Of a stretch of 64,000 nucleotides of DNA, positions 1-64,000 are shown one piece after another. The notes under the pieces are model-generated. The model worked only from the letters and a program-made list of their open reading frames with translations. It searched no databases and had not been told where the DNA came from. The translations under genes and the position numbers were made by a program. This DNA comes from Phycisphaerales bacterium (GTDB taxonomy: Bacteria > Planctomycetota > Phycisphaerae > Phycisphaerales > UBA1924): positions 1 through 64,000 of the forward strand of contig JADLFW010000019.1 in assembly GCA_020849615.1 (NCBI GenBank). Reading direction: 5' to 3'. Numbering within the stretch: position 1 is the stretch's first letter; the number at the start of each line of letters is the position of its first letter.

Positions 1-49
1 GCGGGCCCATCCGGGCTTCGAGACGCTTGAGGCGGTGGTGCAAGCTCAT
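1..49 (-). CDS. Partial small protein, start of a third member of the LRRLxRLE zinc-ribbon family
   Basis: Only the first 16 codons are inside the window. They read MSLHHRLKRLEARMGP. An ATG at 49 is preceded by a GGAGGA ribosome-binding site. The N-terminus matches the amphipathic start of the neighbouring 85-residue protein (63-320) and of the 89-residue protein at 7633-7902, so it probably belongs to the same small family. It lies 13 bases downstream of its neighbour and is probably co-transcribed with the terminase small subunit gene. No function is known. Confidence 0.5.
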   Translation of the reverse strand, partial: MSLHHRLKRLEARMGP

Positions 50-62
50 GTCGTCCTCCGTG

Positions 63-320
63 TCAGCCGGGCGGGATCCGGTCCAGGATGAGCCGCGTTC
101 CCGCGTGGCCGAGCGGCATGGCGGACACCGCCAGCCCGCCCGCCATGAGCGGGAAGCGGCAGGCGGTGCAGGTGGGCCCCAGGTCCGCGCCGTCGTCGTT
201 CACCAGGCGGATGGACGGGGCACATCCCTCCGGCGCGCCGCAGACCGCGCAGGCCCGGGGCGCAGCGGCGGCCGCGGCCATGCTCTTCTCCAGCCGGGCC
301 AGGCGGGCTCGCAGGTTCAT
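63..320 (-). CDS. Small zinc-ribbon protein, 85 aa, coupled to the terminase small subunit gene
   Basis: The protein has a short amphipathic N-terminal helix with the LARLEKSM pattern, then two Cys-x2-Cys knuckles (CAVCGAPEG around residue 24 and CTAC around residue 51), which suggests a single bound zinc. Its ATG overlaps the stop codon of the terminase small subunit gene in an ATGA, so the two are very likely translated together. A paralogue with the same CxxCGAPxG signature lies at 7633-7902. It could be a DNA- or protein-binding accessory factor of packaging. No named family was recognised, and the function is unknown. Confidence 0.6.
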   Translation of the reverse strand: MNLRARLARLEKSMAAAAAAPRACAVCGAPEGCAPSIRLVNDDGADLGPTCTACRFPLMAGGLAVSAMPLGHAGTRLILDRIPPG

Positions 321-817
321 GCCGTCTCCTCGTTGTCGGGGGGCGCGGCCGGATCCGATGGTGGCTTCTGCTCTTCCTCCACCTCGCGCCAGCGGGCGGT
401 TGCGGGTTCGGCTTCGCCCTGTGCCCGGCGCTCCAGCGAGCAGAGCCGCTCGACCAGGTCGTCCAGCTCGATGCTCTCCCGGGCGAACTTCAGGATGGAG
501 GTCGCGGCGGCGACCCGGGCCGCGGGGGGGCTGGCCGGGTCGCTCATCACCCGGCCCAGCACCGACATCGCCGCCGGGGCCAGCATCTGGCAGACGCTGA
601 TGGCCTGGGCGAAGTTGATGCGCCGGGCCTGGCGGTAGGCCGCCGCGAAGAAGGGGTCCGTGAGCCAGCGGTGCAGGGTGCGCTCGCCCATCTCGGCCCG
701 GGCGGCGGCCTTCTTGATGGTGGACTCGCTGATGAGCGCGATGATCGCCTTCTCCTCCTGCAGGGTGAGTTCCCGCATGGGCGGGGGCGTGCGGTCGGGG
801 TTGGAGGGCGCGTTCAT
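317..817 (-). CDS. Phage terminase small subunit-like DNA-binding protein
   Basis: The 166-residue product has an N-terminal helix-turn-helix (LTLQEEKAIIALISESTIKKAA followed by RTLHRWLTDPFFAAAYRQAR) and a middle stretch of the type APAAMSVLGRVMSDPASPPAARVAAATSILKFARE. Together these are the usual layout of terminase small subunits and related small phage DNA-binding proteins that recognise packaging DNA. The C-terminal 30 residues are acidic and proline-rich. I chose the ATG at 817, which follows an AGGGGGAG stretch, over a longer reading frame without SD. Next downstream are the coupled zinc-ribbon protein and another small ORF; a terminase large subunit would be expected beyond the left edge. 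Some chromosomal helical regulators share the fold, so the packaging role is inferred. Confidence 0.6.
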   Translation of the reverse strand: MNAPSNPDRTPPPMRELTLQEEKAIIALISESTIKKAAARAEMGERTLHRWLTDPFFAAAYRQARRINFAQAISVCQMLAPAAMSVLGRVMSDPASPPAARVAAATSILKFARESIELDDLVERLCSLERRAQGEAEPATARWREVEEEQKPPSDPAAPPDNEETA

Positions 818-1104
818 CACCACCGGGTTACTCCCCCTCGGTTGGCCCCGTCGCGGGCGACGTTGGCCCGGGTTACGTTCCAGCCCGGCATCTTGGCAGG
901 AAGGCCGCTCGCGCCCGGGCCCGTACACGCGGCGCTGGCGCCCTCAGGGGATGTCCTGTCATCAACTTCCGGGGCGCCATGCAAGGGAGCGTCCTTGATC
1001 TGCGGGCCACGGCGATTCGGGCCTTGATGTGTGGGCGCGGATCCGGCTTCATGTGTCACACGCCCCGGCGCTGGGCCGGGGCCCGCAACCAGAAGGAGTT
1101 GACC

Positions 1105-1713
1105 ATGACGACGAAGACCAACAGGTCGAAGGACGCTGCTCGCACCCCCAAGGCCAAGGCCGCCGCTCCCGAGAGCGCCGCCAGCGCCCGCCTCCGCAAA
1201 GAGGCTCGGGCCGCCGTCGCCGCCAACCTCGCCGCGCTCGACGCCCCCGCCCCCGGAACCGCCCCCGCCCCCGGAACTACCCCCGACACCGGCAGCGCCG
1301 TCGCGCACAACGAGCAGGGCGGGGAGCAGAAGCAGCCCGTACAGCCCGAGCAGCCCCAGCCCCAGGAGCCGAAGCAGGCCCCCGCCCCCAAGCCCGGCAA
1401 GAAGCCCAAGGCGGGCGCGAAGGACAGCGCCGCGAAGGCCGCCAGGCCGCCCAAGCCCGCGAAGGCCAAGCGCCTCTCCTGCCTCGACGCCGCGGCGATG
1501 GTCCTGGCCGCCAACAAGGGCCCGATGTCGGCCAAGGACATGATCGCGGAGATGGGCGCGCAGAAGTTGTGGTCCAGCCCCAACGGCAAAACGCCGGCAG
1601 CCTCGCTTTACGCGGCGGTCACGCGCGAGATTTCCGCGAAGAAGTCCGAGGCCCGCTTCCGCAAGATCGATCGCGGAATGTTCATCGCCGGGCCCGGAAG
1701 CGCCGGCCGCTGA
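1105..1713 (+). CDS. HARE-HTH domain protein with a long Ala/Pro/Lys-rich linker
   Basis: The 202-residue protein starts with about 120 residues of low complexity rich in Ala, Pro, Lys and Gln, including a short PAPGT tandem. The C-terminal 75 residues (from LSCLDAAAMVLAANKGPMS to KIDRGMFIAGPG) match the winged-helix HARE-HTH fold seen in RNA polymerase delta, restriction systems and many planctomycete proteins. The AAMVL, AKDMI and ASLYAAVTREI helices and the final F-K-DRGMF wing are visible. The ATG at 1105 has an AAGGAG ribosome-binding site. The basic low-complexity tail suggests a histone-like or DNA-tethering role. It is followed at 57 bases by an uncharacterised gene on the same strand. 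Confidence 0.6.
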   Translation: MTTKTNRSKDAARTPKAKAAAPESAASARLRKEARAAVAANLAALDAPAPGTAPAPGTTPDTGSAVAHNEQGGEQKQPVQPEQPQPQEPKQAPAPKPGKKPKAGAKDSAAKAARPPKPAKAKRLSCLDAAAMVLAANKGPMSAKDMIAEMGAQKLWSSPNGKTPAASLYAAVTREISAKKSEARFRKIDRGMFIAGPGSAGR

Positions 1714-1770
1714 GTCCTCAACCGAGTTCACATCACCACCCCCACCACCCCCACCACAGGAGTTCACACC

Positions 1771-2313
1771 ATGACCCCAACGACCGCAATGTTCACGCTC
1801 CGCGAACTCGTGCTCTACCGCCGCGACGGGAAGGCCGAGACCGCCTGCCCGCAGGACGCCTTCGACCGCACCGTCGCCCGCATCCTCAACCGGGCCCCCG
1901 GAAGCGAGTTCACCACCAGCGATGTGACCGGCGACGACGGCCCCGAGGCCGCCGAGGTTGCCATCGCCTTCCTCGCCGACCGCGAGATCATCACGCCGGT
2001 CCCTAACGCCCCCGGGGGCGGGGCCTACCGCGCCGGGCCTGACCTCCAGGCCGACGCCATCGCCGCGTTCTGGGCCCTCGACGGGGCCGACGCCGGAACC
2101 GACCCGCTGCTCGACGCCGCCGAGCGCCTCCTCAGGGCCCGACAGGACGACATGCTCACGGTCGAGGAGTGGACCGCTCTGGCCCGGGCCGTCGCCGCCC
2201 GCACGGGCCGGAGGACCGCCGACCTGCTCACGCCGCGCGACCTGGAGGAAGTCGCCGGCGACCCGCCACTCCCGTGGGACGAGGCCGTGGACGGGCCGCT
2301 GCCCGAGATGTGA
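1771..2313 (+). CDS. Hypothetical protein, 180 aa
   Basis: The frame starts at an ATG with a good AGGAG site and probably shares a transcript with the HARE-HTH gene upstream. The product is acidic and rich in Asp, Ala and Arg. Residues 1-70 could form a small winged helix (FTLRELVLYRRDG, then RTVARILNRAPGSEFTTSDV and VAIAFLADREIITPV). The remainder is mainly helical. No signal peptide, membrane span or catalytic motif is visible and no family was recognised. It converges with the methyltransferase gene 21 bases downstream. Confidence 0.5.
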   Translation: MTPTTAMFTLRELVLYRRDGKAETACPQDAFDRTVARILNRAPGSEFTTSDVTGDDGPEAAEVAIAFLADREIITPVPNAPGGGAYRAGPDLQADAIAAFWALDGADAGTDPLLDAAERLLRARQDDMLTVEEWTALARAVAARTGRRTADLLTPRDLEEVAGDPPLPWDEAVDGPLPEM

Positions 2314-2334
2314 GTTCCACTTCACGCTTGCCCC

Positions 2335-3630
2335 TTACGCCTCGTCCCCTTCGGGGGCCGGGGCGTTCTCGCTGGTGCGCTCCCTCGTCATCTCGTCGAA
2401 GGTCTTCCCGCTGGCTTCATGGACGGCCCGCTTTCCGGTCGCCCGCTGCCATCGCTTCACCGCCACGTCCACGAACACCGGCTCCAGCTCGATGGCGTAG
2501 CAACGGCGGCCCTCACGCTCGGCCGCGATGATCTGGCTCCCGCTGCCGCTGAAGGGCTCGAAGCAGACCGCCCCGCGCTGGGTGTGCTTGCGCATGGGCC
2601 GGGCGAACAGCTCGACGGGCTTCTGGGTCGGGTGCTGGTTGCCGATGATCCGCGCCTTGCCCTCCCAGTCCACCTCCCAGATGGAGTTGAAGGTGTGGTC
2701 CCCGTCATGGGCCGGCTTGCTCCCCTGCACCCAGCCGAGCATGCAGGGCTCGTGTTTGAAGTGATAGAAGACCGACCCGAACACTGCCGTGGGCTTCACC
2801 CAGATCACCTGCTGGTGATCGAGGATCCCCAACTCCTCCCAGATCCGCGCGATGGTCGCCTGCCGCTTGTGGGCATGCCAGCAGTAGATGGCGGCGTGCG
2901 GGGCGATGACCTCCAGGATGTTCTTGAAGAGCGAGCGGAAGAAGCCCTCGGCGTCCTCGATCTCCACCTCGTGGTACACGTCGCTCCAGTCCTTGCCGCT
3001 GTCCCCGACCCGCTCGCCGGTGTAATCGACCAGGTAGGGCGGGTCGGTCGCGACCAGCGCCGCCCTCTTCCCGTTCATCACCCGCTGCACGTCGGCGAGC
3101 CTGGTGCTGTTGCCGCAGAGGAGGCGATGGCCCCCCGGACCGCCCAGCAGCCACAGGTCGCCGGGCCGGGTGACGGCGTTCCCCGCGGCCGGCGCTTCCG
3201 GCAGGTCGTCGGGGTCCGTAACCTCCCCGCCCGCCGGGGCGAGGAGCGCCTCCAGTTCGTCGGGGTCCCAGCCCAGGGAGGAGAGGTCCACGTCGAGTGA
3301 CCGGAGCTGCTCCAGTTCCGCCGCCAGCAGCTCGTCGTCCCACTGTGCGATCTCGGCGCTGCGGTTGTCGGCCAGGCGGTACGCCTTGGCCTGCTCGGGG
3401 GTCAGGTCCGTCGCCACGTGCACCGGCACCTGCGTCATGCCCAGGCTCGCCGCGGCCTTGAGCCTCGTGTGGCCGACCACGATGACGCCGTCCTTGTCAA
3501 CCACGAGCGGCTGGCGGAAGCCGTAGAGCCTGATCGACCGCGCCACGTGCTCGACGGCGGCGTCATTCTTCCTGGGGTTGCGGTCGTACGGCTTGATGGA
3601 GTCGATGGAACGCAGTTCGACGTTGAGCAT
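2335..3630 (-). CDS. ParB-like domain fused to a site-specific DNA methyltransferase
   Basis: Residues 1 to about 95 form a ParB/Srx-like domain (IKPYDRNPRKND, then VVGHTRLKAA with the GHTR motif at 53-56). Residues 165-415 form a DNA amino-methyltransferase with catalytic TDPPY at 195-199 and the S-adenosylmethionine motif FEPFSGSGS at 357-365. Motif IV before motif I is the beta order, expected for N4-cytosine or N6-adenine methylation. HPTQKP before the SAM motif is typical. Fusions of this type are common in phages and islands as solitary methyltransferases; no restriction endonuclease is adjacent. The ATG at 3630 was chosen because of its AGGAGG site. Confidence 0.85.
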   Translation of the reverse strand: MLNVELRSIDSIKPYDRNPRKNDAAVEHVARSIRLYGFRQPLVVDKDGVIVVGHTRLKAAASLGMTQVPVHVATDLTPEQAKAYRLADNRSAEIAQWDDELLAAELEQLRSLDVDLSSLGWDPDELEALLAPAGGEVTDPDDLPEAPAAGNAVTRPGDLWLLGGPGGHRLLCGNSTRLADVQRVMNGKRAALVATDPPYLVDYTGERVGDSGKDWSDVYHEVEIEDAEGFFRSLFKNILEVIAPHAAIYCWHAHKRQATIARIWEELGILDHQQVIWVKPTAVFGSVFYHFKHEPCMLGWVQGSKPAHDGDHTFNSIWEVDWEGKARIIGNQHPTQKPVELFARPMRKHTQRGAVCFEPFSGSGSQIIAAEREGRRCYAIELEPVFVDVAVKRWQRATGKRAVHEASGKTFDEMTRERTSENAPAPEGDEA

Positions 3631-4508
3631 CTTGGCCCTCCTTGGCCGTCCGAACCCTGTTCTTCCGGCCGCCGCCGGAGCCGTCGTTCTCCGCCGGGGC
3701 GCACCGGACGTTTTCCCGCGGTGAGCACCCGCGGATGAGACAGGCAACGTGCCCCGCGACCGGCGAAATAGTCCGAATGCATTACAACGTCACCGCGGCG
3801 CGCTGTTCCACGTCTGGAGAGCAGGCGATTTGGCATTCGGGTTCTCAGGTCCGGTCCCCCATAGCGCATCCGTGTTGCGCATCCGCGTGTCGCGCCGTGG
3901 TCCGCACAGCGCCGGGGCCTTCCTAGCCGGCGGTGATGACCTCACCGCCAAGGGTTGCGGCTTATTCGGCTGAGCAGACCGCTTCGCCAGGGAGAAGCTC
4001 ACATCCAAACCCTCGGGGCACGTCTTGGGATGTCAGAGAACCACGTTCGGACATATTGTAGCCAGAAGTACACCGTTCGCCACTCCGCCGGCGCGGCCCC
4101 GCCCAAACCCGGAGGCGCGGGCCCCGCGCCGCGGAGGTTGCGGCAACCCCGGGGCTCGAACCCCGGCCGGCCATCAATCGATGGCGAGATGGAACCCGAT
4201 CGCGGCGCCGGCGGGGAGCCGGGCGGCCGCCCCCACCTCCCCGGTTCTGCCGGAACGGCTTCCGCGCGGAGGCCGCCCCGGGTACGCTGGCCTCAGCGCC
4301 GTTCCCGGGCAAGCGGACCTGTACGGCGGCGGGCGCTGACTCCCCCCGGACGGCCCCCGCGTCGTGGACGGCCCCGGCCGCACCCTGGCCGGGGCTGTTT
4401 GCCCTCCTCAGGATCGGCTACGGAATCTGCCGGGGAGCGTAGCCGAACGCGCTCGGCCTGATCCGCAGTTGGCTTGCAGTTTCGCGGGCGCCTTACCGTC
4501 CGGCACGC
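3631..4508. other. Gene-poor stretch of 878 bases
   Basis: No convincing gene was found. Short open frames here lack ribosome-binding sites and have biased composition. The segment beside 3630 should hold the promoter of the methyltransferase gene, but no clear -35/-10 pair was identified. A perfect 6-bp-stem hairpin at 4149-4166 resembles a tRNA T-arm but has no other tRNA parts. GC falls sharply from about 4500 into the RES gene. Confidence 0.5.
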
Positions 4509-5621
4509 TCAGAATGGGTACCCAAGCCGGCTGCGCCCACGACGACCGAACTCGGCTGGAGTAACCACATCAAGTGCCTTAGACCACACTACCATTTCAA
4601 CAGGATTGCTAATCTTGCCAATGGCGGCATCAAAGAACACAGCGTTCACTCCTGTTGTCATTGCGCTAGGGTACAGAACTCCGTCGAAGCCGCAACGACG
4701 GAAATACTCACAGATTGTCTGGGTCACAATGTAAGCAGCCGTGGAGTCCTTCGCCCTGACTGGTCTAGACAGCTCGTAGCCAAACCGCTGCAAGAACTCC
4801 CTCGCCATTAGTGCTTGGTCCAAGTCCGAGTGCGCGAAGGGGTCCACAACTCGTACATCTCTCGACAAGTCCAATACGCCCACGTAAGGTCGCCCCACCT
4901 CGACCGTTGCAACAGTAACCCAATCACCGGGTTCAGCGCGTACTTCGGCGACCGCCGTCGCCTCATCTGATGCAACATACAGAACACGTTCTCCAGCTTT
5001 GTTAGCTCGCCCAGCCGTCGCCTTCTCGGGCGGCGGCGCGGTCATGCCACTAACGTCAAACAACTTCCCGGCACCGTCCTGGATGCGTGCCCGCATCCAA
5101 CGCGCCGTTGCAAGTCGCGATCTCAAGCAGTCCACCCAAGGGTTGAGAAGTGCGGAGAGTGCGTCACCCGCCCGATTGTGCGCGTCGGACGATTCTTCTG
5201 CATGCCGCAGGATCTCGGCTATCCGCTCAAGTTCACGACCGGTCTCCGTGGGGCGGTCTCCAGGCCGGCGCTCGTACTCGCCCGTGTACCCGGGCCAGAC
5301 TTCCTCGAGAATGCCATGTGCCTTGTCGTCCTCGATCACATCTGAAAACAACTCCCAGTCTGAGCGCAGGATATCAACAAGGTTTTCATGCCCTGTATCC
5401 ACACCGAATCCGTATACACCATCCTTTCCCATTTCATAAGTATTGCCGCACAGTGGTTCGTAATACTCCGCCAGACCGTCGAAAAGATCACTTAAGTCAC
5501 TTACCTCAACTGTGTGCACGCCCTTCGTGCCGCAGGTGGGGCAATCAGACACTTGGCCCTCTTGCTCGATTCTCTCCCTCAGTACCCTGCTTTCACCAAA
5601 GCATCGGTGGCACACTCGCAT
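4509..5621 (-). CDS. RES-domain protein with an N-terminal HEPN-type region (NAD-phosphorylase-type toxin)
   Basis: The 370-residue product begins with two Cys-x2-Cys pairs (CHRC, CPTC). A helical HEPN/RES-associated region follows to about residue 170. A RES domain then runs from ARWMRARIQDG through RVLYVASDEATAVAEVRAEPG to the QTICEYFRRCGFDGVLYPSAM segment, which supplies the expected Arg, Tyr, Glu and Ser. RES toxins such as MbcT degrade NAD+. Usual RES toxins are paired with an Xre-type antitoxin, but none lies beside this gene. The gene is visibly AT-richer than everything around it, which points to separate acquisition. It may act as a stand-alone defence effector. The ATG at 5621 has only weak SD support. 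Confidence 0.7.
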   Translation of the reverse strand: MRVCHRCFGESRVLRERIEQEGQVSDCPTCGTKGVHTVEVSDLSDLFDGLAEYYEPLCGNTYEMGKDGVYGFGVDTGHENLVDILRSDWELFSDVIEDDKAHGILEEVWPGYTGEYERRPGDRPTETGRELERIAEILRHAEESSDAHNRAGDALSALLNPWVDCLRSRLATARWMRARIQDGAGKLFDVSGMTAPPPEKATAGRANKAGERVLYVASDEATAVAEVRAEPGDWVTVATVEVGRPYVGVLDLSRDVRVVDPFAHSDLDQALMAREFLQRFGYELSRPVRAKDSTAAYIVTQTICEYFRRCGFDGVLYPSAMTTGVNAVFFDAAIGKISNPVEMVVWSKALDVVTPAEFGRRGRSRLGYPF

Positions 5622-5806
5622 GGCGCGAGTGTACCACTCTCGGTGCAGCGACGCGTCCCGGTCGGTTCATGATCGCCAACAGGCCACTTTTCCGATGTCC
5701 ATCCGGCTGCCAGAAGGGATACCCGACTACCTTCCCGCTACAAAGTCGTAGCTCGGCCGAAGACGTACCGCGCCCGCACCCTTAGTTCGACCCCAGCCGG
5801 CGCTGT

Positions 5807-6523
5807 TCAGCACGGGTGGTCGAACAGGTTGAGGAACTCCAGGTAGTCGCTGAAATCGACGAAGCCATCGCCGTTAAAGTCCACGCGCAGGTCACCCGCG
5901 TCGTACAGGTTCAGAAACTCCAGATAGTCGCTGAAATCGACAACACCGTCGATCGTCAGATCGGCTTGGCACGCGGGTGCCATCAGGAACTCGCCGACGG
6001 CGAACGCCCAACTTGAGTGGATCGTCACAGACTGAAGATCGAACGGACCCGTGCTGTAGAAGCCCACCCCGAACGCCTCTACCGAGGGGACCGAAACGAC
6101 CAATGTCTTGTCGGGTTCGAACCCGTTGGAACATGTCACCGTCATCGCCGCGCTCAACAGGGGCTCGGCGCACGCATAAACGATGAACGCCCGCGTGCCC
6201 ACCGGCAGCTGCATCGTCATGTCGAGCGAGCCATCCGTGTCGTAGACCGGGCCGAAGTAGTCGTGGCCCCAGAACATCCAGGTGTCACCCGCGCGGTGCA
6301 GAACCGTGGTCGCGCCGAAGGTCAGAAGCCGGCCGTCGGGTGCGGGTGCATCGGTGACGTACGTCAGCGGCGCTCTCAAGTCGGGTGGGAAAGCACCCAA
6401 GGCGAACCCACCCAGCGTCGCGGGTGGGGTGTACGGGCCAAGCAACTGCCCCTCTATGCTGGCCCGGGCAATCGGGACGGCCGCTGCACACACCGCCGCG
6501 CTGAGGACATAGCCCTTCGTCAT
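5807..6523 (-). CDS. Secreted protein with C-terminal dockerin-like calcium-binding repeat pair
   Basis: The 238-residue protein starts with a signal peptide (MTKGYVLSAAVCAAAVPIARAS). A beta-rich middle of unknown fold follows. The last 50 residues contain two copies of a D-x-DG-VDFSDYLEFLNLYD motif (second copy preceded by NGDG), flanked by one Cys on each side (CQADL and FDHPC). This paired module is the dockerin-like element repeatedly found at the ends of secreted Phycisphaerae proteins. Its partner is unknown and true cellulosomes have not been shown there. An AGAGGGGG site precedes the ATG at 6523. It lies inside the presumed island, so it may be cargo or an older chromosomal gene. Confidence 0.65.
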   Translation of the reverse strand: MTKGYVLSAAVCAAAVPIARASIEGQLLGPYTPPATLGGFALGAFPPDLRAPLTYVTDAPAPDGRLLTFGATTVLHRAGDTWMFWGHDYFGPVYDTDGSLDMTMQLPVGTRAFIVYACAEPLLSAAMTVTCSNGFEPDKTLVVSVPSVEAFGVGFYSTGPFDLQSVTIHSSWAFAVGEFLMAPACQADLTIDGVVDFSDYLEFLNLYDAGDLRVDFNGDGFVDFSDYLEFLNLFDHPC

Positions 6524-6896
6524 GTGCACCCCCTCTGGAGAACCACCACCGTACCTTGCGGCAGGAACCACCGCAATACGAGTTGGTGATCGCCCGTCCC
6601 CAGTCGATCGTGTGGCCCGCCATCGCAACCCGCTCGGCGCTCGGGCGCACCCTCGCCAAACCGACCGCGCTTTGTCGTCAGCACAGCGGGCCGAGGTTCC
6701 CGGGCATCTTGGCGGGGCGCGCGCGCCCGACTCATGGGCCGCGCCGAGCACCACTACCCAGGCGCTCTGCTTGGAGCGTGTGGATTGCTTGGCCCGCCCT
6801 GGGGCCGGGCCCGGCCCCGGGAGGCGGCCTTCTGCCCGAATCTCGGCGAGCCTAGCGGCTCGTGCGCGACAACGAACGAGTCCCTGCCCGCGGGGA
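6524..6896. other. Intergenic stretch of 373 bases with one copy of a duplicated segment
   Basis: No gene was found. The right end (6872-6906) repeats, with one mismatch in 35, a segment inside the small gene to its right (7003-7037). The stretch beside 6523 should contain the promoter of the dockerin-like protein gene; no clear consensus was seen. Confidence 0.4.
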
Positions 6897-7037
6897 TCAC
6901 GGTCTCCGCTTCACCGCGTCCACCCAGATCGCCATGTCCGTGTCCACCAGCGCGTAGCGGTGGTGCTCGACGCGCGTGGAGCCCGGCGGCCGGTGCTCGA
7001 CGACGAACGAGTCCCGGCCCGCGGGGATCACGGTCTC
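6872..7037. repeat. Direct repeat of 35 bp, copies 131 bp apart (6872-6906 and 7003-7037)
   Basis: The two copies differ at one of 35 positions. The right copy encodes part of the small gene at 6897-7112 (ETVIPAGRDSFVV when read leftward). The left copy overlaps the stop codon and continues in another frame, where it would still encode VIPAGRDSFVVAHEP. A partial tandem duplication of the gene is the simplest explanation. Confidence 0.7.
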
Positions 7038-7112
7038 GGGCACCTCGCGGTCGGCGCAGGGGCCGTTGGCCAGGTAGATTGTGCGGGGGACTCGCCGCCG
7101 GTGGGTGGGCAC
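6897..7112 (-). CDS. Hypothetical small protein, 71 aa
   Basis: A compact frame reading VPTHRRRVPRTIYLANG at the N-terminus, then TVIPAGRDSFVVEH and a C-terminal DMAIWVDAVKRRP. The composition is that of a small beta-strand protein. The GTG at 7112 is the best available start but has no SD, so the N-terminus is uncertain. It lies in a leftward cluster of very small proteins. The 3' end carries a partial duplication of its own coding sequence. The function is unknown. Confidence 0.4.
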   Translation of the reverse strand: MPTHRRRVPRTIYLANGPCADREVPETVIPAGRDSFVVEHRPPGSTRVEHHRYALVDTDMAIWVDAVKRRP

Positions 7113-7248
7113 GCAGTCATTATCTCGCGCGGCGGATAGCCCCGCCAACCCGACCCGTTGCACCCGCCCGGGCCGGCGGTCAAGTCCAACGCTGCGCCCG
7201 TCGGAGACCACAGATTTGTGGGCCCCCGCTCATTCCCGCGGCCCGGGC

Positions 7249-7470
7249 TCACGCGGCTGACTCCCGCTCCCCGGTGTCGATCGGTTCCAACCAGGCGGCC
7301 GCGCACACCAACTCGGTGTCGCCGTCCGTCACCACCCAAAGCCGTGCGGCCGGGCCTGTCGGTTCCACAGGTTTGAGAGCAACGACCACGGGGTGAAGGT
7401 CGGCGAGCCGGTCGTGGCAACGGCATCGCTGCCCCGGCCTGACGGCGGGGAAGGCGGGTTCGGGCGACAT
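7249..7470 (-). CDS. Hypothetical small protein, 73 aa
   Basis: The ATG at 7470 follows an ideal AGGAGGT site at 7 bases. The product begins MSPEPAFPAVRPGQRCRCHD and continues with RLWVVTDGDTELVCAAAWLEPID, a likely small beta sheet. The CRCHD piece could contribute to metal binding but only three Cys are present. It belongs to the leftward cluster of small ORFs in the island. The function is unknown. Confidence 0.5.
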   Translation of the reverse strand: MSPEPAFPAVRPGQRCRCHDRLADLHPVVVALKPVEPTGPAARLWVVTDGDTELVCAAAWLEPIDTGERESAA

Positions 7471-7632
7471 GTCGGGCACCTCCTGCTGTCCCACACCATA
7501 CCATACGGAACCCGAATCCACAATACTGTGGGTGCCAAGTCTGCACAGATTTCGGGGCGGCCCCCGGGCGGGCAGGGTCGGCTGCGGAACAAGCGTGCGA
7601 ACGAAGCCGGGCCTGAGGTCGGGCCGGTCGCG

Positions 7633-7902
7633 TCACACCGGGAGCGGCGGCGAGGGCGCCGGGAGGACCAGCACGTCGATGTAGCCGTCTACGGTCGGGT
7701 CGATCGGGTCGATGGCCCGCCCGCCGCAGGTCTCGATCCCGCAGCGGGGACAGTACTCGGGATGGATGGGCCGCCCCTGGGGGTCGCGGACGAGGGAGCT
7801 CGCTATGTAGCCCTTCGGCGCGCCGCACAGGTCGCAGGGGGTGGGAGGCCGGGCCGAAATCAACTTCTCCAGGCGGTCGAGGCGGCGGTGCAATCCGCGC
7901 AT
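7633..7902 (-). CDS. Small zinc-ribbon protein, 89 aa, paralogue of the protein at 63-320
   Basis: The N-terminus MRGLHRRLDRLEKLI is the same amphipathic pattern seen at 63-320 and at 1-49. It is followed by CDLCGAPKG and CPRC knuckles (residues 23-26 and 51-54), giving four Cys for one zinc site. The ATG at 7902 has a GGAAGGAG site. A third Cys pair element (GIETCGG) follows. It is the second full copy of this family in the element, about 7.3 kb from the first. A role in element-specific regulation or protein contacts is possible but not shown. Confidence 0.6.
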   Translation of the reverse strand: MRGLHRRLDRLEKLISARPPTPCDLCGAPKGYIASSLVRDPQGRPIHPEYCPRCGIETCGGRAIDPIDPTVDGYIDVLVLPAPSPPLPV

Positions 7903-8104
7903 GGGGGGCTCCTTCCGCGCCGACCATAGCCCCCGCCTCGCACTGCTCGGCCGAATCGGGACGTGATTCCAGAGGGGCCCGTCCGGGAAATCGTGCGTCG
8001 ATTCCGCCGCGCGAGGAACGGCCCGGGATACGGTGCGGCCCGAGCGGGCATGGCGGGTCACTTCGAGGCACGTCCTGACGGCCCCGCGAAGGAGGCGCGC
8101 CACG

Positions 8105-9808
8105 ATGTCGTCAATCATGAACGCGCAGAAGGCGCTCGCAGCCCTGGCGGAGAAGCCCACATGGCTTCTGGACGAGTTGCCCGCCGGGATCACCGAAGAC
8201 ATTCTGCGCGTCCTTGACGACGATGGACACCTTGAGTTCCGCCCGCGCTGGAACTGGAAGCAGCGAGCGTTCCCGAATCTTCCGAAGTCGCCGCCCCGCG
8301 GGCCGTGGCCTTACGGCTGGATCTCACCCAATGCCCGGCCCACCTTGGCCGGTACGTGGTCGAAGATCTTTGAGCTGATGAGCAAGCCCGGCGAGTTGAT
8401 CCCCGAGGTGAGGATCAACGAGAAGGGCCGAGCGGCGTTGGCCCGCCAACGTCTCGCAGACACTGAACGTGCCGACCCGGCTCCGCCGGACACGCCCGGT
8501 CAGCCCGCGGCACATATGCTCCGGTTCATGCAAGGAAGCGCCAAGCCCAAGCCGCACCGCCGCGACCCCGTACCTGTACGTCCCAAGCCCGTCCGCGACA
8601 TGCTGGACGCGCTCATCGACCTTGAGATCGAGACCGACTTCGTCGTCGAGCTGATGGAGGAGGCGATCGTCTGGATTAGCCGCATCAGCGAGTTCCGCCC
8701 TCCGATGCAGTTCAAGTGGGATGATGTTCCATCCGCCGAGGATGATCCGGTCAGGCGACAGAGGGCCATCGAGCAACGACAGACGAGCGCCCGCGGCACG
8801 TGCCCCATCCACGCTCGACTGAGCAATATCCGCGACCGGATGTTCTACACCGTTCAGGACTGGCGGTCACATCTGCACCGGGCGCGGGCGTTGATCCCAA
8901 CGATCACCGAGTGGACCGACCGAAAGGACGACCCCGCGATCGATCGATGGTCGGCGAACCTGCGGGAGGAACTGGGGGTGCTCGGCGGCGTAATACACCC
9001 CGACTTCGTCGGCGACCTCCCTAGAATCAACCGCGATAGCGTCGAGGACCTGAAAACCGCGATCGCGAAGATCTCCGAGCGGATCGACGACCTCAAGAGG
9101 ATCGGACCGGAGGAGCCGGCCGAGCCTTTGACTCCGATGGTGGCCATCGAAGTCCTCGACGCCCGACCTTCCTGGTTCCTGAACAAGCTACCGAGCGGGG
9201 TAACGCTCGATGTGTTGCGCGTGCTTGATGCCGACCGCTTCATCGAGGTCCGGCACCTCACAGCGAAGAACCAGGCCGAGTTTCGCGGCGATCCCACCCC
9301 ACCGTTGACGCAGACAAGCGAGTGGTACTCGCCCACGCTCGTGCCCACCAACATGGGGACATGGGACACCATCTTTAAGGTAATGGCCCGCGGTGACCGT
9401 CACGCTCCTGAACTGCGCGTCACAGACAAGGCTCGGGCGGAGCTAGCCCGACGCCGACTAGCAGCCCGGGATACGGACGCGGCGCCTGTCGCGCCCACTC
9501 GGGCTCCAATACAAGCGGTGGTCGTCACTCCGGAACCGTGGTGCGATCAGAGCCGCTCCGTCGAAGACCGTCTGCGGTACTACATGGCGCACTTGGGCAA
9601 GCACGGGCAAGTCACCCGCCCTTCGTGCCGGGATGTGGCCGCGGCGATACGCGCGGGTGCGAGTTCCGTGACCGAGACCAAGGCATGGGAGGACTGGGGA
9701 ATGGTCGCCGTCCCCGGCAAGGAAGTGCAGGACGAGGACCGGCGTCAGCCCCAGCAGTCGAAGCGGGTTGAGGCCGAGCGGATCTCGCAGGAAGACGGCG
9801 ACGACTAA
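8105..9808 (+). CDS. Island protein with two copies of a ~100-residue winged-helix-like domain
   Basis: The 567-residue protein has an N-terminal domain (ALAALAEKPTWLLDELPAG, then DILRVLDDDGHLEFR, TLAGTWSKIFELM, PEVRINEKGRAALARQRLA) that recurs around residue 345 (AIEVLDARPSWFLNKLPSG, then DVLRVLDADRFIEVR, NMGTWDTIFKVM, PELRVTDKARAELARRRLA). The order of helices and the turn in each copy suggest a winged-helix DNA- or protein-binding unit. The two copies are joined by a charged helical region of about 220 residues, possibly coiled-coil. The ATG at 8105 has an AAGGAGG site. No catalytic motif was found. It stands alone on its strand, so the role is unknown. Confidence 0.6.
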   Translation: MSSIMNAQKALAALAEKPTWLLDELPAGITEDILRVLDDDGHLEFRPRWNWKQRAFPNLPKSPPRGPWPYGWISPNARPTLAGTWSKIFELMSKPGELIPEVRINEKGRAALARQRLADTERADPAPPDTPGQPAAHMLRFMQGSAKPKPHRRDPVPVRPKPVRDMLDALIDLEIETDFVVELMEEAIVWISRISEFRPPMQFKWDDVPSAEDDPVRRQRAIEQRQTSARGTCPIHARLSNIRDRMFYTVQDWRSHLHRARALIPTITEWTDRKDDPAIDRWSANLREELGVLGGVIHPDFVGDLPRINRDSVEDLKTAIAKISERIDDLKRIGPEEPAEPLTPMVAIEVLDARPSWFLNKLPSGVTLDVLRVLDADRFIEVRHLTAKNQAEFRGDPTPPLTQTSEWYSPTLVPTNMGTWDTIFKVMARGDRHAPELRVTDKARAELARRRLAARDTDAAPVAPTRAPIQAVVVTPEPWCDQSRSVEDRLRYYMAHLGKHGQVTRPSCRDVAAAIRAGASSVTETKAWEDWGMVAVPGKEVQDEDRRQPQQSKRVEAERISQEDGDD

Positions 9809-9816
9809 CGCCCTCG

Positions 9817-9950
9817 GCACCGAGCGCGACCGAGCGCCGCAGGAATCCTCGGAAGATTTTGACGGGCGATAGTGGGCTCAGAACGCCGGTTCTGACACCG
9901 ATCGTTGCCCTGCGCGCTCGTTCAGCACCGAGCGCCGCCGAGCGCCGGGG
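9817..9950. repeat. Imperfect direct repeats flanking a palindrome, upstream of the excisionase-replication operon
   Basis: Two 26-bp copies of a GCACCGAGCGC...CCGAGCGCCG motif (9817-9842 and 9925-9950, a few mismatches) flank a perfect palindrome with arms CAGAAC/GTTCTG around a 4-base loop (9879-9894). The array lies 60 bases upstream of the small HTH gene, so it is a candidate operator or replication/excision control site. Confidence 0.5.
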
Positions 9951-10010
9951 GACCCGGTAGGGGGCACGCGCAGGCTGTTCCTGGCGCGGGCCCGCCGCCG
10001 GAGTCATCAC

Positions 10011-10214
10011 ATGCCCGCCCGCAAGGAAGCGTCGAAGGCTGTTGAGCCGAAGCTGTGGACCGTCCCCGAGACGGCGACCGTCCTGCACATCTCGCCGCGC
10101 AGCGTCTGGAGGCTGATCGGCGCCAACGAAATCGAGGTGGTCCGCCTGGGCAAGTGCACCAGGGTGCGGATCAGTTCGGTGGAACGGCTGCTCGCCGCAG
10201 GAGGTGTCCGGTGA
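10011..10214 (+). CDS. Excisionase / MerR-type helix-turn-helix protein, 67 aa
   Basis: The core KLWTVPETATVLHISPRSVWRLIGANEIEVVRLGKCTRVRISSVERLLA is a textbook HTH_17/excisionase domain: a wing-helix unit that binds DNA and bends it. Such proteins direct excision by tyrosine recombinases or act as small regulators. It heads a tightly packed operon in which each gene overlaps the next (10211, 10515, 11996), leading to the ATPase and followed by the integrase. This context supports an element-encoded directionality or copy-control factor. The ATG at 10011 has a modest GGAG upstream. Confidence 0.75.
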   Translation: MPARKEASKAVEPKLWTVPETATVLHISPRSVWRLIGANEIEVVRLGKCTRVRISSVERLLAAGGVR

Positions 10215-10522
10215 GCGCGACCTCCTCCAAAAGCGCCGACGGCCCGGAGGGGCCCGGGCCGCACGGCAAATTCGAACACCGCTCCGAGGATAGCGAACCC
10301 CTCCGCTGCGTGTCGTGCGGCGACCTGGCCGACACGGTGGTCTACGCCACGTTCTCGAACGGCAGCGTGAGGGTCAGCATCGGCTCGTGCGCGACTCACG
10401 CGCCCGCAAGCGATGACGCCGCCCTGGAGCTGCTCGACACCGCCCTGCGGGCGATCGCGGGCGTGGTGAACGAGGCCGATGAAGAGGCGAGGAAGTGCCG
10501 GACGGAGGCGCGCCGTGACTAG
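10211..10522 (+). CDS. Hypothetical zinc-binding protein, 103 aa
   Basis: It starts at a GTG that overlaps the stop codon of the excisionase-like gene (GTGA), so translation is probably coupled. The product contains RCVSCGDLADTVVYATFSNG with a Cys-x2-Cys pair and a later SCATHAP, a possible Cys3His zinc site. A helical C-terminus follows (LELLDTALRAIAGVVNEADEEARK). It overlaps the ATPase gene by 8 bases. No family was recognised. The position between an excisionase and a replication-type ATPase suggests an accessory role in element maintenance. Confidence 0.55.
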   Translation: MSATSSKSADGPEGPGPHGKFEHRSEDSEPLRCVSCGDLADTVVYATFSNGSVRVSIGSCATHAPASDDAALELLDTALRAIAGVVNEADEEARKCRTEARRD

Positions 10523-11999
10523 CAGCGTCCCTCCAAGCTCAAGAACGCCCAAGCCCGTACAAGGCGGAGGACATCAGGTCCAGCTCGCGTACGGCCTGAT
10601 GCGGTACCCCGAAGCCCGCTCCGTCCTCTTGGCCCGCGGGATCAGCCCGGCGTACTTCAGCGATTCGGCCTGCCGGAAGGTCGTGGCGTGGGTAACGGCG
10701 GGCAAACCTGAACCGGCGCCGGACGATGTGGTCGCCGCGCTCCAACAGCTCGAGGATCAGTTCCCCTTCTGCCCGGTGAACAACGCCGCCGAGGCGATCA
10801 GTGACATCGAGCGGCTCACCGGCAACTTCGCCGAGGAACACGCGAGCGTTCTCTGGCAGGCGGAAGCCCGGGGCGAGAACACGACGAATTCGATTCGCGC
10901 ACCTATAGAGAAGGGGTCTGCGCGAATCGAATGGGACCCGGTACCCATCGAGGATCTGGGGCCGGCGGTCCCGCCCGACTGGCTATGGACCGGCTTCTTG
11001 GCCAAGCAGCACATCACCCTGTTCGTCGGCCTGTGGAAGTGCGGGAAGACGACGCTCGTCACCCATCTCCTCCGCGACTTGAAGACGGGCGGGGGACTGA
11101 TCGGCACCGGCGCCGGCGGCAGAAAGGTGCTGCTGGTGACCGAGGAGGGCCCCACGCTCTGGACGCGGCGGCGCGACGACTTGGGTCTGAGCGAGACGGT
11201 CGATGTCCTGATCCGTCCGTTTATGACAAAGCCTGACCACGCGGCGTGGCGGGAGTTCCTGGAACACCTCCGCGCGCTGGTGATCGCCCGCGGGTACGAC
11301 CTGGTCGTCTTCGACACGCTGTCGAACCTCTGGCCGGTGATGAACGAGAACGACGCCGGCGAGGTCGGGGCCGCCCTGATGCCCCTGCGGGCCCTCAGCG
11401 ACGCCGGGCCCGCCCTGATGCTGATCCACCACCCCCGTAAGGGCGGGGGCGACGAAGCCCAAGCGACGCGCGGCTCCGGGGCCCTGCCGGGCTTCGTGGA
11501 CGTGATCATGGAACTGGGCCGCTACGCCAAGGACGACCCGTATGACCGTCGGCGGGTTCTCAAGACCCATTCCCGGTTCGAGGAGTCCATGCCCGAGTCG
11601 GTGATCGAGCTGACCGACGCCGGCTACCTCGTGGTGGGCGACAAGATCCAGGTGAAGCAAGGCGACAGGGCGGCGGTGATCGCCGGCATCCTGCCCGAGG
11701 AAGGCAGCGGCCTGACACCGGAGGAGGTTCTTGATCGGTGGACGACGGAACCCAGGCCGGGCCTGCGGTCGGTTGAGACCGACCTGGCCGCCGGTGCCTC
11801 CGGCGGCCGGTGGGTCAAGACGGGCGGCGGCAAGAGGGGCGACCCCTTCCGCTTCCGCCGGGCCAATGGATTCGATTCGCGCAAACCCGCTTCCTTAGGT
11901 GCGCGAATCGAATCCGAGCCATCGGCGCCCGCGCAAACCCCGGCAATAAAGCCCATGCCCGAGGCTACGGACGAGGGCGAATGGAGGGCGGTCGTATGA
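10515..11999 (+). CDS. DnaB-N-like plus RecA-like (AAA_25/RepA-type) ATPase, probable replication helicase of the element
   Basis: The 494-residue protein has an N-terminal helical region (residues 20-105, QVQLAYGLMRYPEARSVLLA) resembling the DnaB N-terminal domain. A RecA-fold ATPase follows from about residue 155, with Walker A GLWKCGKTT (172-180), Walker B LVVFDTL (about 263-269) and a LMLIHHPRKGGG sensor stretch. This matches the AAA_25/RepA group of hexameric helicases used by plasmids and integrative elements. I chose the GTG at 10515 because GGAGG lies just upstream and it overlaps the preceding gene by 8 bases. The gene carries two long inverted repeats in its own coding sequence. The last 60 residues are low complexity. 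Confidence 0.75.
   Translation: MTSSVPPSSRTPKPVQGGGHQVQLAYGLMRYPEARSVLLARGISPAYFSDSACRKVVAWVTAGKPEPAPDDVVAALQQLEDQFPFCPVNNAAEAISDIERLTGNFAEEHASVLWQAEARGENTTNSIRAPIEKGSARIEWDPVPIEDLGPAVPPDWLWTGFLAKQHITLFVGLWKCGKTTLVTHLLRDLKTGGGLIGTGAGGRKVLLVTEEGPTLWTRRRDDLGLSETVDVLIRPFMTKPDHAAWREFLEHLRALVIARGYDLVVFDTLSNLWPVMNENDAGEVGAALMPLRALSDAGPALMLIHHPRKGGGDEAQATRGSGALPGFVDVIMELGRYAKDDPYDRRRVLKTHSRFEESMPESVIELTDAGYLVVGDKIQVKQGDRAAVIAGILPEEGSGLTPEEVLDRWTTEPRPGLRSVETDLAAGASGGRWVKTGGGKRGDPFRFRRANGFDSRKPASLGARIESEPSAPAQTPAIKPMPEATDEGEWRAVV
10888..10932. repeat. Perfect 14-bp inverted repeat inside the ATPase gene, copy 1
   Basis: Arms ATTCGATTCGCGCA (10888-10901) and its exact reverse complement (10919-10932) are separated by 17 bases. 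The same arm sequence recurs at 11868-11915. Confidence 0.85.
11868..11915. repeat. Perfect 16-bp inverted repeat inside the ATPase gene, copy 2
   Basis: Arms of 16 bases (11868-11883 and 11900-11915) contain the same 14-base core as copy 1 plus GG/CC ends; the spacer is 16 bases. The copies are read in different codon frames (N-S-I-R-A in copy 1, F-D-S-R in copy 2), so protein sequence does not explain the conservation. Confidence 0.85.
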
Positions 12000-12424
12000 C
12001 GCCGCTCCCCATCGTCCGGCTTCTCGCCGATCTCAGGGAGGCAGGCGTGGAACTGGCTGTCCGCGACGGGCGGCTGATGCACCGCCCCAGGGTCATCGAC
12101 TCTGACATCGCCGCGCGGCTCGCGGCTCACAAGACCGAGCTGATGAGCGCGGTCGGCGGCGAGACAGCGGAGCCGATCTCGTGGCCCGCGCCGACCGGCA
12201 CGCATAGGCACGAGCAGTGCCGTATGTGCAGGAGGAGTCTGTGGTGGGCGTTACGGGTCACGGATCAGTTGTGGACTTGTGCTCATTGCCATCCGCCGCA
12301 CGCGATCCTCGGGAGCATCTTCTGGCGCGGTGCTGATCAGCCGCCGGTCAGGGTGACGGGCTCATCGACGCCGAACAAACAGTCTTGCGCCCCGACTTCC
12401 CTCGCGCGGATGTCGAGACCGTGA
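11996..12424 (+). CDS. TubC-N-like domain plus zinc ribbon, small accessory protein, 142 aa
   Basis: The ATG overlaps the stop codon of the ATPase gene (ATGA). The first 45 residues (LPIVRLLADLREAGVELAVRDGRLMHRPR) resemble the small TubC N-terminal docking-like fold that is often found downstream of such ATPases in integrative elements. Residues 70-100 hold a zinc ribbon (CRMCRRSLWWALR... WTCAHCHPP). The combination suggests a primase-associated or adaptor protein partnering the helicase. The last 30 residues are low complexity. The family assignment is tentative. Confidence 0.6.
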   Translation: MTPLPIVRLLADLREAGVELAVRDGRLMHRPRVIDSDIAARLAAHKTELMSAVGGETAEPISWPAPTGTHRHEQCRMCRRSLWWALRVTDQLWTCAHCHPPHAILGSIFWRGADQPPVRVTGSSTPNKQSCAPTSLARMSRP

Positions 12425-12469
12425 TCTAGGAAAGCGTGGCACGCCGCCGCGATCAACAGGAGTTCAACG

Positions 12470-13552
12470 ATGGGCAAGCTGTACAAGAGAGATGGGCGCT
12501 GGGGCATCGACTTCCGGGACGCCCGGGGTCAGCGCGTGCGGAAGGTCGTCGCGGCCGACAAGTCGGTAGCGCAGACGATTCTGGCTGACGCGATGAAGGC
12601 GGTGGAGAAGATGAAGGCGGGGGTGCTCATGGCCGACCCGCGCGAAGGCAGGAAGCCGATCGACGGACAGATCGACGCCTACCTCGCCGAGCTGAAGAGA
12701 CTCGGCCGCGACGACATGTACCGATACACGATCCGCAAGCACCTCGAAGGAGCGGCGGAGTCACAGGGCTGGTCGCGGTTGACAGACTGCACGCCCCAAT
12801 CCATCTCGGCGCGACTCAAGCAGCTCGCGGACGCCAACCTCGCCGCCAAAACCCAGAACGCCCACCGGGCCGACCTCAACGCCTTCTTCGCGTGGTGCGT
12901 ACGTACGGGCCGCCTGGAGGCCAACCCCTGCGCCGCCGTCCCGAAGTCGGCGGTGAAGGCCGACAAGAAGCGCCGGGCCCTAAGCCCGTCCGAGATCCGC
13001 GACCTGCTGGAGACGGCGCCGCCGGAGCGGGCCATTTGCTATCGCTTCCTCGCGCTGACGGGCTTGAGGAGAAGCGAGGCGGCGCAGATCCAGTGGGCCC
13101 ATCTTCACCTCGACGGCGTCAACGCCCACATCGAACTGCCGCCGACCATCACCAAGTCGGGCCACGCCGAGGCGGTGCCGCTGGTGCCCGAACTCGCGGC
13201 GGCGCTCCGGGATCACCGGGACGATGCCAGCGACCGCGACCCGGTCTTCGCCGAGATCCCCTCCATGCCCGAGTTCCGGGATGACCTCGCCGATGCCGGG
13301 ATCGAGGAGGTGGATGCCCGCGGACGCAAGGTCGTCCTGCACAGCCTCCGCCACAGCCTCGCGACCATGCTAGCGGCCTCGGGCGTCCCGATGCCCGTCG
13401 CGCAGCGCATCATGCGCCACCGCGACATCAAGCTCACCGCCGAGGTCTACCAGGACGAAGCGATGTTGCCGCTCCACGCCGCGATGCAGGCGCTGCCGAG
13501 CCTGAGCAGTCCGGCGGTTGCGCACGGGCCGAAAGCCGCGAGCGGGGCGTAA
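12470..13552 (+). CDS. Tyrosine recombinase / integrase of the element
   Basis: The 360-residue protein has the standard layout: an N-terminal arm-binding region (MGKLYKRDGRWGIDFRD), a core-binding SAM-like domain (residues 66-160), and a catalytic domain. The catalytic residues are visible: Arg200 (ALTGLRRSE), Lys229 (ITKSGHAEAVPL), His291 and Arg294 (HSLRHSLATML), His317 (RHRDIKLTAEVY) and nucleophile Tyr327. The enzyme should catalyse integration and excision at the nearby tRNA-Gln. It is encoded 45 bases after the ATPase operon and about 1.1 kb from the tRNA 3' end. The SD is AGGAG and the start is ATG. Confidence 0.92.
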   Translation: MGKLYKRDGRWGIDFRDARGQRVRKVVAADKSVAQTILADAMKAVEKMKAGVLMADPREGRKPIDGQIDAYLAELKRLGRDDMYRYTIRKHLEGAAESQGWSRLTDCTPQSISARLKQLADANLAAKTQNAHRADLNAFFAWCVRTGRLEANPCAAVPKSAVKADKKRRALSPSEIRDLLETAPPERAICYRFLALTGLRRSEAAQIQWAHLHLDGVNAHIELPPTITKSGHAEAVPLVPELAAALRDHRDDASDRDPVFAEIPSMPEFRDDLADAGIEEVDARGRKVVLHSLRHSLATMLAASGVPMPVAQRIMRHRDIKLTAEVYQDEAMLPLHAAMQALPSLSSPAVAHGPKAASGA

Positions 13553-13600
13553 GCGCGCCGATCCCCGCAGCGCGGCTCGCGCGTTGCGGGCCCCCACCCG

Positions 13601-14017
13601 TCAGGGGCAGACCGGCGGGGGACCTTCCACCAGTTCGAGATCATCAGGGTGGAGGTATCTGTACCCGCCCTCGCGGTGATCCCAACTCCATCCGGCTCTC
13701 CGCAGTTCTTCGACAACGTCGGCGTAGGTACCCTCGCCGCCCGGGAAGAGCTGGGTCTCGTCGAGCTGGCACCGAAGGCGCGGTTCGGAAGATCGCCAAT
13801 CCCAGTCGAGCGGCCATACCCGGTGCCCGCGCCACCGTGCTTCGGGGTAGAAGGTCACTTCGTCGGGCGGCACAGCGCCGGACACCATCGAACCGCACGG
13901 CGATTCAAAGTGCTTCGGATACGGCATCCGGGCGCTCGCTTGCAGTCCGCAGGTGCCTCTGTCGCGGCTGACGCCGGGCGTCAGGAACCAGTAGCCCTGA
14001 TAGCGGCACAGGATCAT
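13601..14017 (-). CDS. Hypothetical protein, 138 aa
   Basis: The ATG at 14017 follows a GGAG site. The product has a distinctive C-terminal half: DEVTFYPEARWRGHRVWPLDWDWRSSEPRLRCQL, then TYADVVEELRRAGWSWDHREGGYRYLHPDDLELV, which reads as a small alpha/beta fold with many Trp and Arg. No known family was recognised. It is the second gene of a two-gene leftward unit that converges on the integrase gene. Confidence 0.5.
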   Translation of the reverse strand: MILCRYQGYWFLTPGVSRDRGTCGLQASARMPYPKHFESPCGSMVSGAVPPDEVTFYPEARWRGHRVWPLDWDWRSSEPRLRCQLDETQLFPGGEGTYADVVEELRRAGWSWDHREGGYRYLHPDDLELVEGPPPVCP

Positions 14018-14039
14018 GAACGGCTCCAGAGCGTTGCAC

Positions 14040-14417
14040 TCACTGCGCAGGGTTCGTGTCCCGCATTTGGAAGTAGCCTTCGGCCTCGCGCCGCAACACG
14101 ATCGTGTCGATGCCGAGGTACTCCGTAAGCCGCTTGAGGTCGTCATCCTTCCACCCGGACTTCTGGAGCCACTCGAACCGCAGTCGCTTCCAGTTGCTCT
14201 GGAGCGTTTCGGCACCGGACGGATGGTCACCATGACCGAACTGCGTCTCACATCGCATGCAGATGTCCTGCGAGCCGAATCTGCCGTCGCCGGCGTAGGG
14301 AGCGCAATCGCGCAGGGATTCTGCACAGACGGGGCAAAGCCAATCACCATTCTCAATCTGACGCAGTTCGAACGTCTCGCCATCGGACCGCGTGATGATT
14401 GTCCTCTTCAGGCTCAC
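14040..14417 (-). CDS. Hypothetical zinc-binding protein, 125 aa
   Basis: I chose the GTG at 14417, preceded by AGGGGA at a good distance, over a TTG 24 bases upstream. The product contains CPVCAESLRDCAPY and CMRCETQFGHGDH, giving a likely zinc ribbon of four Cys with His nearby. A helical C-terminus follows (LQKSGWKDDDLKRLTEYLGI). It probably forms a transcript with the 138-residue protein 22 bases downstream. Genes of this sort, sitting between integrase and attachment site, are often late-acquired cargo. The function is unknown. Confidence 0.5.
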   Translation of the reverse strand: MSLKRTIITRSDGETFELRQIENGDWLCPVCAESLRDCAPYAGDGRFGSQDICMRCETQFGHGDHPSGAETLQSNWKRLRFEWLQKSGWKDDDLKRLTEYLGIDTIVLRREAEGYFQMRDTNPAQ

Positions 14418-14446
14418 GGCAGGTCCCCTATTGCGTGCCAACTCCT

Positions 14447-14463
14447 CTAGGAAACCATCCTAG
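14447..14463. repeat. 17-bp inverted repeat resembling the tRNA-Gln T-arm
   Basis: CTAGGA and TCCTAG flank 5 bases. The tRNA T-arm on the same strand (14666-14682) is another 17-bp palindrome-like unit beginning CTAGGA and ending CCTAG. It may be a recombinase core-type site or a secondary site. Confidence 0.5.
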
Positions 14464-14511
14464 TTGGTCTACCGAAAACGCCTCGTTCTCTAGGATCGCG
14501 CCTCATCTTCC

Positions 14512-14634
14512 GTGCCCAAAACGTGCCAACTCAGGGGCACGTCGGGGCACATCCTGGCACACATCCGCGCGTTGATCCCGCATCGGAACTCCGCGCAACG
14601 TCGCGTCCGGGCGTCACTTGGCACGCCGGGGCAC
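14512..14634. repeat. Helically phased GGCAC repeats between integrase side and tRNA
   Basis: GGCAC occurs at 14536, 14546 and 14556 and again at 14620 and 14630, each spaced exactly 10 bases within its group. The complement GTGCC lies at 14512 and 14523. Spacing of one helical turn suggests a protein-binding array, such as arm-type sites for integrase or accessory-factor sites. Confidence 0.55.
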
Positions 14635-14657
14635 ACCCTCTCGTAAGTCCTTGAAAA

Positions 14658-14728
14658 CTGGGGATCTAGGATTTGAACCTAGACTAACTGATCCAGAGTC
14701 AGTCGTGCTACCGTTACACCAATCCCCA
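14658..14728 (-). tRNA. tRNA-Gln (anticodon CUG)
   Basis: Reading leftward, the acceptor stem TGGGGAT pairs fully with ATCCCCA. The D-arm contains TAACGGTAG. The anticodon stem ACTGA/TCAGT encloses the loop CTCTGGA (anticodon CTG). The T-arm TAGG-TTCAAAT-CCTA is intact and the discriminator is G. A U1-A72 pair is normal for bacterial tRNA-Gln. CCA is not encoded. Its 3' end faces the integrase, so the T-arm is the probable attachment site of the element. Confidence 0.95.
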
Positions 14729-14792
14729 ATCGAACGGTCCGCGGCCGCGCGGGCCATCCCACCGAGCCCGAAATCGTACCCCCAAGCCGGGC

Positions 14793-14848
14793 CCAGACAA
14801 GCGAGGCCAGACAAGCGACCCCAGACAAGCGATCCCAGACAAGCCGGG
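14793..14848. repeat. Four tandem copies of a 14-bp unit (CCAGACAAGCGANN)
   Basis: The units begin at 14793, 14807, 14821 and 14835 and are identical in the first ten bases (CCAGACAAGC). The array lies between the tRNA-Gln gene and the end of the metalloprotease gene, 65-120 bases upstream of the tRNA. Confidence 0.8.
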
Positions 14849-14883
14849 CCCGCCGCATCCCCGCGCTGCCGGGCCCGCCCCGA

Positions 14884-17778
14884 TCAGCCCCCGCCCGTCC
14901 CCCCCTCCTTCGGCGACGCCGGCCCGCCGGGCGCCGCCGCCCCGCCCGTCTCGGGCGTCACCACCACGACGAAGCTCGTCCCGGCCCGGAAGTACCGGGC
15001 GAACGCATCCCGCACCTCCTCCGCCGTGAACGCCTGGTACGCCGCGGGCGCCGCCACGAGGTCATCCAGCGTCCACGCCGACCGGTAGGTCAGGTCCGTC
15101 AGCTTCCCGATCCAGAAGCCGGGCTGCGGCATCTGCTCCGCGAACGTGTTCGCCACCTGCGTCCGGGCCACGCCCATCTCCTCCTCGGTCGGCCCGTCCT
15201 TGGCGAACTCCGCGTACATCTCCGTGATCCGCCGCTCCAGCGTCCGGGCCTTCGCGGGCTCGGTCGGCGCTCCCGCGATCACCACGCCGTAGCCCGGGAA
15301 CTCCGCGCCGGGCTGCGATTGCACGCCGATCGAGTACACCAGCTGCTCCTGCTCGCGAAGCTGCTTGAGCATCCGCGTGCTCAAGATCCGCGATGCCATC
15401 TGCAGCAGCCGCGTGTCCTTCAGTTCCCGCTGGTCGGCACCGAAGAACCCCGACACCACGATCGCCTGCGGCGTCAGCGTCTTCACCGTCGGGTGCGATG
15501 ACAGCGGCCCGGCCGGGCGGTCGATCTTCCGCAGATCCGCCCACGTCGAACCCGAGATCCGCTCCCGCGCGGGCAGCGAGCCCAGGTACACCCGGGCCAG
15601 CTCGATCGCGCGCTCCAGCGGCAGGTCCCCGATGATGCTTACCTCGATCGGCGCGGTGCGCACGATCCCCGTCAGCCACTGCTGGGCCGCCGCGAGCGTG
15701 ATACGGGCCACCTCGTCGGCCTCCAGCGGACGCATCCGCACCTCACCGGCCGGGTACAGAAGCGCCGCGATCGTCTCGCCCAGCACCCCGCCGGGCTCCA
15801 GCTTCCGGGCCTCGATCGACTGCAGCTGCTCGGTCTTCCATTGCTCGAGCGCCGCGGCCTCGATCACCGGGTCCGTCAGCAGCAGGTACGCCAGCTGCAT
15901 CCCCGTCTCCAGGTCCTCCGGCGAGCCCGTGACGCCGATCGTGAACGTGTCCACATCCGCTCCGCCCGAGACCGAGACTTTCTTGTCCGTCATCAGGTCG
16001 CGAATATTGGTCGAGCTCAGGGTCGATGTCGCGGGCCGGTCCAGCGCCAGCGCCGCCGCCGCCGTCAGCCCGTGCGTCTCCGCCGTCTCCCGGATCGTCC
16101 CGCCCGCCAGCGAGATGGTCACCGACACCTGGTCCTTGCGGATGTCCATGAACCGGTGGTGCACCCGCACCCCGTTGGACAGCCACACCGAGGTCACCCC
16201 AGTCGCCTCGTGCTTCTCCGACTCGGCCACCGCGCCCGCCTCGGGCCGGGCCGTCATCAGCGTCTCGGGCCGCTCGCCCTCCGATTCCGATGCCGGCGCG
16301 GTGTTCAGGGCCGCCGTCCCCGCCGCGATCAGCTCCGCCTCGCTCGGCGCTGCCGGCTGCCCGGCCCCCGACGGCAGCTTCAGGATGAACACCGCTGATG
16401 ACATGTCGTACATCGACGCGAACCGCTCCGACACCTCCTTCACCGTGACCGAGGGCAGCAGCTTCTGCAGCAGCGCCAGGCGCTGCGCGGCCGACAGCGT
16501 CGGCGCCCCTTCCGCCACATCGCTGTTGAGCTGGCCCAGGATCGCCCGCGCGGGCCGGGTCGACTCGGTCTTCACCGCCTGTTCCGCCGAGGCCATCAGG
16601 GTCCTCTCCACGTCATCCAGCTCGCGATCGCTGAACCCGTGCAGCCGCGACCGCTGAAGCTCGGTCGCCGAATCCTCCAGCATGTCCTTCCACTTCGACG
16701 GCTCGCCCGAAGCCGAAGCCTGCGTCAGCCGCATCGCGCGGAACAGATCCGTGCTGAACGCGTAGCCCCCCAGGAACCTCACCGAGCCCGCCGCGACCTT
16801 CGCCTGCAGCCGCCGGTTGTGCGCCATCTGCCCCAGCATCTCGACCAGCTCGGCCCGCAGCTGCGACTCGGTCCGCGCCGGCGGCACGGCCGGGCCGATC
16901 TTCGCGACCGCCACCTCCGCATCCCGCAGCTCGGGGTCCGCGGCGATGATCGCGCGCATCCCCTCCGACGGCCTCACCCCCATGTCCTGGTCCCGGGGCG
17001 GAGCGGCAGCCGGCCCGCCGCCCAGCGCGGACTTGATGTGTTCGACCATCGTCTCCTTGGGAAGATCTCCCACCATCATCAGCGTCATGTCGGAAGGCGT
17101 GTACCACTTTGAGTAGTAAGCCCGGAAGTCATCCGGACTCAGGGCCCGGATCGTCTCCTCGGTTCCGATCGGCAGTCGCTCTCCCAGCAGCGAGCCGGGC
17201 GCCAGCTTCGACAGGATGATGTCCTGCACCCGCTGCTGCGCCCCGAGCCCGGATCGCTTCTCCTCCAGGATCACCTGCCGCTCATCCTCGATCTCCTTGG
17301 GCTCCAGCAGCAGCCTGGTCGCCACATCCCCGAAGAACTGAAGCCCCTTCGACAGAGTCTCCGGCCCGGTGTCGGGCAGGTCCAGGATGTACGTCGTCTG
17401 ATCAAAGCTCGTGAACGCGTTCTGGTGCTGCCCGAACGTCAGCCCCAGACTCTCGAAGAACGGCACCACGCTGCCGGGCGGAAAATGCTCCGACCCGTTG
17501 AACGCCATGTGCTCCAGGTAGTGCGCGATCCCCCGCTGATGGTCCGTCTCGTTCAGCGACCCCGTCCCGATGTGCAGGTACATCGACACCCGACCGGGCG
17601 GGTTGGGATGCTGCTTCACGATGTACGCCAGGCCGTTGTCCAGCTTCCCCGTCACCAGCGTGGGATCAGTCGGCAGGTCCTGCGCCCGCGCGGGCCGGGC
17701 CGCCAGCACAGCCAGCGCCGCGAACACCACCGCCAACATCGCCATCCCGGGCCGACCCGCCCCGTGCATCCTCTTCAT
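14884..17778 (-). CDS. Secreted M16 family zinc metalloprotease
   Basis: The 964-residue product has a signal peptide (MAMLAVVFAALAVLAARPARAQ). An M16A/B peptidase core follows, with the inverted zinc motif HYLEH at residues 86-90, the downstream acidic helix EIEDERQVILEEKRSG, and the AHYLEHMAFNGSEHFP context typical of pitrilysin/insulinase-like enzymes. A second, catalytically inactive M16 unit makes up the C-terminal half, as usual for full-length members. The enzyme should act on peptides in the periplasm. A GGAGGACATCG site precedes the ATG. It is the first chromosomal gene right of the tRNA and ends convergently toward it. No partner protease gene is adjacent. Confidence 0.9.
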   Translation of the reverse strand: MKRMHGAGRPGMAMLAVVFAALAVLAARPARAQDLPTDPTLVTGKLDNGLAYIVKQHPNPPGRVSMYLHIGTGSLNETDHQRGIAHYLEHMAFNGSEHFPPGSVVPFFESLGLTFGQHQNAFTSFDQTTYILDLPDTGPETLSKGLQFFGDVATRLLLEPKEIEDERQVILEEKRSGLGAQQRVQDIILSKLAPGSLLGERLPIGTEETIRALSPDDFRAYYSKWYTPSDMTLMMVGDLPKETMVEHIKSALGGGPAAAPPRDQDMGVRPSEGMRAIIAADPELRDAEVAVAKIGPAVPPARTESQLRAELVEMLGQMAHNRRLQAKVAAGSVRFLGGYAFSTDLFRAMRLTQASASGEPSKWKDMLEDSATELQRSRLHGFSDRELDDVERTLMASAEQAVKTESTRPARAILGQLNSDVAEGAPTLSAAQRLALLQKLLPSVTVKEVSERFASMYDMSSAVFILKLPSGAGQPAAPSEAELIAAGTAALNTAPASESEGERPETLMTARPEAGAVAESEKHEATGVTSVWLSNGVRVHHRFMDIRKDQVSVTISLAGGTIRETAETHGLTAAAALALDRPATSTLSSTNIRDLMTDKKVSVSGGADVDTFTIGVTGSPEDLETGMQLAYLLLTDPVIEAAALEQWKTEQLQSIEARKLEPGGVLGETIAALLYPAGEVRMRPLEADEVARITLAAAQQWLTGIVRTAPIEVSIIGDLPLERAIELARVYLGSLPARERISGSTWADLRKIDRPAGPLSSHPTVKTLTPQAIVVSGFFGADQRELKDTRLLQMASRILSTRMLKQLREQEQLVYSIGVQSQPGAEFPGYGVVIAGAPTEPAKARTLERRITEMYAEFAKDGPTEEEMGVARTQVANTFAEQMPQPGFWIGKLTDLTYRSAWTLDDLVAAPAAYQAFTAEEVRDAFARYFRAGTSFVVVVTPETGGAAAPGGPASPKEGGTGGG

Positions 17779-17887
17779 CGATGTCCTCCAACGGCCGGGA
17801 CGCCCGCCCGCGCCCTACCGATAGCGCTCCGGGCCGCTTCCCCATCCCTCATGCGGGCCGCCGGGGCAAGTCTAACACCCGGCCCGC

Positions 17888-19651
17888 TCACACCCTGAAG
17901 ATCGACCCCAGCTTCTTACCCAGCAGCGCCGACGCCCCGAACAGCGTCACCGTCAAGAGCGCCATCCCCCACACCCCCATCGCGCTCGCTATGTACGGGC
18001 CATCACCCAGCCGCTCCATGAACGCGAAGATCGCCTTCGTGATCGGGTAATCCCGCGTCTGCTGGGCCAGGATCATCGAGTCGCTCACCTCCAGCATCGA
18101 GAAGCTGAACACCAGCAGCCCCCCCGCGATCAGGTTCGCCATGATCAGCGGCACGATCACCTTCCGCACCGCCGTCAGCCGCGAGGCGCCCAGGTTCACC
18201 GCCGCCTCCTCGAGCTCCCCCGAGGTCTGCTCCAGCCCGGCCACCGTCGACCGCACGATGTACGGCAGCCGCCTCACCGAGTACGCGATGATCAGGAGCG
18301 GCACCGGGTTAGGGTCCGCCGCGATCACCGACACCACAGACCCCAACGGGCCATCTTTCCCGAACGGCCAGCGCAGGCTCATGGCGACGTACCCGAACGC
18401 CATCACCAGGCCCGGCACCGCCAGCGGCAGCATGCACAGCGCATCCAGCACACCCCGCCCGCGCACCCTGGTCCGCACCAGGATGTACGCCGTGATCACC
18501 CCCAGCACGATGTCGGCGACCATCGCCGCCGAGGCCAGCTTCAGGCTGTTCACGATCGAGCCGAACGAGTCGGGCGCGGTCAGCGCTTCGTTGAAGTGCG
18601 CCCCCGTCCACCGCGTCGGCAGCACCGACCGGTACCACTGCCCCGGCGCCGTCACGCTCGTCACCACCACACCCAGGTGCGGCAAGACCGCCAGCAGCGT
18701 CACCACCGCGAACGCCCCCGCCGCCAGCCACGAGGCCCACCCCGTCAGCGCCTTCTCCCCCCCCGCCCGCGAGGCCTTCGAGTACATCGCGTGCCCCTTC
18801 TTCCCGAAGAGCACCCGCCCGATGATGTACAGCCCCACCGAGCACGTCAGCAGCACCAGCGTCAGCGCGTAGGGCCTCGCCGAGTTCTCGACCTCCTTGA
18901 GCCCGTAGAAGATCTGCACCGGCGTCACCTGGTAATAGTCGAACATCAGCGGAGTCCCCAGCTCCGTGAAGCTCCAGATGAACACGATCGTCCCGCCCGC
19001 GAACAGGCCGGGCCTCACCAGCGGCAGCGTGATCCGGCTGAACCGCCGCCACCACCCCGACCCCAGGTTCTCCGCCGCCTCATCCAGCGCAGGGTCGAGG
19101 TTCGCGAGCGACGCCGTCGCATTCAGATAGATGATGGGGTACAGCGACAGCGCCTGCACCGCCACCACCCCCCAGAACCGCGCCTGCCCCAGAATGTCCC
19201 AGTCCACCCCCAGCAGCTCGTTCAGCGCGCCCTGCCGCCCCAGGATCGCCCGCACCCCGATCGCCCCCACAAACGGCGGCAGGATCATCGGCACCAGCAC
19301 CACCGCGTTGAAAAACGACTTGCCCCGGAAGCGGTACCCCGCCGACAGCACCGCCAGCGGAAACCCGATCGCCATCGCCAGGAACGTCGTCGTCGCCGCC
19401 ACCCGCAGCGAGTTGAACAGCCCGCTCAGGAGCGTCGAATCCTCGAAAATCAGCAGCAGGTGCTCCAGCGTGAAGCGCGGGCCCGCCGCCGTCTGCTTCA
19501 CAAACCCGCCCCACACCGTCAGCACGATCGGGTACACCAGGAACACCGCCAGCAGCCCCACCATCATCGCCAGCAGCGCGTAGTGCCACAGCTGCCTCGA
19601 GAACCGCGTTGGCCCGCTTCCCTCAATCACGGGCCGGAGTGTAACCACCAC
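17888..19651 (-). CDS. Two-domain ABC importer permease, iron(III)/FbpB type
   Basis: About 587 residues with two homologous permease domains in one chain, each with six or so membrane spans and an EAA-type loop (AAENLGSGWWRRFSRITLPL and AAVNLGASRLTAVRKVIVPL). This duplicated form is typical of FbpB/AfuB iron or thiamine-type importers. It acts in the inner membrane with a binding protein and an ATPase, but neither is encoded nearby, so the partners must lie elsewhere. The GTG at 19651 is a plausible start because of a G-rich site, but upstream frame remains open to 19714. It diverges from the glycosyltransferase gene. Confidence 0.8.
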   Translation of the reverse strand: MVVTLRPVIEGSGPTRFSRQLWHYALLAMMVGLLAVFLVYPIVLTVWGGFVKQTAAGPRFTLEHLLLIFEDSTLLSGLFNSLRVAATTTFLAMAIGFPLAVLSAGYRFRGKSFFNAVVLVPMILPPFVGAIGVRAILGRQGALNELLGVDWDILGQARFWGVVAVQALSLYPIIYLNATASLANLDPALDEAAENLGSGWWRRFSRITLPLVRPGLFAGGTIVFIWSFTELGTPLMFDYYQVTPVQIFYGLKEVENSARPYALTLVLLTCSVGLYIIGRVLFGKKGHAMYSKASRAGGEKALTGWASWLAAGAFAVVTLLAVLPHLGVVVTSVTAPGQWYRSVLPTRWTGAHFNEALTAPDSFGSIVNSLKLASAAMVADIVLGVITAYILVRTRVRGRGVLDALCMLPLAVPGLVMAFGYVAMSLRWPFGKDGPLGSVVSVIAADPNPVPLLIIAYSVRRLPYIVRSTVAGLEQTSGELEEAAVNLGASRLTAVRKVIVPLIMANLIAGGLLVFSFSMLEVSDSMILAQQTRDYPITKAIFAFMERLGDGPYIASAMGVWGMALLTVTLFGASALLGKKLGSIFRV

Positions 19652-19737
19652 CCCCCGGCCCTCCCGCCGCTGCCCCCGGGTTCTCCCCGACACCCGCCGG
19701 GCCTCGCACATCAAAAAAACCTCATCCGCACGTCACC

Positions 19738-19765
19738 TTGCCATATAGATGAACATCGATATACT
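19738..19765 (+). promoter_or_regulatory. Sigma-70-type promoter for the glycosyltransferase gene
   Basis: TTGCCA (19738-19743) and TATACT (19760-19765) are separated by 16 bases in an AT-rich patch that stands out from its surroundings. Transcription should start near 19772, giving a leader of about 128 bases before the ATG at 19900. Confidence 0.6.
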
Positions 19766-19899
19766 CGTTGGCGTACAACTCCGGGGCGGGCCAATCCGCG
19801 CCCCACGCGGCCCCGGCGGCATCCGGCGGCCGGGCCGCGGCGAATGACAGGAGAGCCGCCCGTCGATGGGACGCCGGGCCGGTGACAGAGGAGGTGGGC

Positions 19900-20646
19900 A
19901 TGCGCACGCTCGTCGCGATCCCGGTCTTCAACGAAGAAAAATACGTCCACCGCGTCCTCGAACGCGTCCTCAAGCACGCCGGCAATGTCCTGGTCATCGA
20001 CGACGGCTCCACCGACCGCACACCCGCCCTCCTCCCCAACTACCCCGTCGATGTCATCCGCCACGCCGTCAACCACGGCTACGGACGCTCCCTCCAGAAC
20101 GCCTTCCGCTGGGCCATCTCCGAGCGCTACGAGTGGCTCATCACGATGGACTGCGATGAGCAGCACGAGCCCGAGGAGATCCCTCGCTTCCTCGATGAGG
20201 CCGAACGCAACGGCGCTGACATCATCAGCGGCTCCCGCTACCTCCCCGACTCCGCCGATGGCGACTCGGCCCCCGCCGACCGCCGGGCCGTGAACCTCGC
20301 CGTCACCGAGGAGATCAACACCCGCCTGGGACTCAACCTCACCGACTCCTTCTGCGGCTTCAAGGCCTACCGCGTCCCGCCCCTCTCCCGCCTCCGTCTC
20401 GATGTCGATGGCTACGCCTTCCCCATGCAGCTCTGGGTCCAGGCCGTCGCCAATCGCCTGGCCATCCGCGAGATCCCCGTCTCCCGCATCTATAACGACC
20501 CCACCCGCACGTTCGGCGCTGCGCTTGACAACCCAGAGACGCGGCTCCGGCACTACCGCGACGTCCTCCACCGCGAGCTCCGCCGCTGCGCGGGCCGGCT
20601 GCCCGATGTCGCCCTCGCCGGGCTGTGCACGGGCTGCCGCGGCTGA
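19900..20646 (+). CDS. Family 2 glycosyltransferase (polyprenyl-phosphate sugar transferase-like)
   Basis: The 248-residue cytoplasmic protein shows the GT-A fold signatures: MRTLVAIPVFNEEKYVHRVL, VLVIDDGSTDRTP, the DxD-type metal site MDCDEQH and a C-terminal FCGFKAYR loop. It resembles dolichol- or undecaprenyl-phosphate mannosyl/glucosyltransferases but has no C-terminal membrane spans, so it may make lipid-linked sugars or another glycoconjugate. The start ATG has a perfect GAGGAGGT site. A sigma-70-like promoter lies at 19738-19765. The next gene starts about 40 bases downstream on the same strand. Confidence 0.85.
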   Translation: MRTLVAIPVFNEEKYVHRVLERVLKHAGNVLVIDDGSTDRTPALLPNYPVDVIRHAVNHGYGRSLQNAFRWAISERYEWLITMDCDEQHEPEEIPRFLDEAERNGADIISGSRYLPDSADGDSAPADRRAVNLAVTEEINTRLGLNLTDSFCGFKAYRVPPLSRLRLDVDGYAFPMQLWVQAVANRLAIREIPVSRIYNDPTRTFGAALDNPETRLRHYRDVLHRELRRCAGRLPDVALAGLCTGCRG

Positions 20647-20671
20647 GCCCCTCCTCTCCAGAGGAATGCTC

Positions 20672-20677
20672 TACGCT
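20672..20677 (+). promoter_or_regulatory. -10 element TACGCT, start of a probable leaderless transcript
   Basis: Seven bases separate this hexamer from the GTG at 20685 and there is no SD, so transcription would begin at or next to the start codon. The same arrangement recurs at six other starts in the window. Confidence 0.4.
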
Positions 20678-20684
20678 TGATCTC

Positions 20685-22091
20685 GTGCCCATCGACGCCG
20701 GCCCAACCCCCCAGCCCGCGATCTCGACCGATCCCGCGATCACCCTCCACCCCGCGCCGGGCCTCTGGGCCCGCGCCCTTACCGCCCAGCCCGCGCCGCT
20801 GAGCCCCGCTCAGCGCACCTTCCGCTCTCAGCTGGGCCTGCCGACCGACCGGCCGCTCATCATGACGGGCCACCAGGCCCAGTTCTGGCACCCCGGGATC
20901 CTCGCCAAGCTCTTCGCTCTCGACGCCGCCGCCCGGGCCACGGGCGCGGCCACCGCCTGGCTCATCCCAGACCAGGACACCCCGGATGCCGAACTCGCCC
21001 GATTCCCGGCCCGCGCTGCGGATGGCGAACTCACTGCCGCGCGCTGGACCGCGGACCTTCCCAAAGACACCGCAACCTGTTGCCTTGCCGCGATCGCGCC
21101 TCCTCCCGCGCCGCGCGAATCGCCCGCGGTCCCCTCCGTCGCCGCCGGGCTGCACCTCATGCGCGAAGCCCTCACCGCCGCCGCGGCCGAGCCCACCTTC
21201 GCCCGCCAACTCACCCGCGCCGCGTTCTCCATCATCGAGCCCCTCGCTCAGCCGCTCTCCAGCCCCCCCACCCTCACCTTCGCCTCCCAGCTCCCGGCCA
21301 CCGACCTCTTCCGCGACCTCATCAACCACATCCGGGCCGACCCGGCCCGCGCCGTCTCTACCTACAACAACGCCGTGGCCTCCGCGCCGCACGCCGAGCT
21401 CCGCCCGCTCGCCGCGTCCTCTCCGCGCGGGCCCGAGCTCCCGCTCTGGCGCTTGCAGCCGGGCCAACCGCGCGGCCCGGTCTTCGCGGAGCAACTCCCC
21501 ACCATCCCCATCGAGCAGCTCGCGCCGCGCGCGCTCCTGCTCACGGGCCTGATGCGCCTCGCCGCCTGCGAGGTCTTCATCCACGGCACCGGCGGCGCTG
21601 CATACGACCGGGCCTCCGAAGCCTGGCTCCGCGCATGGCTTTGCGATGGGCCTTGGCCCGCGCTCACCTCGCGGCTCGCTCTCTCGACCGCCGCGACCGC
21701 CACGCTCCTGCTGCCCCTCGGCGTCGAACCCATCACCTCCGAGCAACTGGCCCGGGCCCGGTGGCACGCCCACCACGCCCGCCACAACCCCGCCGACCTC
21801 GGCGATCCGGCCGCGCAGTCATCCAAGCTCGCCCACATCGCGATGCTCCGCGATCTGCCCCGCCGCAGCCACGCCCGCGCCGAGGCCTTCCGCGTCCTGC
21901 ATTCCACGCTCGACGCCGCCCGCCGCAACCACCACGCCCGCCTCGACCAGATCGACCACGATGCCGCCGACCTCGCCGCCCGGGCCCGCGCGGGGCGCAT
22001 CGCCGCCGACCGCACCTGGCCCTTCCCCCTCTACCCCTCCGAAGCCCTCCGCGGCCTTCGTGCTCGGATTGACGCCGCGTTCAGCCGGTAG
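20685..22091 (+). CDS. Uncharacterised protein, 468 aa, faintly BshC-like
   Basis: The N-terminal part has LIMTGHQAQFWHPGILAKLFALDAAARATG and WLIPDQDTPDAELARF. Order and spacing recall the TGQQ-GxxGP-Y and W-x2-GEDHD elements of the bacillithiol ligase BshC, but the resemblance is weak and the key residues are not identical. The remainder is Ala- and Arg-rich, with a possible coiled-coil near the C-terminus (LDAARRNHHARLDQIDHDAADLAARARAG). No signal peptide is seen. The start is inferred as the GTG at 20685 from the -10 position. It lies in a rightward row with the glycosyltransferase, a lipoprotein and argS. Confidence 0.45.
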   Translation: MPIDAGPTPQPAISTDPAITLHPAPGLWARALTAQPAPLSPAQRTFRSQLGLPTDRPLIMTGHQAQFWHPGILAKLFALDAAARATGAATAWLIPDQDTPDAELARFPARAADGELTAARWTADLPKDTATCCLAAIAPPPAPRESPAVPSVAAGLHLMREALTAAAAEPTFARQLTRAAFSIIEPLAQPLSSPPTLTFASQLPATDLFRDLINHIRADPARAVSTYNNAVASAPHAELRPLAASSPRGPELPLWRLQPGQPRGPVFAEQLPTIPIEQLAPRALLLTGLMRLAACEVFIHGTGGAAYDRASEAWLRAWLCDGPWPALTSRLALSTAATATLLLPLGVEPITSEQLARARWHAHHARHNPADLGDPAAQSSKLAHIAMLRDLPRRSHARAEAFRVLHSTLDAARRNHHARLDQIDHDAADLAARARAGRIAADRTWPFPLYPSEALRGLRARIDAAFSR

Positions 22092-22144
22092 AGGATGGTG
22101 AATCGGCGAGCGCGGGCCAATCTCCGTCCTTGACTACCCCCCAC

Positions 22145-22150
22145 TACCAT
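22145..22150 (+). promoter_or_regulatory. -10 element TACCAT, probable leaderless transcript
   Basis: The hexamer ends 6 bases before the GTG at 22157, which itself lacks an SD. A start here gives the most compact lipoprotein signal peptide. Confidence 0.35.
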
Positions 22151-22156
22151 CCGCCG

Positions 22157-23089
22157 GTGCTCCGCCTTGTCCTCATCATCCCTCTCCTGCTCACCCTCCT
22201 GGGATGCGACCGCACACCCGCCGCGCCAGCGCCCTCCGGGCCGCGCCTCGTCGTCCTCAGCCCGGCACTCGCCATCATCCTCCGCGATCTCCACGCGGAT
22301 GCCCCCATCGTCGGTCGCCACGCGTGGGACATGGTCCTCGATAAGTCCATCCCCGCCTGCGGCGATCAGGCCGGCATCGATTACGAAGCCCTGCTCACCG
22401 CCCGCCCCACGCACATCCTCCTCGAGTGGGGCCAGCGCGAGCTCCCCCAGCGACTCACCTCCCTCGCCGCCAAGCACCACTGGCAGGTCTCCAACTACAC
22501 GCTCCTGTCGCTCGATGAGATCCGAGAAACCACGCACCGCCTCTACGATGAGTTCATTTATCACAAGCCGCTGATGGCCGCGGTCACCGCCCCGCCGTGG
22601 GAGCGCAGCCCACTCGCCCTCGAGATGGCCCGGGCCTGGTCGCCGCGCGAAGGCGATGCCGGGAACGCCATCGCCGCCGCGGGCCGGATCCTCATCCTCG
22701 AGACCGTCAACCCCGCGCACGCCCTCGGGCCCGGATCCTTCCACCACCAGATCATCCGGGCCATCGGCGGCCACCCCATCCCCGACGCCGGCAGCCCGTA
22801 CATCGAGATGGATGCCGAGGATGTCCTCCACCTCGCGCCCGATGCCATCATTCTCATCGAGCCGCGCAACCCCGATTCCCCGATCCGCGATGACCCCCTC
22901 ACGTGGGAAGAGCTCTCCACGAAGCTGGGCCCGCTGGCCCGGCTCGACATCCCCGCCGTGAAGAACCGCCGCATCGCCGTCATCGACGACCCGCTGGCGC
23001 TCACGCCCAGCACCGCGATGATCAGGCTCGCCGATGACTTCGCCCGCCTGCTGGAATCCTGGGGCGCTGCGCCAAAGCCGGGCCAGTAG
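22157..23089 (+). CDS. Lipoprotein of the BtuF/TroA-type periplasmic-binding fold
   Basis: The 310-residue product begins with a short lipoprotein signal (LRLVLIIPLLLTLLGC, Cys as lipid anchor). The rest has the two-lobe pattern of helical-backbone binding proteins: VLSPALAIILRDLHAD, IVGRHAWDMVLDKSIPACGDQAGIDYEALLTARPTHIL and DAIILIEPRNPD. Such proteins deliver metal chelates or cobalamin to ABC importers. No permease or ATPase is next to it, and the duplicated permease at 17888 is of a different class, so the ligand is unknown. The start codon is uncertain: the reading frame stays open upstream to about 22130. Confidence 0.6.
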   Translation: MLRLVLIIPLLLTLLGCDRTPAAPAPSGPRLVVLSPALAIILRDLHADAPIVGRHAWDMVLDKSIPACGDQAGIDYEALLTARPTHILLEWGQRELPQRLTSLAAKHHWQVSNYTLLSLDEIRETTHRLYDEFIYHKPLMAAVTAPPWERSPLALEMARAWSPREGDAGNAIAAAGRILILETVNPAHALGPGSFHHQIIRAIGGHPIPDAGSPYIEMDAEDVLHLAPDAIILIEPRNPDSPIRDDPLTWEELSTKLGPLARLDIPAVKNRRIAVIDDPLALTPSTAMIRLADDFARLLESWGAAPKPGQ

Positions 23090-23111
23090 AAGGCAGTTCA
23101 CCCGCCGGCCC

Positions 23112-23117
23112 TACGCT
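23112..23117 (+). promoter_or_regulatory. -10 element TACGCT before argS, probable leaderless transcript
   Basis: Eight bases separate it from the ATG at 23126 and no SD is present. The hexamer is the same as that at 20672. Confidence 0.45.
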
Positions 23118-23125
23118 TCACCCCG

Positions 23126-24982
23126 ATGTCCACCGCCCATTACGACCCCGTCGAGATCCTCGGCCAGCGCTTCCGCGCTGCCATCGCCGCCGCCTTCCCC
23201 GAAGCGGCCGACGCCGACCCTCTCATCACCGCCACCAAGAACACCGCGCTCGGCGACTTCCAGTCCAACGCCGCCATGCCCCTCGCCAAGCGAGTCGGCA
23301 AGCCCCCCCGCGACATCGCCGCCGCCATCGTCGCCAAGGCCGACATCGGCGACATCGCCGAGCCCCTTACCCCAGCCTCGATCGCCGGGCCCGGCTTCAT
23401 CAACATCCGCCTCCGCCCCGACACGCTCGCCTCCTACCTCGCCCACATCGACTCCCCCACCCTCGGCGTCCCGCCCCCTCACCCGCGCGAGACCATCGTC
23501 GTCGACCTCTGCGGCGTCAACCTCGCCAAGGAGATGCACGTCGGCCACCTCCGGGCCACCATCATCGGCGATGCCCTGGCCCGCACCTTCGAACGCCTCG
23601 GCCACGAGGTGAAGCGCCAGAATCACCTCGGCGACTGGGGTCTCCCCATCGCCATGGTCACCGGCAAGATCAAGGACCTCGCCGAGGCCGGGCAGCTCAA
23701 CCTCGACACTCTCAAAATCGATGACCTCGACCGCTACTACAAGGCCGCCCAGCGCGACTGCGCGGCCGATGAAGCCGGGCTGCGCGCGGTCCACCGCTTC
23801 GGCCTCGGCCCCAAGGCCCTCGCCGAACTCGAGGAGCAGGTCAACGGCGCCCGCGAAGCCACCACCCGGGCCAAATCCACGCTCCTCAAGCTCCAGGCCC
23901 ACGACCCCACCACCTACAGCATCTGGAAACGCATCGCCGACCTCACCGTCGAGGCCTGCGTCACCACCTGCGCCCGCCTCCACGCCAACGTCCGCCCCGA
24001 GCACACCGCGGGCGAATCGAGCTACTCCGAGGAGCTCGGCCCGGTCGTCGAGGACCTGGTGAAGCGCGGCATCGCCGAGGAATCCGAGGGTGCGCTCGTC
24101 ATCCGCGTCGAAGGCATCGAGGAACCCTGCATCATCCGCAAATCCGATGGCGGGTTCCTCTACGCCACCACCGACCTTGCGGCGATCCGCCGCCGCGTCG
24201 GAAAGCTCGGCGGCGACCGGCTCATTTACTGCGTCGATGCCCGCCAGAGCCTCCACTTCAAGCAGGTCTTCGCCGCCGCCGACAAGGCCGGGTACACCCT
24301 CAAGAAGGATGGCGGCCGGGCCCGGCTCCAGCACGCCGCCTTCGGCATGGTCCTCGGCGATGATGGCCGCCCCTTCAAGACCCGCTCCGGCGAGAACATC
24401 CGCCTCATGGCCCTCATCGATGAGGCCCGCGACCGCGCCCTGGCCGCCGTCACCCAGCGCAGCCCGGACATGCCCGAGAATGATCGCGCCACCATCGCCG
24501 AGGCCGTCGGCGTCGCCGCCATCAAGTACGCCGACCTCTCCAACGATCGCGTCAAGGACTACATCTTCAACTTCGACCGCATGCTCGCCTTCGAGGGCAA
24601 TACAGGCCCGTACCTGCTCTACGCCCTCGTCCGCGTCCGCAGCATCTTCCGCAAAGCCGCCGAGCGCGGGCTCGACGCCGGAGCCGCCTGGAAGTCCGCG
24701 CCGCTGGTGCTCGGCGCCACGCAGGAGAAGCTCCTGGCCCTGACGCTCCTCCGCTACGCCGGCACCCTCGATTCGGTCGCCGAGTCCCTCGAGCCCCACC
24801 GCCTCTGCCAGTACCTCTACGACCTCGCCGGCGCGTTCAGCTCGTTCTTTGATGCCTGCCCGGTGCTCCAGGCGCCCGATGAGGCCACCCGCAACTCCCG
24901 CCTGCGCCTGTGCGACCTCACGGCCCGGGTGTTGGCCGACGGACTGACCGTCCTGGGGATCCCGCCCCTGGACCGCATGTAG
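23126..24982 (+). CDS. argS: Arginyl-tRNA synthetase
   Basis: The 618-residue protein is full length for class I ArgRS. It shows the N-terminal tRNA-binding domain, the HIGH-type motif HVGH at residues 138-141 in the context GVNLAKEMHVGHLRATIIGDALA, the QNHLGDWG loop and, near residue 415, the KMSKS-equivalent GRPFKTRSGE. A C-terminal helical DALR anticodon-binding domain ends in the PVLQAPDEATRNSRLRLCDLTARVLADGLTVLGI pattern. It charges tRNA-Arg with arginine in the cytoplasm. The start ATG has no SD and lies just after a -10 element. Only one copy is seen. Confidence 0.97.
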   Translation: MSTAHYDPVEILGQRFRAAIAAAFPEAADADPLITATKNTALGDFQSNAAMPLAKRVGKPPRDIAAAIVAKADIGDIAEPLTPASIAGPGFINIRLRPDTLASYLAHIDSPTLGVPPPHPRETIVVDLCGVNLAKEMHVGHLRATIIGDALARTFERLGHEVKRQNHLGDWGLPIAMVTGKIKDLAEAGQLNLDTLKIDDLDRYYKAAQRDCAADEAGLRAVHRFGLGPKALAELEEQVNGAREATTRAKSTLLKLQAHDPTTYSIWKRIADLTVEACVTTCARLHANVRPEHTAGESSYSEELGPVVEDLVKRGIAEESEGALVIRVEGIEEPCIIRKSDGGFLYATTDLAAIRRRVGKLGGDRLIYCVDARQSLHFKQVFAAADKAGYTLKKDGGRARLQHAAFGMVLGDDGRPFKTRSGENIRLMALIDEARDRALAAVTQRSPDMPENDRATIAEAVGVAAIKYADLSNDRVKDYIFNFDRMLAFEGNTGPYLLYALVRVRSIFRKAAERGLDAGAAWKSAPLVLGATQEKLLALTLLRYAGTLDSVAESLEPHRLCQYLYDLAGAFSSFFDACPVLQAPDEATRNSRLRLCDLTARVLADGLTVLGIPPLDRM

Positions 24983-25215
24983 CCGCGAAGCAAGAGCCCC
25001 GGGTCTTCTCCGCCCGCTCCGCGCCTCCACGCTCTCTTCTCGGGAGCCATCCAACCGTGTTCTTCAGTGGCGGTTCCCTCAGAGGCTCCCCGTGGCCCTG
25101 CGTGTTTCCACTTCGCCACGGCCGCCGTTGCCCCCACGCCACATGAACACACCCCCACCCCCGCAATCGACACGTTTTTCACATCCCCTTCCCTCGGCAC
25201 CCCGTTTGTAGGACA

Positions 25216-25608
25216 ATGGGCCCGGTGGGAGACCGCGCCCGCAAATCCCTGCTCCTCCTGGTTCTCGGGCCCGCGCTCATCGGGCTGAGCGGCTGCAACA
25301 CGCCCATCGAGCGCCGCCCGCTCGCCGATGCCTACGTCGGCGAGGCCGGCGGAAGCTGGGCCGCCGTACTCCCCACGCCGCAAGTCATCGCGATGGCCGG
25401 CGAAGGCACCCCCGAGAACAGCCCCGACTTCGCCCGCCGCGACTACGCCCTGGGCATCGCCGCCGCCGACAATCTCCCGCCCGGCTCCTGGCCCGACGAC
25501 ACCCGCCCCAGCCTCGACCGCCAGCGTCGCATCACCCTCTCGACGCAGTCGCAGACCGTCATCTACTTCCGCCCTGCCGGGCCGTCGAGCGGCTGGGGCA
25601 GCCGGTAA
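25216..25608 (+). CDS. Small lipoprotein, 130 aa, unknown function
   Basis: A lipoprotein signal peptide ends in LIGLSGC (Cys at about residue 27). The mature part is about 100 residues, rich in Pro, Asp and Arg, with a beta-strand piece RQRRITLSTQSQTVIYFRP near the end. No family was recognised. It is encoded alone between argS and the convergent fibro-slime gene. The ATG at 25216 has a weak site upstream. Confidence 0.55.
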   Translation: MGPVGDRARKSLLLLVLGPALIGLSGCNTPIERRPLADAYVGEAGGSWAAVLPTPQVIAMAGEGTPENSPDFARRDYALGIAAADNLPPGSWPDDTRPSLDRQRRITLSTQSQTVIYFRPAGPSSGWGSR

Positions 25609-25703
25609 CCCCATCAACCTCGGCGCCGCCAGCCACCAACCGCCCGCGCCCCAGCGATGGCGCCCTCCGGCTCCGTCACCCCGACACGCCGCGCTTCCCC
25701 AAA

Positions 25704-25734
25704 GAAAAACGCCCGTCCGGCGTGGCCCCGGGCG
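25704..25734 (-). terminator. Rho-independent terminator for the fibro-slime gene
   Basis: On the leftward strand a CGCCCG...CGGGCG hairpin (arms 25729-25734 and 25710-25715 with a GC-rich inner part) is followed by a run of T (25704-25708). It lies about 50 bases downstream of the stop at 25786. Confidence 0.7.
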
Positions 25735-25785
25735 GGCGGGAACATCCGGGGTCGGATCAGCCCCGGGCGTGGATTGGTCGAAGGA

Positions 25786-26712
25786 TCAGTCGAAGATGCC
25801 GGTCGTCATGGGCATCGTCACGCTCTTGAGCACCAGCGTCGTGTCGATCCGGCAGTTGGACTGTGTGCGGTGACGCTCGGCGAAGAAGAAGCTCAGCTTG
25901 TACTCCTGCTTGTCGACCAGCCAGTCCAGCCGGTCCAGCTCGATCGTCTGGCTCACCGCGCTGTGCACACCGCCGATGTCGATCACCAGCTTGCCGTCGA
26001 TGAACACCCACACATCGTCGTCGCCCGTGAAGGTGAACACCTGGCCCTTGCCCTTCTCGAACACGAACTCGGTCTGCAGCTCGTACGTGAAGTGGAAGTT
26101 CTTGTCGCCGCCCGCCGAGTTGCCGAACAGCTCGGCGTTGATCGGGAAGAACCCGCCCTTGGACGAATACGCGCTGTCGAGCTTGTCGTCGAAGGTGTAG
26201 ATGTTCGTCCCCGTCTGCCGCTTCAGCTTCACCGTCAACTGCTTCGACAGGTTGACGCCCGTGCTGTCGCGGAACCAGGACTGCAGCGAATCACCGGAGG
26301 TCACCGCGCCGCCCGCGGTGGATGATTTGTTCCCCGCCTGGTCGCCCGACTTGGCGGAGATGTAGCTCCGCGGGCTGATGATGTTGCGGCCCGCCGCATC
26401 CTTCCACTGCGTGCCCACCTTGTAGCCGGTGGACTTGAACACCGGCTTGCCGTCGCTGTCCAGCTGGTCCTGCACCAGGCCCATGTAGTGCCCGAAGCCG
26501 GCCGTGGGGTCCCGCTCGAAGTCGGGGTGACCGCCCGACACCGACTTCTCCCGGAAGTCGCGGATCACGCCCGTCAGCGACAACTCACCCGGGAGATGCG
26601 CGTACGGGTCGGAACCGGCCCGGCTCACGCTGGGCGCCACGGTCAGCACCGAACCCGCGACCGCGAACATGCCCAGCACCTTCGACACGCTGTTGATCCC
26701 TCGAGAGCCCAT
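25786..26712 (-). CDS. Secreted fibro-slime domain protein
   Basis: The 308-residue product has a signal peptide (VLGMFAVAGSVLTVAPSVSRAGS). The mature protein begins with a SLTGVIRDFREKS motif and ends with the diagnostic fibro-slime core FTGDDDVWVFIDGKLVIDIGGVHSA near residue 240, the same PA14-like fold seen in fibrobacter slime and some Dictyostelium proteins. This fold often binds carbohydrate or mediates adhesion. The region between contains a basic stretch KLKRQTG. A GGAGGTGGTGAAC site fixes the start. Divergent from murA, it is monocistronic with its own terminator. A surface or extracellular adhesin role is inferred. Confidence 0.8.
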   Translation of the reverse strand: MGSRGINSVSKVLGMFAVAGSVLTVAPSVSRAGSDPYAHLPGELSLTGVIRDFREKSVSGGHPDFERDPTAGFGHYMGLVQDQLDSDGKPVFKSTGYKVGTQWKDAAGRNIISPRSYISAKSGDQAGNKSSTAGGAVTSGDSLQSWFRDSTGVNLSKQLTVKLKRQTGTNIYTFDDKLDSAYSSKGGFFPINAELFGNSAGGDKNFHFTYELQTEFVFEKGKGQVFTFTGDDDVWVFIDGKLVIDIGGVHSAVSQTIELDRLDWLVDKQEYKLSFFFAERHRTQSNCRIDTTLVLKSVTMPMTTGIFD

Positions 26713-27071
26713 GTTCACCACCTCCACATCGCGGCCCGTGAGGGCCCGGACCTCGTTGCACGGACGGCTGTTCCCCGCCGCCCGCGTGCGTCCAACCACA
26801 CCCCCCGAAGGTGCGATTCGCACGCCACCCCGACAACCATTCAGGTCACCAACCCCCGTCAACCCCTGACGGTCGCGCGGGCCGCACCGCCTGTGACCCC
26901 GCCCCCCGCCGCCGCCACGCCCCGACCAACACCCCCGCCACGCCCCCGCCGCCCGCACGGACCCAAAAAAACCGACTTCGAAGGCGGCACTCCCCGGTGT
27001 CCGATGTAAAATCGCCGCGCGCGGGAACTCGACCCCACCCACTCCCGCCGGGCCACGGAGGGCGCCTTCCT
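26713..27071. other. Divergent intergenic region of 359 bases between the fibro-slime gene and murA
   Basis: No gene was found. It must contain both promoters. A TAAAAT hexamer at 27007-27012 could be the -10 element of murA. The stretch from 26830 to 26960 is unusually rich in C on the top strand. No operator-like repeats were seen. Confidence 0.5.
27007..27012 (+). promoter_or_regulatory. Possible -10 element of murA (TAAAAT)
   Basis: The only AT-rich hexamer in this GC-rich stretch lies 59 bases upstream of the murA ATG. No good -35 element was found at the right distance, so support is weak. Confidence 0.3.
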
Positions 27072-28400
27072 ATGGATACGTTCATCATCGAGGGCGGTCG
27101 GCGGCTCTGCGGCCGCATCCGCGTCAACGGGTCCAAGAACTCGGCCCTGCCCATCATGGCCGCCGCCCTGCTCACCCGCCACCCGGTGAAGCTCCGCGGC
27201 GTCCCGGACCTCGCCGACATCCGCAATATGCTCCGCCTCCTCGCCGAGCTGGGCTGCCATCGCACCAACGAAGCCCCCGGCGCCCCCGACCTCTCCACCC
27301 TCATCCTCCACAGCGATGATGAGTCCCAGTCGCACGCCCGCTACGACATCGTCCGCACCATGCGGGCCAGCATCTGCACCCTCGGCCCCCTCATCGCCCG
27401 CCGCGGCTACGCCAAGGTCTCCATGCCGGGCGGGTGCGCCATCGGCGACCGCCCCGTCGACCTCCACCTCCGCGGCCTCTCCGCCTTGGGCGCCCACATC
27501 ACCCTCGAGAACGGCGACATCGTCGCCAAGGCCCCCCCCGGCGGCCTCCGCGGCGCCACCATCTTCCTCGGCGGGCCGTTCGGCTCCACCGTCCTGGGCA
27601 CCGCCAACGTCATGTCCGCCGCCGCCCTCGCCAAGGGCACCACCGTCATCGAGTCGGCCGCCTGCGAGCCCGAGGTCGTAGACCTGGCCCGGCTCCTCAA
27701 TGCGATGGGCGCCCGGATCTCCGGCGCCGGCTCCCCCCGCATCACCATCCAGGGAGTCCCGGAGCTCGGGCCCGTCGATCACACCGTCATGCCCGACCGC
27801 ATCGAGGCCGGCACCTTCATCATGGCCGCCGCCATCACCAACGGCGACCTCACCATCGAGAACTGCCCCATCGATGCCCTCCTGGCCGTCACCGACCGCC
27901 TCACCGCCGCCGGTGTCTACGTCCAGCCCGCTCAAGGCTCCCCCGATGATGGCCTGCACGCCTCCGTCCGCGTCACCTGCGACCGCGTCCTCAAGCCCGT
28001 CGAGGTCACCACCCAGCCCTTCCCCGGCTACCCCACCGACCTCCAGGCCCAGCTCATGGCCCTCCTCTGCATCGCCGATGGCAACTCCGTCATCACCGAA
28101 CGCATCTTCCCCGAACGCTTCCTCCACGTCGCCGAGCTCGCCCGCATGGGCGCCCGCCTCTTCCGCCAGGGCCCCACCGTCATCATCTCCGGCGTCCGCC
28201 ACCTCATCGGCGCCCCCGTCATGGCCTCCGACCTCCGGGCCAGCGCGGGCCTCGTCCTCGCCGGCCTCGCCGCCCAGGGCACCACCTACGTCAACCGCGT
28301 CTACCACCTCGACCGCGGCTACGAAAAAATGGAAGAACGGCTCCGGGCCGTCGGCGCCTCCATCCAGCGCATCGACGAGAAAGAAGCCGCGGAGCACTAG
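27072..28400 (+). CDS. murA: UDP-N-acetylglucosamine 1-carboxyvinyltransferase
   Basis: The 442-residue enzyme has the expected inside-out alpha/beta barrel. The N-terminal NGSKNSALP contains the substrate-binding Lys22 and Asn23. The flexible loop has the catalytic Cys at residue 122 in GGCAIGDRP, the residue alkylated by fosfomycin; this version keeps Cys rather than Asp, so sensitivity is predicted. A C-terminal stretch GTTYVNRVYHLDRGYEKMEERLRAVGA is typical of the family. It catalyses the first committed step of peptidoglycan synthesis in the cytoplasm, relevant because planctomycetes were long thought to lack a normal wall. ATG at 27072 is preceded by a weak site. Confidence 0.95.
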   Translation: MDTFIIEGGRRLCGRIRVNGSKNSALPIMAAALLTRHPVKLRGVPDLADIRNMLRLLAELGCHRTNEAPGAPDLSTLILHSDDESQSHARYDIVRTMRASICTLGPLIARRGYAKVSMPGGCAIGDRPVDLHLRGLSALGAHITLENGDIVAKAPPGGLRGATIFLGGPFGSTVLGTANVMSAAALAKGTTVIESAACEPEVVDLARLLNAMGARISGAGSPRITIQGVPELGPVDHTVMPDRIEAGTFIMAAAITNGDLTIENCPIDALLAVTDRLTAAGVYVQPAQGSPDDGLHASVRVTCDRVLKPVEVTTQPFPGYPTDLQAQLMALLCIADGNSVITERIFPERFLHVAELARMGARLFRQGPTVIISGVRHLIGAPVMASDLRASAGLVLAGLAAQGTTYVNRVYHLDRGYEKMEERLRAVGASIQRIDEKEAAEH

Positions 28401-28436
28401 AGACTCAACGCGCAGGAATCAGAACAGCCCACATCC

Positions 28437-28597
28437 GGGCCGACCTGTCTTTGCTCCTTCTGCGCACTCAGCGAACTCTGCGTTCAAATCTCAACCACGA
28501 ACGAACGCAGACACGCCACCACCACCCGAAGATCTCAGAGCCACGCGCCTCAACGCCCGCTCCGGGTCCCTCTGGTTCCCTCTGATCCCTCTGTGTT
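28437..28597. repeat. Degenerate short tandem motifs of the CCTCTG / CTCTGCG type
   Basis: Three near-identical 10-base units of the form TCCCTCTG(G/A/T)T lie at about 28566-28597. A second block upstream (28449-28483) alternates TTTGCTCCTTCTGCGC, ACTCAGCG, AACTCTGCG. Similar intergenic CTCTG repeats occur in unrelated bacteria and have no known role. Confidence 0.5.
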
Positions 28598-28618
28598 CGA
28601 TTTCTTCCGGATCCGCGT

Positions 28619-28996
28619 TCACCCGCGGCTCTTCTTCTGCTCCAGCCGATCCAGCGCCAGCGACGCCATCACCGCGATCGCCAGCCCGCCTATCAGCAAC
28701 CACCACCGGTCCCTCGGCACCTTCACCCCGAACCACCCATCCGGCGCGCCCCACGCCGCCAGGTGATACCCCACCAGCAGCAGCGACAGCCCGATCACCA
28801 GCCGCGTCGGCTCGCTGAAGCGGTCGCGGAAAGAGCCACCCCCCTGCATCCCCTCGGCCGGGCCCGCCTCCTCCGCGCCGACCTCTTCCATCCCGCTCTC
28901 GCCGGGCCCACGGTCCTCCGCGTACACCCGCCGCCCCCACAGCATCCACAGCCCGGCGCACAACACCCCGGCGCCCGACACCATCGCCGCGATCAT
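28619..28996 (-). CDS. Small membrane protein, 125 aa
   Basis: Hydrophobic segments lie at the N-terminus (IAAMVSGAGVLCAGLWMLWG), in the middle (RLVIGLSLLLVGYHLAAWG) and at the C-terminus (RWWLLIGGLAIAVMASLAL), giving about three membrane spans separated by an acidic loop. No family was recognised. The called ATG at 28996 has no SD; a CTG 18 bases upstream in frame would give a start beginning LKLDAS right after a GGAGGGG stretch, so the true N-terminus may be slightly longer. It follows the MEMO-like gene on the same strand. Confidence 0.45.
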   Translation of the reverse strand: MIAAMVSGAGVLCAGLWMLWGRRVYAEDRGPGESGMEEVGAEEAGPAEGMQGGGSFRDRFSEPTRLVIGLSLLLVGYHLAAWGAPDGWFGVKVPRDRWWLLIGGLAIAVMASLALDRLEQKKSRG

Positions 28997-29066
28997 CGAT
29001 GCATCAAGCTTCAGCTGCGCCCCTCCCCCACTCCGTCACCCTGTCACGCCGTCACTCCGCACTTCC

Positions 29067-30431
29067 TCAGTTCATCACCATCGATGCGCTGCTCACCAGC
29101 CCCATCCCCTCCTGGTCCATCGCCGCCGCGTAGTTCAGGATCCGGATGCTCGTCGGCTCCACGATCCGCACCGCCGCCACCATGTTCCCGATCGAGCACC
29201 ACCGCGTCGGGTTCTGCTGCCACGACATCGCCGCGATCAGCTCATCGGTCTTCTTCTCCGCCAGCAGCTGCAGCATCTCCCGGTCGTGCTGGAAGATCTT
29301 GTTCCGCGCCTGCTCCGCCTCCGCCGCATCCCCCGCCAGCGCCTGCTGGTCGCCGAACGCCGGGCCCATGTGCGACAGGTCCGCCGATGACACCACCAGC
29401 GTCCGCCCCGGCATCTCCGCGATCGCCGCCTTCATCGCCTCCACGAACGGGTTGAAGCCCAGCCCCCGCCCGTCGTACGACTCCCCGTTGCTCACCGTCG
29501 GGTCGTGCACCAGCGCGCCAAACACCTTGCAGAAGTTCCCCGCCTCATCCTTCCCCAGGCAGTGCTGCACCCACGCGATCTGCAGCTCGATCGAGTGCTC
29601 CCGCTCGTGGTCGTACCGGTTCGCGAACAGCCGCCCGGTCTGCTCTTCGCCCAGCCGCCGCCGCAGCGTCGCCACGAACTCGCGATCCAGCTCGCACACC
29701 CCCAGCGGCGTCTGGTACCCCTTGTCGCACCCCACCACCCCCGTCCCCTCGCCGAAATGGTTCGTCCCCAGGATGATCACCCGGTCGGGCCGGTCCACCA
29801 CCCGCATCCGCCCCCACGCCGCCGCGTAGTTCAGCCACCCCCTCGGGTAATCCACGTGCGGCACCACCACCGCCTTGGGCAGCTCATCGAAACTCGGCTT
29901 CTCCGCCTTCTCAAGCGTCTGGTTCATCCACTGGTCGAACACCTCCCGCAGCTTGCCGGGCCCGTGCTCCTTCACCGCCGCATCCCGCTCCTGCTGCGTC
30001 GCGTTCTCCCCCAGCGTCTGCCCCACCACCGAATCCAGGAACGCCGCGCTCGTCGCCGGCGGCAGCACCGATGAGCTGTCGAACTCCTGCCGCATCTTCG
30101 CCTGCATCGTCTCGAACACCGGGCCAAAGAGCAGCCCGGCCTCATCCAGCTGCGCGATGAATCCCTCCAGGATCGGCCTCGTCAGCCCCCGCCCCACCGC
30201 CCCCACGATCTCATCCAGCGTCCGCTCCCCGTTCATGTGCGGCAGGATCGCCTGCACCGCCGGCGGCACAAACACCACCTTGTCCGAGATCTGCCGCGCA
30301 TCGGCCAATCCCAGCACCATCTGCTCCCCCATCCGGGCCGGGAACCCGCGGATCGCCCGCAGCTTGGGCCGCTGCTGGTGCGCTGCGCCGGGATCAAAAA
30401 CAGGAGTCGCCGAAGGCTCTGGAGTCGTCAT
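29067..30431 (-). CDS. MEMO-family (AmmeMemoRadiSam system protein B-like) protein with an N-terminal helical extension
   Basis: The C-terminal 270 residues of this 454-residue protein match the MEMO fold: VVVPHVDYPRG, VIILGTNHFGEG, and the metal-site-like DHEREHSIELQIAWVQH. In known AmmeMemoRadiSam clusters this unit occurs with an AMMECR1 domain and a radical SAM protein, but neither is adjacent. The first 180 residues are a different unit: a winged-helix-like domain (FVPPAVQAILPHMNGERTLDEIVGAVG), resembling PqqD-type peptide chaperones, then helices. The start ATG lies 6 bases after a -10-like TACGCT, so it may be leaderless. The biochemical role is unknown. Confidence 0.75.
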   Translation of the reverse strand: MTTPEPSATPVFDPGAAHQQRPKLRAIRGFPARMGEQMVLGLADARQISDKVVFVPPAVQAILPHMNGERTLDEIVGAVGRGLTRPILEGFIAQLDEAGLLFGPVFETMQAKMRQEFDSSSVLPPATSAAFLDSVVGQTLGENATQQERDAAVKEHGPGKLREVFDQWMNQTLEKAEKPSFDELPKAVVVPHVDYPRGWLNYAAAWGRMRVVDRPDRVIILGTNHFGEGTGVVGCDKGYQTPLGVCELDREFVATLRRRLGEEQTGRLFANRYDHEREHSIELQIAWVQHCLGKDEAGNFCKVFGALVHDPTVSNGESYDGRGLGFNPFVEAMKAAIAEMPGRTLVVSSADLSHMGPAFGDQQALAGDAAEAEQARNKIFQHDREMLQLLAEKKTDELIAAMSWQQNPTRWCSIGNMVAAVRIVEPTSIRILNYAAAMDQEGMGLVSSASMVMN

Positions 30432-30437
30432 GAACCA

Positions 30438-30443
30438 AGCGTA
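30438..30443 (-). promoter_or_regulatory. -10 element TACGCT (leftward) before the MEMO-like gene
   Basis: Six bases separate this hexamer from the ATG at 30431. No SD is seen. It is the same hexamer as before argS and the gene at 20685. Confidence 0.4.
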
Positions 30444-30665
30444 GGCCGCAACGCTCCCGACCCCCGCGCACCCCTCCCACCCGCCCAACTCGCGATCAGA
30501 CTTCCACAACATTGTGGATTGAACACCCGAGCTCAAAACTTCCCCGCAAGTCCCCCGGTTTCTCACGCGCGCGGGCCGACCTTGCGGCTCTCCTCTACAC
30601 AGCGCCGACGGCATGTTCCGTTCACCGCGGCCCGGACCGTCAGCACACCTCCGGAGGACAGTCCC

Positions 30666-31682
30666 ATGTCACTGTGGTCGCCATTCCGCGCGTACCGAAC
30701 AGCCCATCCAGATAACTACCACATGTGGCTCTGCTTCCTCGGCTGGCTCCTGCTCTTCGCCGTCGGTGTCTCCGCGCCCTCCGAGCCCTTCCGCACCATC
30801 CTCGTCAGCATCATCACGCAGACCAAGACCGCCGCCGGGTTTGATGTCAAGCCCATCGCGACCCCCGCGCCGGCCGGCCCGGCCAACCCCACAACCCCAG
30901 GCACACCCGCAAACCCGGCCCGCGATGCTCAGGCGATCGCCGGGCCCGTCCCCGCAAGCCCCGACACCGCAGCGCTCACACGCACGGCCGCGTTCACCCT
31001 CGCATCAGGTTCGCCCATCCTCGAACCGCTCAAGTCGCCGCGGCCTCCCGACGCCGAGAACTCCGCGGGTGAATCAGCCGAGCCCAAGGCTGCGCCAACA
31101 CAGCCCGCCGCCGGCGCTTCACCCACCCCCGGCTGGTCCTGGCCCGTGCGCATCGCCGCCGTCGCCCCGCTCGTCCTGGCCGTGTTCGTGACGTTCACAC
31201 CCACCAACCTGCTGCTGCTCTGCTGCTTCAGCGCAGCCCTGGGCTCGTACGCTGTACGCCTCATCCCGCAGGCCTTCGACGCCGCCGCCGCCCCCGCGAC
31301 CGGCTCGTCGAAGTCGCGCCCGGCCGAGCCGCCGCCCGAGCCCCCGGGCGTGCCCGCGGTGATCGCGATGCTCCACGGCCTGATCGTCTTCGCCGCCGCC
31401 GTCGCCGGGCTGATCGTCGTCCAGGGTGAGTTCCAGTGGGACCAGACCCGCGGCGACCTCTACCTCCGCCTCGCCGCCACCGTCACCATCGTCAGCATCG
31501 CCGCCGGCACCAACCGCCACTTCGTCCGCGACCTCGCCCAGGCCTTCATGCCCTTCCGGGCCGGCCAGAACCTCTCAGGTCCCCGAGGGGCCGGGCCGGG
31601 CCCCGGACCGGGGGGTGGAGGCGTGGGTGGGGGTGGGGGTGGGGGCGCTGCGGCGATCGCCGGGGCGGGCGGCCCGGACTGA
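30666..31682 (+). CDS. Multi-pass membrane protein with a Gly/Pro-rich tail, unknown function
   Basis: A 338-residue product with one N-terminal span (YHMWLCFLGWLLLFAVGVSAPSE), a Pro/Ala/Thr-rich linker of about 100 residues, then spans at IAAVAPLVLAVFVTF, LLLLCCFSAALGSYAV, VIAMLHGLIVFAAAVAGLIVV and LRLAATVTIVSIAAG. It ends in a cytoplasmic GPGPGPGGGG tail. No family was recognised. GGAGGACAGTCCC precedes the ATG. A strong hairpin follows the stop. Confidence 0.5.
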   Translation: MSLWSPFRAYRTAHPDNYHMWLCFLGWLLLFAVGVSAPSEPFRTILVSIITQTKTAAGFDVKPIATPAPAGPANPTTPGTPANPARDAQAIAGPVPASPDTAALTRTAAFTLASGSPILEPLKSPRPPDAENSAGESAEPKAAPTQPAAGASPTPGWSWPVRIAAVAPLVLAVFVTFTPTNLLLLCCFSAALGSYAVRLIPQAFDAAAAPATGSSKSRPAEPPPEPPGVPAVIAMLHGLIVFAAAVAGLIVVQGEFQWDQTRGDLYLRLAATVTIVSIAAGTNRHFVRDLAQAFMPFRAGQNLSGPRGAGPGPGPGGGGVGGGGGGGAAAIAGAGGPD

Positions 31683-31694
31683 AGAAAACCTCGG

Positions 31695-31724
31695 AGGTCT
31701 CCGCCGGGCCCGCCGGCGAGACCT
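31695..31724 (+). terminator. Stem-loop after the membrane protein gene
   Basis: AGGTCTC...GAGACCT arms with an inner GCCGG...CCGGC stem (one bulged C) form a strong hairpin 13 bases after the stop codon. No T-run follows directly, so termination is likely but not certain. Confidence 0.5.
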
Positions 31725-31770
31725 GATTCCCCGCCTGTTTTCACCGCGTGGACCGTCCGGAACCCGCGCC

Positions 31771-31776
31771 TATACT
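31771..31776 (+). promoter_or_regulatory. -10 element TATACT for the gene at 31813
   Basis: A good -10 hexamer lies 37 bases upstream of the ATG. The -35 region (about 31748-31753) is poor. Transcription should begin near 31783. Confidence 0.4.
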
Positions 31777-31812
31777 CTCCGCCCATCGCTGGTCAACGGA
31801 GGTTCTGTCGCC

Positions 31813-32142
31813 ATGGCGTCCCTGAAACTCGACTCCCTGAAGCCCGGTCAGCCCATCCGCTGCACCATCGCCAAGCTGCCCCGCACCGATGACCAGCGCG
31901 ACACGCTCAGCCGGCTCATGCGCAACGATCCCGACAACCGCCGGGCCCTCCGGAAGAGCCAGCGCCTCCGCCGCCAGAACATGCTCGTCTACAACCGCGG
32001 CAACCGCGACTGGACCAGCCGCAAGACCGTCGGCAAGATCGTCATCGTGAAGCCGGGCGAGTCGTGGTCCATGCACTACACCCCCGATCTGGCCCCCGAT
32101 TTCCGCAATGTCGAGGCCTTCATCGACATCGCCTCCGCCTGA
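31813..32142 (+). CDS. Small basic protein, 109 aa, unknown function
   Basis: The ATG follows a GGAGG site. The product is rich in Arg and Lys: LKPGQPIRCTIAKLPRT, then LSRLMRNDPDNRRALRKSQRLRRQN, then a beta-like NRDWTSRKTVGKIVIVKPGESWSMHY and an acidic end. The basic helical middle suggests nucleic-acid binding. It is transcribed separately from its neighbours, judging from its own -10 element and the hairpin upstream. No family was recognised. Confidence 0.5.
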   Translation: MASLKLDSLKPGQPIRCTIAKLPRTDDQRDTLSRLMRNDPDNRRALRKSQRLRRQNMLVYNRGNRDWTSRKTVGKIVIVKPGESWSMHYTPDLAPDFRNVEAFIDIASA

Positions 32143-32171
32143 ACGGACGCCCCTCGCCGCCCCCTCGCAGC

Positions 32172-32177
32172 TACGAT
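32172..32177 (+). promoter_or_regulatory. -10 element TACGAT before the copper-type lipoprotein gene
   Basis: Five bases separate this hexamer from the ATG at 32183, which has no SD. It is one of the leaderless-type starts. Confidence 0.35.
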
Positions 32178-32182
32178 GCGGC

Positions 32183-32656
32183 ATGAACAACCCAGCTCCG
32201 ATCTCCCGGCCCGGCTTGACGCCGGGCCGCTTCATTTCCGCACTCGCTCTTGCCGCCGCCCTCGCCGCATGCCTGATTGGCGGCTGTAAGAAGCAACCCG
32301 CCGCCGAAGCCGGGCCGGCCGCCACCTACGAAGTCCGCGGCCTGATCACCCGCCTTCCTGACCCCCGGAACGCCGCCACCAATCTCTCCATCCACCACGA
32401 GGCCATCCCCACCTTCACCGTGAAGGGCAAGGTGGTCGGCATGGCCGAGATGACGATGCCATTCCCGACAGCCCCCGAATTGTCCCTCTCGGGGATCGCC
32501 GTGGGTGATCCGGTTCGCTTTGTCATGGAGGTCCGGGAGAAGCCCCGCATGACCTACCAGATCACCAAGATCTCCAAACTCCCCGCCGACACGAAGTTAG
32601 ACCTCAAAGCCCCTCCCGAGGCTGGGCCCGGCACCGACCCCACGCCCCCGAAGTGA
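32183..32656 (+). CDS. CusF-like copper-binding lipoprotein
   Basis: The 157-residue protein has a lipoprotein signal (LAAALAACLIGGC) and a mature domain YEVRGLITRLPDPRNAATNLSIHHEAIP with the later MAEMTMPFPTAPE and VRFVMEVREKPRMTYQITKI. The HHEAIP...MAEMTM order matches CusF/Sco-accessory small OB folds that bind Cu(I) through His and Met. It would act in the periplasm or outer membrane in copper delivery or resistance. No cus efflux or oxidase gene is adjacent. Start position is inferred from the -10 element. Confidence 0.7.
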   Translation: MNNPAPISRPGLTPGRFISALALAAALAACLIGGCKKQPAAEAGPAATYEVRGLITRLPDPRNAATNLSIHHEAIPTFTVKGKVVGMAEMTMPFPTAPELSLSGIAVGDPVRFVMEVREKPRMTYQITKISKLPADTKLDLKAPPEAGPGTDPTPPK

Positions 32657-32705
32657 ACCCCCCCCACCCGACCCAGATTGCCCGGGTCCGCGCGCCGCCG
32701 CGTGC

Positions 32706-32750
32706 AAAAAAGAAAAAACCCGGCACTCAGGAAACGCCCAAGCGCCGGGT
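32706..32750 (-). terminator. Rho-independent terminator, leftward
   Basis: Arms ACCCGGC (complement of 32744-32750) and GCCGGGT (complement of 32718-32724) form the stem. On the leftward strand the stem is followed by a T-rich run (complement of 32706-32717). It lies about 180 bases downstream of the uracil-DNA glycosylase gene and may end its transcript. Confidence 0.65.
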
Positions 32751-32932
32751 CTCGTGGGGGTCAATGTGATGTTTGGATGCTTGCCGAAGCTCTCATCCGG
32801 GCGGATGAATCACCGCCGAATATCTCTCCGCAGCCCCGTGCGGGGGGGTTCCGACCTCCGGGAGAATTTTCTTGCCCCACCGGAGGGCCTCCCCGGTTCG
32901 TGAACCCGGCTGCCCCGGCCTGCAACCCCGGT

Positions 32933-33865
32933 TCAGGCGTTGGCCTGGGATCCGCCGGGCCCGGCCGCGGCAAGCCCCAGGCGATCCATGACCAGCCGGA
33001 GGTCCGACCAGACCTTGGCCCGGTTCTCCGGGGTGTAGCTGCGGAGCAGAAACGCGGGGTGGTAGGTGGGCATCACCGGGACCTCCCGGCCATCGGCGGT
33101 CCGGAAGGCGTGCCACTGGCCCCGCAGCCGCGACATGCTCTCGACCGAGTCCAGCAGGAGCCGCGTCGCCGGCAGGCCCAGCGTCACGATCGCTTCCGGG
33201 CCGATCGCCTCGATCTGCTCGAAGAGGTACGGGCTGCACAGCCGGGCCTCATCCTGCGTCGGGGTGGCGTTGTTGGGGGGCCGCGTCTTGAGCACGTTGG
33301 TGATGTACACCTGCTCGCGCTGCAGGCCCATCGCGGTGATCATCTTATTGAGGAGCTGCCCGGCCCGGCCGACGAAGGGCCGCCCGGTCTTGTCCTCCTC
33401 CTCGCCCGGCGCCTCGCCGATGAACATGAGCCGCGCGCACGGGTCACCCTCGCCGAAGACGATGTTGGTGAACGAGGTGATGAAGTGCCGGTGCGGAGCA
33501 TCCTCGTCGTACCGCTTCCGGATCGCCTCGAGGCGGGCCGCGGCGGCGGCAGGATCGCGAGCGGCCGGGGTGCCGGGCGTGATGGGCGTGGTGGGCGTGA
33601 TGTGCTGGGCGGGCCGGGCGGGCGCCGCCGCATGGGCTGCACGTTCCGCGTGCGGGCCCGGCTTCACTTCGACAGCGGCGGCCGCGCGCGGGGTTTCCTG
33701 AGCCGGCCGATCGGCGAAGAAAGTCTGCGATTCGGCGTGTGGGAGCGGGCCGGGCCGGGCCGCATCGGCGCCTTGGCCCGCGCGATAGGCGGGAACGAAG
33801 TCCACACCCAGCAGGCGCGAGGTCTGCGCGTGCTGGGCCACGAGTCGGGCCATGCGGTCGGTCAT
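32933..33865 (-). CDS. Family 4-like uracil-DNA glycosylase with degenerate Fe-S cluster ligands
   Basis: The C-terminal 200 residues of this 310-residue protein match family 4 UDG: VFGEGDPCARLMFIGEAPGEEEDKTGRPFVG with motif 1 (GEAPG 150-154), VYITNVLKTRPPNN and the motif 2 stretch HPAFLLR. It removes uracil from DNA. Usual family members carry four cluster Cys, two before the GEGxP segment, one in the KCRPP motif and one about 15 residues on. Here the first two are missing and KC is KT at 193-194; only Cys210 remains. The first 110 residues are an Ala/Pro-rich extension. A -10-like TACAGT ends 7 bases before the ATG, which has no SD. Confidence 0.85.
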   Translation of the reverse strand: MTDRMARLVAQHAQTSRLLGVDFVPAYRAGQGADAARPGPLPHAESQTFFADRPAQETPRAAAAVEVKPGPHAERAAHAAAPARPAQHITPTTPITPGTPAARDPAAAAARLEAIRKRYDEDAPHRHFITSFTNIVFGEGDPCARLMFIGEAPGEEEDKTGRPFVGRAGQLLNKMITAMGLQREQVYITNVLKTRPPNNATPTQDEARLCSPYLFEQIEAIGPEAIVTLGLPATRLLLDSVESMSRLRGQWHAFRTADGREVPVMPTYHPAFLLRSYTPENRAKVWSDLRLVMDRLGLAAAGPGGSQANA

Positions 33866-33872
33866 CGCCGAA

Positions 33873-33878
33873 ACTGTA
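33873..33878 (-). promoter_or_regulatory. -10 element TACAGT before the UDG gene
   Basis: Seven bases separate it from the ATG at 33865. No SD is present, as in the other leaderless-type starts. Confidence 0.35.
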
Positions 33879-33923
33879 CCACGGGCAGGCCCGGCTTCCG
33901 GGGCTCGAGCCGTTCGCCGCGCA

Positions 33924-34292
33924 TCACTTGGGGGAAGCGGGCGGAGCGGCGGGCGGCGGGGTGGCGCCGGGAGGGGTCTGCGGCTGAGGCTGGGGTTGAG
34001 GCTGGGCCGGATCCTGCGGAGGCGTCTGGCCCGGCGGGGTCGCCTGGGGCCGCTGGTCCGTGGGAGCCGGCTGGCCTTCCTGCGGCGGGGTCACCTCGGG
34101 CTGCGGATCGCGCGGGCCGGAGGCAGCGCCCGAGCGAGCGCTGGTCGGACGCGGCTCGGGGAGGCCGGCGGTCCCCAGCACCCCGGGGAGGAAGGCGCCG
34201 GCCAGGGCGCCGACCACAAGTCCGAGGACGAGGCCCGGCACGAACGCCTTCATGAAGCTGCCGCCACCCTCGGAGCTGTTCTGACTGTCCAT
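33924..34292 (-). CDS. Small membrane-anchored proline/glutamine-rich protein, 122 aa
   Basis: A single membrane span (FVPGLVLGLVVGALAGAFLPGVLG) follows a short cytoplasmic N-terminus. The remaining 80 residues are a Pro/Gln/Thr-rich disordered tail, probably periplasmic. ATG at 34292 has GGGAG upstream. The N-terminal GGGSFMKAF and the span with many Gly suggest a small anchor or spacer protein. It has no recognisable domain. It is separated by 58 bases from the UDG gene. Confidence 0.45.
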   Translation of the reverse strand: MDSQNSSEGGGSFMKAFVPGLVLGLVVGALAGAFLPGVLGTAGLPEPRPTSARSGAASGPRDPQPEVTPPQEGQPAPTDQRPQATPPGQTPPQDPAQPQPQPQPQTPPGATPPPAAPPASPK

Positions 34293-34500
34293 GATGAACT
34301 CCCGAAATGCCCCGGCGGATGCTCCCGCGGCGGCGGTAAGGTCCCATAAGGGTAGACATGCCCCCCGGACGGGCCCGCACGGGGCTGATCGGGCCCGGCT
34401 GCCGGTCGGTCGAGCGGGTGAGTATCGGCGCGTTTCCCCCGGGGTGTCCAAACGCCGGGCCAAGTTTTACAGGACGTGAAGCCTGCCCGGAACAGGTGGG

Positions 34501-34704
34501 TCATCCGCCGTGCCGCATGCGGAAGACCCAGCGGCCGTAGGCGAGGATCGATCGCACCAGCTCGAGCTTCGAGGGCGGGTAGCCGCGGCCGAAAGCGGTG
34601 TGCAGCCGCCACGACCAGTAGTCGCCGCGGAAGCGGAAGCGCGTGATGACGCCGAGCCGGGCCAACTCGTACAGGCCGCCGAGGGTTTCGATGAAACGCC
34701 ACAT
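34501..34704 (-). CDS. Small basic protein, 67 aa, downstream of the epimerase gene
   Basis: The frame starts 11 bases after the epimerase stop codon, so it is probably on the same transcript. It reads MWRFIETLGGLYELARLGVITRFRFRGDYWSWRLHTAFGRG in several pieces, rich in Arg, Tyr and Trp, with an amphipathic start. There is no clear SD. The close position and aromatic-rich composition support a real gene. The function is unknown. Confidence 0.5.
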   Translation of the reverse strand: MWRFIETLGGLYELARLGVITRFRFRGDYWSWRLHTAFGRGYPPSKLELVRSILAYGRWVFRMRHGG

Positions 34705-34715
34705 CCGCGGAGAGC

Positions 34716-35777
34716 TTACGCGTCGGCCAGGGCGCGCTTGTACCATTCGACGGTTTCGGCGAGGCCTTCCTCGAGATCGGTGACGGGCTCATAGCCCAGG
34801 AGTTGCCGGGCCCGGGAGATGTCGGCGAGCGATTCGCGCACATCGCCGGGCCGGGCCGGCTGGTGCGCGGGCTGGATGTGCGGCACCCCCAGCAGCCGGG
34901 CCATGACTTCGGCGAGTTCCTGCACCGTCGTGGAGCGCCCGGTGCCGATGTTGACCACTTCACCGCGGAACTCGCGCTCTGATGAACCGGCCAGCAGCGT
35001 GCCCAGCACGGCGTTGCCGACGTAGGTGAAATCGCGCGACTGGCCGCCATCGCCGAAGATCACGGGCTGCTCTCCCGCGAGCAGGCCGCGGGCGAAAGCG
35101 GCGACGACGGCGGCATAGGCCGAGCCGGCGGGCTGGCGCGGGCCGAAGACGTTGAAGTAGCGGACGGCGATCGTCGAGAGCCCGAAGCTATGCGACCAGG
35201 CCGTGCAGAGCAGTTCCGCCGCGGCCTTGCTCGCGGCGTACGGCGAGACCGGCGAGGGGAGCATGGTCTCGACTTTGGCGACCAGCCCGGGCGCTCCCGG
35301 GGTACGCCCGCCCGCCGCCTGGACCTGCTCGCCGTAGGCGGAAGATGATGATGCGAGCACGACGCGGCTGGCCTTGGCGGCGCGGGCCGCTTCGAGCACG
35401 CGCAGGGTGCCGGTGGCGTTGACCGACCAGGTGCGCTGCGGCTGCTCGAGCGAGCGGGGGACCGAGCCCATCGCGGCGAGGTGGAAGACCGTGCGGACGG
35501 GCCCGTCGCGACCGCCTGAAACCGCTTCCTTCAGCGCTTCATCATCCAGGACGGAGCCCTGGACAATCTTGATGCGGTCGGGTTCGAGCTCGATGAGGCC
35601 CGCGAGGTGCTCGAGGTCGGAGTTGGACAAGTCGTCGATGACGGTGACGTGAGCCCCGACGGAGTGGAGCGCATCGACGAGGTGCCCACCGATAAAGCCC
35701 GCGCCGCCGGTCACACAGACGCGCCGCCCGTCGTACGCGCTCTTCAAGCGGGAGAAGATCTCCGCCGGGAACTTCAT
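34716..35777 (-). CDS. NAD-dependent sugar epimerase/dehydratase (UDP-glucose 4-epimerase-like)
   Basis: The 353-residue extended short-chain dehydrogenase has the Rossmann motif TGGAGFIGGHL near residue 24, the active-site SSSSAYGE, and the catalytic YAASK. The NVFGPRQ loop and a C-terminal substrate domain with RPGDVRESLADISRARQLLGYEP also fit. It should epimerise or dehydrate a nucleotide sugar for envelope polysaccharides. The exact substrate cannot be fixed without the binding-pocket residues. GGAGG precedes the ATG. A promoter is likely at 35953-35979. Confidence 0.88.
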   Translation of the reverse strand: MKFPAEIFSRLKSAYDGRRVCVTGGAGFIGGHLVDALHSVGAHVTVIDDLSNSDLEHLAGLIELEPDRIKIVQGSVLDDEALKEAVSGGRDGPVRTVFHLAAMGSVPRSLEQPQRTWSVNATGTLRVLEAARAAKASRVVLASSSSAYGEQVQAAGGRTPGAPGLVAKVETMLPSPVSPYAASKAAAELLCTAWSHSFGLSTIAVRYFNVFGPRQPAGSAYAAVVAAFARGLLAGEQPVIFGDGGQSRDFTYVGNAVLGTLLAGSSEREFRGEVVNIGTGRSTTVQELAEVMARLLGVPHIQPAHQPARPGDVRESLADISRARQLLGYEPVTDLEEGLAETVEWYKRALADA

Positions 35778-35952
35778 GGGCCTCCGATCCTACCCGAGAC
35801 GAACGATCAACGCCCGCGTCTTCGCCGGCGGAACCGGCGCCGACGCTTTCAACGCACAACCGCGAGGGAGCGCGGGACCGGGCGCACACCATCCGCGGAA
35901 AGCGGCCCGCGCCGGCTTTCGCGGCCGATGAACTCAGCCCGATCAACGTTCC

Positions 35953-35979
35953 TTTATACCGAACAGCGGCCCGGATCAA
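35953..35979 (-). promoter_or_regulatory. Promoter for the epimerase gene
   Basis: Leftward, TTGATC (complement of 35974-35979) and TATAAA (complement of 35953-35958) are separated by 15 bases; shifting the -35 to TTTGAT gives 16. The segment is an AT-rich patch in a GC-rich stretch. The leader would be about 170 bases. Confidence 0.4.
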
Positions 35980-36057
35980 AAGGGGGCGGCGGGCGCGGAC
36001 GGTCATTCTCGTGACCTGCGAGTCCCTTATGATGCCGGCGGGGCGGGCGATCACGCG

Positions 36058-36410
36058 ATGGGGGACGCTGAACCAAACGGGAGACGGGCCGGGCCGGGAC
36101 GAGCCCCGGCGGTCGCCGGTCGGCGCCTGAGCCCGGCTCGTCGCCGTCTCGTCCTCCTGGCGTTCTCCTTGGTCGTTTCGGGGCTGGTGCTGGCGATGCT
36201 CGAAGGCGGGCTGCGGCTTGCCGGCTTTGGGGGGTACCCCCCACATTCCGGCAGGTGGCCCGGCTGGCGGGCGGGGCGAATCTCTACCTGACGGACAGCG
36301 CGGGCCCGGCGTCGTACTTCTTTGCGAGCAAAGAATGGAGGGGCGGGCTGGACGCGGTCGGGGTGGTGATGCCCGAGCCGGTGGGGCAGCGCGGTTTGGT
36401 CAGCGGATGA
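36058..36410 (+). pseudogene. Truncated, frameshifted gene for an N-terminally anchored protein
   Basis: The first frame gives a signal-anchor (RRRLVLLAFSLVVSGLVLAMLEGGLRLAGFGG) and then YPPHSGRW. At the same place the next frame continues as PPTFRQVARLAGG and SAGPASYFFASKEWRGG to VGVVMPEPVGQRG and a stop at 36408-36410. The join fits loss of one C in the run CCCCCC near 36238-36243. The anchor followed by GYPP-F and a SYFFA segment resembles the start of planctomycete membrane-anchored TPR/SGNH proteins. The catalytic part is absent, since the convergent gene begins here. It is a decaying remnant. Confidence 0.7.
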
Positions 36411-38604
36411 ACTCGATGTCATCGAGGCCCAGGCGGCCGCGGGCGCTGCCCCAGGACGGGCCGAGGTCGATCCGCACGGCGGTGATGTCGGTGAGGTCGA
36501 GCTCGGGAGCCGTGTGCGTGAAGTCGGTCAGGCGGATGAGGATGGTCTCGAACTCGTTGGTCCAGCCCGCGCCGGCGCCCGAGCCGGTGCGCTGGTAGGG
36601 CTCCTCGATGCCGCCGCCGTAGGCGCCGATGTTGATGGATGAGGAGCGGCCCGCGCTGTCGCGGAGGGTGACGGTGAAGGTCAGGTCGCTCAGTTCAGCG
36701 ATGGTCTCGGGGTGGCGGGTGCCCTGGCAGGCGCGGAGGGAGAGGTAGCCGTGGACGGAGAGGTCCCGGAGCGCGGGCGGGACTTCGAACTCGACGGCCC
36801 GGTCGGCGAGGCTGTAGTCGAAGACCGCGCCGCGGGAGGTGTCGCCGGTGACAGCGCGGGTCATGCCGTTCATGGGGTCGGCGGGGAGCCACTCGTAGGT
36901 GCAGTCGGCATCGCGCATGAGGCCTTCAAAGAGGTTCGAGACAGTCGCGGCGACCGCGCCGCCCGAACTGCTGACGGTGAGGCCCGGCTGGGTCTGGTAG
37001 TCCTCGAGGATGGCCTTGGGGGCGGTGGCCGCGGCGCGGTACTCGTTCACGACGACGGATGAGGAGGAGACGGCGACGGGGCGGAAGCGTTCCCACTGGC
37101 GCCAGCGGAGCTCCTCGCCGGCATCATCGCCGGAGAGGTACAGCTTCGAGATCGCGAGGTAGACGCTCCTGGCGATGCGCTGGGCTTCCGGGCGGCCGAT
37201 CGCGGTGCCGGCCGGCCCGTCGAAATCCTCGAATCCGCAGCAGTTGAAGTCGTTGTGATCGGCGCCGTGGACATAGTTGGATTGGCGTTCGCCGGTGGCC
37301 CGTTCGAAGATGGTGAAAGGGGAGGAGGATCCGCTGGACGGGCACGGCGCGGCGAGTTCATCGCCATCGGCGGAGCCGTAGAGCAGGTGGTAGTTGACGG
37401 CGTGGGGGTCGGCGTTCGCCGGCCCGAGGCGATCGGTCGGGGCGATGCTGGAGACCAGGCGGATGCTCGCGAGTGTGTAGCCCGAGGGTGTGAACGAGCC
37501 GTCGAAGATGCGGTCGTAGGCCCGGACGACGCCTTCCCCTCCGCGCGAATGGCCGATCCACATGATGCGGGAAGCGTCGATGTGCCCCGACAGGACGCCG
37601 CCGGCGACGGTGGCCTGCTGGTTGATGATCGCGGCGGTGTGGTCGAGGGTGGTCTGGGAGGCGGTCTCGATGCCGGGCCCGGTGTTGTTCTCGTGGCTGA
37701 GGGCGATGAAGCCGTGGCTCGCGAAGAGCGTGAGCAGGTAGTCGTACCAGGTGTAGGAATGGCCGTTGCCGTGGCTGATGATGATGAGGGGGAGCGCGCC
37801 GCGGGAGGCGATGTCGGAGGGGTAGCCGATGCGGATGCTCTCGTAGGTCAGAGCGACGCTGCCGGGGGCGACGTTGGCGTTGACGAGCGTCACGGGTGTG
37901 GCGCTGTCGAGGGAGAGGTCCTTGAGCACGACGAAGCCGGGCTGGTCATCGAGACCATCGCCGACATCGCCGGGGCCCAGCAGGCCATCGCGGTCGGCAT
38001 CGATGACGAGGTCGTACCGGGCCGCGATCGATTCGCCCGTGCCCGCGGGCAGCAGCCCGGAGCCGGTGAGCACGAAACGGTTGGTGGTGATGGAGCCGGA
38101 GGTGAAGGTGATGGCCTGCGGCCCGGATGGGCGGACATCGGCGAGCGCGGGGTTGGCGGACCACTGGGCGGCGGAGCGGTCGGCGACGATGTAGACATCG
38201 GCGGTGCGGCCCGTCAGGTCCGGAAGGCGGGCCGGGCTGATCGCGAGGCTCACCGGCGCACCGGTGTTGAAGGCCTGCACGAACTCGAAGTGCGGGATGG
38301 TCTGCAGGGTGTTGCCCGCGAGCTCGGTATTGACCGGCCCGCATCCGAGTTCGTAGAGGTTGAGGAACTCGAGATAATCGGCGAAGTCGACGAGGCCATC
38401 GCCCGTGTAGTCGACTCGGGGGTCGGCGGCGTCGAAGAGCGTGAGGAAGTCGAGGTAGTCCGAGAAATCGACGAGTCCATCGCCGTTGAGGTCGGCGGGC
38501 GAACAGGGTGCGGCGAGCGCGGGCGGGCAGAGGAATGCGAGGATGCCGGCGAGCGGGAGGAACGCGGCTCGGCGGTGGAAGGGGGTGGTGGGCGGAGTGG
38601 GCAT
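36400..38604 (-). CDS. Secreted alpha/beta hydrolase with an N-terminal dockerin-like pair
   Basis: The 734-residue protein has a signal peptide (FLPLAGILAFLCPPALA). Residues 34-88 hold two dockerin-like copies (ADLNGDGLVDFSDYLDFLTLFD and YTGDGLVDFADYLEFLNLYE) enclosed by Cys34 and Cys88. An unknown beta-rich region is followed from about 260 by a hydrolase fold. The oxyanion/entry is LIIISHGNGHSYTWYDYLL and the nucleophile elbow is GHSRGGEG with Ser353; HGADHNDFNCC may supply the His. A C-terminal beta domain ends in DITAVRIDLGPSWGSARGRLGLDDIEF. It is likely an esterase or lipase-type enzyme acting outside the cytoplasm. Dockerins are usually C-terminal; here they are N-terminal. Confidence 0.75.
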   Translation of the reverse strand: MPTPPTTPFHRRAAFLPLAGILAFLCPPALAAPCSPADLNGDGLVDFSDYLDFLTLFDAADPRVDYTGDGLVDFADYLEFLNLYELGCGPVNTELAGNTLQTIPHFEFVQAFNTGAPVSLAISPARLPDLTGRTADVYIVADRSAAQWSANPALADVRPSGPQAITFTSGSITTNRFVLTGSGLLPAGTGESIAARYDLVIDADRDGLLGPGDVGDGLDDQPGFVVLKDLSLDSATPVTLVNANVAPGSVALTYESIRIGYPSDIASRGALPLIIISHGNGHSYTWYDYLLTLFASHGFIALSHENNTGPGIETASQTTLDHTAAIINQQATVAGGVLSGHIDASRIMWIGHSRGGEGVVRAYDRIFDGSFTPSGYTLASIRLVSSIAPTDRLGPANADPHAVNYHLLYGSADGDELAAPCPSSGSSSPFTIFERATGERQSNYVHGADHNDFNCCGFEDFDGPAGTAIGRPEAQRIARSVYLAISKLYLSGDDAGEELRWRQWERFRPVAVSSSSVVVNEYRAAATAPKAILEDYQTQPGLTVSSSGGAVAATVSNLFEGLMRDADCTYEWLPADPMNGMTRAVTGDTSRGAVFDYSLADRAVEFEVPPALRDLSVHGYLSLRACQGTRHPETIAELSDLTFTVTLRDSAGRSSSINIGAYGGGIEEPYQRTGSGAGAGWTNEFETILIRLTDFTHTAPELDLTDITAVRIDLGPSWGSARGRLGLDDIEFIR

Positions 38605-38698
38605 GATGGGCTCCGGGCGGGCCAGGTGCGGAGGCGGCTGGCGCGAGGGGCCATTGTCCGTGAACGGCGAGATGGATTCCAGCGGAATCGCGGCGGGG

Positions 38699-39571
38699 TC
38701 AGGCCCCGGTCTTCATGCGGATGAGCACCTGGCCGAAGCCGACGGCATCACCCCGGGCGACGGCGACCTCGCTGACGGTGCCGCCTTCGATGGCCCGGAC
38801 CGTGCCGACGAGGGGCTTTTCCTGCGGCGAAACGACGTGGGAGGCCTCGAGCTGGACGAGGGGGTCGTTGGCTTTCACGGCATCGCCGACCTTGACCAGG
38901 ATCGAAGCGATGACGCCGGGGATGGGAGCCAGGCATTCGCCGGGCCCGCCGACCGTGAGTCCGTGCCACGGCGGGCGGGGGGCCACGGGCACGGGCGCGG
39001 TTTCGGGAGCGGGCTGGGCTGCCGGTGGCGATGCGTCGGCGGGGCTGGGAGGCGCTGCGCTTTGCACGGGGCTCGCGGTCGGAGCGGGCGCCTGCGATGC
39101 GGCCGCGGCGCGAGCGGCGGCGGCCTGGTTGGATGATGCGGAGCCGGCGGGCCGGGCGACGGGCGGCCCGGCGGGCGAGCCTTCCACGCGCAGGGCGGCG
39201 GAGCCGAGCCCGGACTGATCGACCGTCTCGACTTCGACTTCGTAGGTTCTGCCCCGGAGTTTGACTCTGAGCTTCATGGGATGCTCCATGGAAGTGCCGC
39301 GGGGGGCGGCGGCGTGGCGGACGGGCCCGACGATGGCGCGGACAAGCCGCGGCCAGAAGCCGCCCCGGCCCGCGCGGGGGGGGCTGCGGGTGGGCGGCTG
39401 GGTGGGGGCGGGGGCGGGGGCGATCGGGGCGACCGCGTGCCCGCACAGGGCCATGGCGGCGGCGGCGATGATGACGAGATGTGCGATGGGGATCTCGGCC
39501 TGTGCAGCATCGGGCGGCGTGAGGCCCGGCGGGTCGATGGGCGTGGTCGGAGTTGGAGCGGGGTCGGTCAT
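38699..39571 (-). CDS. Biotin/lipoyl carrier-like subunit lacking the attachment lysine
   Basis: The last 75 residues of this 290-residue protein have the biotinyl-carrier fold pattern (APIPGVIASILVKVGDAVKANDPLVQLEA, then VGTVRAIEGG and VAVARGDAVGFGQVLIRMK). At the place where carriers read LEAMKM this protein reads LEASHV (residues 241-246), so His245 replaces the biotinylated Lys. Residues 1-98 contain a membrane span (AHLVIIAAAAMALCGHAV), as in OadG-type small subunits. The more usual carrier start MKLRVKLRGRTYEVEVE is at residue 99, and an ATG there has a GGAG site. It ends the methylmalonyl-CoA operon, 18 bases after the carboxyltransferase gene. Confidence 0.75.
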   Translation of the reverse strand: MTDPAPTPTTPIDPPGLTPPDAAQAEIPIAHLVIIAAAAMALCGHAVAPIAPAPAPTQPPTRSPPRAGRGGFWPRLVRAIVGPVRHAAAPRGTSMEHPMKLRVKLRGRTYEVEVETVDQSGLGSAALRVEGSPAGPPVARPAGSASSNQAAAARAAAASQAPAPTASPVQSAAPPSPADASPPAAQPAPETAPVPVAPRPPWHGLTVGGPGECLAPIPGVIASILVKVGDAVKANDPLVQLEASHVVSPQEKPLVGTVRAIEGGTVSEVAVARGDAVGFGQVLIRMKTGA

Positions 39572-39589
39572 GCGGCGCGGGAGGGGTGG

Positions 39590-41212
39590 CTAGAGGGGGA
39601 TGAGGCCGTGCTTCTTCTCGGGGCGCAGCTCGCGCTTGGTGGTGTAGACGGTGAGGGCGTGGGCGATGAAGGCGCGGGTTTCGGAGGGCTCGATGACATC
39701 ATCGACCATGCAGCGGCCCGCGGCGACGAGGGGGTTGGAGAAGGTGTTGCGGTAGAGGTCAACGAGTTCGCGGCGCTTGGCGGACTTGTCGGCGGCGGCG
39801 GCGATCTCGTTCTTGAAGATCACCTCGGCGGCGCCCTCGGCGCCCATGACGGCGATCTCGGCGGTGGGCCAGGCGGCGACGGCGTCGGCGCCGAGGTCTT
39901 TGCTGGCCATGGCGACGTAGGCGCCGCCGTAGGCCCGGCGGACGACGATGGTGATCTTGGGGACGGTGGAGGCGGAGTAGGAGAAGAGGAGCTTGGCGCC
40001 GTGGCGGATGATGCCGCCGTATTCCTGCTGGACGCCGGGGAAGTAGCCGGGGGTGTCGACGAGGGTGACGATGGGGATGTTGAAGGCGTTGCAGAAGCGG
40101 ATGAAGCGTGCGGCCTTGTCGGAGGAGTCGATGTCGAGCGCTCCCGCGCGGACGGCCGGGTTGCTGGCGACGATGCCGACGGTGCGGCCCGTGATGCGGC
40201 CGAAGCCGACGATGAGGCTGCCGGCGAAGCCGGCCTGGATCTCGAGGAAGTCATCGGCGTCGACGAGGCGCCGGATGATCTGGTGCATGTCGTAGGTCCA
40301 GCGCGGGTCGGCGGGGAGGATCGAGTTGAGGGCCTCGTCCGGGGTGACGACGCCGCTGTGGGGCAGGCGCGGGGCGCCCTCGGTGTTGTTGAGGGGGAGG
40401 AACGACATGAGACGGCGGCAGAGGGCGGCGGCGTGGCGGTCATCCTCGGCGATGAAGTGGATGTTGCCCGAGTAGTGCATGTGGGCCTCGGCGCCGCCCA
40501 GCTCCTCGGCGGTGACATCCTCGTGGGTGACCTGCTTGATGACCTGCGGCCCGGTGATGAACATCTGGGCCCGGCGGGTCTGGATGACGAAGTCGGTCAT
40601 GGCCGGGCTGTAGGCGGCGCCGCCCGCGCACGGGCCGCAGATGAGCGAGATCTGGGGGACGACGCCGGAGAGGAGCGTGTTGTAGTAGAAGACGCGGCCG
40701 TAGGCGCCGAGAGAGTCGATGCCTTCCTGGATGCGGGCGCCGCCGGAGTCGTTGATGAAGATGAAGGGGGTGCCGGTCTTGAGGCTGGCGTCCATCGTCT
40801 CGACGATCTTGTTGCCGTGGACCTCGCCCAGGGCGCCGCCGCCGACGGTGAAGTCCTGGCTGGCGACGTGGATGACGCGGCCGTCGATCGTCCCCGAGCC
40901 GGTGACCACGCCGTCGGAGGGCATCTCCTTCTTCTCCATGCCGAAGTACGCGCAGCGGTGACGGGCCATGGCGTAGCGCTCGGCGAACGAGCCGGGGTCG
41001 AGCAGCGTGGTGAGGCGCTCGCGGGCCGTGAGGTTGCCCGCGGCGTGATGCTTGGCGATGCGCTCGGGCCCGCCGCCCAGCTCGACGACCTGACGGACCT
41101 TGCGGAGTTCGCTGATGCGCTCGGCGACGGTCCGGCCCGTCATGGGCGGGGGCGCGGCGAAGGCGGGGGAGCCGCTGGTCTTGGGCGGGGCGGCGGTAAC
41201 GGTTTCGGCCAC
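39590..41212 (-). CDS. Acyl-CoA carboxylase carboxyltransferase subunit (propionyl-CoA/methylmalonyl-CoA type)
   Basis: The 540-residue protein is a full-length beta subunit with both crotonase-fold halves. Visible are LARQRHRARERL-like ARERLTTLLDPGSFAE near the start, the first oxyanion loop SGGARIQEGIDSLGAYGRVFY, the second GGAYVAMASKDLGADAVAAWPTAEIAVMGAEGAAEVIF, and a C-terminal DDVIEPSETRAFI. It transfers carboxyl groups between biotin and an acyl-CoA, in carboxylation of propionyl-CoA or decarboxylation of methylmalonyl-CoA. It sits between the epimerase and the carrier gene. No biotin carboxylase is nearby. A GGAGGTGCTGCC site precedes the GTG at 41212. Confidence 0.92.
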   Translation of the reverse strand: MAETVTAAPPKTSGSPAFAAPPPMTGRTVAERISELRKVRQVVELGGGPERIAKHHAAGNLTARERLTTLLDPGSFAERYAMARHRCAYFGMEKKEMPSDGVVTGSGTIDGRVIHVASQDFTVGGGALGEVHGNKIVETMDASLKTGTPFIFINDSGGARIQEGIDSLGAYGRVFYYNTLLSGVVPQISLICGPCAGGAAYSPAMTDFVIQTRRAQMFITGPQVIKQVTHEDVTAEELGGAEAHMHYSGNIHFIAEDDRHAAALCRRLMSFLPLNNTEGAPRLPHSGVVTPDEALNSILPADPRWTYDMHQIIRRLVDADDFLEIQAGFAGSLIVGFGRITGRTVGIVASNPAVRAGALDIDSSDKAARFIRFCNAFNIPIVTLVDTPGYFPGVQQEYGGIIRHGAKLLFSYSASTVPKITIVVRRAYGGAYVAMASKDLGADAVAAWPTAEIAVMGAEGAAEVIFKNEIAAAADKSAKRRELVDLYRNTFSNPLVAAGRCMVDDVIEPSETRAFIAHALTVYTTKRELRPEKKHGLIPL

Positions 41213-41236
41213 GGCAGCACCTCCGGTTCGCCGGGC

Positions 41237-41671
41237 TCAGCCGGCACGGTGGGCGGCGTGCTCGCACAGCTCGGTGAGCACGCCCATGGACGCCTTGGGA
41301 TGGACGAACGCCACGTGCGCCCCGTGGGCGCCCATGCGCGCGCGCTCGTCGATGAGGCGGACGCCCTGCGCCTTCAACTCGGCCAGACGGGCGGACAGGT
41401 CGCGCACGGTGTACGCGATGTGGTGCAGGCCTTCCCCTCGCTTCTCGATGAACGCGGCGATCGGCGACTCCGCGGAAGTCGGCTCGAGCAGCTCCAGCCG
41501 GACCGCGTGATCGGCCGGGCCCAGCGCGTAGAAGGCGACGCGGACGTGCTGGTCGGGGACTTCCTCGACACCCTCGAAGCGGGCCCCGAGCACATCCTCG
41601 TAGAACCCGCGCTGCGCATCGACCGAGCGAACCGCGATGCCGATGTGATTGACCGCAGATGCGTTGACCAC
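41237..41671 (-). CDS. mce: Methylmalonyl-CoA epimerase
   Basis: The 144-residue protein is a vicinal-oxygen-chelate fold with NHIGIAVRSVDAQRGFYEDVLG at the start, a middle VRLELLEPTSAESPIAAFIEKRGEGLHHIAY and an end IDERARMGAHGAHVAFVHPKASMGVLTELCEH, supplying the metal-binding His and Glu residues. It interconverts (2R)- and (2S)-methylmalonyl-CoA. I chose the GTG at 41671 after GAAGGAG; the open frame extends upstream but overlaps meaB. Its place between the mutase genes and the carboxyltransferase completes the pathway segment. Confidence 0.9.
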   Translation of the reverse strand: MVNASAVNHIGIAVRSVDAQRGFYEDVLGARFEGVEEVPDQHVRVAFYALGPADHAVRLELLEPTSAESPIAAFIEKRGEGLHHIAYTVRDLSARLAELKAQGVRLIDERARMGAHGAHVAFVHPKASMGVLTELCEHAAHRAG

Positions 41672-41777
41672 GGCCGCTCCTTCACGAAGACCTGGCCGTC
41701 GGGCCCGGGCCGCCGCCCGACAGGAGACTCTATCGCCGGGCCGCCCGGCGATCGCCCGCGGCCCGCGCACCGGGCGC

Positions 41778-42872
41778 TCAAACCGGGCCGATTCCCCGTG
41801 CATCGGCCAGGAATGCAGCGATGACGCGCCGGGCCGCGGCCCCGGGAGTCATGGCCGAATCCCGAACGCCCGCCTCGGCCGCCGCCAGCGCCGCGGCCGC
41901 CGCTGGGGAAGCCGCGAGCAGCATGCGCAGACGGTCATCGATCAGCGATCGCATCCAGCGCAGCCGCTGCTCACGCCGCCGGGCCTCGAGCCGGCCCGTC
42001 ACTCTCAGGCCCTCTACGTGGCGATCGATCAGACCCCAGATGGCCTCGACGCCTTCACCGGTGGCGGCGCTGCACGTCACCACCGGCGCGGGCGCCCCGG
42101 CCCGGAGCATGCGGACGGCGGTCGTCAGCTCGCCCGCGGCGATGCGGGCCCGGGCCACGTTGTCGCCATCGGCCTTGTTCACCGCGATGATGTCCACGAT
42201 CTCGAGCAGCCCGCGCTTCACCCCCTGCAGTTCATCGCCGGAGCCCGGCAGCGCCAGCGTCAGCACGCAGTCGCACATGTCGGCTACGACGGTCTCGGAC
42301 TGCCCGACGCCCACCGTCTCGATGAGCACGGCGTCGAAGCCCGCGGCCTCGCACAGCAGCCCGGCCTCGCGGGTCCGCCGGGCCACGCCGCCGAGCGTGC
42401 CGCCGCTCGGAGACGGCCGGATGAACGCCCGTGATTCGGTCGCCAGGCGGCCCATGCGGGTGCGGTCGCCCAGGATCGAGCCGCCCGAAATTGTGCTGGA
42501 GGGATCGATCGCCAGCACGGCGATGCGCATTCCCCGGCCGCAGAGCATGAGGCCCAGCCGCTCGATGAACGTGGACTTGCCCGCGCCCGGGACGCCGGTG
42601 ATGCCGATGCGCACGGCCCGGCCCGTGCGGGGCAGCAGCGCCCGGAGCACCTCATCGGCCTGTTCCGCGTGCGCCGGGTTCGTCGATTCGATGAGGGAAA
42701 TGGCCCGGGCCAGCACCGCTCGGTCGCCCGAGGTGACGCCCGCGACCATCTGCTCGGTCGATAACGGCGGCGGCGCGGGCGGGCGCGGGGGGCGGGCCTG
42801 CGGATGGTGGTCCGTGAGCGCGATGACGCTCATCGCAAATCCCGGAGAGCTGTTCTCGCCGGCCCGGCTCAC
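41778..42872 (-). CDS. meaB: MeaB/ArgK-type GTPase, methylmalonyl-CoA mutase chaperone
   Basis: The 364-residue G3E-family P-loop GTPase has Walker A GVPGAGKS at 93-100, the IDPSS switch region, [38 protein letters not shown] and an NKADGDN base-specificity motif. It protects and reloads the B12 cofactor of methylmalonyl-CoA mutase. The GTG overlaps the stop of mutB by 4 bases (GTGA), so translation is coupled. The N-terminal 40 residues are Pro-rich, longer than in most homologues; a later ATG at residue 14 is an alternative start. Confidence 0.93.
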
Positions 42873-45067
42873 GATGCGCCGCCGGCAGGCCCGCGCCCGC
42901 GCTCGAGTTCATCCAGCACGCGCAGGGCGGCGGGCCCGATCGCGGTGCCGGGCCCGAAGATGGCGGCGACGCCCATGCGCTCCAGTTCCGGGTAATCCTG
43001 CGGAGGAACGACACCGCCGACCACGACGAGGATGTCGGGCCGGCCCGCCTGAGCCAGCGACTTCATCAGCGCGGGCACGAGCGTGAGGTGCCCCGCGGCG
43101 AGCGAGGAGATGCCGACGATGTGGACATCATTCTCGACGGCCTGGCGGGCGACCTCATCGGGGGTCTGGAAGAGCGGGCCGATGTCGACATCGAACCCCA
43201 TGTCGGCGAAGGCGCTGGCGACGACCTTCTGGCCGCGGTCGTGGCCATCCTGGCCCATCTTGGCGACCAGCAGGCGCGGGCGGCGGCCCTCGCGCTGCTC
43301 GAAGGCCGCAGCGCGCTGGCGGACAGCGGCGAGGCCCGGTTCGTCCGGGCCCGCCTCACCGGCGTAGACGCCACGCGCGGCCCGCACGGCCGCCTGATGC
43401 CGACCGAAGACATTCTCGAGCGCCATGGAGATCTCCCCTACGGTGGCCCGGGCCCGTGCTGCTTCGATCGAGAGTTCCAGCAGGTTCCCCGCCCCTTCAC
43501 GGGCCGCCGACTCCAGGGCGGTGAGCGTGCGCTCGACGCGCGGGCCATCCCGCGAGCCCCGGAGCTGCGCCAGGCGCGCCACCTGCGCCTCGCGCACGGC
43601 GGAGTTGTCGATGCGGAGGACATCGACCGGTTCGGCCCGGCCCGGCCGGTACTTGTTGACCCCCACCACCGTCTGCCGGCCCGAGTCGATCCGGGCCTGG
43701 GCCCGGGCGGCGGCCTCCTCGATGCGCATCTTGGGAATGCCCGCCTCGATGGCCCGGGCCATGCCGCCGAGCTCTTCGATCTCCGCGATGTGCGACCAGG
43801 CGCGCTGCGCGAGGTCGTGGGTCATGCGCTCCACGGCGTACGAGCCGCCCCACGGGTCGATGACGCGGCAGGTGTCGGTCTCGAGCTGGAGGAAGAGCTG
43901 GGTGTTGCGGGCGATCCGGGCCGAGAACTCGGTGGGCAGGGCCAGGGCCTCATCGAGCGCGTTGGTGTGGAGGCTCTGCGTGTGCCCCTGCGTCGCGGCC
44001 ATCGCCTCGATGCAGGTGCGCACGACGTTGTTGTAGACATCCTGCGCGGTGAGGCTCCAGCCGCTGGTCTGGCTGTGGGCCCGCAGCGACATGCTCCGCT
44101 CGTTCTTCGGATTGAACTGCCGGACGATGGACGCCCACAGCAGCCGCGCGGCCCGGAGCTTGGCGACTTCCATCAGGAAGTGCGTGCCGATGCCCCAGAA
44201 GAAGCTGAGGCGCGGGGCGAACTCGTCGATGTCGAGACCCCGGGCCACGCCGGTGCGCAGGTACTCCAGGCCGTCGGCGAGCGTGTAGGCCAGCTCGATG
44301 TCGGCCGTCGCGCCCGCCTCCTGCATGTGGTAACCGCTGATCGAGATGCTGTTGAACCTGGGCATGCGGCGGGCGCAGAAGTCGAAGATGTCGCCGATGA
44401 TCCGCATGCTCGGGCCCGGCGGATAGATATAGGTGTTGCGGACCATGAACTCCTTGAGGATGTCGTTCTGGATCGTGCCCGACAGCCGGGCCGGCGCGAC
44501 GCCCTGTTCTTCGCCCGCGACGATGAACATCGCCAGCACCGGCAGCACCGCGCCGTTCATCGTCATCGAGACGCTGATGCGGTCGAGGGGGATGCCGGCA
44601 AAGAGCGTGGCCATGTCCAGCACGCTGTCGATCGCAACGCCGGCCATGCCCACATCGCCCGCGACGCGCGGGTGGTCGCTGTCGTAACCGCGGTGGGTGG
44701 CCAGGTCGAAGGCGACCGAGAGCCCCTTCTGCCCGGCGGCCAGGTTGGCCCGGTAGAACGCGTTGCTGGCTTCCGCGGTGCTGAAGCCCGCGTACTGGCG
44801 CACGGTCCAGGGCTTGAGCACGTACATGGTGGGGTACGGGCCGCGGACGAACGGCGGCAGGCCCGGCAGGCCGTCAAGGTGCTCAACGCCGTGCAGGTCC
44901 TCCTCGTGGTACTCGGGCTTTATGTCGAGCAGCTCCGGCGTCTGCCATGCGAGCTGCCCGGGAGAGCGGCCCGTCGCCTCGTGCACCAGCTCTGACCAGC
45001 GGCGCGCATCGAGGTCGGGCCGCGCATCACCCAGGGGCACGGTCGCGAAGTCGGGGATCACCGTCAT
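42869..45067 (-). CDS. mutB: Methylmalonyl-CoA mutase, large catalytic subunit
   Basis: The 732-residue protein has the TIM-barrel substrate domain ([30 protein letters not shown], and [33 protein letters not shown]) and a C-terminal cobalamin domain with the base-off motif DGHDRG (His609). It interconverts succinyl-CoA and methylmalonyl-CoA by a radical mechanism. The ATG at 45067 overlaps the mutA stop (ATGA). The [33 protein letters not shown] segment is canonical. It forms a heterodimer with MutA. Confidence 0.97.
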
Positions 45068-47181
45068 GAGGCCACCCCCTCTTCCTCGAGGAGCTCGCTC
45101 AGGAGTGCCACCACATCGCACCTGACGAAGACGAAGCGGTCAACTCCGGCAGCGCGGTACGCGGCCTCGGCCGGGCCGGGGTTGCCGGCGAGGATGATCT
45201 GGTGCGCGCCGGCGCTGCGCAGGAGCGGCGCCAGCGCGGGGACGGCTTGGGTGTACTGCTCATCGCTCCCGCAGATGACGGTGAGGTGCGCGCCGCTCGC
45301 GGCGAACGCCGCCGCCGCGGCCGCGATCGATCCGTCACCCTCGCCACCCAGCACTTCGAAGCCCCCCGCCGCGAAGAGGTTGCGGCAGAAGTTCACCCGC
45401 GGCAGGCGCTCCGCCACCGGGCCGATCGCGGCGAGGGCCACGCGCGGCCGGGAGCCGCACTGATCGGTGTACCGATCGCTGGCTTCCCGCAGGTGCTCGA
45501 ACGGCTCGGCGAACGGGTGAACGGCGACCGCCGCCTTCAGCACGGCGGCCCGGCCCGGGCCGACGCCCAGGTCTGCCGAGAGTTCACCGATCGAGGCTCC
45601 GGCGGCCGCCCGCCGCGCGGCCCAGGCGCTTCGCTCGCCCGCCGGCCCGCCGATCGGCGCGGGCGCCTCATCGCCGGACGGGCGGGCGGCCCGGGCCGCG
45701 AGGCGCCGGCAGGCATCGGCGATGATCCGGGCCCGGTCGGGCGGCGCCGGGTGCGGCGCCGACTCGTGCACATCCAGGAAGTCGCTGACGCCGACCACGA
45801 TCTCCTTCCTCGTCGCGAGGTTGTGGATACGCGGCTGCGCGGCGGTGTCGATCTGCCCGGCGATCCAGCCATCCGCGAGCGCACGGGCCATGCCGCCGCG
45901 GGCCTCGATGGCCTGCAGGATCACCCACGCCTTCTGCGCCAGTTCATCCGTCAGCTTCTCGATGTACCACGAGCCGCCCGCCGGGTCGGCGATGCGGTGC
46001 AGCCGGCACTCTTCCATGAGCAGATGGTGCGTGTTCCTCGCGATCCGCCGCCCCAGCGCGGAAGGTTCGCCCAGCGTCGAGTCGAACGGGGCGCTCGCGA
46101 TCGCATCCGCGCCGCCGATTCCCGCGGCGAAGACGCACGCCGTGTTGCGCAGCAGGTTGACCCACGGATCGCGCGTCGTGAGCACCCGCTTGCTGGGCCG
46201 CGCGTACATCACCATGCGGCGGGCCTCGGCGCCGCCCCCGCACGCCTCGACAACGCGGGCCCACATCCTGCGCGCGGCCCGGAGCTTGGCCGCGGCCAGG
46301 AAGAACCCGCAGCCCACGGCGTAGGAAAAAAGGACCTGCCCGGCCGCCCGTTCCGGCGTCAGGCCCGCGCGGGTCATCGCGCGGAGATACTCGAGCGCGG
46401 TCGCCATCGAGAACGCCAGGTCCTGCGTGGCGGTGGCGCCGGCGTGGTGATACGCGGCGGTGCCGACGCGAACAGCGCGGACTCGCGGGTATGTCCGGCC
46501 CGTCCACACCGCGAGGTCCGCGAGCCGGGCCAGGCCTTCATCGACCGAGTACGGCAGGTGCCCATCGCGGGCCAGAACGGCGAGCGGGTCGGACTGGAAG
46601 GCGCCCGAGGCCGCTTCCGGCGGCACACCGCGCCGGGCCCACAGCGCGGCCAGCAGCGCCGCGGCGGGAAGGAACGCGGCGCCGGGCTCGAGGCAGACAC
46701 CGATCATCTCGAGGTGAACACCCTCGAGCGCGCGGTCGAGGTCATCGACGCCGTAGGCGGCTGCGCCATCGGTCGCGGCGAGGGCGGCGCCGTGCGGGTC
46801 GACGGGATCGAGCCCGGCCCGGGCGCAGGCATCCAGCCGCAGCACCACCGACGCGACGCCGCCCGCCAGGTCATCACGAATCGCTTCGTTGACCGCCGCG
46901 GGATCGGCCTCGCCGCGTTCCTGGCGGATCTCCCAGCCGACCTGGCTGTTGCCGAGCACGCGGGCGCCGCGCGTCATGGGCATGAGGCCCGTGAACCCGG
47001 AGGCGGCGGGCCCGGCGTCGGCGCGGGTGTAGAGGGGCTGGATGTGGATCCCCTCGTAGGTGTGCGTGATGAGGCGGCGTTCGAAGGGCGCGCCCTTCAG
47101 GTCGGCCTCGACGAGCTGGAGCCATCGATCGCGGCCCGGCGCGCTGAATCGGCCCGCGGTCTCGAGCGGGGGAAGCGGCAT
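45064..47181 (-). CDS. mutA: Methylmalonyl-CoA mutase, small subunit
   Basis: The 705-residue protein shares the mutase barrel ([74 protein letters not shown] and [45 protein letters not shown]). It lacks a functional B12 histidine in the degenerate C-terminal domain ([21 protein letters not shown]), as expected for the noncatalytic partner of MutB. The ATG follows GGAGGATGCTCCC. A promoter lies at 47238-47266 and the gene heads a six-gene operon reaching 38699. Confidence 0.93.
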
Positions 47182-47237
47182 GGGAGCATCCTCCGGCGGT
47201 GCAAGTTGCGCGCCGCCGACCGTCATCCGACAAACGG

Positions 47238-47266
47238 AGCATATTCCCTGCTTGTCCGCATTTGAA
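47238..47266 (-). promoter_or_regulatory. Promoter of the mutAB operon
   Basis: Leftward, TTCAAA (complement of 47261-47266) and TATGCT (complement of 47238-47243) are 17 bases apart. Transcription should start near 47231, about 50 bases before the ATG. The rightward CoA-transferase promoter (TTGAAG at 47262-47267, TACGGT at 47285-47290, 17 apart) would overlap its -35 element, so the two may compete or be co-regulated. Confidence 0.5.
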
Positions 47267-47325
47267 GGGGCCGGAGGCGCGGGGTACGGTAACTCAGGGT
47301 CGGCTCCCCTGACCCGCGGGAGGGA

Positions 47326-48615
47326 ATGTCGATGGCACGTGTGAGTTCCGCCCTGGATGCGGTTTCCGGCATACGCAGCGGCATGCACATCTTCGTCCAC
47401 GGCTGCGCCGCCACGCCGGTGCCCCTGCTGGACGCCCTTGCTTCCCGCGATGACCTGCGGGACATCACCGTTTACCACCTGCACACCGAGGGAACCAGCT
47501 CGTTCGTGTCCCCCGAGGTTGCGGGGCGCATCCGTTCCTGCTCGTTCTTCACGGGCCCGGCCGCCCGGCCCGCCGTGCAGGACGGGCGGGCCGACTTCGT
47601 TCCCGTGTTCCTCTCCGATGTGCCCGCCCTGTTCTACAGCGGGCGGGTCAAACTCGACGCCGCGTTCGTGCAGCTCTCACCCGCCGACCGCCACGGCATG
47701 CACACGCTGGGCACATCGGTCGACACGGCCCGCGCCGCGGTGGACACCGCGCCGATGGTCATCGCCGAGATCAACGCGCAGATGCCGCGGACCAGCGGCA
47801 ACACCGTCGTCGAGCGCCGCAAGCTGACGGCGTGGTTCGAGACCGACCGGGCCCTGCCCGACCATCCCCCGACGCCGATCGGCCCGATCGAATCCCGCAT
47901 CGGCGAGCTGATCGCCGACCTGGTCGAGGACGGCTCGACGCTCCAGATGGGCATCGGGGCGATCCCCGATGCCGTTCTGGCCCGGCTGGGCAACAAACGC
48001 GACCTCGCCGTGCACTCCGAGATGTTCTCGGACGGGCTGATCGAACTGATCGAGAACGGCGTCGTCACCAACCGCCTCAAGAAAGTCCACCCGGGCCGGA
48101 CCGTGACCAGCTTCGTGAACGGCTCGCGCCGCCTCTACGACTTCGTGCACGAGAACGCCCTCGTCGAGTTCCACGGCTGCGACCGCACCAACGACACGGC
48201 GATGATCCGCAAGAACCCCAAGGTCGTCGCCATCAACAGCGCCCTGGAGGTCGACCTGACGGGCCAGGTCTGCGCTGACTCCATGGGGCACCGCATCTAC
48301 TCCGGTATCGGCGGCCAGATGGACTTCATCCGCGGCGCTGCGCTCTCCGAGGGCGGCAAGCCCATCATCGCCCTGCCTTCCACCGCCGCGGGCGGCAGGA
48401 TTTCCCGCATCACCGCCGAACTCGCCGCCGGCGCCGGCGTCGTCACCACCCGCGGGCACGTCCACTGGGTCGTCACCGAGTACGGCGCCGTCAACCTCTA
48501 CGGCCTCTCGCTCCGTCAGCGCGGCGAAGCCCTCTGCTCGATCGCCCACCCCGACTTCCGGGCCGACCTCGCGCGCAAGCTCGCGGCCACGCGCCACTAC
48601 ACCATCCGGGCCTGA
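47326..48615 (+). CDS. Acetyl-CoA hydrolase/transferase family CoA-transferase
   Basis: The 429-residue protein is a Cat1/4-hydroxybutyrate CoA-transferase-like enzyme with VPVFLSDVPALFYSG, DGSTLQMGIGAIPDAVLARLGNKRDLAVHSEMFSDG (Glu232 is the expected CoA-carrying residue) and GGQMDFIRGAALSEGG, GRISRITAEL and ARGHVHWVVTEYGAVNLYG-type C-terminal elements. It would swap CoA between acyl-CoA and carboxylate, for example propionyl-CoA and succinate or acetate. Divergent from mutA. A second ATG at 47332 is better spaced from the GGGAGGGA site. The end overlaps the convergent rhaB end by 19 bases. Confidence 0.85.
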   Translation: MSMARVSSALDAVSGIRSGMHIFVHGCAATPVPLLDALASRDDLRDITVYHLHTEGTSSFVSPEVAGRIRSCSFFTGPAARPAVQDGRADFVPVFLSDVPALFYSGRVKLDAAFVQLSPADRHGMHTLGTSVDTARAAVDTAPMVIAEINAQMPRTSGNTVVERRKLTAWFETDRALPDHPPTPIGPIESRIGELIADLVEDGSTLQMGIGAIPDAVLARLGNKRDLAVHSEMFSDGLIELIENGVVTNRLKKVHPGRTVTSFVNGSRRLYDFVHENALVEFHGCDRTNDTAMIRKNPKVVAINSALEVDLTGQVCADSMGHRIYSGIGGQMDFIRGAALSEGGKPIIALPSTAAGGRISRITAELAAGAGVVTTRGHVHWVVTEYGAVNLYGLSLRQRGEALCSIAHPDFRADLARKLAATRHYTIRA

Positions 48616-50072
48616 ACGGCCCGGGCCCGCTCCCACGCGGCCTGATCCTGCGGGTCGTAGCGCACGATCGGGAACGATGCGGCGATGACCGCGCGGATGT
48701 CGCCCAGCGATGCCACCCGGCCCAGCGCAAGAGCCTGGCCCATGGCGTTGCCCGCCGCGGTCGCTTCGACGGGCCCGGCCAGCACGGGCCGCCCGGCGGC
48801 GTTGGCGGTGAACTGGCAGAGCAGGTCGTTGCGGCTCCCCCCGCCCACCAGGTGAATGACGCGCACGGGCCCCGTGAGGGCTTCGAGGCGATCGATCACA
48901 GCTGCGCACCGCAGGGCCAGGCTCTCGAGGATGCAGCGCGCGATCGCGCCGTCGGTGGCGGGCTCCGGCCCGCCCGCGCGGGCGCAGAACTCCCGGATCC
49001 GGGCCGGCATGTCGGCGAACTCGCCGAAGGAGGGGTGATCGGGGTCGATCAATGCGCTCAGCGACGGCGCGGCGAGCGTGAGGATGCGCAGCTGATCAAA
49101 GGTGTACCGGCGATCCAGGCCCGCCCAGTGACGCTGGCATTCCTGGAGAAGCCAGAGCCCCGCGACGTTTTTGTGGAATCTGATCGTGTTCCCCACGCCG
49201 CACTCGTTGGTGAAGTTGGCGGCGAGCGCCTCGGGTGTCCGGAGGGGCGCTGCAAGTTCCCGGCCCACAAGGCTCCACGTGCCCGAACTGATATACGCCC
49301 AATCCGACGCCGGGCCGGACGCCGGCACGGCGGCGACCGCCGACCCGGTGTCGTGGCTCGCGGGCGCGATGACCGGAACGGGCCCGACGCCGGTCTCCTC
49401 GGCCACCGCGCGGGCCAGAATCCCCACGGTCGTGCCGGGCGCGGCCACCTCAGGGAAGATCCGCGCGGGCAGGCCCAGCTCCGTGATGAGATCGGTCGCC
49501 CATGCTCGATCGGCGGTGTCGAAGAGCTGCGAGGTGCTGGCGTTGGTCTGCTCGCTGCACCGGCGGCCCGTGAGCCAGAAGTTGAGCAGGTCGGGCATGA
49601 ACAGCAGCGTCTGGGCCCGGGCCAGCGGGTTGTCGGGAGCTCGCTGCTCGGCCATGAGCTGGTACAGCGTGTTGATCTCCATGAACTGGATGCCGGTGCG
49701 CGCGTAGATCCGGTCGCGCGGGACCACCTTCGCGGCCTCATCCATCAGGCCCCGGGTCCGCGGGTCGCGGTAGTGGCGGGGCAAGCCGAGCAGCTCCCCG
49801 CCCGGCGACAGCAGCCCGTAGTCCACCCCCCAGGTATCGATGCCGATGCCGCTGAGCTTCACACCGGCGCGGGCCGCCAGCCGAAGCCCCTGCTTCACTT
49901 CCGCGAGAAGCCGGGGCGCATCCCAGAAGAGCCCGCCGGGGCGCTGCACCGGCCCGTTCGGGAACCGGTGGAGTTCACGCAGCGTGAGCCGGGCGCCATC
50001 GAACGAACCCAGGACCGCGCGGCCGCTGGCGGCGCCCAGATCGATCGCGAGGTAGTGGTCGCTGACGGGCAT
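48597..50072 (-). CDS. rhaB: L-rhamnulokinase
   Basis: The 491-residue protein is an FGGY carbohydrate kinase. It begins with the nucleotide-binding loop YLAIDLGAASGRAVLG. It also contains the sugar-site stretch GIDTWGVDYGLL, the later FMPDLLNFWLTGRRCSEQTNASTSQLFD characteristic of rhamnulokinase, ASHDTGSAVAAVP and the C-terminal ATP site HLVGGGSRNDLLCQFTANAAGRPV. It phosphorylates L-rhamnulose to rhamnulose-1-phosphate in the cytoplasm. The gene follows rhamnose isomerase with a 6-base gap and its 3' end overlaps that of the CoA-transferase gene by 19 bases. Confidence 0.93.
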   Translation of the reverse strand: MPVSDHYLAIDLGAASGRAVLGSFDGARLTLRELHRFPNGPVQRPGGLFWDAPRLLAEVKQGLRLAARAGVKLSGIGIDTWGVDYGLLSPGGELLGLPRHYRDPRTRGLMDEAAKVVPRDRIYARTGIQFMEINTLYQLMAEQRAPDNPLARAQTLLFMPDLLNFWLTGRRCSEQTNASTSQLFDTADRAWATDLITELGLPARIFPEVAAPGTTVGILARAVAEETGVGPVPVIAPASHDTGSAVAAVPASGPASDWAYISSGTWSLVGRELAAPLRTPEALAANFTNECGVGNTIRFHKNVAGLWLLQECQRHWAGLDRRYTFDQLRILTLAAPSLSALIDPDHPSFGEFADMPARIREFCARAGGPEPATDGAIARCILESLALRCAAVIDRLEALTGPVRVIHLVGGGSRNDLLCQFTANAAGRPVLAGPVEATAAGNAMGQALALGRVASLGDIRAVIAASFPIVRYDPQDQAAWERARAVQARMV

Positions 50073-50078
50073 GCGGCC

Positions 50079-51275
50079 TCAGGCGTACGACGCGGTGGTG
50101 TTCCGCTTCCGCGGCGCGCGATCGGCGGCGGCCCGCGCGAGGTACCCGCTCTGACGGAAGGCGTCGAGCGGATCACGCGGCAGCCCGCGCGCGGCCCGGT
50201 AGTCGGCGAGGAAGGGGCGCACATCGGCGGCGAACGCATCCTTGAGCGCCCGCTCCGCCATGACGACATCATCCCGGGCCCGGGCCTCGGCCGCGGCGGC
50301 GTGGTCGACGAGCATGGCCCGCGTGAACTGCTCTTGCGCGGCGACGACCGTTTCGAGCATCGCCTCGGTCTTGGGCTTGATGCTCTCGGACTGATCGATC
50401 ATGTACGCGATCGGCAGGTCGCGGCCCATCTCCCGTTCGGCGAGCACGATCTCCTGGAAGACGCGGAAGAACTGGTAGGGGTCGATGGCCCCGACGGTCA
50501 GGTCGTCATCGGCGTACTTGCGGTCGTTGAGGTGAAACCCGCCCAGCATCCCCTCATCGATGAGGAACGCGACGATGTGCTCGATGTTGCACCCCGGCAG
50601 GTGATGCCCGGTGTCGACGAGCACCCTGGCCCGCGGCCCGGCGGCGCGGGCGAAGGCGGCCGCCATCCCCCAGTCGGCGATGTCGGTGTGGTAGAAGGCC
50701 GGCTCGAAGGGCTTGTACTCGACCAGCATCGCCATGCCGGGCGGCAGCGCCGCGTGCACACGGGCCAGCGCCTCGGCGAGCCAGCGTTTGCGCTGGCGAA
50801 TATGACCCTGACCCGGGTAGTTCGTGCCGTCCGCGAACCACAGGCTGAGCACATCCGAACCCGTCCGCTGGGCGAGCCCGATGCTCTCGATGATGTGGTC
50901 GAGGGCCCGCCCGCGCACCGCGGCATCCCGGTTGGTCAGCGACCCGAGCTTGTAGCACTGGTCCTGGAACACATTGGGGTTGATCGAACCGATCCGCAGG
51001 CCCAGCGCGCCGGCGCGGGCCGCCACGGCCGAGGGGTCCGTCCCCGCCGCGAAATCCCACAGCACGTGCAGGGCAACTCGGGGGCAGCACCCGGTCACGC
51101 CGTGCACCGCGGCGGCATCCGCGAGCTTCTCTTCGATGGTCGCCGCCGCCGCATCCTGGAAGAACTTGCCGAACCGGGTGCCCGTGTCGGCGTACCCCCA
51201 CGACGGCGTCTCGAGCTCGAAGCGGTCGAGGCGGCGGCAGAGGTCCTGCTCGGACAGGCCACGGGGCAGTTTCAT
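50079..51275 (-). CDS. rhaI: L-rhamnose isomerase, xylose-isomerase-like (RhaI type)
   Basis: The 398-residue TIM-barrel protein matches the metal-dependent rhamnose isomerases of the Pseudomonas/Bacillus type. Visible are GYADTGTRFGKFFQDAAA, LGSLTNRDAAVRGRALDHIIESIGLAQRTGSDVLSLWFADGTNYPGQG, LVEYKPFEPAFYHTDIADWGMAAAF, VLVDTGHHLPGCNIEHIVA and GFHLNDRKYADDDLTVGAIDPYQFFRVFQEI, which hold the Mn-binding Glu, Asp and His residues. It converts L-rhamnose to L-rhamnulose. It heads the leftward rhaI-rhaB unit, divergent from the aldolase/dehydrogenase. A TATGCT -10 hexamer lies 13 bases upstream of the ATG. Confidence 0.93.
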   Translation of the reverse strand: MKLPRGLSEQDLCRRLDRFELETPSWGYADTGTRFGKFFQDAAAATIEEKLADAAAVHGVTGCCPRVALHVLWDFAAGTDPSAVAARAGALGLRIGSINPNVFQDQCYKLGSLTNRDAAVRGRALDHIIESIGLAQRTGSDVLSLWFADGTNYPGQGHIRQRKRWLAEALARVHAALPPGMAMLVEYKPFEPAFYHTDIADWGMAAAFARAAGPRARVLVDTGHHLPGCNIEHIVAFLIDEGMLGGFHLNDRKYADDDLTVGAIDPYQFFRVFQEIVLAEREMGRDLPIAYMIDQSESIKPKTEAMLETVVAAQEQFTRAMLVDHAAAAEARARDDVVMAERALKDAFAADVRPFLADYRAARGLPRDPLDAFRQSGYLARAAADRAPRKRNTTASYA

Positions 51276-51288
51276 AGGTACGGGCCAG

Positions 51289-51294
51289 CATACC
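51289..51294 (-). promoter_or_regulatory. -10 element TATGCT before rhaI
   Basis: Leftward, TATGCT is the complement of 51289-51294, the same hexamer as for mutA. Thirteen bases separate it from the ATG at 51275, so the transcript would be nearly leaderless. No good -35 element was seen, which could mean an activator is needed. Confidence 0.35.
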
Positions 51295-51429
51295 GCACCG
51301 GGCCCGGCCCCGAGTGCGCGGCGGATGCGGCTAGACTTGCCTTCACGCCGGATCGGACGGCACAAGGAAGCGGAACGGGCGCCGCCGGCGGGGCCCGCAG
51401 ACCCGCACCGCGAGGGGAGATCGGCGAGC

Positions 51430-53634
51430 GTGGCGGAGAACCAGACATTCCGTTTCGTGAACCACCTGTGGGATGATCAGCGGGCCCGGACGATGGACCC
51501 CGTCGCCCGGCTGGTCTACCGCTCCAACCTGCTGGGGCAGGACCAGCGCATCACCAACACCGGCGGCGGCAACACGTCGGCCAAGGTGCGCGAGAAGGAC
51601 CCCCTCACCGGCGAGATGGTCGATGTGCTCTGGGTCAAGGGCTCCGGCGGCGACCTGCGCACCGCCGACAAATCGTTCTTCTCGTCACTCTACCAGGACC
51701 GCCTGCTGGGCCTGCGCGCGACCTACCAGCGGGCCGAGCCGCGCGGGCCCAAGACGCCGATCGAAGATGAGATGGTCAGCATGTACGGCCACTGCACCTT
51801 CAACCTCAACCCCCGCGCCTCATCCATCGACACCCCCCTGCACGCCTTCGTCCCTCACCGCCACGTCGACCACACCCACCCCAACGCGGTCATCTCGGTC
51901 GCCGCCTCGCGCAGCGGGCCGGAACTGACCCGGGCCATCTACGGCGATGAGGTCATCTGGCTCCCCTGGCAGCGCCCCGGCTTCGATCTCGGCCTGCGCC
52001 TCGCCGAGGTCTGCCGCCAGCACCCGGGCGCCAAGGGCGCCATCCTCGGCCAGCACGGGCTCATCAACTGGGCCGATGACGACCGCGCCTGCTACGACCT
52101 TTCGCTCCGCCTCATCGAGAAGGCCGCCGCGTACATCGCCGCCCACGACCGCGGTGAACAGACCTTCGGCGGCGCCGCCCACCGGGCGCTCCCGCCCGAT
52201 GAGCGCCGGGCCGTGCTCACCCAGTTTCTTCCGTGGCTGCGCGGGCGGCTCGTCGCCGGAGGCACAGGCAACTGGCCGCGGCAGATCGCCACCATCCAGG
52301 ATGACGAGGCCATCCTGCGGTTCGTGAACAGCCGTGATGCGGTCCGGCTTGCCGAGCTGGGCACTTCCTGCCCGGACCACTTCCTGCGCACCAAGATCAA
52401 GCCGATGCTGGTTGACTGGTCCCCCGAGGCGGGGGACATCGCCGGGCTCAAATCGCGCCTCGACGCCGAGCTGGCCCGGTACCGCGAGGATTACGCCGCG
52501 TACTACGCGCGCTGCCGCCGCTCCGATTCGCCCGCGATGCGCAACCCCAACCCCTCCGTGATCCTCATCCCCGGCGTCGGCATGATCGCGTGGGGCAAGA
52601 ACAAGAGCGAATCGCGGGTCACCGCCGAGTTCTACACCTGCGCGGTGGAGGTGATGCGCGGCGCCGAGGCCATCGGCGAGTACGTCGCGCTCCCGCAGCA
52701 GGAGGCCTTCGACATCGAGTACTGGCTGCTCGAAGAAGCCAAGCTCCGCCGCATGCCCCCCGAGCGCGAACTCGCCGGGCAGGTCGCGGTCGTGGTCGGT
52801 GCCGCCGGCGGCATCGGCCGGGCCGTCGCCAAGCGATGCGCATCCGAGGGCGCCCACATCGCGTGCATCGACTTGGACCAGGTCGGCGCCCGCACCACCG
52901 CCGAGGCCGTCGTGGCCCGGCAGGGCGCCGGCATCGGAGTCGCCGGGAGCGGGATCAGCTCTTGCGGGCCCGCCATCGGCCTCGCCGCCGATCTCACCGA
53001 CCGGGCCAGCATCCGGGCCGCCCTCGACCAGGCCATCCTGGCCTACGGCGGCGTGGACAGCGTCGTCATCACCGCGGGTGTGTTCGTGCCGCCCGACACC
53101 TCCGGGCGCATCGCCGATGGAAGCTGGGCCCGCACCTTTGCGGTCAACGTCACCGGCGCGTACCTGGTGGCGGATGAATCGGCCCGGATCTGGCGCGAGC
53201 AGGGCCTGCCCGCGAGCCTGGTGCTGACGACCAGTGTGAACGCGGTTGTGGCGAAGAAAGGCAGCCTCGCGTACGACACGAGCAAGGCGGCGGCGAACCA
53301 CCTCGTCCGCGAGCTCGCCGTCGAGCTCGCCCCGCTGGTCCGCGTCAACGGCGTGGCGCCGGCGACCGTCATCGAGGGCAGCTCGATGTTCCCGCGCGAG
53401 CGCGTCATCGCCTCGCTGGCCAAGTACGGCATCGCCTTCACGCAAGAGGAATCGACCGACAGCCTCATCGCCAAGCTCGGCTCGTTCTACGCGGCCCGGA
53501 CGCTCCTCAAGAAGGCTATCACGCCCGAGGATCAGGCCGAGGCCGCGTTCCTCCTCGTGAGCGGACGGCTCGCCAAGACCACGGGCCAGACGATCAGCGT
53601 GGATGCCGGGCTCGCCGATGCGTTCCTGCGATAA
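51430..53634 (+). CDS. rhaEW: Bifunctional rhamnulose-1-phosphate aldolase / short-chain alcohol dehydrogenase
   Basis: Residues 1 to about 430 are a class II aldolase domain: ITNTGGGNTSAKV, WVKGSGGDLRTADKSFFSSLYQDR and the zinc-site HVDHTHPNAV (His148, His150), plus GQHGLINWADDDRACYD. Residues 450-734 are an NAD-dependent short-chain dehydrogenase with GAAGGIG (457-463), the active-site NAVVAKKGSLAYDTSKAAANH (Tyr and Lys) and the end TTGQTISVDAGLADAFLR. The fusion cleaves rhamnulose-1-phosphate to DHAP and L-lactaldehyde and oxidises the latter to lactate. GTG at 51430 was chosen. Directly followed by lutABC. Confidence 0.93.
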   Translation: MAENQTFRFVNHLWDDQRARTMDPVARLVYRSNLLGQDQRITNTGGGNTSAKVREKDPLTGEMVDVLWVKGSGGDLRTADKSFFSSLYQDRLLGLRATYQRAEPRGPKTPIEDEMVSMYGHCTFNLNPRASSIDTPLHAFVPHRHVDHTHPNAVISVAASRSGPELTRAIYGDEVIWLPWQRPGFDLGLRLAEVCRQHPGAKGAILGQHGLINWADDDRACYDLSLRLIEKAAAYIAAHDRGEQTFGGAAHRALPPDERRAVLTQFLPWLRGRLVAGGTGNWPRQIATIQDDEAILRFVNSRDAVRLAELGTSCPDHFLRTKIKPMLVDWSPEAGDIAGLKSRLDAELARYREDYAAYYARCRRSDSPAMRNPNPSVILIPGVGMIAWGKNKSESRVTAEFYTCAVEVMRGAEAIGEYVALPQQEAFDIEYWLLEEAKLRRMPPERELAGQVAVVVGAAGGIGRAVAKRCASEGAHIACIDLDQVGARTTAEAVVARQGAGIGVAGSGISSCGPAIGLAADLTDRASIRAALDQAILAYGGVDSVVITAGVFVPPDTSGRIADGSWARTFAVNVTGAYLVADESARIWREQGLPASLVLTTSVNAVVAKKGSLAYDTSKAAANHLVRELAVELAPLVRVNGVAPATVIEGSSMFPRERVIASLAKYGIAFTQEESTDSLIAKLGSFYAARTLLKKAITPEDQAEAAFLLVSGRLAKTTGQTISVDAGLADAFLR

Positions 53635-53649
53635 AGAGGATGAGCCGCG

Positions 53650-54417
53650 TTGCGAGTCTCCCTGTTCATCACCTGCCTGGGCGATTCGTACTTCCCGCGG
53701 GCCGGGATCGCGGCGGTCAAGGTGCTCGAGCGGCTCGGCTGCGCTGTCGATTTCCCCGCGGGCCAGACCTGCTGCGGCCAGCCCATGCACAACAACGGGT
53801 TCGCGCCCGAGGCCCGCGCCCTGGCGGCCCGGATGATCCGCATCTTCGCCGCCAGCGAGCACATCGTGACCGTTTCGGGCTCGTGCGCTTCGATGGTCCG
53901 CGAGCACTACCCCGCCATCCTCGCCGACAGCCCCGACGCCGCCGCGGCCCGCGCCCTCGCCGAGAAGACCTTCGAGTTCGGCGAGTTCCTGGTCAATGTG
54001 CTGAAGGTCGACCTTGCGGCGCTGGGTGTGCGCTGGACGGGCCGGGCCACCTATCACTACTCCTGCCACCTCCGCGGCATCGGCGTCACCACCGAGACGC
54101 CCCGCCTCCTCCGCCAGATCGAAGGCCTGGAGCTGACGCCGCTGGAGAACCCCGAGCAGTGCTGCGGATTCGGCGGCACGTTCTCCACCAAGTACGACCA
54201 GATCTCCGCCGCGATGGCCCGCGACAAGGCCGCCGCCATCCGGGCCAGCGGCGCCGGCACGGTCGTCAGCAGCGAGCCGGGCTGCACCATGAACATCGCC
54301 GGCGCGTGCCGCCGCGCGGGCCACGCGGTCGATTTCAAAAGCCTCCCAGAGATCATCGCGGAAGGCATGGGCCTGCTCGAGCCCGGGCCGCCGCGCGCCG
54401 GCGAGGCCCGGCCATGA
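53650..54417 (+). CDS. lutA: L-lactate oxidation protein LutA (CCG-domain iron-sulfur protein)
   Basis: The 255-residue protein has two Cys-Cys-Gly heterodisulfide-reductase-type repeats: AGQTCCGQPMHNNGF and EQCCGFGGTFSTKYDQIS, plus VSGSCASMVREHYP and SEPGCTMNIAG. It forms, with LutB and LutC, the three-part L-lactate dehydrogenase that passes electrons to the respiratory chain. The start is a TTG at 53650, 15 bases after the aldolase stop, with AGAGGATG upstream. It overlaps lutB by 4 bases. Confidence 0.93.
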   Translation: MRVSLFITCLGDSYFPRAGIAAVKVLERLGCAVDFPAGQTCCGQPMHNNGFAPEARALAARMIRIFAASEHIVTVSGSCASMVREHYPAILADSPDAAAARALAEKTFEFGEFLVNVLKVDLAALGVRWTGRATYHYSCHLRGIGVTTETPRLLRQIEGLELTPLENPEQCCGFGGTFSTKYDQISAAMARDKAAAIRASGAGTVVSSEPGCTMNIAGACRRAGHAVDFKSLPEIIAEGMGLLEPGPPRAGEARP

Positions 54418-55904
54418 CCACCGACTCCGAAGCCGCAAGCCCCCTCGACGTCGAACTTCCCTTCGACCTCCGCCCCCGCGCGGCCAAGGCGGTCCGCGAC
54501 ATCCAGCTCCAGCAGTTCATCGGCGCGGCGACGATCGGCAAGGACCGCGGACGACGGGCCGCGTTCGCCGACACCTTCGGCGACCGCTACGACAGTCTCC
54601 GAACACTCGCCGGATCCATCAAGCAGCACACCCTCGACCACCTCGACCGCTATCTCGAAGAGTTCATCGACAACGCGATCGCCGCGGGAGTCCACGTTCA
54701 CTACGCCGTCGATGCGGACGCCGCCAACGCCATCTGCCTCGAGATCGCCCACCGCAACGGCTGCCGGCTGTGCGTCAAGAGCAAATCCATGGTCACCGAG
54801 GAGACGCGCCTCGTCCCTGCGCTCGAGGCCGCCGGGATCGAGACCATCGAGACCGACCTGGGCGAGTTCATCATCCAGCTCGACCACGATGCCCCCTCCC
54901 ACATCGTCACGCCGATGATCCACAAGGACCGCACCTCCGTCGGCCGGGCCTTCACCCGCGAGCTCGGCGTCCCCTACACCGACGACCCGGCCCGCCTCGC
55001 CGAGATAGCCCGCGAGCACCTCCGCGGCAAGTACCGCGCCGCCGACCTGGGCATCAGCGGCGCCAACTTCCTCATCGCCCGGACCGGCTCGATCGTGCTG
55101 TGCACCAACGAGGGCAACGGCCGCTTCTGCACCAGCGCGCCCCGCATCCATATCGCCTTCGCAGGCATCGAGAAACTCATCCCCGCCATGGACCACCTGC
55201 CGGTCCTGCTCAAGGTCCTGGCCCGCAGCAGCACCGCCCAGCCGCTCACCTGCTACACGCACATCATCACCGGCCCGCGCCGCCCCGATGAGCACGACGG
55301 GCCCGAGCAGCTGCACCTCATCCTGCTCGACAACGGCCGCACCGACCTCCTCCGCGAACCAACCCGCGAACTCCTGCGCTGCATCCGCTGCGGCGCCTGC
55401 CTCAACGCCTGCCCGGTCTATCGCAAGATCGGCGGCCACAGCTACGGCTCGGTGTACTCCGGGCCGATCGGCGCCGCCATCACGCCGCACCTGCTGGGCC
55501 CGGCCAACTACCCAGACCTCCCCCACGCCTCCTCGCTCTGCGGCGCCTGCTTCGAAGCCTGCCCCGTCAAGATCGACCTTCCGCGCCAGCTCATCCAGCT
55601 CCGCAAGCTCATGGTCGAGCAGCGCATCTCCGGATCCTGGGAACGCGCCGCCTTCCGCCTCTGGGCGTGGTCACTGCGCCGGGCCTGGACCTACCGCACT
55701 GCCTCATCCATCCAGCGCATCGCCCTCCGCCTCCTCGCCGCGCTCGACGGCACGCCGGGCCGGGGCGATCCCTACTCCTCGCGCGGCTGGCTCTCGCGCG
55801 GGCCCGGCATGCTCTCCCGCTGGACTCGCGAGCGCGATTTCCCAACGCCCACCCGCCGCTGCTTCCGGGCCTGGTGGCGCGATCACAGGGGAGGCCCGGC
55901 ATGA
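54414..55904 (+). CDS. lutB: L-lactate oxidation protein LutB (iron-sulfur protein)
   Basis: The 496-residue protein has the LUD-type N-terminal domain (KSKSMVTEETRLVPALEAAGIETIETDLGEFIIQLDHDAPSHIVTPMIHKDR) and, in the C-terminal third, two cluster motifs: CIRCGACLNACPVYRKIGGH and CGACFEACPVKIDLP. The C-terminal 100 residues are helical and Arg-rich. It binds two [4Fe-4S] clusters and carries electrons in L-lactate oxidation. ATGA overlaps with lutA and lutC on both sides indicate strict co-translation. Confidence 0.93.
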   Translation: MTTDSEAASPLDVELPFDLRPRAAKAVRDIQLQQFIGAATIGKDRGRRAAFADTFGDRYDSLRTLAGSIKQHTLDHLDRYLEEFIDNAIAAGVHVHYAVDADAANAICLEIAHRNGCRLCVKSKSMVTEETRLVPALEAAGIETIETDLGEFIIQLDHDAPSHIVTPMIHKDRTSVGRAFTRELGVPYTDDPARLAEIAREHLRGKYRAADLGISGANFLIARTGSIVLCTNEGNGRFCTSAPRIHIAFAGIEKLIPAMDHLPVLLKVLARSSTAQPLTCYTHIITGPRRPDEHDGPEQLHLILLDNGRTDLLREPTRELLRCIRCGACLNACPVYRKIGGHSYGSVYSGPIGAAITPHLLGPANYPDLPHASSLCGACFEACPVKIDLPRQLIQLRKLMVEQRISGSWERAAFRLWAWSLRRAWTYRTASSIQRIALRLLAALDGTPGRGDPYSSRGWLSRGPGMLSRWTRERDFPTPTRRCFRAWWRDHRGGPA

Positions 55905-56602
55905 ACGATGCGCCCTTCCCCGGAACCGACCGCGCCTCCTTCATCGCCCGTGTCTCGGCCCGGCTGGGCCGCGGCCCGGCAGCCATCCCCCCCGCCCCCA
56001 CCCCCACCCCCACCCCCAATGCTGACCAGTCCACCGTGCGCCTCATCGCCCCGGATGCGGACCTCACCGCAACCTTCGCCGCCCGCGCCGCCGCGGCCGG
56101 GATGATCGTGCACCGGGCCACAGCGCTCAGCGCCGCCAACCGCGTGCTCCGGCTCCTCAACGAGCTCGGCGTGCGCCGCATCGCCGTCGCCGATGTGCCG
56201 TTCCTGAAGGAAATCACCGTCCGTCTCGGCGGGCCTGAGTACGCCGCACAAGGCATCGAACTCGTCCCCTGGCGCGACGGGCCGGGCCTCGATCCCCTCT
56301 ACTCCGCCGATGCCGGCATCACGGATGTTCAAGTCGCGATCGCCGAGACCGGGACGCTGCTCTGCGCATCCGGGCCCGGCCGGGGCCGCGGGCTCAGCCT
56401 CGTCCCGCCCGTTCACATCGCCATCGTGCGCGAGTCCGATGTGATCGCCGACCTCGTGGACTTCCGGCCCGACCCCGCAGCGCTGCCCAGCAGCCTCGTG
56501 CTCATCACAGGCCCGAGCAAGACGGCCGACATCGAGGGCATCCTCATCACCGGGGTCCACGGCCCGCGCGCCGTGCACATCGTGCTGATCGATGACCTGT
56601 AG
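55901..56602 (+). CDS. lutC: L-lactate oxidation protein LutC
   Basis: The 233-residue LUD-domain protein shows ITDVQVAIAETGTLLCASGPGRGRGLSLVPPVHIAIVRESDVIADL and ITGPSKTADIEGILITGVHGP, the signature strands of the family. The N-terminal linker (PAPTPTPTPN) arises from CCCCCA repeats at 55988-56017. It completes the lactate dehydrogenase complex LutABC. The stop is 10 bases from the end of the convergent rhamnose-binding protein gene, so the two operons meet tail to tail. Confidence 0.92.
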   Translation: MNDAPFPGTDRASFIARVSARLGRGPAAIPPAPTPTPTPNADQSTVRLIAPDADLTATFAARAAAAGMIVHRATALSAANRVLRLLNELGVRRIAVADVPFLKEITVRLGGPEYAAQGIELVPWRDGPGLDPLYSADAGITDVQVAIAETGTLLCASGPGRGRGLSLVPPVHIAIVRESDVIADLVDFRPDPAALPSSLVLITGPSKTADIEGILITGVHGPRAVHIVLIDDL

Positions 56603-56612
56603 GCGGGCGGAA

Positions 56613-57653
56613 TCAGAAATCGAAATCGTCGATGTTGTCCTTGGTGAACACGAGGATCTGGCCCAGCAGGATCTGGTCGCCCTCGATCTTCTTCGTGCCC
56701 AGCCGCCCCGCATCCAGCTCGTGGTCCCCGGCCTTCAGCGTGCCCGATGCGAGCGCCGCCGCGGCCCGCACCGTCAGGTACCCCAGGTCGCCCGTGTTCC
56801 ACAGGACGACCGACCTGACGGTGCCGTCGTGCACGTACGCCTTCATGTCGTTGGGCGTGGCGAGGCCTGTCACCAGCACCGCGCCGCTCCTGCCGGACTG
56901 CTTGACGGCCTCCGCCGCCCCGGGGAACGCGACCGAGCTGATCCCGAAGATGCCCTTGAGCTTGGGGTGCGCCTTCAGCAGGTCCTGCGTGACCTGGAAG
57001 GCGAGGCGCTGATCCTCGTTGGAGGGCTTCACCGCCACCAGCGTCAGCTTCGGGTACTTCCCGAGCCGCTCCTTCATGTGCTTGATCCACTCGTTCTGGT
57101 TCGCGGCCGTCAGCGTCGCCGTGATGATCGCGACTTCGCCCTCCGGCTCCGCCCCGCCGATGTCCTTCGCCATCGTGTCCACCAGCGCATAACCGATGTC
57201 CCGGCCCGTCGCCTGGTTCACCATGAACTCGCGGGCGTCCGGCGCGGCGTCGGCATCCCACGTGATGATGTGCACACCTTTCTGCCGGGCCTTCTTCATC
57301 GCCTGCCCCAGCACCTCCGGGTCGTTGGGCGACACCGCGATCACATCGACCTTCTGCAGGGCCCAGCGGTCGACCATCCCCGCGGCCTTCTCCGGCGAAC
57401 CGTCCGTCGGCCCGTCGTAGATGAGTTCGACGTTGCCGAGCTCCTTCGCCGCTTCCTCAGCGCCCTTGGCGCAGGTGGTGAAGTACGGCAACCCCTTTTT
57501 CTTGGGCAACAGGCAGATCGTGATCTTCTTCGCCGCGGTCTCGGCCCGCGCACCTTCGTGCCCGGACACACCCCCCGCGACCGCCGCGGCCGTGATGGCC
57601 ACCGCCGCGATCACCCCCAGCGCCGCACACCACACACCAGCGGACGACTTCAT
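56613..57653 (-). CDS. rhaS: Rhamnose-type ABC importer, substrate-binding protein
   Basis: The 346-residue product has a signal peptide (GVIAAVAITAAAVAGGVSGH) and the ribose-binding fold of CUT2 importers: ITICLLPKKKGLPYFTTCAKGAEEAAKELGNVELIYDGPTDGSPEKAAGMVDRW, then VISVSPNDPEVLGQAMKKARQKGVHIITWDADA-type motifs. It should capture sugar in the periplasm; rhamnose is inferred from the rha genes. The ATG at 57653 has GGAG upstream; an earlier ATG overlaps the permease stop. The gene is last in its operon. Confidence 0.85.
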   Translation of the reverse strand: MKSSAGVWCAALGVIAAVAITAAAVAGGVSGHEGARAETAAKKITICLLPKKKGLPYFTTCAKGAEEAAKELGNVELIYDGPTDGSPEKAAGMVDRWALQKVDVIAVSPNDPEVLGQAMKKARQKGVHIITWDADAAPDAREFMVNQATGRDIGYALVDTMAKDIGGAEPEGEVAIITATLTAANQNEWIKHMKERLGKYPKLTLVAVKPSNEDQRLAFQVTQDLLKAHPKLKGIFGISSVAFPGAAEAVKQSGRSGAVLVTGLATPNDMKAYVHDGTVRSVVLWNTGDLGYLTVRAAAALASGTLKAGDHELDAGRLGTKKIEGDQILLGQILVFTKDNIDDFDF

Positions 57654-57691
57654 TCGCGGCTTCTCCGACGCCGGGCCATACCGGGCCCGCA

Positions 57692-58636
57692 TCAGGCCCG
57701 GCGGCGCGAGGCGAGGTTGTTGAGCAGGACCGACCCGACCAGGATGACACCGATGACGATCAGGATAAGTTCATCGCGCCGCCAGTGCCAGCCGACCAGC
57801 TCCCGCAGCTCGTGGATCAGCGCCACGCCCAGCACCGTCCCCGTGATCGTCCCCCGGCCGCCGAAGATGCTGACCCCGCCCAGCACCACCGCCGTGATCA
57901 CCTCCAGCTCGATCCCCGCCCCGATGTCCGCCTTCGCCGTATTCCGCCGCGCCGCGAACACAACCCCCGCCAGCCCCGCCGCCATCCCCGACAGCGTGTA
58001 CAGCCCGAACTGCACCCGCCCCACCGGCACACCGCAGTGCCGGGCCGCCAGCTCATTGCCCCCGATGGTGTACACCCAGTGCCCCGCCACCGTCCTCGAG
58101 AGCACAACCCCCGCGACCATCACGGCGACGATCAAGACAAGCACCGGCACGGGAACCCCCAGCACAGTCCCGGCGCCGATCCACTGGAAGCCCTCGGGAA
58201 AGCCGGAGACGGGCCGCCCGAGGCTTATCCCCTCGGCCAGCCCGCGGTACGCCGCCAGCGTCGCCAGCGTCACGATGAGCGGGTGGATCCGCACCGCCGA
58301 CACGAAGATGCCGTTCACAGCCCCCGCCGCCGCGCCGACAGACACCGCCGCGGCGCTCGCCAGCCACAGCGGCGTGCCCGCCTGGTGCAGCAGCCCCAGG
58401 GTCACCGACGCGAGCGCCATCGTTGAGCCCGCCGAGAGGTCGATCCCCCCCGCGATGATGATGAAGGTCATGGGCAGCGCGAGCAGCGCCAGCTCGAACG
58501 CGTGCGTCGAGAGCTCCAGCTGCGCCCCGACCGAGATGAACCCCGGCTCGAGCCACGCCGCCAGCACCATCACGAGAATCAGCAGGAGCGCGATGACCCC
58601 CTCGTGCAGCATGGACTTCGCGGCCGGCGCCCTCAC
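57692..58636 (-). CDS. rhaQ: Rhamnose-type ABC importer, permease 2
   Basis: The 314-residue inner-membrane protein has about nine hydrophobic spans and the CUT2 permease signatures TFIIIAGGIDLSAGSTMALASV, ALATLAAYRGLAEGISLG-like and ARHCGVPVGRVQFGLYTLSGMAAGLAGVV, then GGVSIFGGRGTITGTVLG. It is one half of the translocation channel. The GTG overlaps the stop of the other permease (GTGA) and the stop overlaps an ATG of the binding protein gene. Which permease is P and which Q is arbitrary here. Confidence 0.85.
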   Translation of the reverse strand: MRAPAAKSMLHEGVIALLLILVMVLAAWLEPGFISVGAQLELSTHAFELALLALPMTFIIIAGGIDLSAGSTMALASVTLGLLHQAGTPLWLASAAAVSVGAAAGAVNGIFVSAVRIHPLIVTLATLAAYRGLAEGISLGRPVSGFPEGFQWIGAGTVLGVPVPVLVLIVAVMVAGVVLSRTVAGHWVYTIGGNELAARHCGVPVGRVQFGLYTLSGMAAGLAGVVFAARRNTAKADIGAGIELEVITAVVLGGVSIFGGRGTITGTVLGVALIHELRELVGWHWRRDELILIVIGVILVGSVLLNNLASRRRA

Positions 58637-59667
58637 GCCGCCGCCCCGATGAACCGCCCGCCGCTCCCCTGCCGCGCCGCCACGAGGTGATCCACGAGCA
58701 CCGCCGCGAGGATGAACCCGCCCTGAATCCCCCGCTCCCAGTAGGTCGCCGTCTCGCCGAAGTTCAGGAACACCAGCGCTGTGCGGATGCTCCCCAGCAG
58801 CAGCGCTGCCAGCACCGTCCCCGCGATCCCGCCCGTCCCGCCGCGGATCGCGGTCCCGCCCACCACCACCGCCGTGACCACCACCAGCTCGAACCCCACG
58901 CCGATCCCCGACTCCACCACCGACTGCTGCGGCACCGCCACCAGCGCCGCCACCGCCGTCAGCAGCCCCAGCAGCATGAACGCGAAGATCCGCACCCGCG
59001 CGGTCGAGATCCGCGCCAGCCCGGCCGCCTCAGCGTTCCCTCCCACCGCGTAGAGCCGCAGCCCCAGCGGCGTCCGCCGCGCGATCACCACCGACACCCC
59101 GACCACCGCAGCCGCCACCCACAGACACCACGGAACTCCCAGCGCACCGCCCGTGCCCAAGGCCCGGATGCCAGGCGGAAGATCAGTAATCCACCGCCCC
59201 CCCATGATGAACTCGGTCACCCCGCGGAGGATCGTCAGCATCGCCAGCGTGGCGATGATGGATGGCACACGCCCGACCGTGACCAGCAGCCCGTTGAGCA
59301 GCCCGGCGCCTGTCCCCACCGCGAGCGTCAGGCCGATGACGACCGCCGTCGGCAGCCCCCAGTGCTGCGGCGAAGCGAACACGCCCATCAGCGCCGCCAA
59401 CAGCCCCAGCAGCGACCCCACCGAGATGTCGATCTCCCCCGTCAGCACCACCAGCGTCATCCCGCACCCCACGATGATCACCGGCGCCGACTGCACCAGC
59501 AGGTCCCCCAGGTTACGGAGCGAAGCGAACGCCGGATTGACCGCCGAGACCACCCCGATCACCAGGATGAGGATCCCCGCCAGCATCAGCGAGCGACGGG
59601 CCGGCGCCCGCGCGCCCGCGCCGCCGTCACGCACCGCCGCCGGTCTCTGGCCCAATACGCGCTTCAT
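58633..59667 (-). CDS. rhaP: Rhamnose-type ABC importer, permease 1
   Basis: The 344-residue protein shows the same family signatures: GCGMTLVVLTGEIDISVGSLLGLLAALMG, ATLAMLTILRGVTEFIMGG, YAVGGNAEAAGLARISTARVRIFAFMLLGLLTAVAALV and GGTAIRGGTGGIAGTVLAALLLG. Around nine spans are predicted. Genes of this importer normally run ATPase, permease, permease, binding protein. Here transcription starts with the permease and no ATPase (two-P-loop protein) precedes it. The ATG at 59667 was chosen after GGAGACTTCG; the frame is open a further 45 bases. Confidence 0.85.
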   Translation of the reverse strand: MKRVLGQRPAAVRDGGAGARAPARRSLMLAGILILVIGVVSAVNPAFASLRNLGDLLVQSAPVIIVGCGMTLVVLTGEIDISVGSLLGLLAALMGVFASPQHWGLPTAVVIGLTLAVGTGAGLLNGLLVTVGRVPSIIATLAMLTILRGVTEFIMGGRWITDLPPGIRALGTGGALGVPWCLWVAAAVVGVSVVIARRTPLGLRLYAVGGNAEAAGLARISTARVRIFAFMLLGLLTAVAALVAVPQQSVVESGIGVGFELVVVTAVVVGGTAIRGGTGGIAGTVLAALLLGSIRTALVFLNFGETATYWERGIQGGFILAAVLVDHLVAARQGSGGRFIGAAA

Positions 59668-59860
59668 AATGCGTGCGAAGTCTCCACTCGGGGATCCCGG
59701 CGCGAAAGCCACGCCGGCGCGGGCCGCCCGCCCAGCCTATCAACTACCCCGCTCTCCATGACCCCCGCTCCTGCGTCGTGTATTTCCGTCGCCCCGCGCG
59801 GCTCCTGTGCCCGGGCAATGCCGGCGCGGGCCGGGGGGCCGGGCCCGGATGGAGCAGCGC

Positions 59861-62062
59861 ATGCAAAGTCGTGTTCAGTCAAGCGCACGGGTCGTCAGGT
59901 CTCGCGCCGGGTTTGCGCAGCTGGAATCGCTCGAGCCGCGCCTCGCGATGAGCATCACGGCGGTCGGCATCGGCGGCGTGTTCTCGGACGACGGCGTGAT
60001 CCCGTACGTGCTCGACGGGTCGATCGACGATCACGGCGGCCTGCGGGCTCAGTCCATCGCGGCGGGCATCGGCGGCGGCGCGCCCGCGCGGAGCTACCCG
60101 GTCGATGACCTGGGCCTGGATGACCACGGCGGGCTGCGCCCGGGCTTCGAAGACTCCTTCAAGCCCTACGACCATTCCAACGGCGCGGCCTTCCTGCGTC
60201 GCTACGGGAACTCGGGCGGATGGTACCAGGGCCGCGATGACTCCTATGCGCGCGCCGAGTTCTCCTTCCTCATGGAGCCCGCCCAGGGCGCCACGCTCGC
60301 CGACTCCGAAGGCTCGTGGGGGCTGTCGTTCCTGCACACCGAGTGGGAGGATGGCAGGCACGAAGTCGATGTGCGGTGGGGCTCGGCCGTGATCAGCGGC
60401 TCGGCCATCACGTGGACGATCAACCGGGTCGGGCGCGAGGCCCGGGCCGACACCGACAGCATCACCTCGGTAACGCCGGGCGGAAAGCTCCTCATCTCCC
60501 ATGAGGGTCACGAGTCGGTGCAGCTCGGCGCGGGCAAGCAGCTCGCGCTGTACATCGACCTGGACCGCGCGGACAACGAAGTCTCGACGGGCTTGTTGTA
60601 CCGCATCGCCCCCGATAAGACGATGCCCCAGATCGCCGGCACCTACCGCGTGGGCATGGTCGCGACCGGGGCCCTGGCCCGGAGCGTCTCCGCCGAAGAT
60701 GCGGCGCTCCTGAACTTCGTGCTGGCGCTCGACGCCGATGGCACCTACCAGCAGTACGACACCGCCGATTACGACGCCGGCGGGCGCACCGCGACCGCCG
60801 CGGGCACCTGGATGCACGACGCCGGCACCGTGATCCTGAGCCAGGCGGGCCGCGGCGCAACGTGGAACTTCGCTGTCGGCGGCGATTCGCAGCTCATCCC
60901 GCGGTTCTACCTCACCACCGGCGCCGCGGATCAACCGGTCGTGGGGCTGGCCGCACGGGCCGAATCGGCGACGACGCCCGTCTTCACGGTCGCACAGTCC
61001 GCGACGGGCGGGAACGCGGTGATCTACGAGCTCCACGACGACCGCACCTGGCGTCGGGTCGATGTGGCGGCCCGGTCGGGCGGGCCCGCGCTGCGGAGCG
61101 AGCCGATAACGTGGGAAGACCGCAAGGATGGCCTCCAGTACGCCGCGGGGATCAGCGTTAACGGCGGTCTGGTGCTCTTCCGCCGGGCCGCCAGCGGATT
61201 GTGGAGCCACCGCATCCTGAGCGATGACCTCGCCGCCGCCAAGATCGCCACCGACCTGAACATCATGGTCGGGGCGGACGGGCTGGCGCACCTCTCCGGC
61301 CTGGACAGCGCTCGCGACCTCGTCGAGTACGCGCAGAGCGGACGCTCGGGGCTGGGCGGCGAGTTCGAATGGGAGTTCCACCACCGCGGCGATGAGCTGC
61401 GCACGGCCGGGCTGCCCATGCCCGCGTTCGCCGGGCCGCTCATCAGCTACGCCACGCGCTGGAACGGGCTGAACATCGCCGGGCTGAGCGATGATGGCCA
61501 TATCTGGTCGGTGTGGTGGGCGCCCGGAATGACGGGCTGGCGCAGCGATGACCTGACCGTCGGACTGGGCGGCGGCAAGCTCAGCGGCGGGCTGACCGTC
61601 TACCAGACTTCGTGGGATGGCATCAACCTCGCCGGCATCGACGATTCGGGCCACGTGGCGGTGACGTGGTGGGTCCCGGGCTTCGGCGGCCGGTGGGAGC
61701 AGTCGGACCTGACCGCCATGTTCGCCGGGCCCGGCCTGGCGGCGGCGGCGGTCAGCAGCTACGTGTCCTCGTGGGATGGCCTCAACATCGCGGGCTTCGA
61801 CAAGGACTCTGGAGAGCTCAAGGTGTACTGGTGGTCCCCGGCGGTATCGGGCGAGGGATGGAAAGTCACCTCGCTGGCCGCGGCGATCCCGGCGGGCTCA
61901 CCCATGCCCGCGGCCCGGCTGCGCGGGCTGGCCGCCGATGACTCGAGCCTGAACCTCATGGGCGAGTCGGAGGCGGGAGCCATGGTGCGCCTGCACTGGG
62001 AGCCCGGGATGGGCGGAACGTGGGCGGCGACCAACATCACGGCCTCCGCCATCGATGCCTGA
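59861..62062 (+). CDS. Surface protein with LEPR-type N-terminal motif and four C-terminal WW-PG repeats
   Basis: The 733-residue protein lacks a normal signal peptide but has QLESLEPRLAMS around residue 25, the LEPR motif of exported planctomycete proteins. The middle is beta-rich with no recognised domain. From about residue 530 it has four repeats of roughly 65 residues, each with a W(D/N)G(L/I)N(I/L)AG core followed by (D/S)DGH, VWWxPG and (D)DLT; the last is degenerate (DSSLNLMGES, LHWEPGMGG). The repeats suggest a propeller-like or adhesive unit. A GGAGCAGCG site sets the ATG at 59861 (59849 is also possible). Divergent from the rhamnose importer. Confidence 0.7.
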   Translation: MQSRVQSSARVVRSRAGFAQLESLEPRLAMSITAVGIGGVFSDDGVIPYVLDGSIDDHGGLRAQSIAAGIGGGAPARSYPVDDLGLDDHGGLRPGFEDSFKPYDHSNGAAFLRRYGNSGGWYQGRDDSYARAEFSFLMEPAQGATLADSEGSWGLSFLHTEWEDGRHEVDVRWGSAVISGSAITWTINRVGREARADTDSITSVTPGGKLLISHEGHESVQLGAGKQLALYIDLDRADNEVSTGLLYRIAPDKTMPQIAGTYRVGMVATGALARSVSAEDAALLNFVLALDADGTYQQYDTADYDAGGRTATAAGTWMHDAGTVILSQAGRGATWNFAVGGDSQLIPRFYLTTGAADQPVVGLAARAESATTPVFTVAQSATGGNAVIYELHDDRTWRRVDVAARSGGPALRSEPITWEDRKDGLQYAAGISVNGGLVLFRRAASGLWSHRILSDDLAAAKIATDLNIMVGADGLAHLSGLDSARDLVEYAQSGRSGLGGEFEWEFHHRGDELRTAGLPMPAFAGPLISYATRWNGLNIAGLSDDGHIWSVWWAPGMTGWRSDDLTVGLGGGKLSGGLTVYQTSWDGINLAGIDDSGHVAVTWWVPGFGGRWEQSDLTAMFAGPGLAAAAVSSYVSSWDGLNIAGFDKDSGELKVYWWSPAVSGEGWKVTSLAAAIPAGSPMPAARLRGLAADDSSLNLMGESEAGAMVRLHWEPGMGGTWAATNITASAIDA

Positions 62063-62228
62063 CCGCGCAGATGAGATTGATTTTATTTCTCGTCTTGATG
62101 CGCGGATGATCCGGCGGGATCTCCGGGCTCGGCGGACCGGTATGAAATAGACTTGGCGGCTCCGGGGGATTTCACGCGGGTTCCAGCGCGGGTGGTGTTC
62201 CACGCGCGGTGGTCTTCGCTGATCCAGG

Positions 62229-62813
62229 ATGGGACGCCAGGTGTCGCCAACGCCCCCCAATCCAGGTCAGGTATCGGAGCCCGTCGAGGTCGGCCTGGCG
62301 CGACGGGCCGCTGCGGGCGACCGCGCAGCCTGGAACGACCTGATCGACTGCTACAAGCGGCTGGTGTACTCCATCCCGCGGCGGTACCGGCTCCCGGATG
62401 ATGTCTGCGAAGATGTCTTCCAGAACACGTTCGTGCTGCTGGTGAAAGAACTGCCCCGCCTCCGCGACCCCGCCGCACTGACCAAGTGGCTGATGACCAC
62501 CGCCCACCGAGAGTGCTGGCGGGCCGCTCGCAAGGCGCGCGGAACCTCCCTGCCACCGGAGCTGGCCGGGCCCGACGCGGCAGCGCCCCCCGAGGAATCG
62601 ATGCTGCGGTGGGAACGCCAGCACCGGATCCACCTGGCCCTGGAAGCCGTCGGTGGCCGGTGCGAGGCGATGCTGCGGGCGATGTTCCTGGATCCGGCCC
62701 GGCCCAGCTATTCCGAGATCGCCGAACGCCTAGGGCTAGCCCTGGGAAGCATCGGCCCGGTCCGGGCTCGGTGCCTTGAGAAGATGGTGAAGCTGCTGGA
62801 GGACCTGCGCTAG
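62229..62813 (+). CDS. ECF-type RNA polymerase sigma factor
   Basis: The 194-residue protein has sigma region 2 (GDRAAWNDLIDCYKRLVYSIPRRYRLPDDVCEDVFQNTFVLLVKELPRLRDPAALTKWLMTTAHRECWRAAR) and region 4 (RCEAMLRAMFLDPARPSYSEIAERLGLALGSIGPVRARCLEKMVKLL). It is near the typical length for this group. It directs polymerase to a specific set of promoters, likely in response to an envelope or external signal. The next two genes probably form its operon. No zinc-dependent anti-sigma domain is seen next to it. Confidence 0.9.
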   Translation: MGRQVSPTPPNPGQVSEPVEVGLARRAAAGDRAAWNDLIDCYKRLVYSIPRRYRLPDDVCEDVFQNTFVLLVKELPRLRDPAALTKWLMTTAHRECWRAARKARGTSLPPELAGPDAAAPPEESMLRWERQHRIHLALEAVGGRCEAMLRAMFLDPARPSYSEIAERLGLALGSIGPVRARCLEKMVKLLEDLR

Positions 62814-62935
62814 CAGGTGTCCGCCCTGAATCGGGGGGTTGGTACACCAAAGCAACGAATTCGCCGCCCGCTTCGCGTTTGGGTGTACGTTCGGGGGAGG
62901 CCGGGCCTCCTGCTGGCGGCAAGGAGGTACGACCC

Positions 62936-63556
62936 GTGGGCAGCGATCAGCCGAGCTTCGAGACCCTCATCGCGTACGTTCTGGGTGAGCTCGATCCCGC
63001 GTCGGCGGAAGCCGTCCGCCGGCAGGTCGAGGGGCCCGGCGGATCGGGGGCCATCTTGGCCCGGATCCGGACGCTCTTCGACACCATGCGGGCCGATGAC
63101 TCGGTGCTGCCGCCGCGGGCGGTGGTGGACCGGGCGCGGGATCTGGTCGGCGCATCGCCCGCCCGTGCGGCCGCGTCCGCCGCGGCGTGGTGGGCCCGCG
63201 CCATCGAAAGCGCTGCGGCCCTGGTCTTCGACAGCCGGGCCCAGACGGCGACGGCGGGGTTCCGCGGCGCTGCGATGGGCCGGCAACTCTCGTTCCGCTG
63301 CGACCAGGCGGAGATCGATCTCGCGGTGACCGAGGCCGCCGGCGGCGGCTGGACGATCATGGGCCAGGTTGACCCCGCGGGCGGCGGGATCGCCGGAAGC
63401 GTCGCGCTGGTGGCGCCGGATGCGGCCGAGCCCGATGCGATCGCGGTGCTCGACGCCGCCGGGCGGTTCCGGGTCCAGACCCGGCTGCCGGCGTGCGATG
63501 TGCGGCTGCTGATCGGCGGCACAGTGGTTGGGCTTGGAACAGTGAGCCTTGAATGA
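62936..63556 (+). CDS. Small protein between ECF sigma factor and TPR protein, possible anti-sigma-type partner
   Basis: The GTG at 62936 has an AAGGAGG site. The 206-residue product begins with a helical part (PSFETLIAYVLGELDPASAEAVRRQVEGPGGS) reminiscent of the N-terminal anti-sigma domains, but with no Cys or zinc-binding His. The rest is a beta-rich domain (RQLSFRCDQAEIDLAVTEAAGGGWTIMGQVDPAGGGIAGSVALVAP...). No clear membrane span is present. The stop overlaps the next ATG (ATGA). Position suggests a regulator or effector of the sigma factor. The function is unproven. Confidence 0.55.
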   Translation: MGSDQPSFETLIAYVLGELDPASAEAVRRQVEGPGGSGAILARIRTLFDTMRADDSVLPPRAVVDRARDLVGASPARAAASAAAWWARAIESAAALVFDSRAQTATAGFRGAAMGRQLSFRCDQAEIDLAVTEAAGGGWTIMGQVDPAGGGIAGSVALVAPDAAEPDAIAVLDAAGRFRVQTRLPACDVRLLIGGTVVGLGTVSLE

Positions 63557-64000
63557 CAGTTGAACAGCAGACCCATGCCGAACTGCTGGAGACGATCGCG
63601 GGCCTGGAGCCGGGCCCGGCGATTGAACTGCTCCGTTCGCGGGGTCTGGATCGCGGCGTGCTGCCGGCGCTGATCGATGCGGCCGAGGGCCTGGTGATCG
63701 CGGACCTGTCGCGTGCTCTTGATGTCACGCAGCGGCTGGTGGCGCTGGCGGATGCGATAGGGCCGGAGGTGCCGCGGGCGCGGGCCCGGCGGGCCTGGGC
63801 CCAGGCGCTGGCTTACGCCAACCGCTTCCAGGAAGCGATCGGCGCGCTCAACGAGGCCACAGCGCTCGCCGACAGCGCCGGCGCTCCCGTCGAGGCCGCC
63901 CGCGCGCGACTCACCACGCTGCACGCCCTGGCCCGGATGGGCCGATTTGACGATGCCGTCGAGGCCGGGCTCGCCGCGCGTGCCGCGTTCATCGAGGCCG
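63553..64000 (+). CDS. TPR-repeat protein, 5' part, cut by the window edge
   Basis: The first 149 codons are visible. They are helical with a tetratricopeptide-like pattern: ARRAWAQALAYANRFQEAIGALNEATALADSAGAP and TTLHALARMGRFDDAVEAGLAARAAFIE. In Phycisphaerae such proteins behind an ECF sigma factor often continue into a CHAT peptidase-like domain, but the C-terminus lies outside, so this cannot be tested. It is translationally coupled to the gene before it. Confidence 0.7.
   Translation, partial: MTVEQQTHAELLETIAGLEPGPAIELLRSRGLDRGVLPALIDAAEGLVIADLSRALDVTQRLVALADAIGPEVPRARARRAWAQALAYANRFQEAIGALNEATALADSAGAPVEAARARLTTLHALARMGRFDDAVEAGLAARAAFIEA

Follow-up and report, generated by a model that had tools for sequence, protein, structure and literature searches.

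Biotin enzymes are thought to need the lysine of the AMKM motif, and the locus described here raises the question of what use a bacterium makes of a biotin carrier that is encoded directly after a carboxyltransferase (CT) and has a histidine in place of this lysine. The window, i.e., the whole analyzed stretch of 64,000 nucleotides, is part of contig C19 of the 4.57-Mb draft genome (G000) of a Phycisphaerales bacterium. Its operon runs on the minus strand in the order second mutase subunit, methylmalonyl-CoA mutase (MCM), MeaB, epimerase, CT, and carrier (Table 1). A previous sequence-only reading had spoken of a full methylmalonyl-CoA operon with the carrier directly after the CT; the gene order is as it had described, but the pump subunit OadB is missing. 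The same reading had been correct about both the extent of the carrier gene, 38699-39571, and its motif LEASHV, i.e., L-E-A-S-H245-V, with His245 (codon CAC at 38837-38839) at the position where the biotin lysine is expected.

Table 1. Features of the carrier operon and its flank (positions of the window)
Feature	Coordinates	Strand	Evidence
Lysine-less MmdC-type carrier with a short OadG-like piece fused at the N terminus, 290 aa	38699..39571	-	ORF and motif; Pfam Biotin_lipoyl; fold/Foldseek
Rebuilt hairpin tip SHVVSPQEKPL (residues 244-254), replacing the MKM turn	38810..38842	-	Alignment; AF2
N-terminal extension (residues 1-98) with helix HLVIIAAAAMAL, probable OadG C-terminal remnant without membrane helix	39278..39571	-	Position; helix similarity
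Carboxyltransferase (CT), MmdA/12S type, 540 aa	39590..41212	-	Pfam Carboxyl_trans, 613.7 bits; TIGR01117 mmdA, 729.7 bits, below cut-off of 998.8
Methylmalonyl-CoA epimerase	41237..41803	-	TIGR03081, 146.4 bits, cut-off 114.95
MeaB GTPase, mutase chaperone	41778..42872	-	Pfam MeaB, 347.4 bits
Methylmalonyl-CoA mutase with B12-binding domain	42869..45121	-	Pfam MM_CoA_mutase and B12-binding
Second methylmalonyl-CoA mutase-type subunit	45064..47187	-	Pfam MM_CoA_mutase, 418.4 bits; no B12-binding domain reported
CoA-transferase, acetyl-CoA hydrolase/transferase family, divergent from the operon	47326..48615	+	Pfam PF13336, PF02550

The carrier fold, which had been described as well preserved, is indeed intact: Pfam Biotin_lipoyl (PF00364) matches residues 219-286 with 32.1 bits, and the AF2 model retrieved biotinyl domains in Foldseek, including those of the P. 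horikoshi BCCP (TMt 0.95) and TC 1.3S (TMt 0.87). PF00364 also matched in 15 of 15 carriers of the clade introduced below, in which the biotinyl (barrel-sandwich) domain is thus present. The protein begins with an MmdC-type segment (MKLRVKLRGRTYEVEVE), followed by a Pro/Ala linker and the biotinyl domain, and in its start (MK[LM]R..V.G..Y.V.VE), linker, fold, and place after the CT it resembles MmdC of the Na+-translocating methylmalonyl-CoA decarboxylase, whose fold is also that of TC 1.3S. It differs from MmdC by the absence of the biotin lysine, a hairpin tip that is eight residues longer, and the lack of an OadB partner and of the OadG anchor. The NCBIfam model MmDecMmdC gives 17.0 bits for the window carrier (cut-off 200), and a lysine-bearing relative from the same operon type is likewise below the cut-off (83.4).

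The change at the biotin site is larger than an exchange of lysine for histidine, since the whole tip is rebuilt. Sequence and AF2 model agree that the AMKM-type tight turn with the biotinylated lysine is replaced by SHV and an 11-residue loop (residues 244-254) between strands 237-243 and 255-259, with a mean pLDDT that falls from 93-98 in the blocks preceding the loop to 75-88 in those spanning it. In the G021 carrier, modeled as a control, strands 85-91 and 94-99 are joined by a 2-residue turn. The elongation by eight residues in the alignment with EAMKM carriers of related genomes amounts to 11 in G182 and G183, and the exact site of the extra residues depends on the alignment, MAFFT placing them after GTVRA and the two AF2 models at the tip. 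EAMKME is invariant in 12 lysine-bearing relatives. Among the long-tip carriers no tip residue is invariant, and the idea that the rebuilt loop supplies a catalytic residue was rejected on this ground. We infer that the window subunit is not biotinylated.

A search of the GTDB family (163 genomes) revealed a CT of the window type in 18 genomes, 14 of which encode a long-tip carrier without the conserved lysine. The tip reads SHV in the window and SAV, SHL, SNV, SKL, SHS, ASK, ARK, SST, SSA, or SGH in the other members; two more lysine-less carriers (SDA and SAA) from another family of the class bring the total to 16 Phycisphaerae genomes. The position of the lysine is occupied by H, A, N, K, S, R, G, or D across the long-tip carriers, the K being that of the SKL tips of G103 and G104; in G081, G083, and G084 a lysine stands next to the position, and all five have the long tip and not the AMKM context. 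The nearest database relatives are JALHNL010000033.1 and JADYYE010000047.1 (Phycisphaerales bacterium). In a tree of 32 CT sequences, which took in 15 of the 16 lysine-less genomes, the 15 lysine-less CTs form one group with a support of 100/99. This group requires one change of label and lies within Phycisphaerae that have OadB, and the tree thus shows a single origin of the lysine-less CTs.

Such a distribution leaves hardly any room for a sequencing error or a decaying gene as the cause. The loss of the lysine and the variable loop sequence speak for such a cause, but the same insertion and open reading frames recur in 15 further genomes from independent assemblies, which rules out an error or frameshift: comparison with homologues of related genomes, as had been proposed, thus identified the lysine loss as clade-wide (16 genomes) and not as a local error. 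Decay is ruled out by dN/dS values of about 0.08-0.17 in close pairs of full-length lysine-less carriers, i.e., 0.09 for G103/G104, 0.14, 0.10, and 0.08 among G081, G083, and G084, and 0.17 for G182/G183, a pair in which dS is saturated; since dS is saturated for distant pairs, selection was read from close pairs only. These low values indicate that the lysine-less carrier keeps a role. The carrier gene of G018 is split over two contig ends (C142 and C33) with an 18-base overlap; C142 terminates at its 3' end in the Illumina adapter sequence AGATCGGAAGAGC, and the carrier continues on C33. A more divergent lysine-less carrier (IEAPPALTPGGGRTFAG) follows an OadG-like piece at the end of a contig in G087 (C245:43896-44195) and was kept outside the 16, its CT not having been found.

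The lysine is not the only part that was lost. The Na+-translocating methylmalonyl-CoA decarboxylase comprises OadB and an OadG with a membrane helix; OAD_beta adjoins the carrier in lysine-bearing operons, and this profile had no match in the window's genome or in any other of the 16 lysine-less genomes. Although drafts can miss genes, 16 absences out of 16 are not chance gaps, and the downstream operon flank is covered in most genomes. Oxygen use was rejected as the reason for the loss of the pump: COX1 does not discriminate between the two types of genome, 29 of the 30 having it. Among the lysine-bearing relatives checked there is one exception, G389, which lacks OadB but encodes an EAMKM carrier (C1:1850056-1850259) with no CT of the window type nearby.

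Between CT and carrier, the lysine-bearing relatives encode OadG, in which a membrane helix precedes a soluble C-terminal part (..HLVVIAAAVAA..), whereas in the lysine-less genomes only the C-terminal part without the membrane helix was seen. In both the window and G145, the reading frame at this place continues in frame into the carrier. Since the profile match of this piece is weak (17.0 bits for the window copy and 5.9 in G145, where the top score among 2000 random frames is 17.7), its assignment in the window is based on its location and the HLVIIAAAA helix. The N-terminal membrane span of the sequence-only reading is doubtful, because AF2 predicts a helix of just 12 residues (30-41) at the place of the soluble helix EHLVVIAAAVAA that follows the OadG membrane helix in the relatives; the putative span is probably this leftover soluble helix. 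An OadG-like role of the carrier had also been considered, and this is half right: the gene looks like an MmdC with an apparent short OadG-derived piece at its start, the carrier proper being of MmdC descent.

The partner of the carrier belongs to the PCC beta/12S/MmdA family. Its best solved relative is transcarboxylase 12S (1on3), with 1vrg and PCC beta chains also among the best matches, and the motifs GPCAGGAAYSPA and A[YF]GGAYVAM are kept in the CT of all lysine-less members. Of the columns that are invariant in lysine-bearing CTs, the lysine-less CTs kept 53 of 60 on the C-terminal (biotin) side and 55 of 62 on the N-terminal side, and the mean distance ratio C/N is 0.98 compared with 1.14 in lysine-bearing CTs, which shows no apparent relaxation of the biotin-side half. 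In the MdcE subunit of the biotin-independent malonate decarboxylase, weak conservation was linked by the authors to the lack of biotin binding (PMC5534430); a biotin-side half diverged in this way was not found in the lysine-less CTs (C/N 0.98). Measured against MdcE, the CT therefore still looks like a biotin user, although the constraint on its C-terminal half could come from the oligomer structure instead of biotin binding. Contacts of the BCCP on the CT have been described for the Leishmania PCC (PMC10148081). The lysine-less clade has its own CT changes in well-conserved motifs, namely, DVPGF to DTPGY, V250 to N/D, and G230 to R/H. A second full-length CT (637-aa frame) is encoded in G000 (C33:141570-143138), with similar genes in G018, G021, and G001; with one biotin carboxylase per genome, it would also need AccB/AccC or no biotin.

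If the CT uses biotin, the source has to be sought elsewhere in the genome, a search that the sequence-only reading had recommended and that in G000 found AccB only and one biotin carboxylase. PF00364 matched at seven places in G000, which are AccB, three E2 proteins, an HlyD-type protein, the window carrier, and a small lipoyl-like protein; a hidden EAMKM paralogue was not among them. AccB, which lies on the same contig as the biotin carboxylase at a distance of 1.4 kb, is the only one of these proteins with a biotin lysine, and the carrier in G000 can therefore only be AccB if the CT uses biotin. Exactly one biotin carboxylase match was obtained in every lysine-less genome. EAMKVF or EAMKVFSE is the AccB motif beside the biotin carboxylase at most loci with covered flank; an AccB with EAMKVF stands there in G018, G081, G083, G277, G145, G100, G068, and G182 and was not seen in the biotin carboxylase flank covered for the other seven lysine-less genomes. 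A dedicated biotin carboxylase and carrier for the CT were not found, and the one AccC-type biotin carboxylase together with AccB could serve it. The small lipoyl-like domain of G000 (C47:47102-47269) lies directly before an E2 gene and has ETDFAH where ETDKA with the lipoyl lysine is expected; it is the second lysine-less carrier-type domain of this genome.

The best explanation, which we put forward tentatively and at somewhat less than an even chance, is that the window protein, itself not biotinylated, acts as a structural subunit or adaptor for a soluble CT, which would depend in trans on the biotin of AccB/AccC. A Na+-pumping methylmalonyl-CoA decarboxylase would have become a soluble enzyme in one Phycisphaerae clade; comparison with the relatives shows that OadB and the OadG membrane helix are gone and that MmdC lacks the biotin lysine and has a tip rebuilt into a longer loop. 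The carrier, probably turned to another use, may have been retained as a non-catalytic subunit that no longer sends biotin into the CT active site and probably still binds the CT by its conserved N-terminal segment. With both halves of its active site, the CT would most likely use AccB biotin charged by AccC, so that CT and AccB/AccC would together make up a propionyl-CoA carboxylase whose biotin half is shared and in which the lysine-less subunit might aid assembly or docking, as reported for BADC in plant acetyl-CoA carboxylase. Of the two options offered by the sequence-only reading, lost function with another carrier serving the CT or a structural role, neither fits as well as a combination of the two: the whole clade lacks the biotin site, AccB is the only carrier with a biotin lysine in G000, and the low dN/dS indicates a retained role, but the carrier is not OadG-like. 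The loss of OadB, the rebuilding of the tip, and the extent of the change across the clade had escaped that reading.

The CoA-transferase neighbor and the decarboxylase descent fit the decarboxylase direction equally well. The CT might decarboxylate methylmalonyl-CoA directly, with neither biotin nor sodium pumping, the carrier plugging or shaping the former biotin site and the operon with its CoA-transferase functioning like E. coli sbm. Descent from a decarboxylase, the joint absence of biotin site and pump, and the clade-specific CT changes would suit such an enzyme; MdcD-MdcE, which is CT-like and can act on malonyl-CoA, is a precedent (PMC5534430), and the layout resembles that of the sbm operon (PMC5512728). 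A biotin-side half that is unrelaxed, unlike that of MdcE, and a loop with no invariant residue for catalysis argue against it, and we consider it the main rival, if a rather unlikely one. The corresponding history, in which a sodium pump that depended on biotin gave rise, in a single event, to a soluble methylmalonyl-CoA decarboxylase working without biotin and the lysine-less former carrier was kept with its rebuilt loop in the old biotin site of the CT, likewise appears unlikely. Sequence alone cannot decide between this decarboxylase and the adaptor subunit. An inhibitory model exists for BADC in the literature, and the conserved N-terminal segment of the window subunit should still allow this subunit to bind the CT, where it might compete with or block the charged carrier; such a regulator is improbable, given the cotranscribed layout with the CT in every genome, which gives no sign of separate control, and the arguments of the BADC authors against the inhibitory model (PMC11926652). 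If the rebuilt tip carried a different prosthetic group or a modification, the serine at the first tip position of most members would be a candidate site, but three members have alanine there, no tip residue is invariant, and the clade comparison found no conserved gene for a replacement or a modifying enzyme downstream of the carrier. A replacement gene at this place was therefore rejected, and a modified tip is very improbable.

The locus has features in common with several known systems, and no paper on the enzyme of this clade was found. BADC, a paralogue of the plastid BCCP without the biotinylation motif, acts with the BC and BCCP of acetyl-CoA carboxylase and has a reported role in assembly (PMC11926652); like the window protein, it is a BCCP-like domain without the biotinylation motif that selection has kept beside a carboxylase, whereas the window protein is bacterial, derives from and replaces MmdC, and accompanies an MmdA-type CT. 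MdcD-MdcE is also a CT-fold enzyme and the soluble counterpart of a biotin-dependent Na+ pump, but MdcE has diverged and its substrate is bound to an acyl carrier protein (PMC5534430), in contrast to the conserved biotin side of the window CT. The E. coli sbm operon encodes the mutase ScpA, the MeaB-type protein ArgK, the biotin-independent ScpB, and the CoA-transferase ScpC (PMC5512728). It shares with the window the mutase, the MeaB-type protein, and the CoA-transferase around the methylmalonyl-CoA/propionyl-CoA step, but ScpB is reported to be biotin independent and has no carrier (PMC5512728), whereas a CT, a lysine-less carrier, and an epimerase are present here. PCC has a CT of the same family (PCC beta), and the difference lies in the lack of a dedicated alpha subunit (biotin carboxylase plus carrier) in genomes with one biotin carboxylase each.

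One bacterial clade thus lacks the pump subunit together with the membrane anchor and the biotin site, yet its carrier is still under selection. The subunit would be a bacterial counterpart of plant BADC, apparently of independent origin, and the clade offers a natural experiment on roles of biotinyl domains besides carrying biotin and on the conversion of Na+-pumping decarboxylases into soluble enzymes. For annotation it serves as a warning, since these genes score as biotin carriers yet lack the usual attachment site.

A CoA-transferase beside the operon was also found in G145 (79%), G277 (70%), and G104 (64%, contig end). On the far side of this gene, the window continues with an apparent rhamnose-type sugar cluster (FGGY kinase, xylose-isomerase-like protein, and aldolase-dehydrogenase fusion) and then LutA/LutB-like lactate utilization genes (48597-55904). 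Just downstream of the operon, the minus strand encodes a secreted-type hydrolase with Chlorophyllase/PETase-like Pfam matches and a GC-type dockerin domain (36400-38604).
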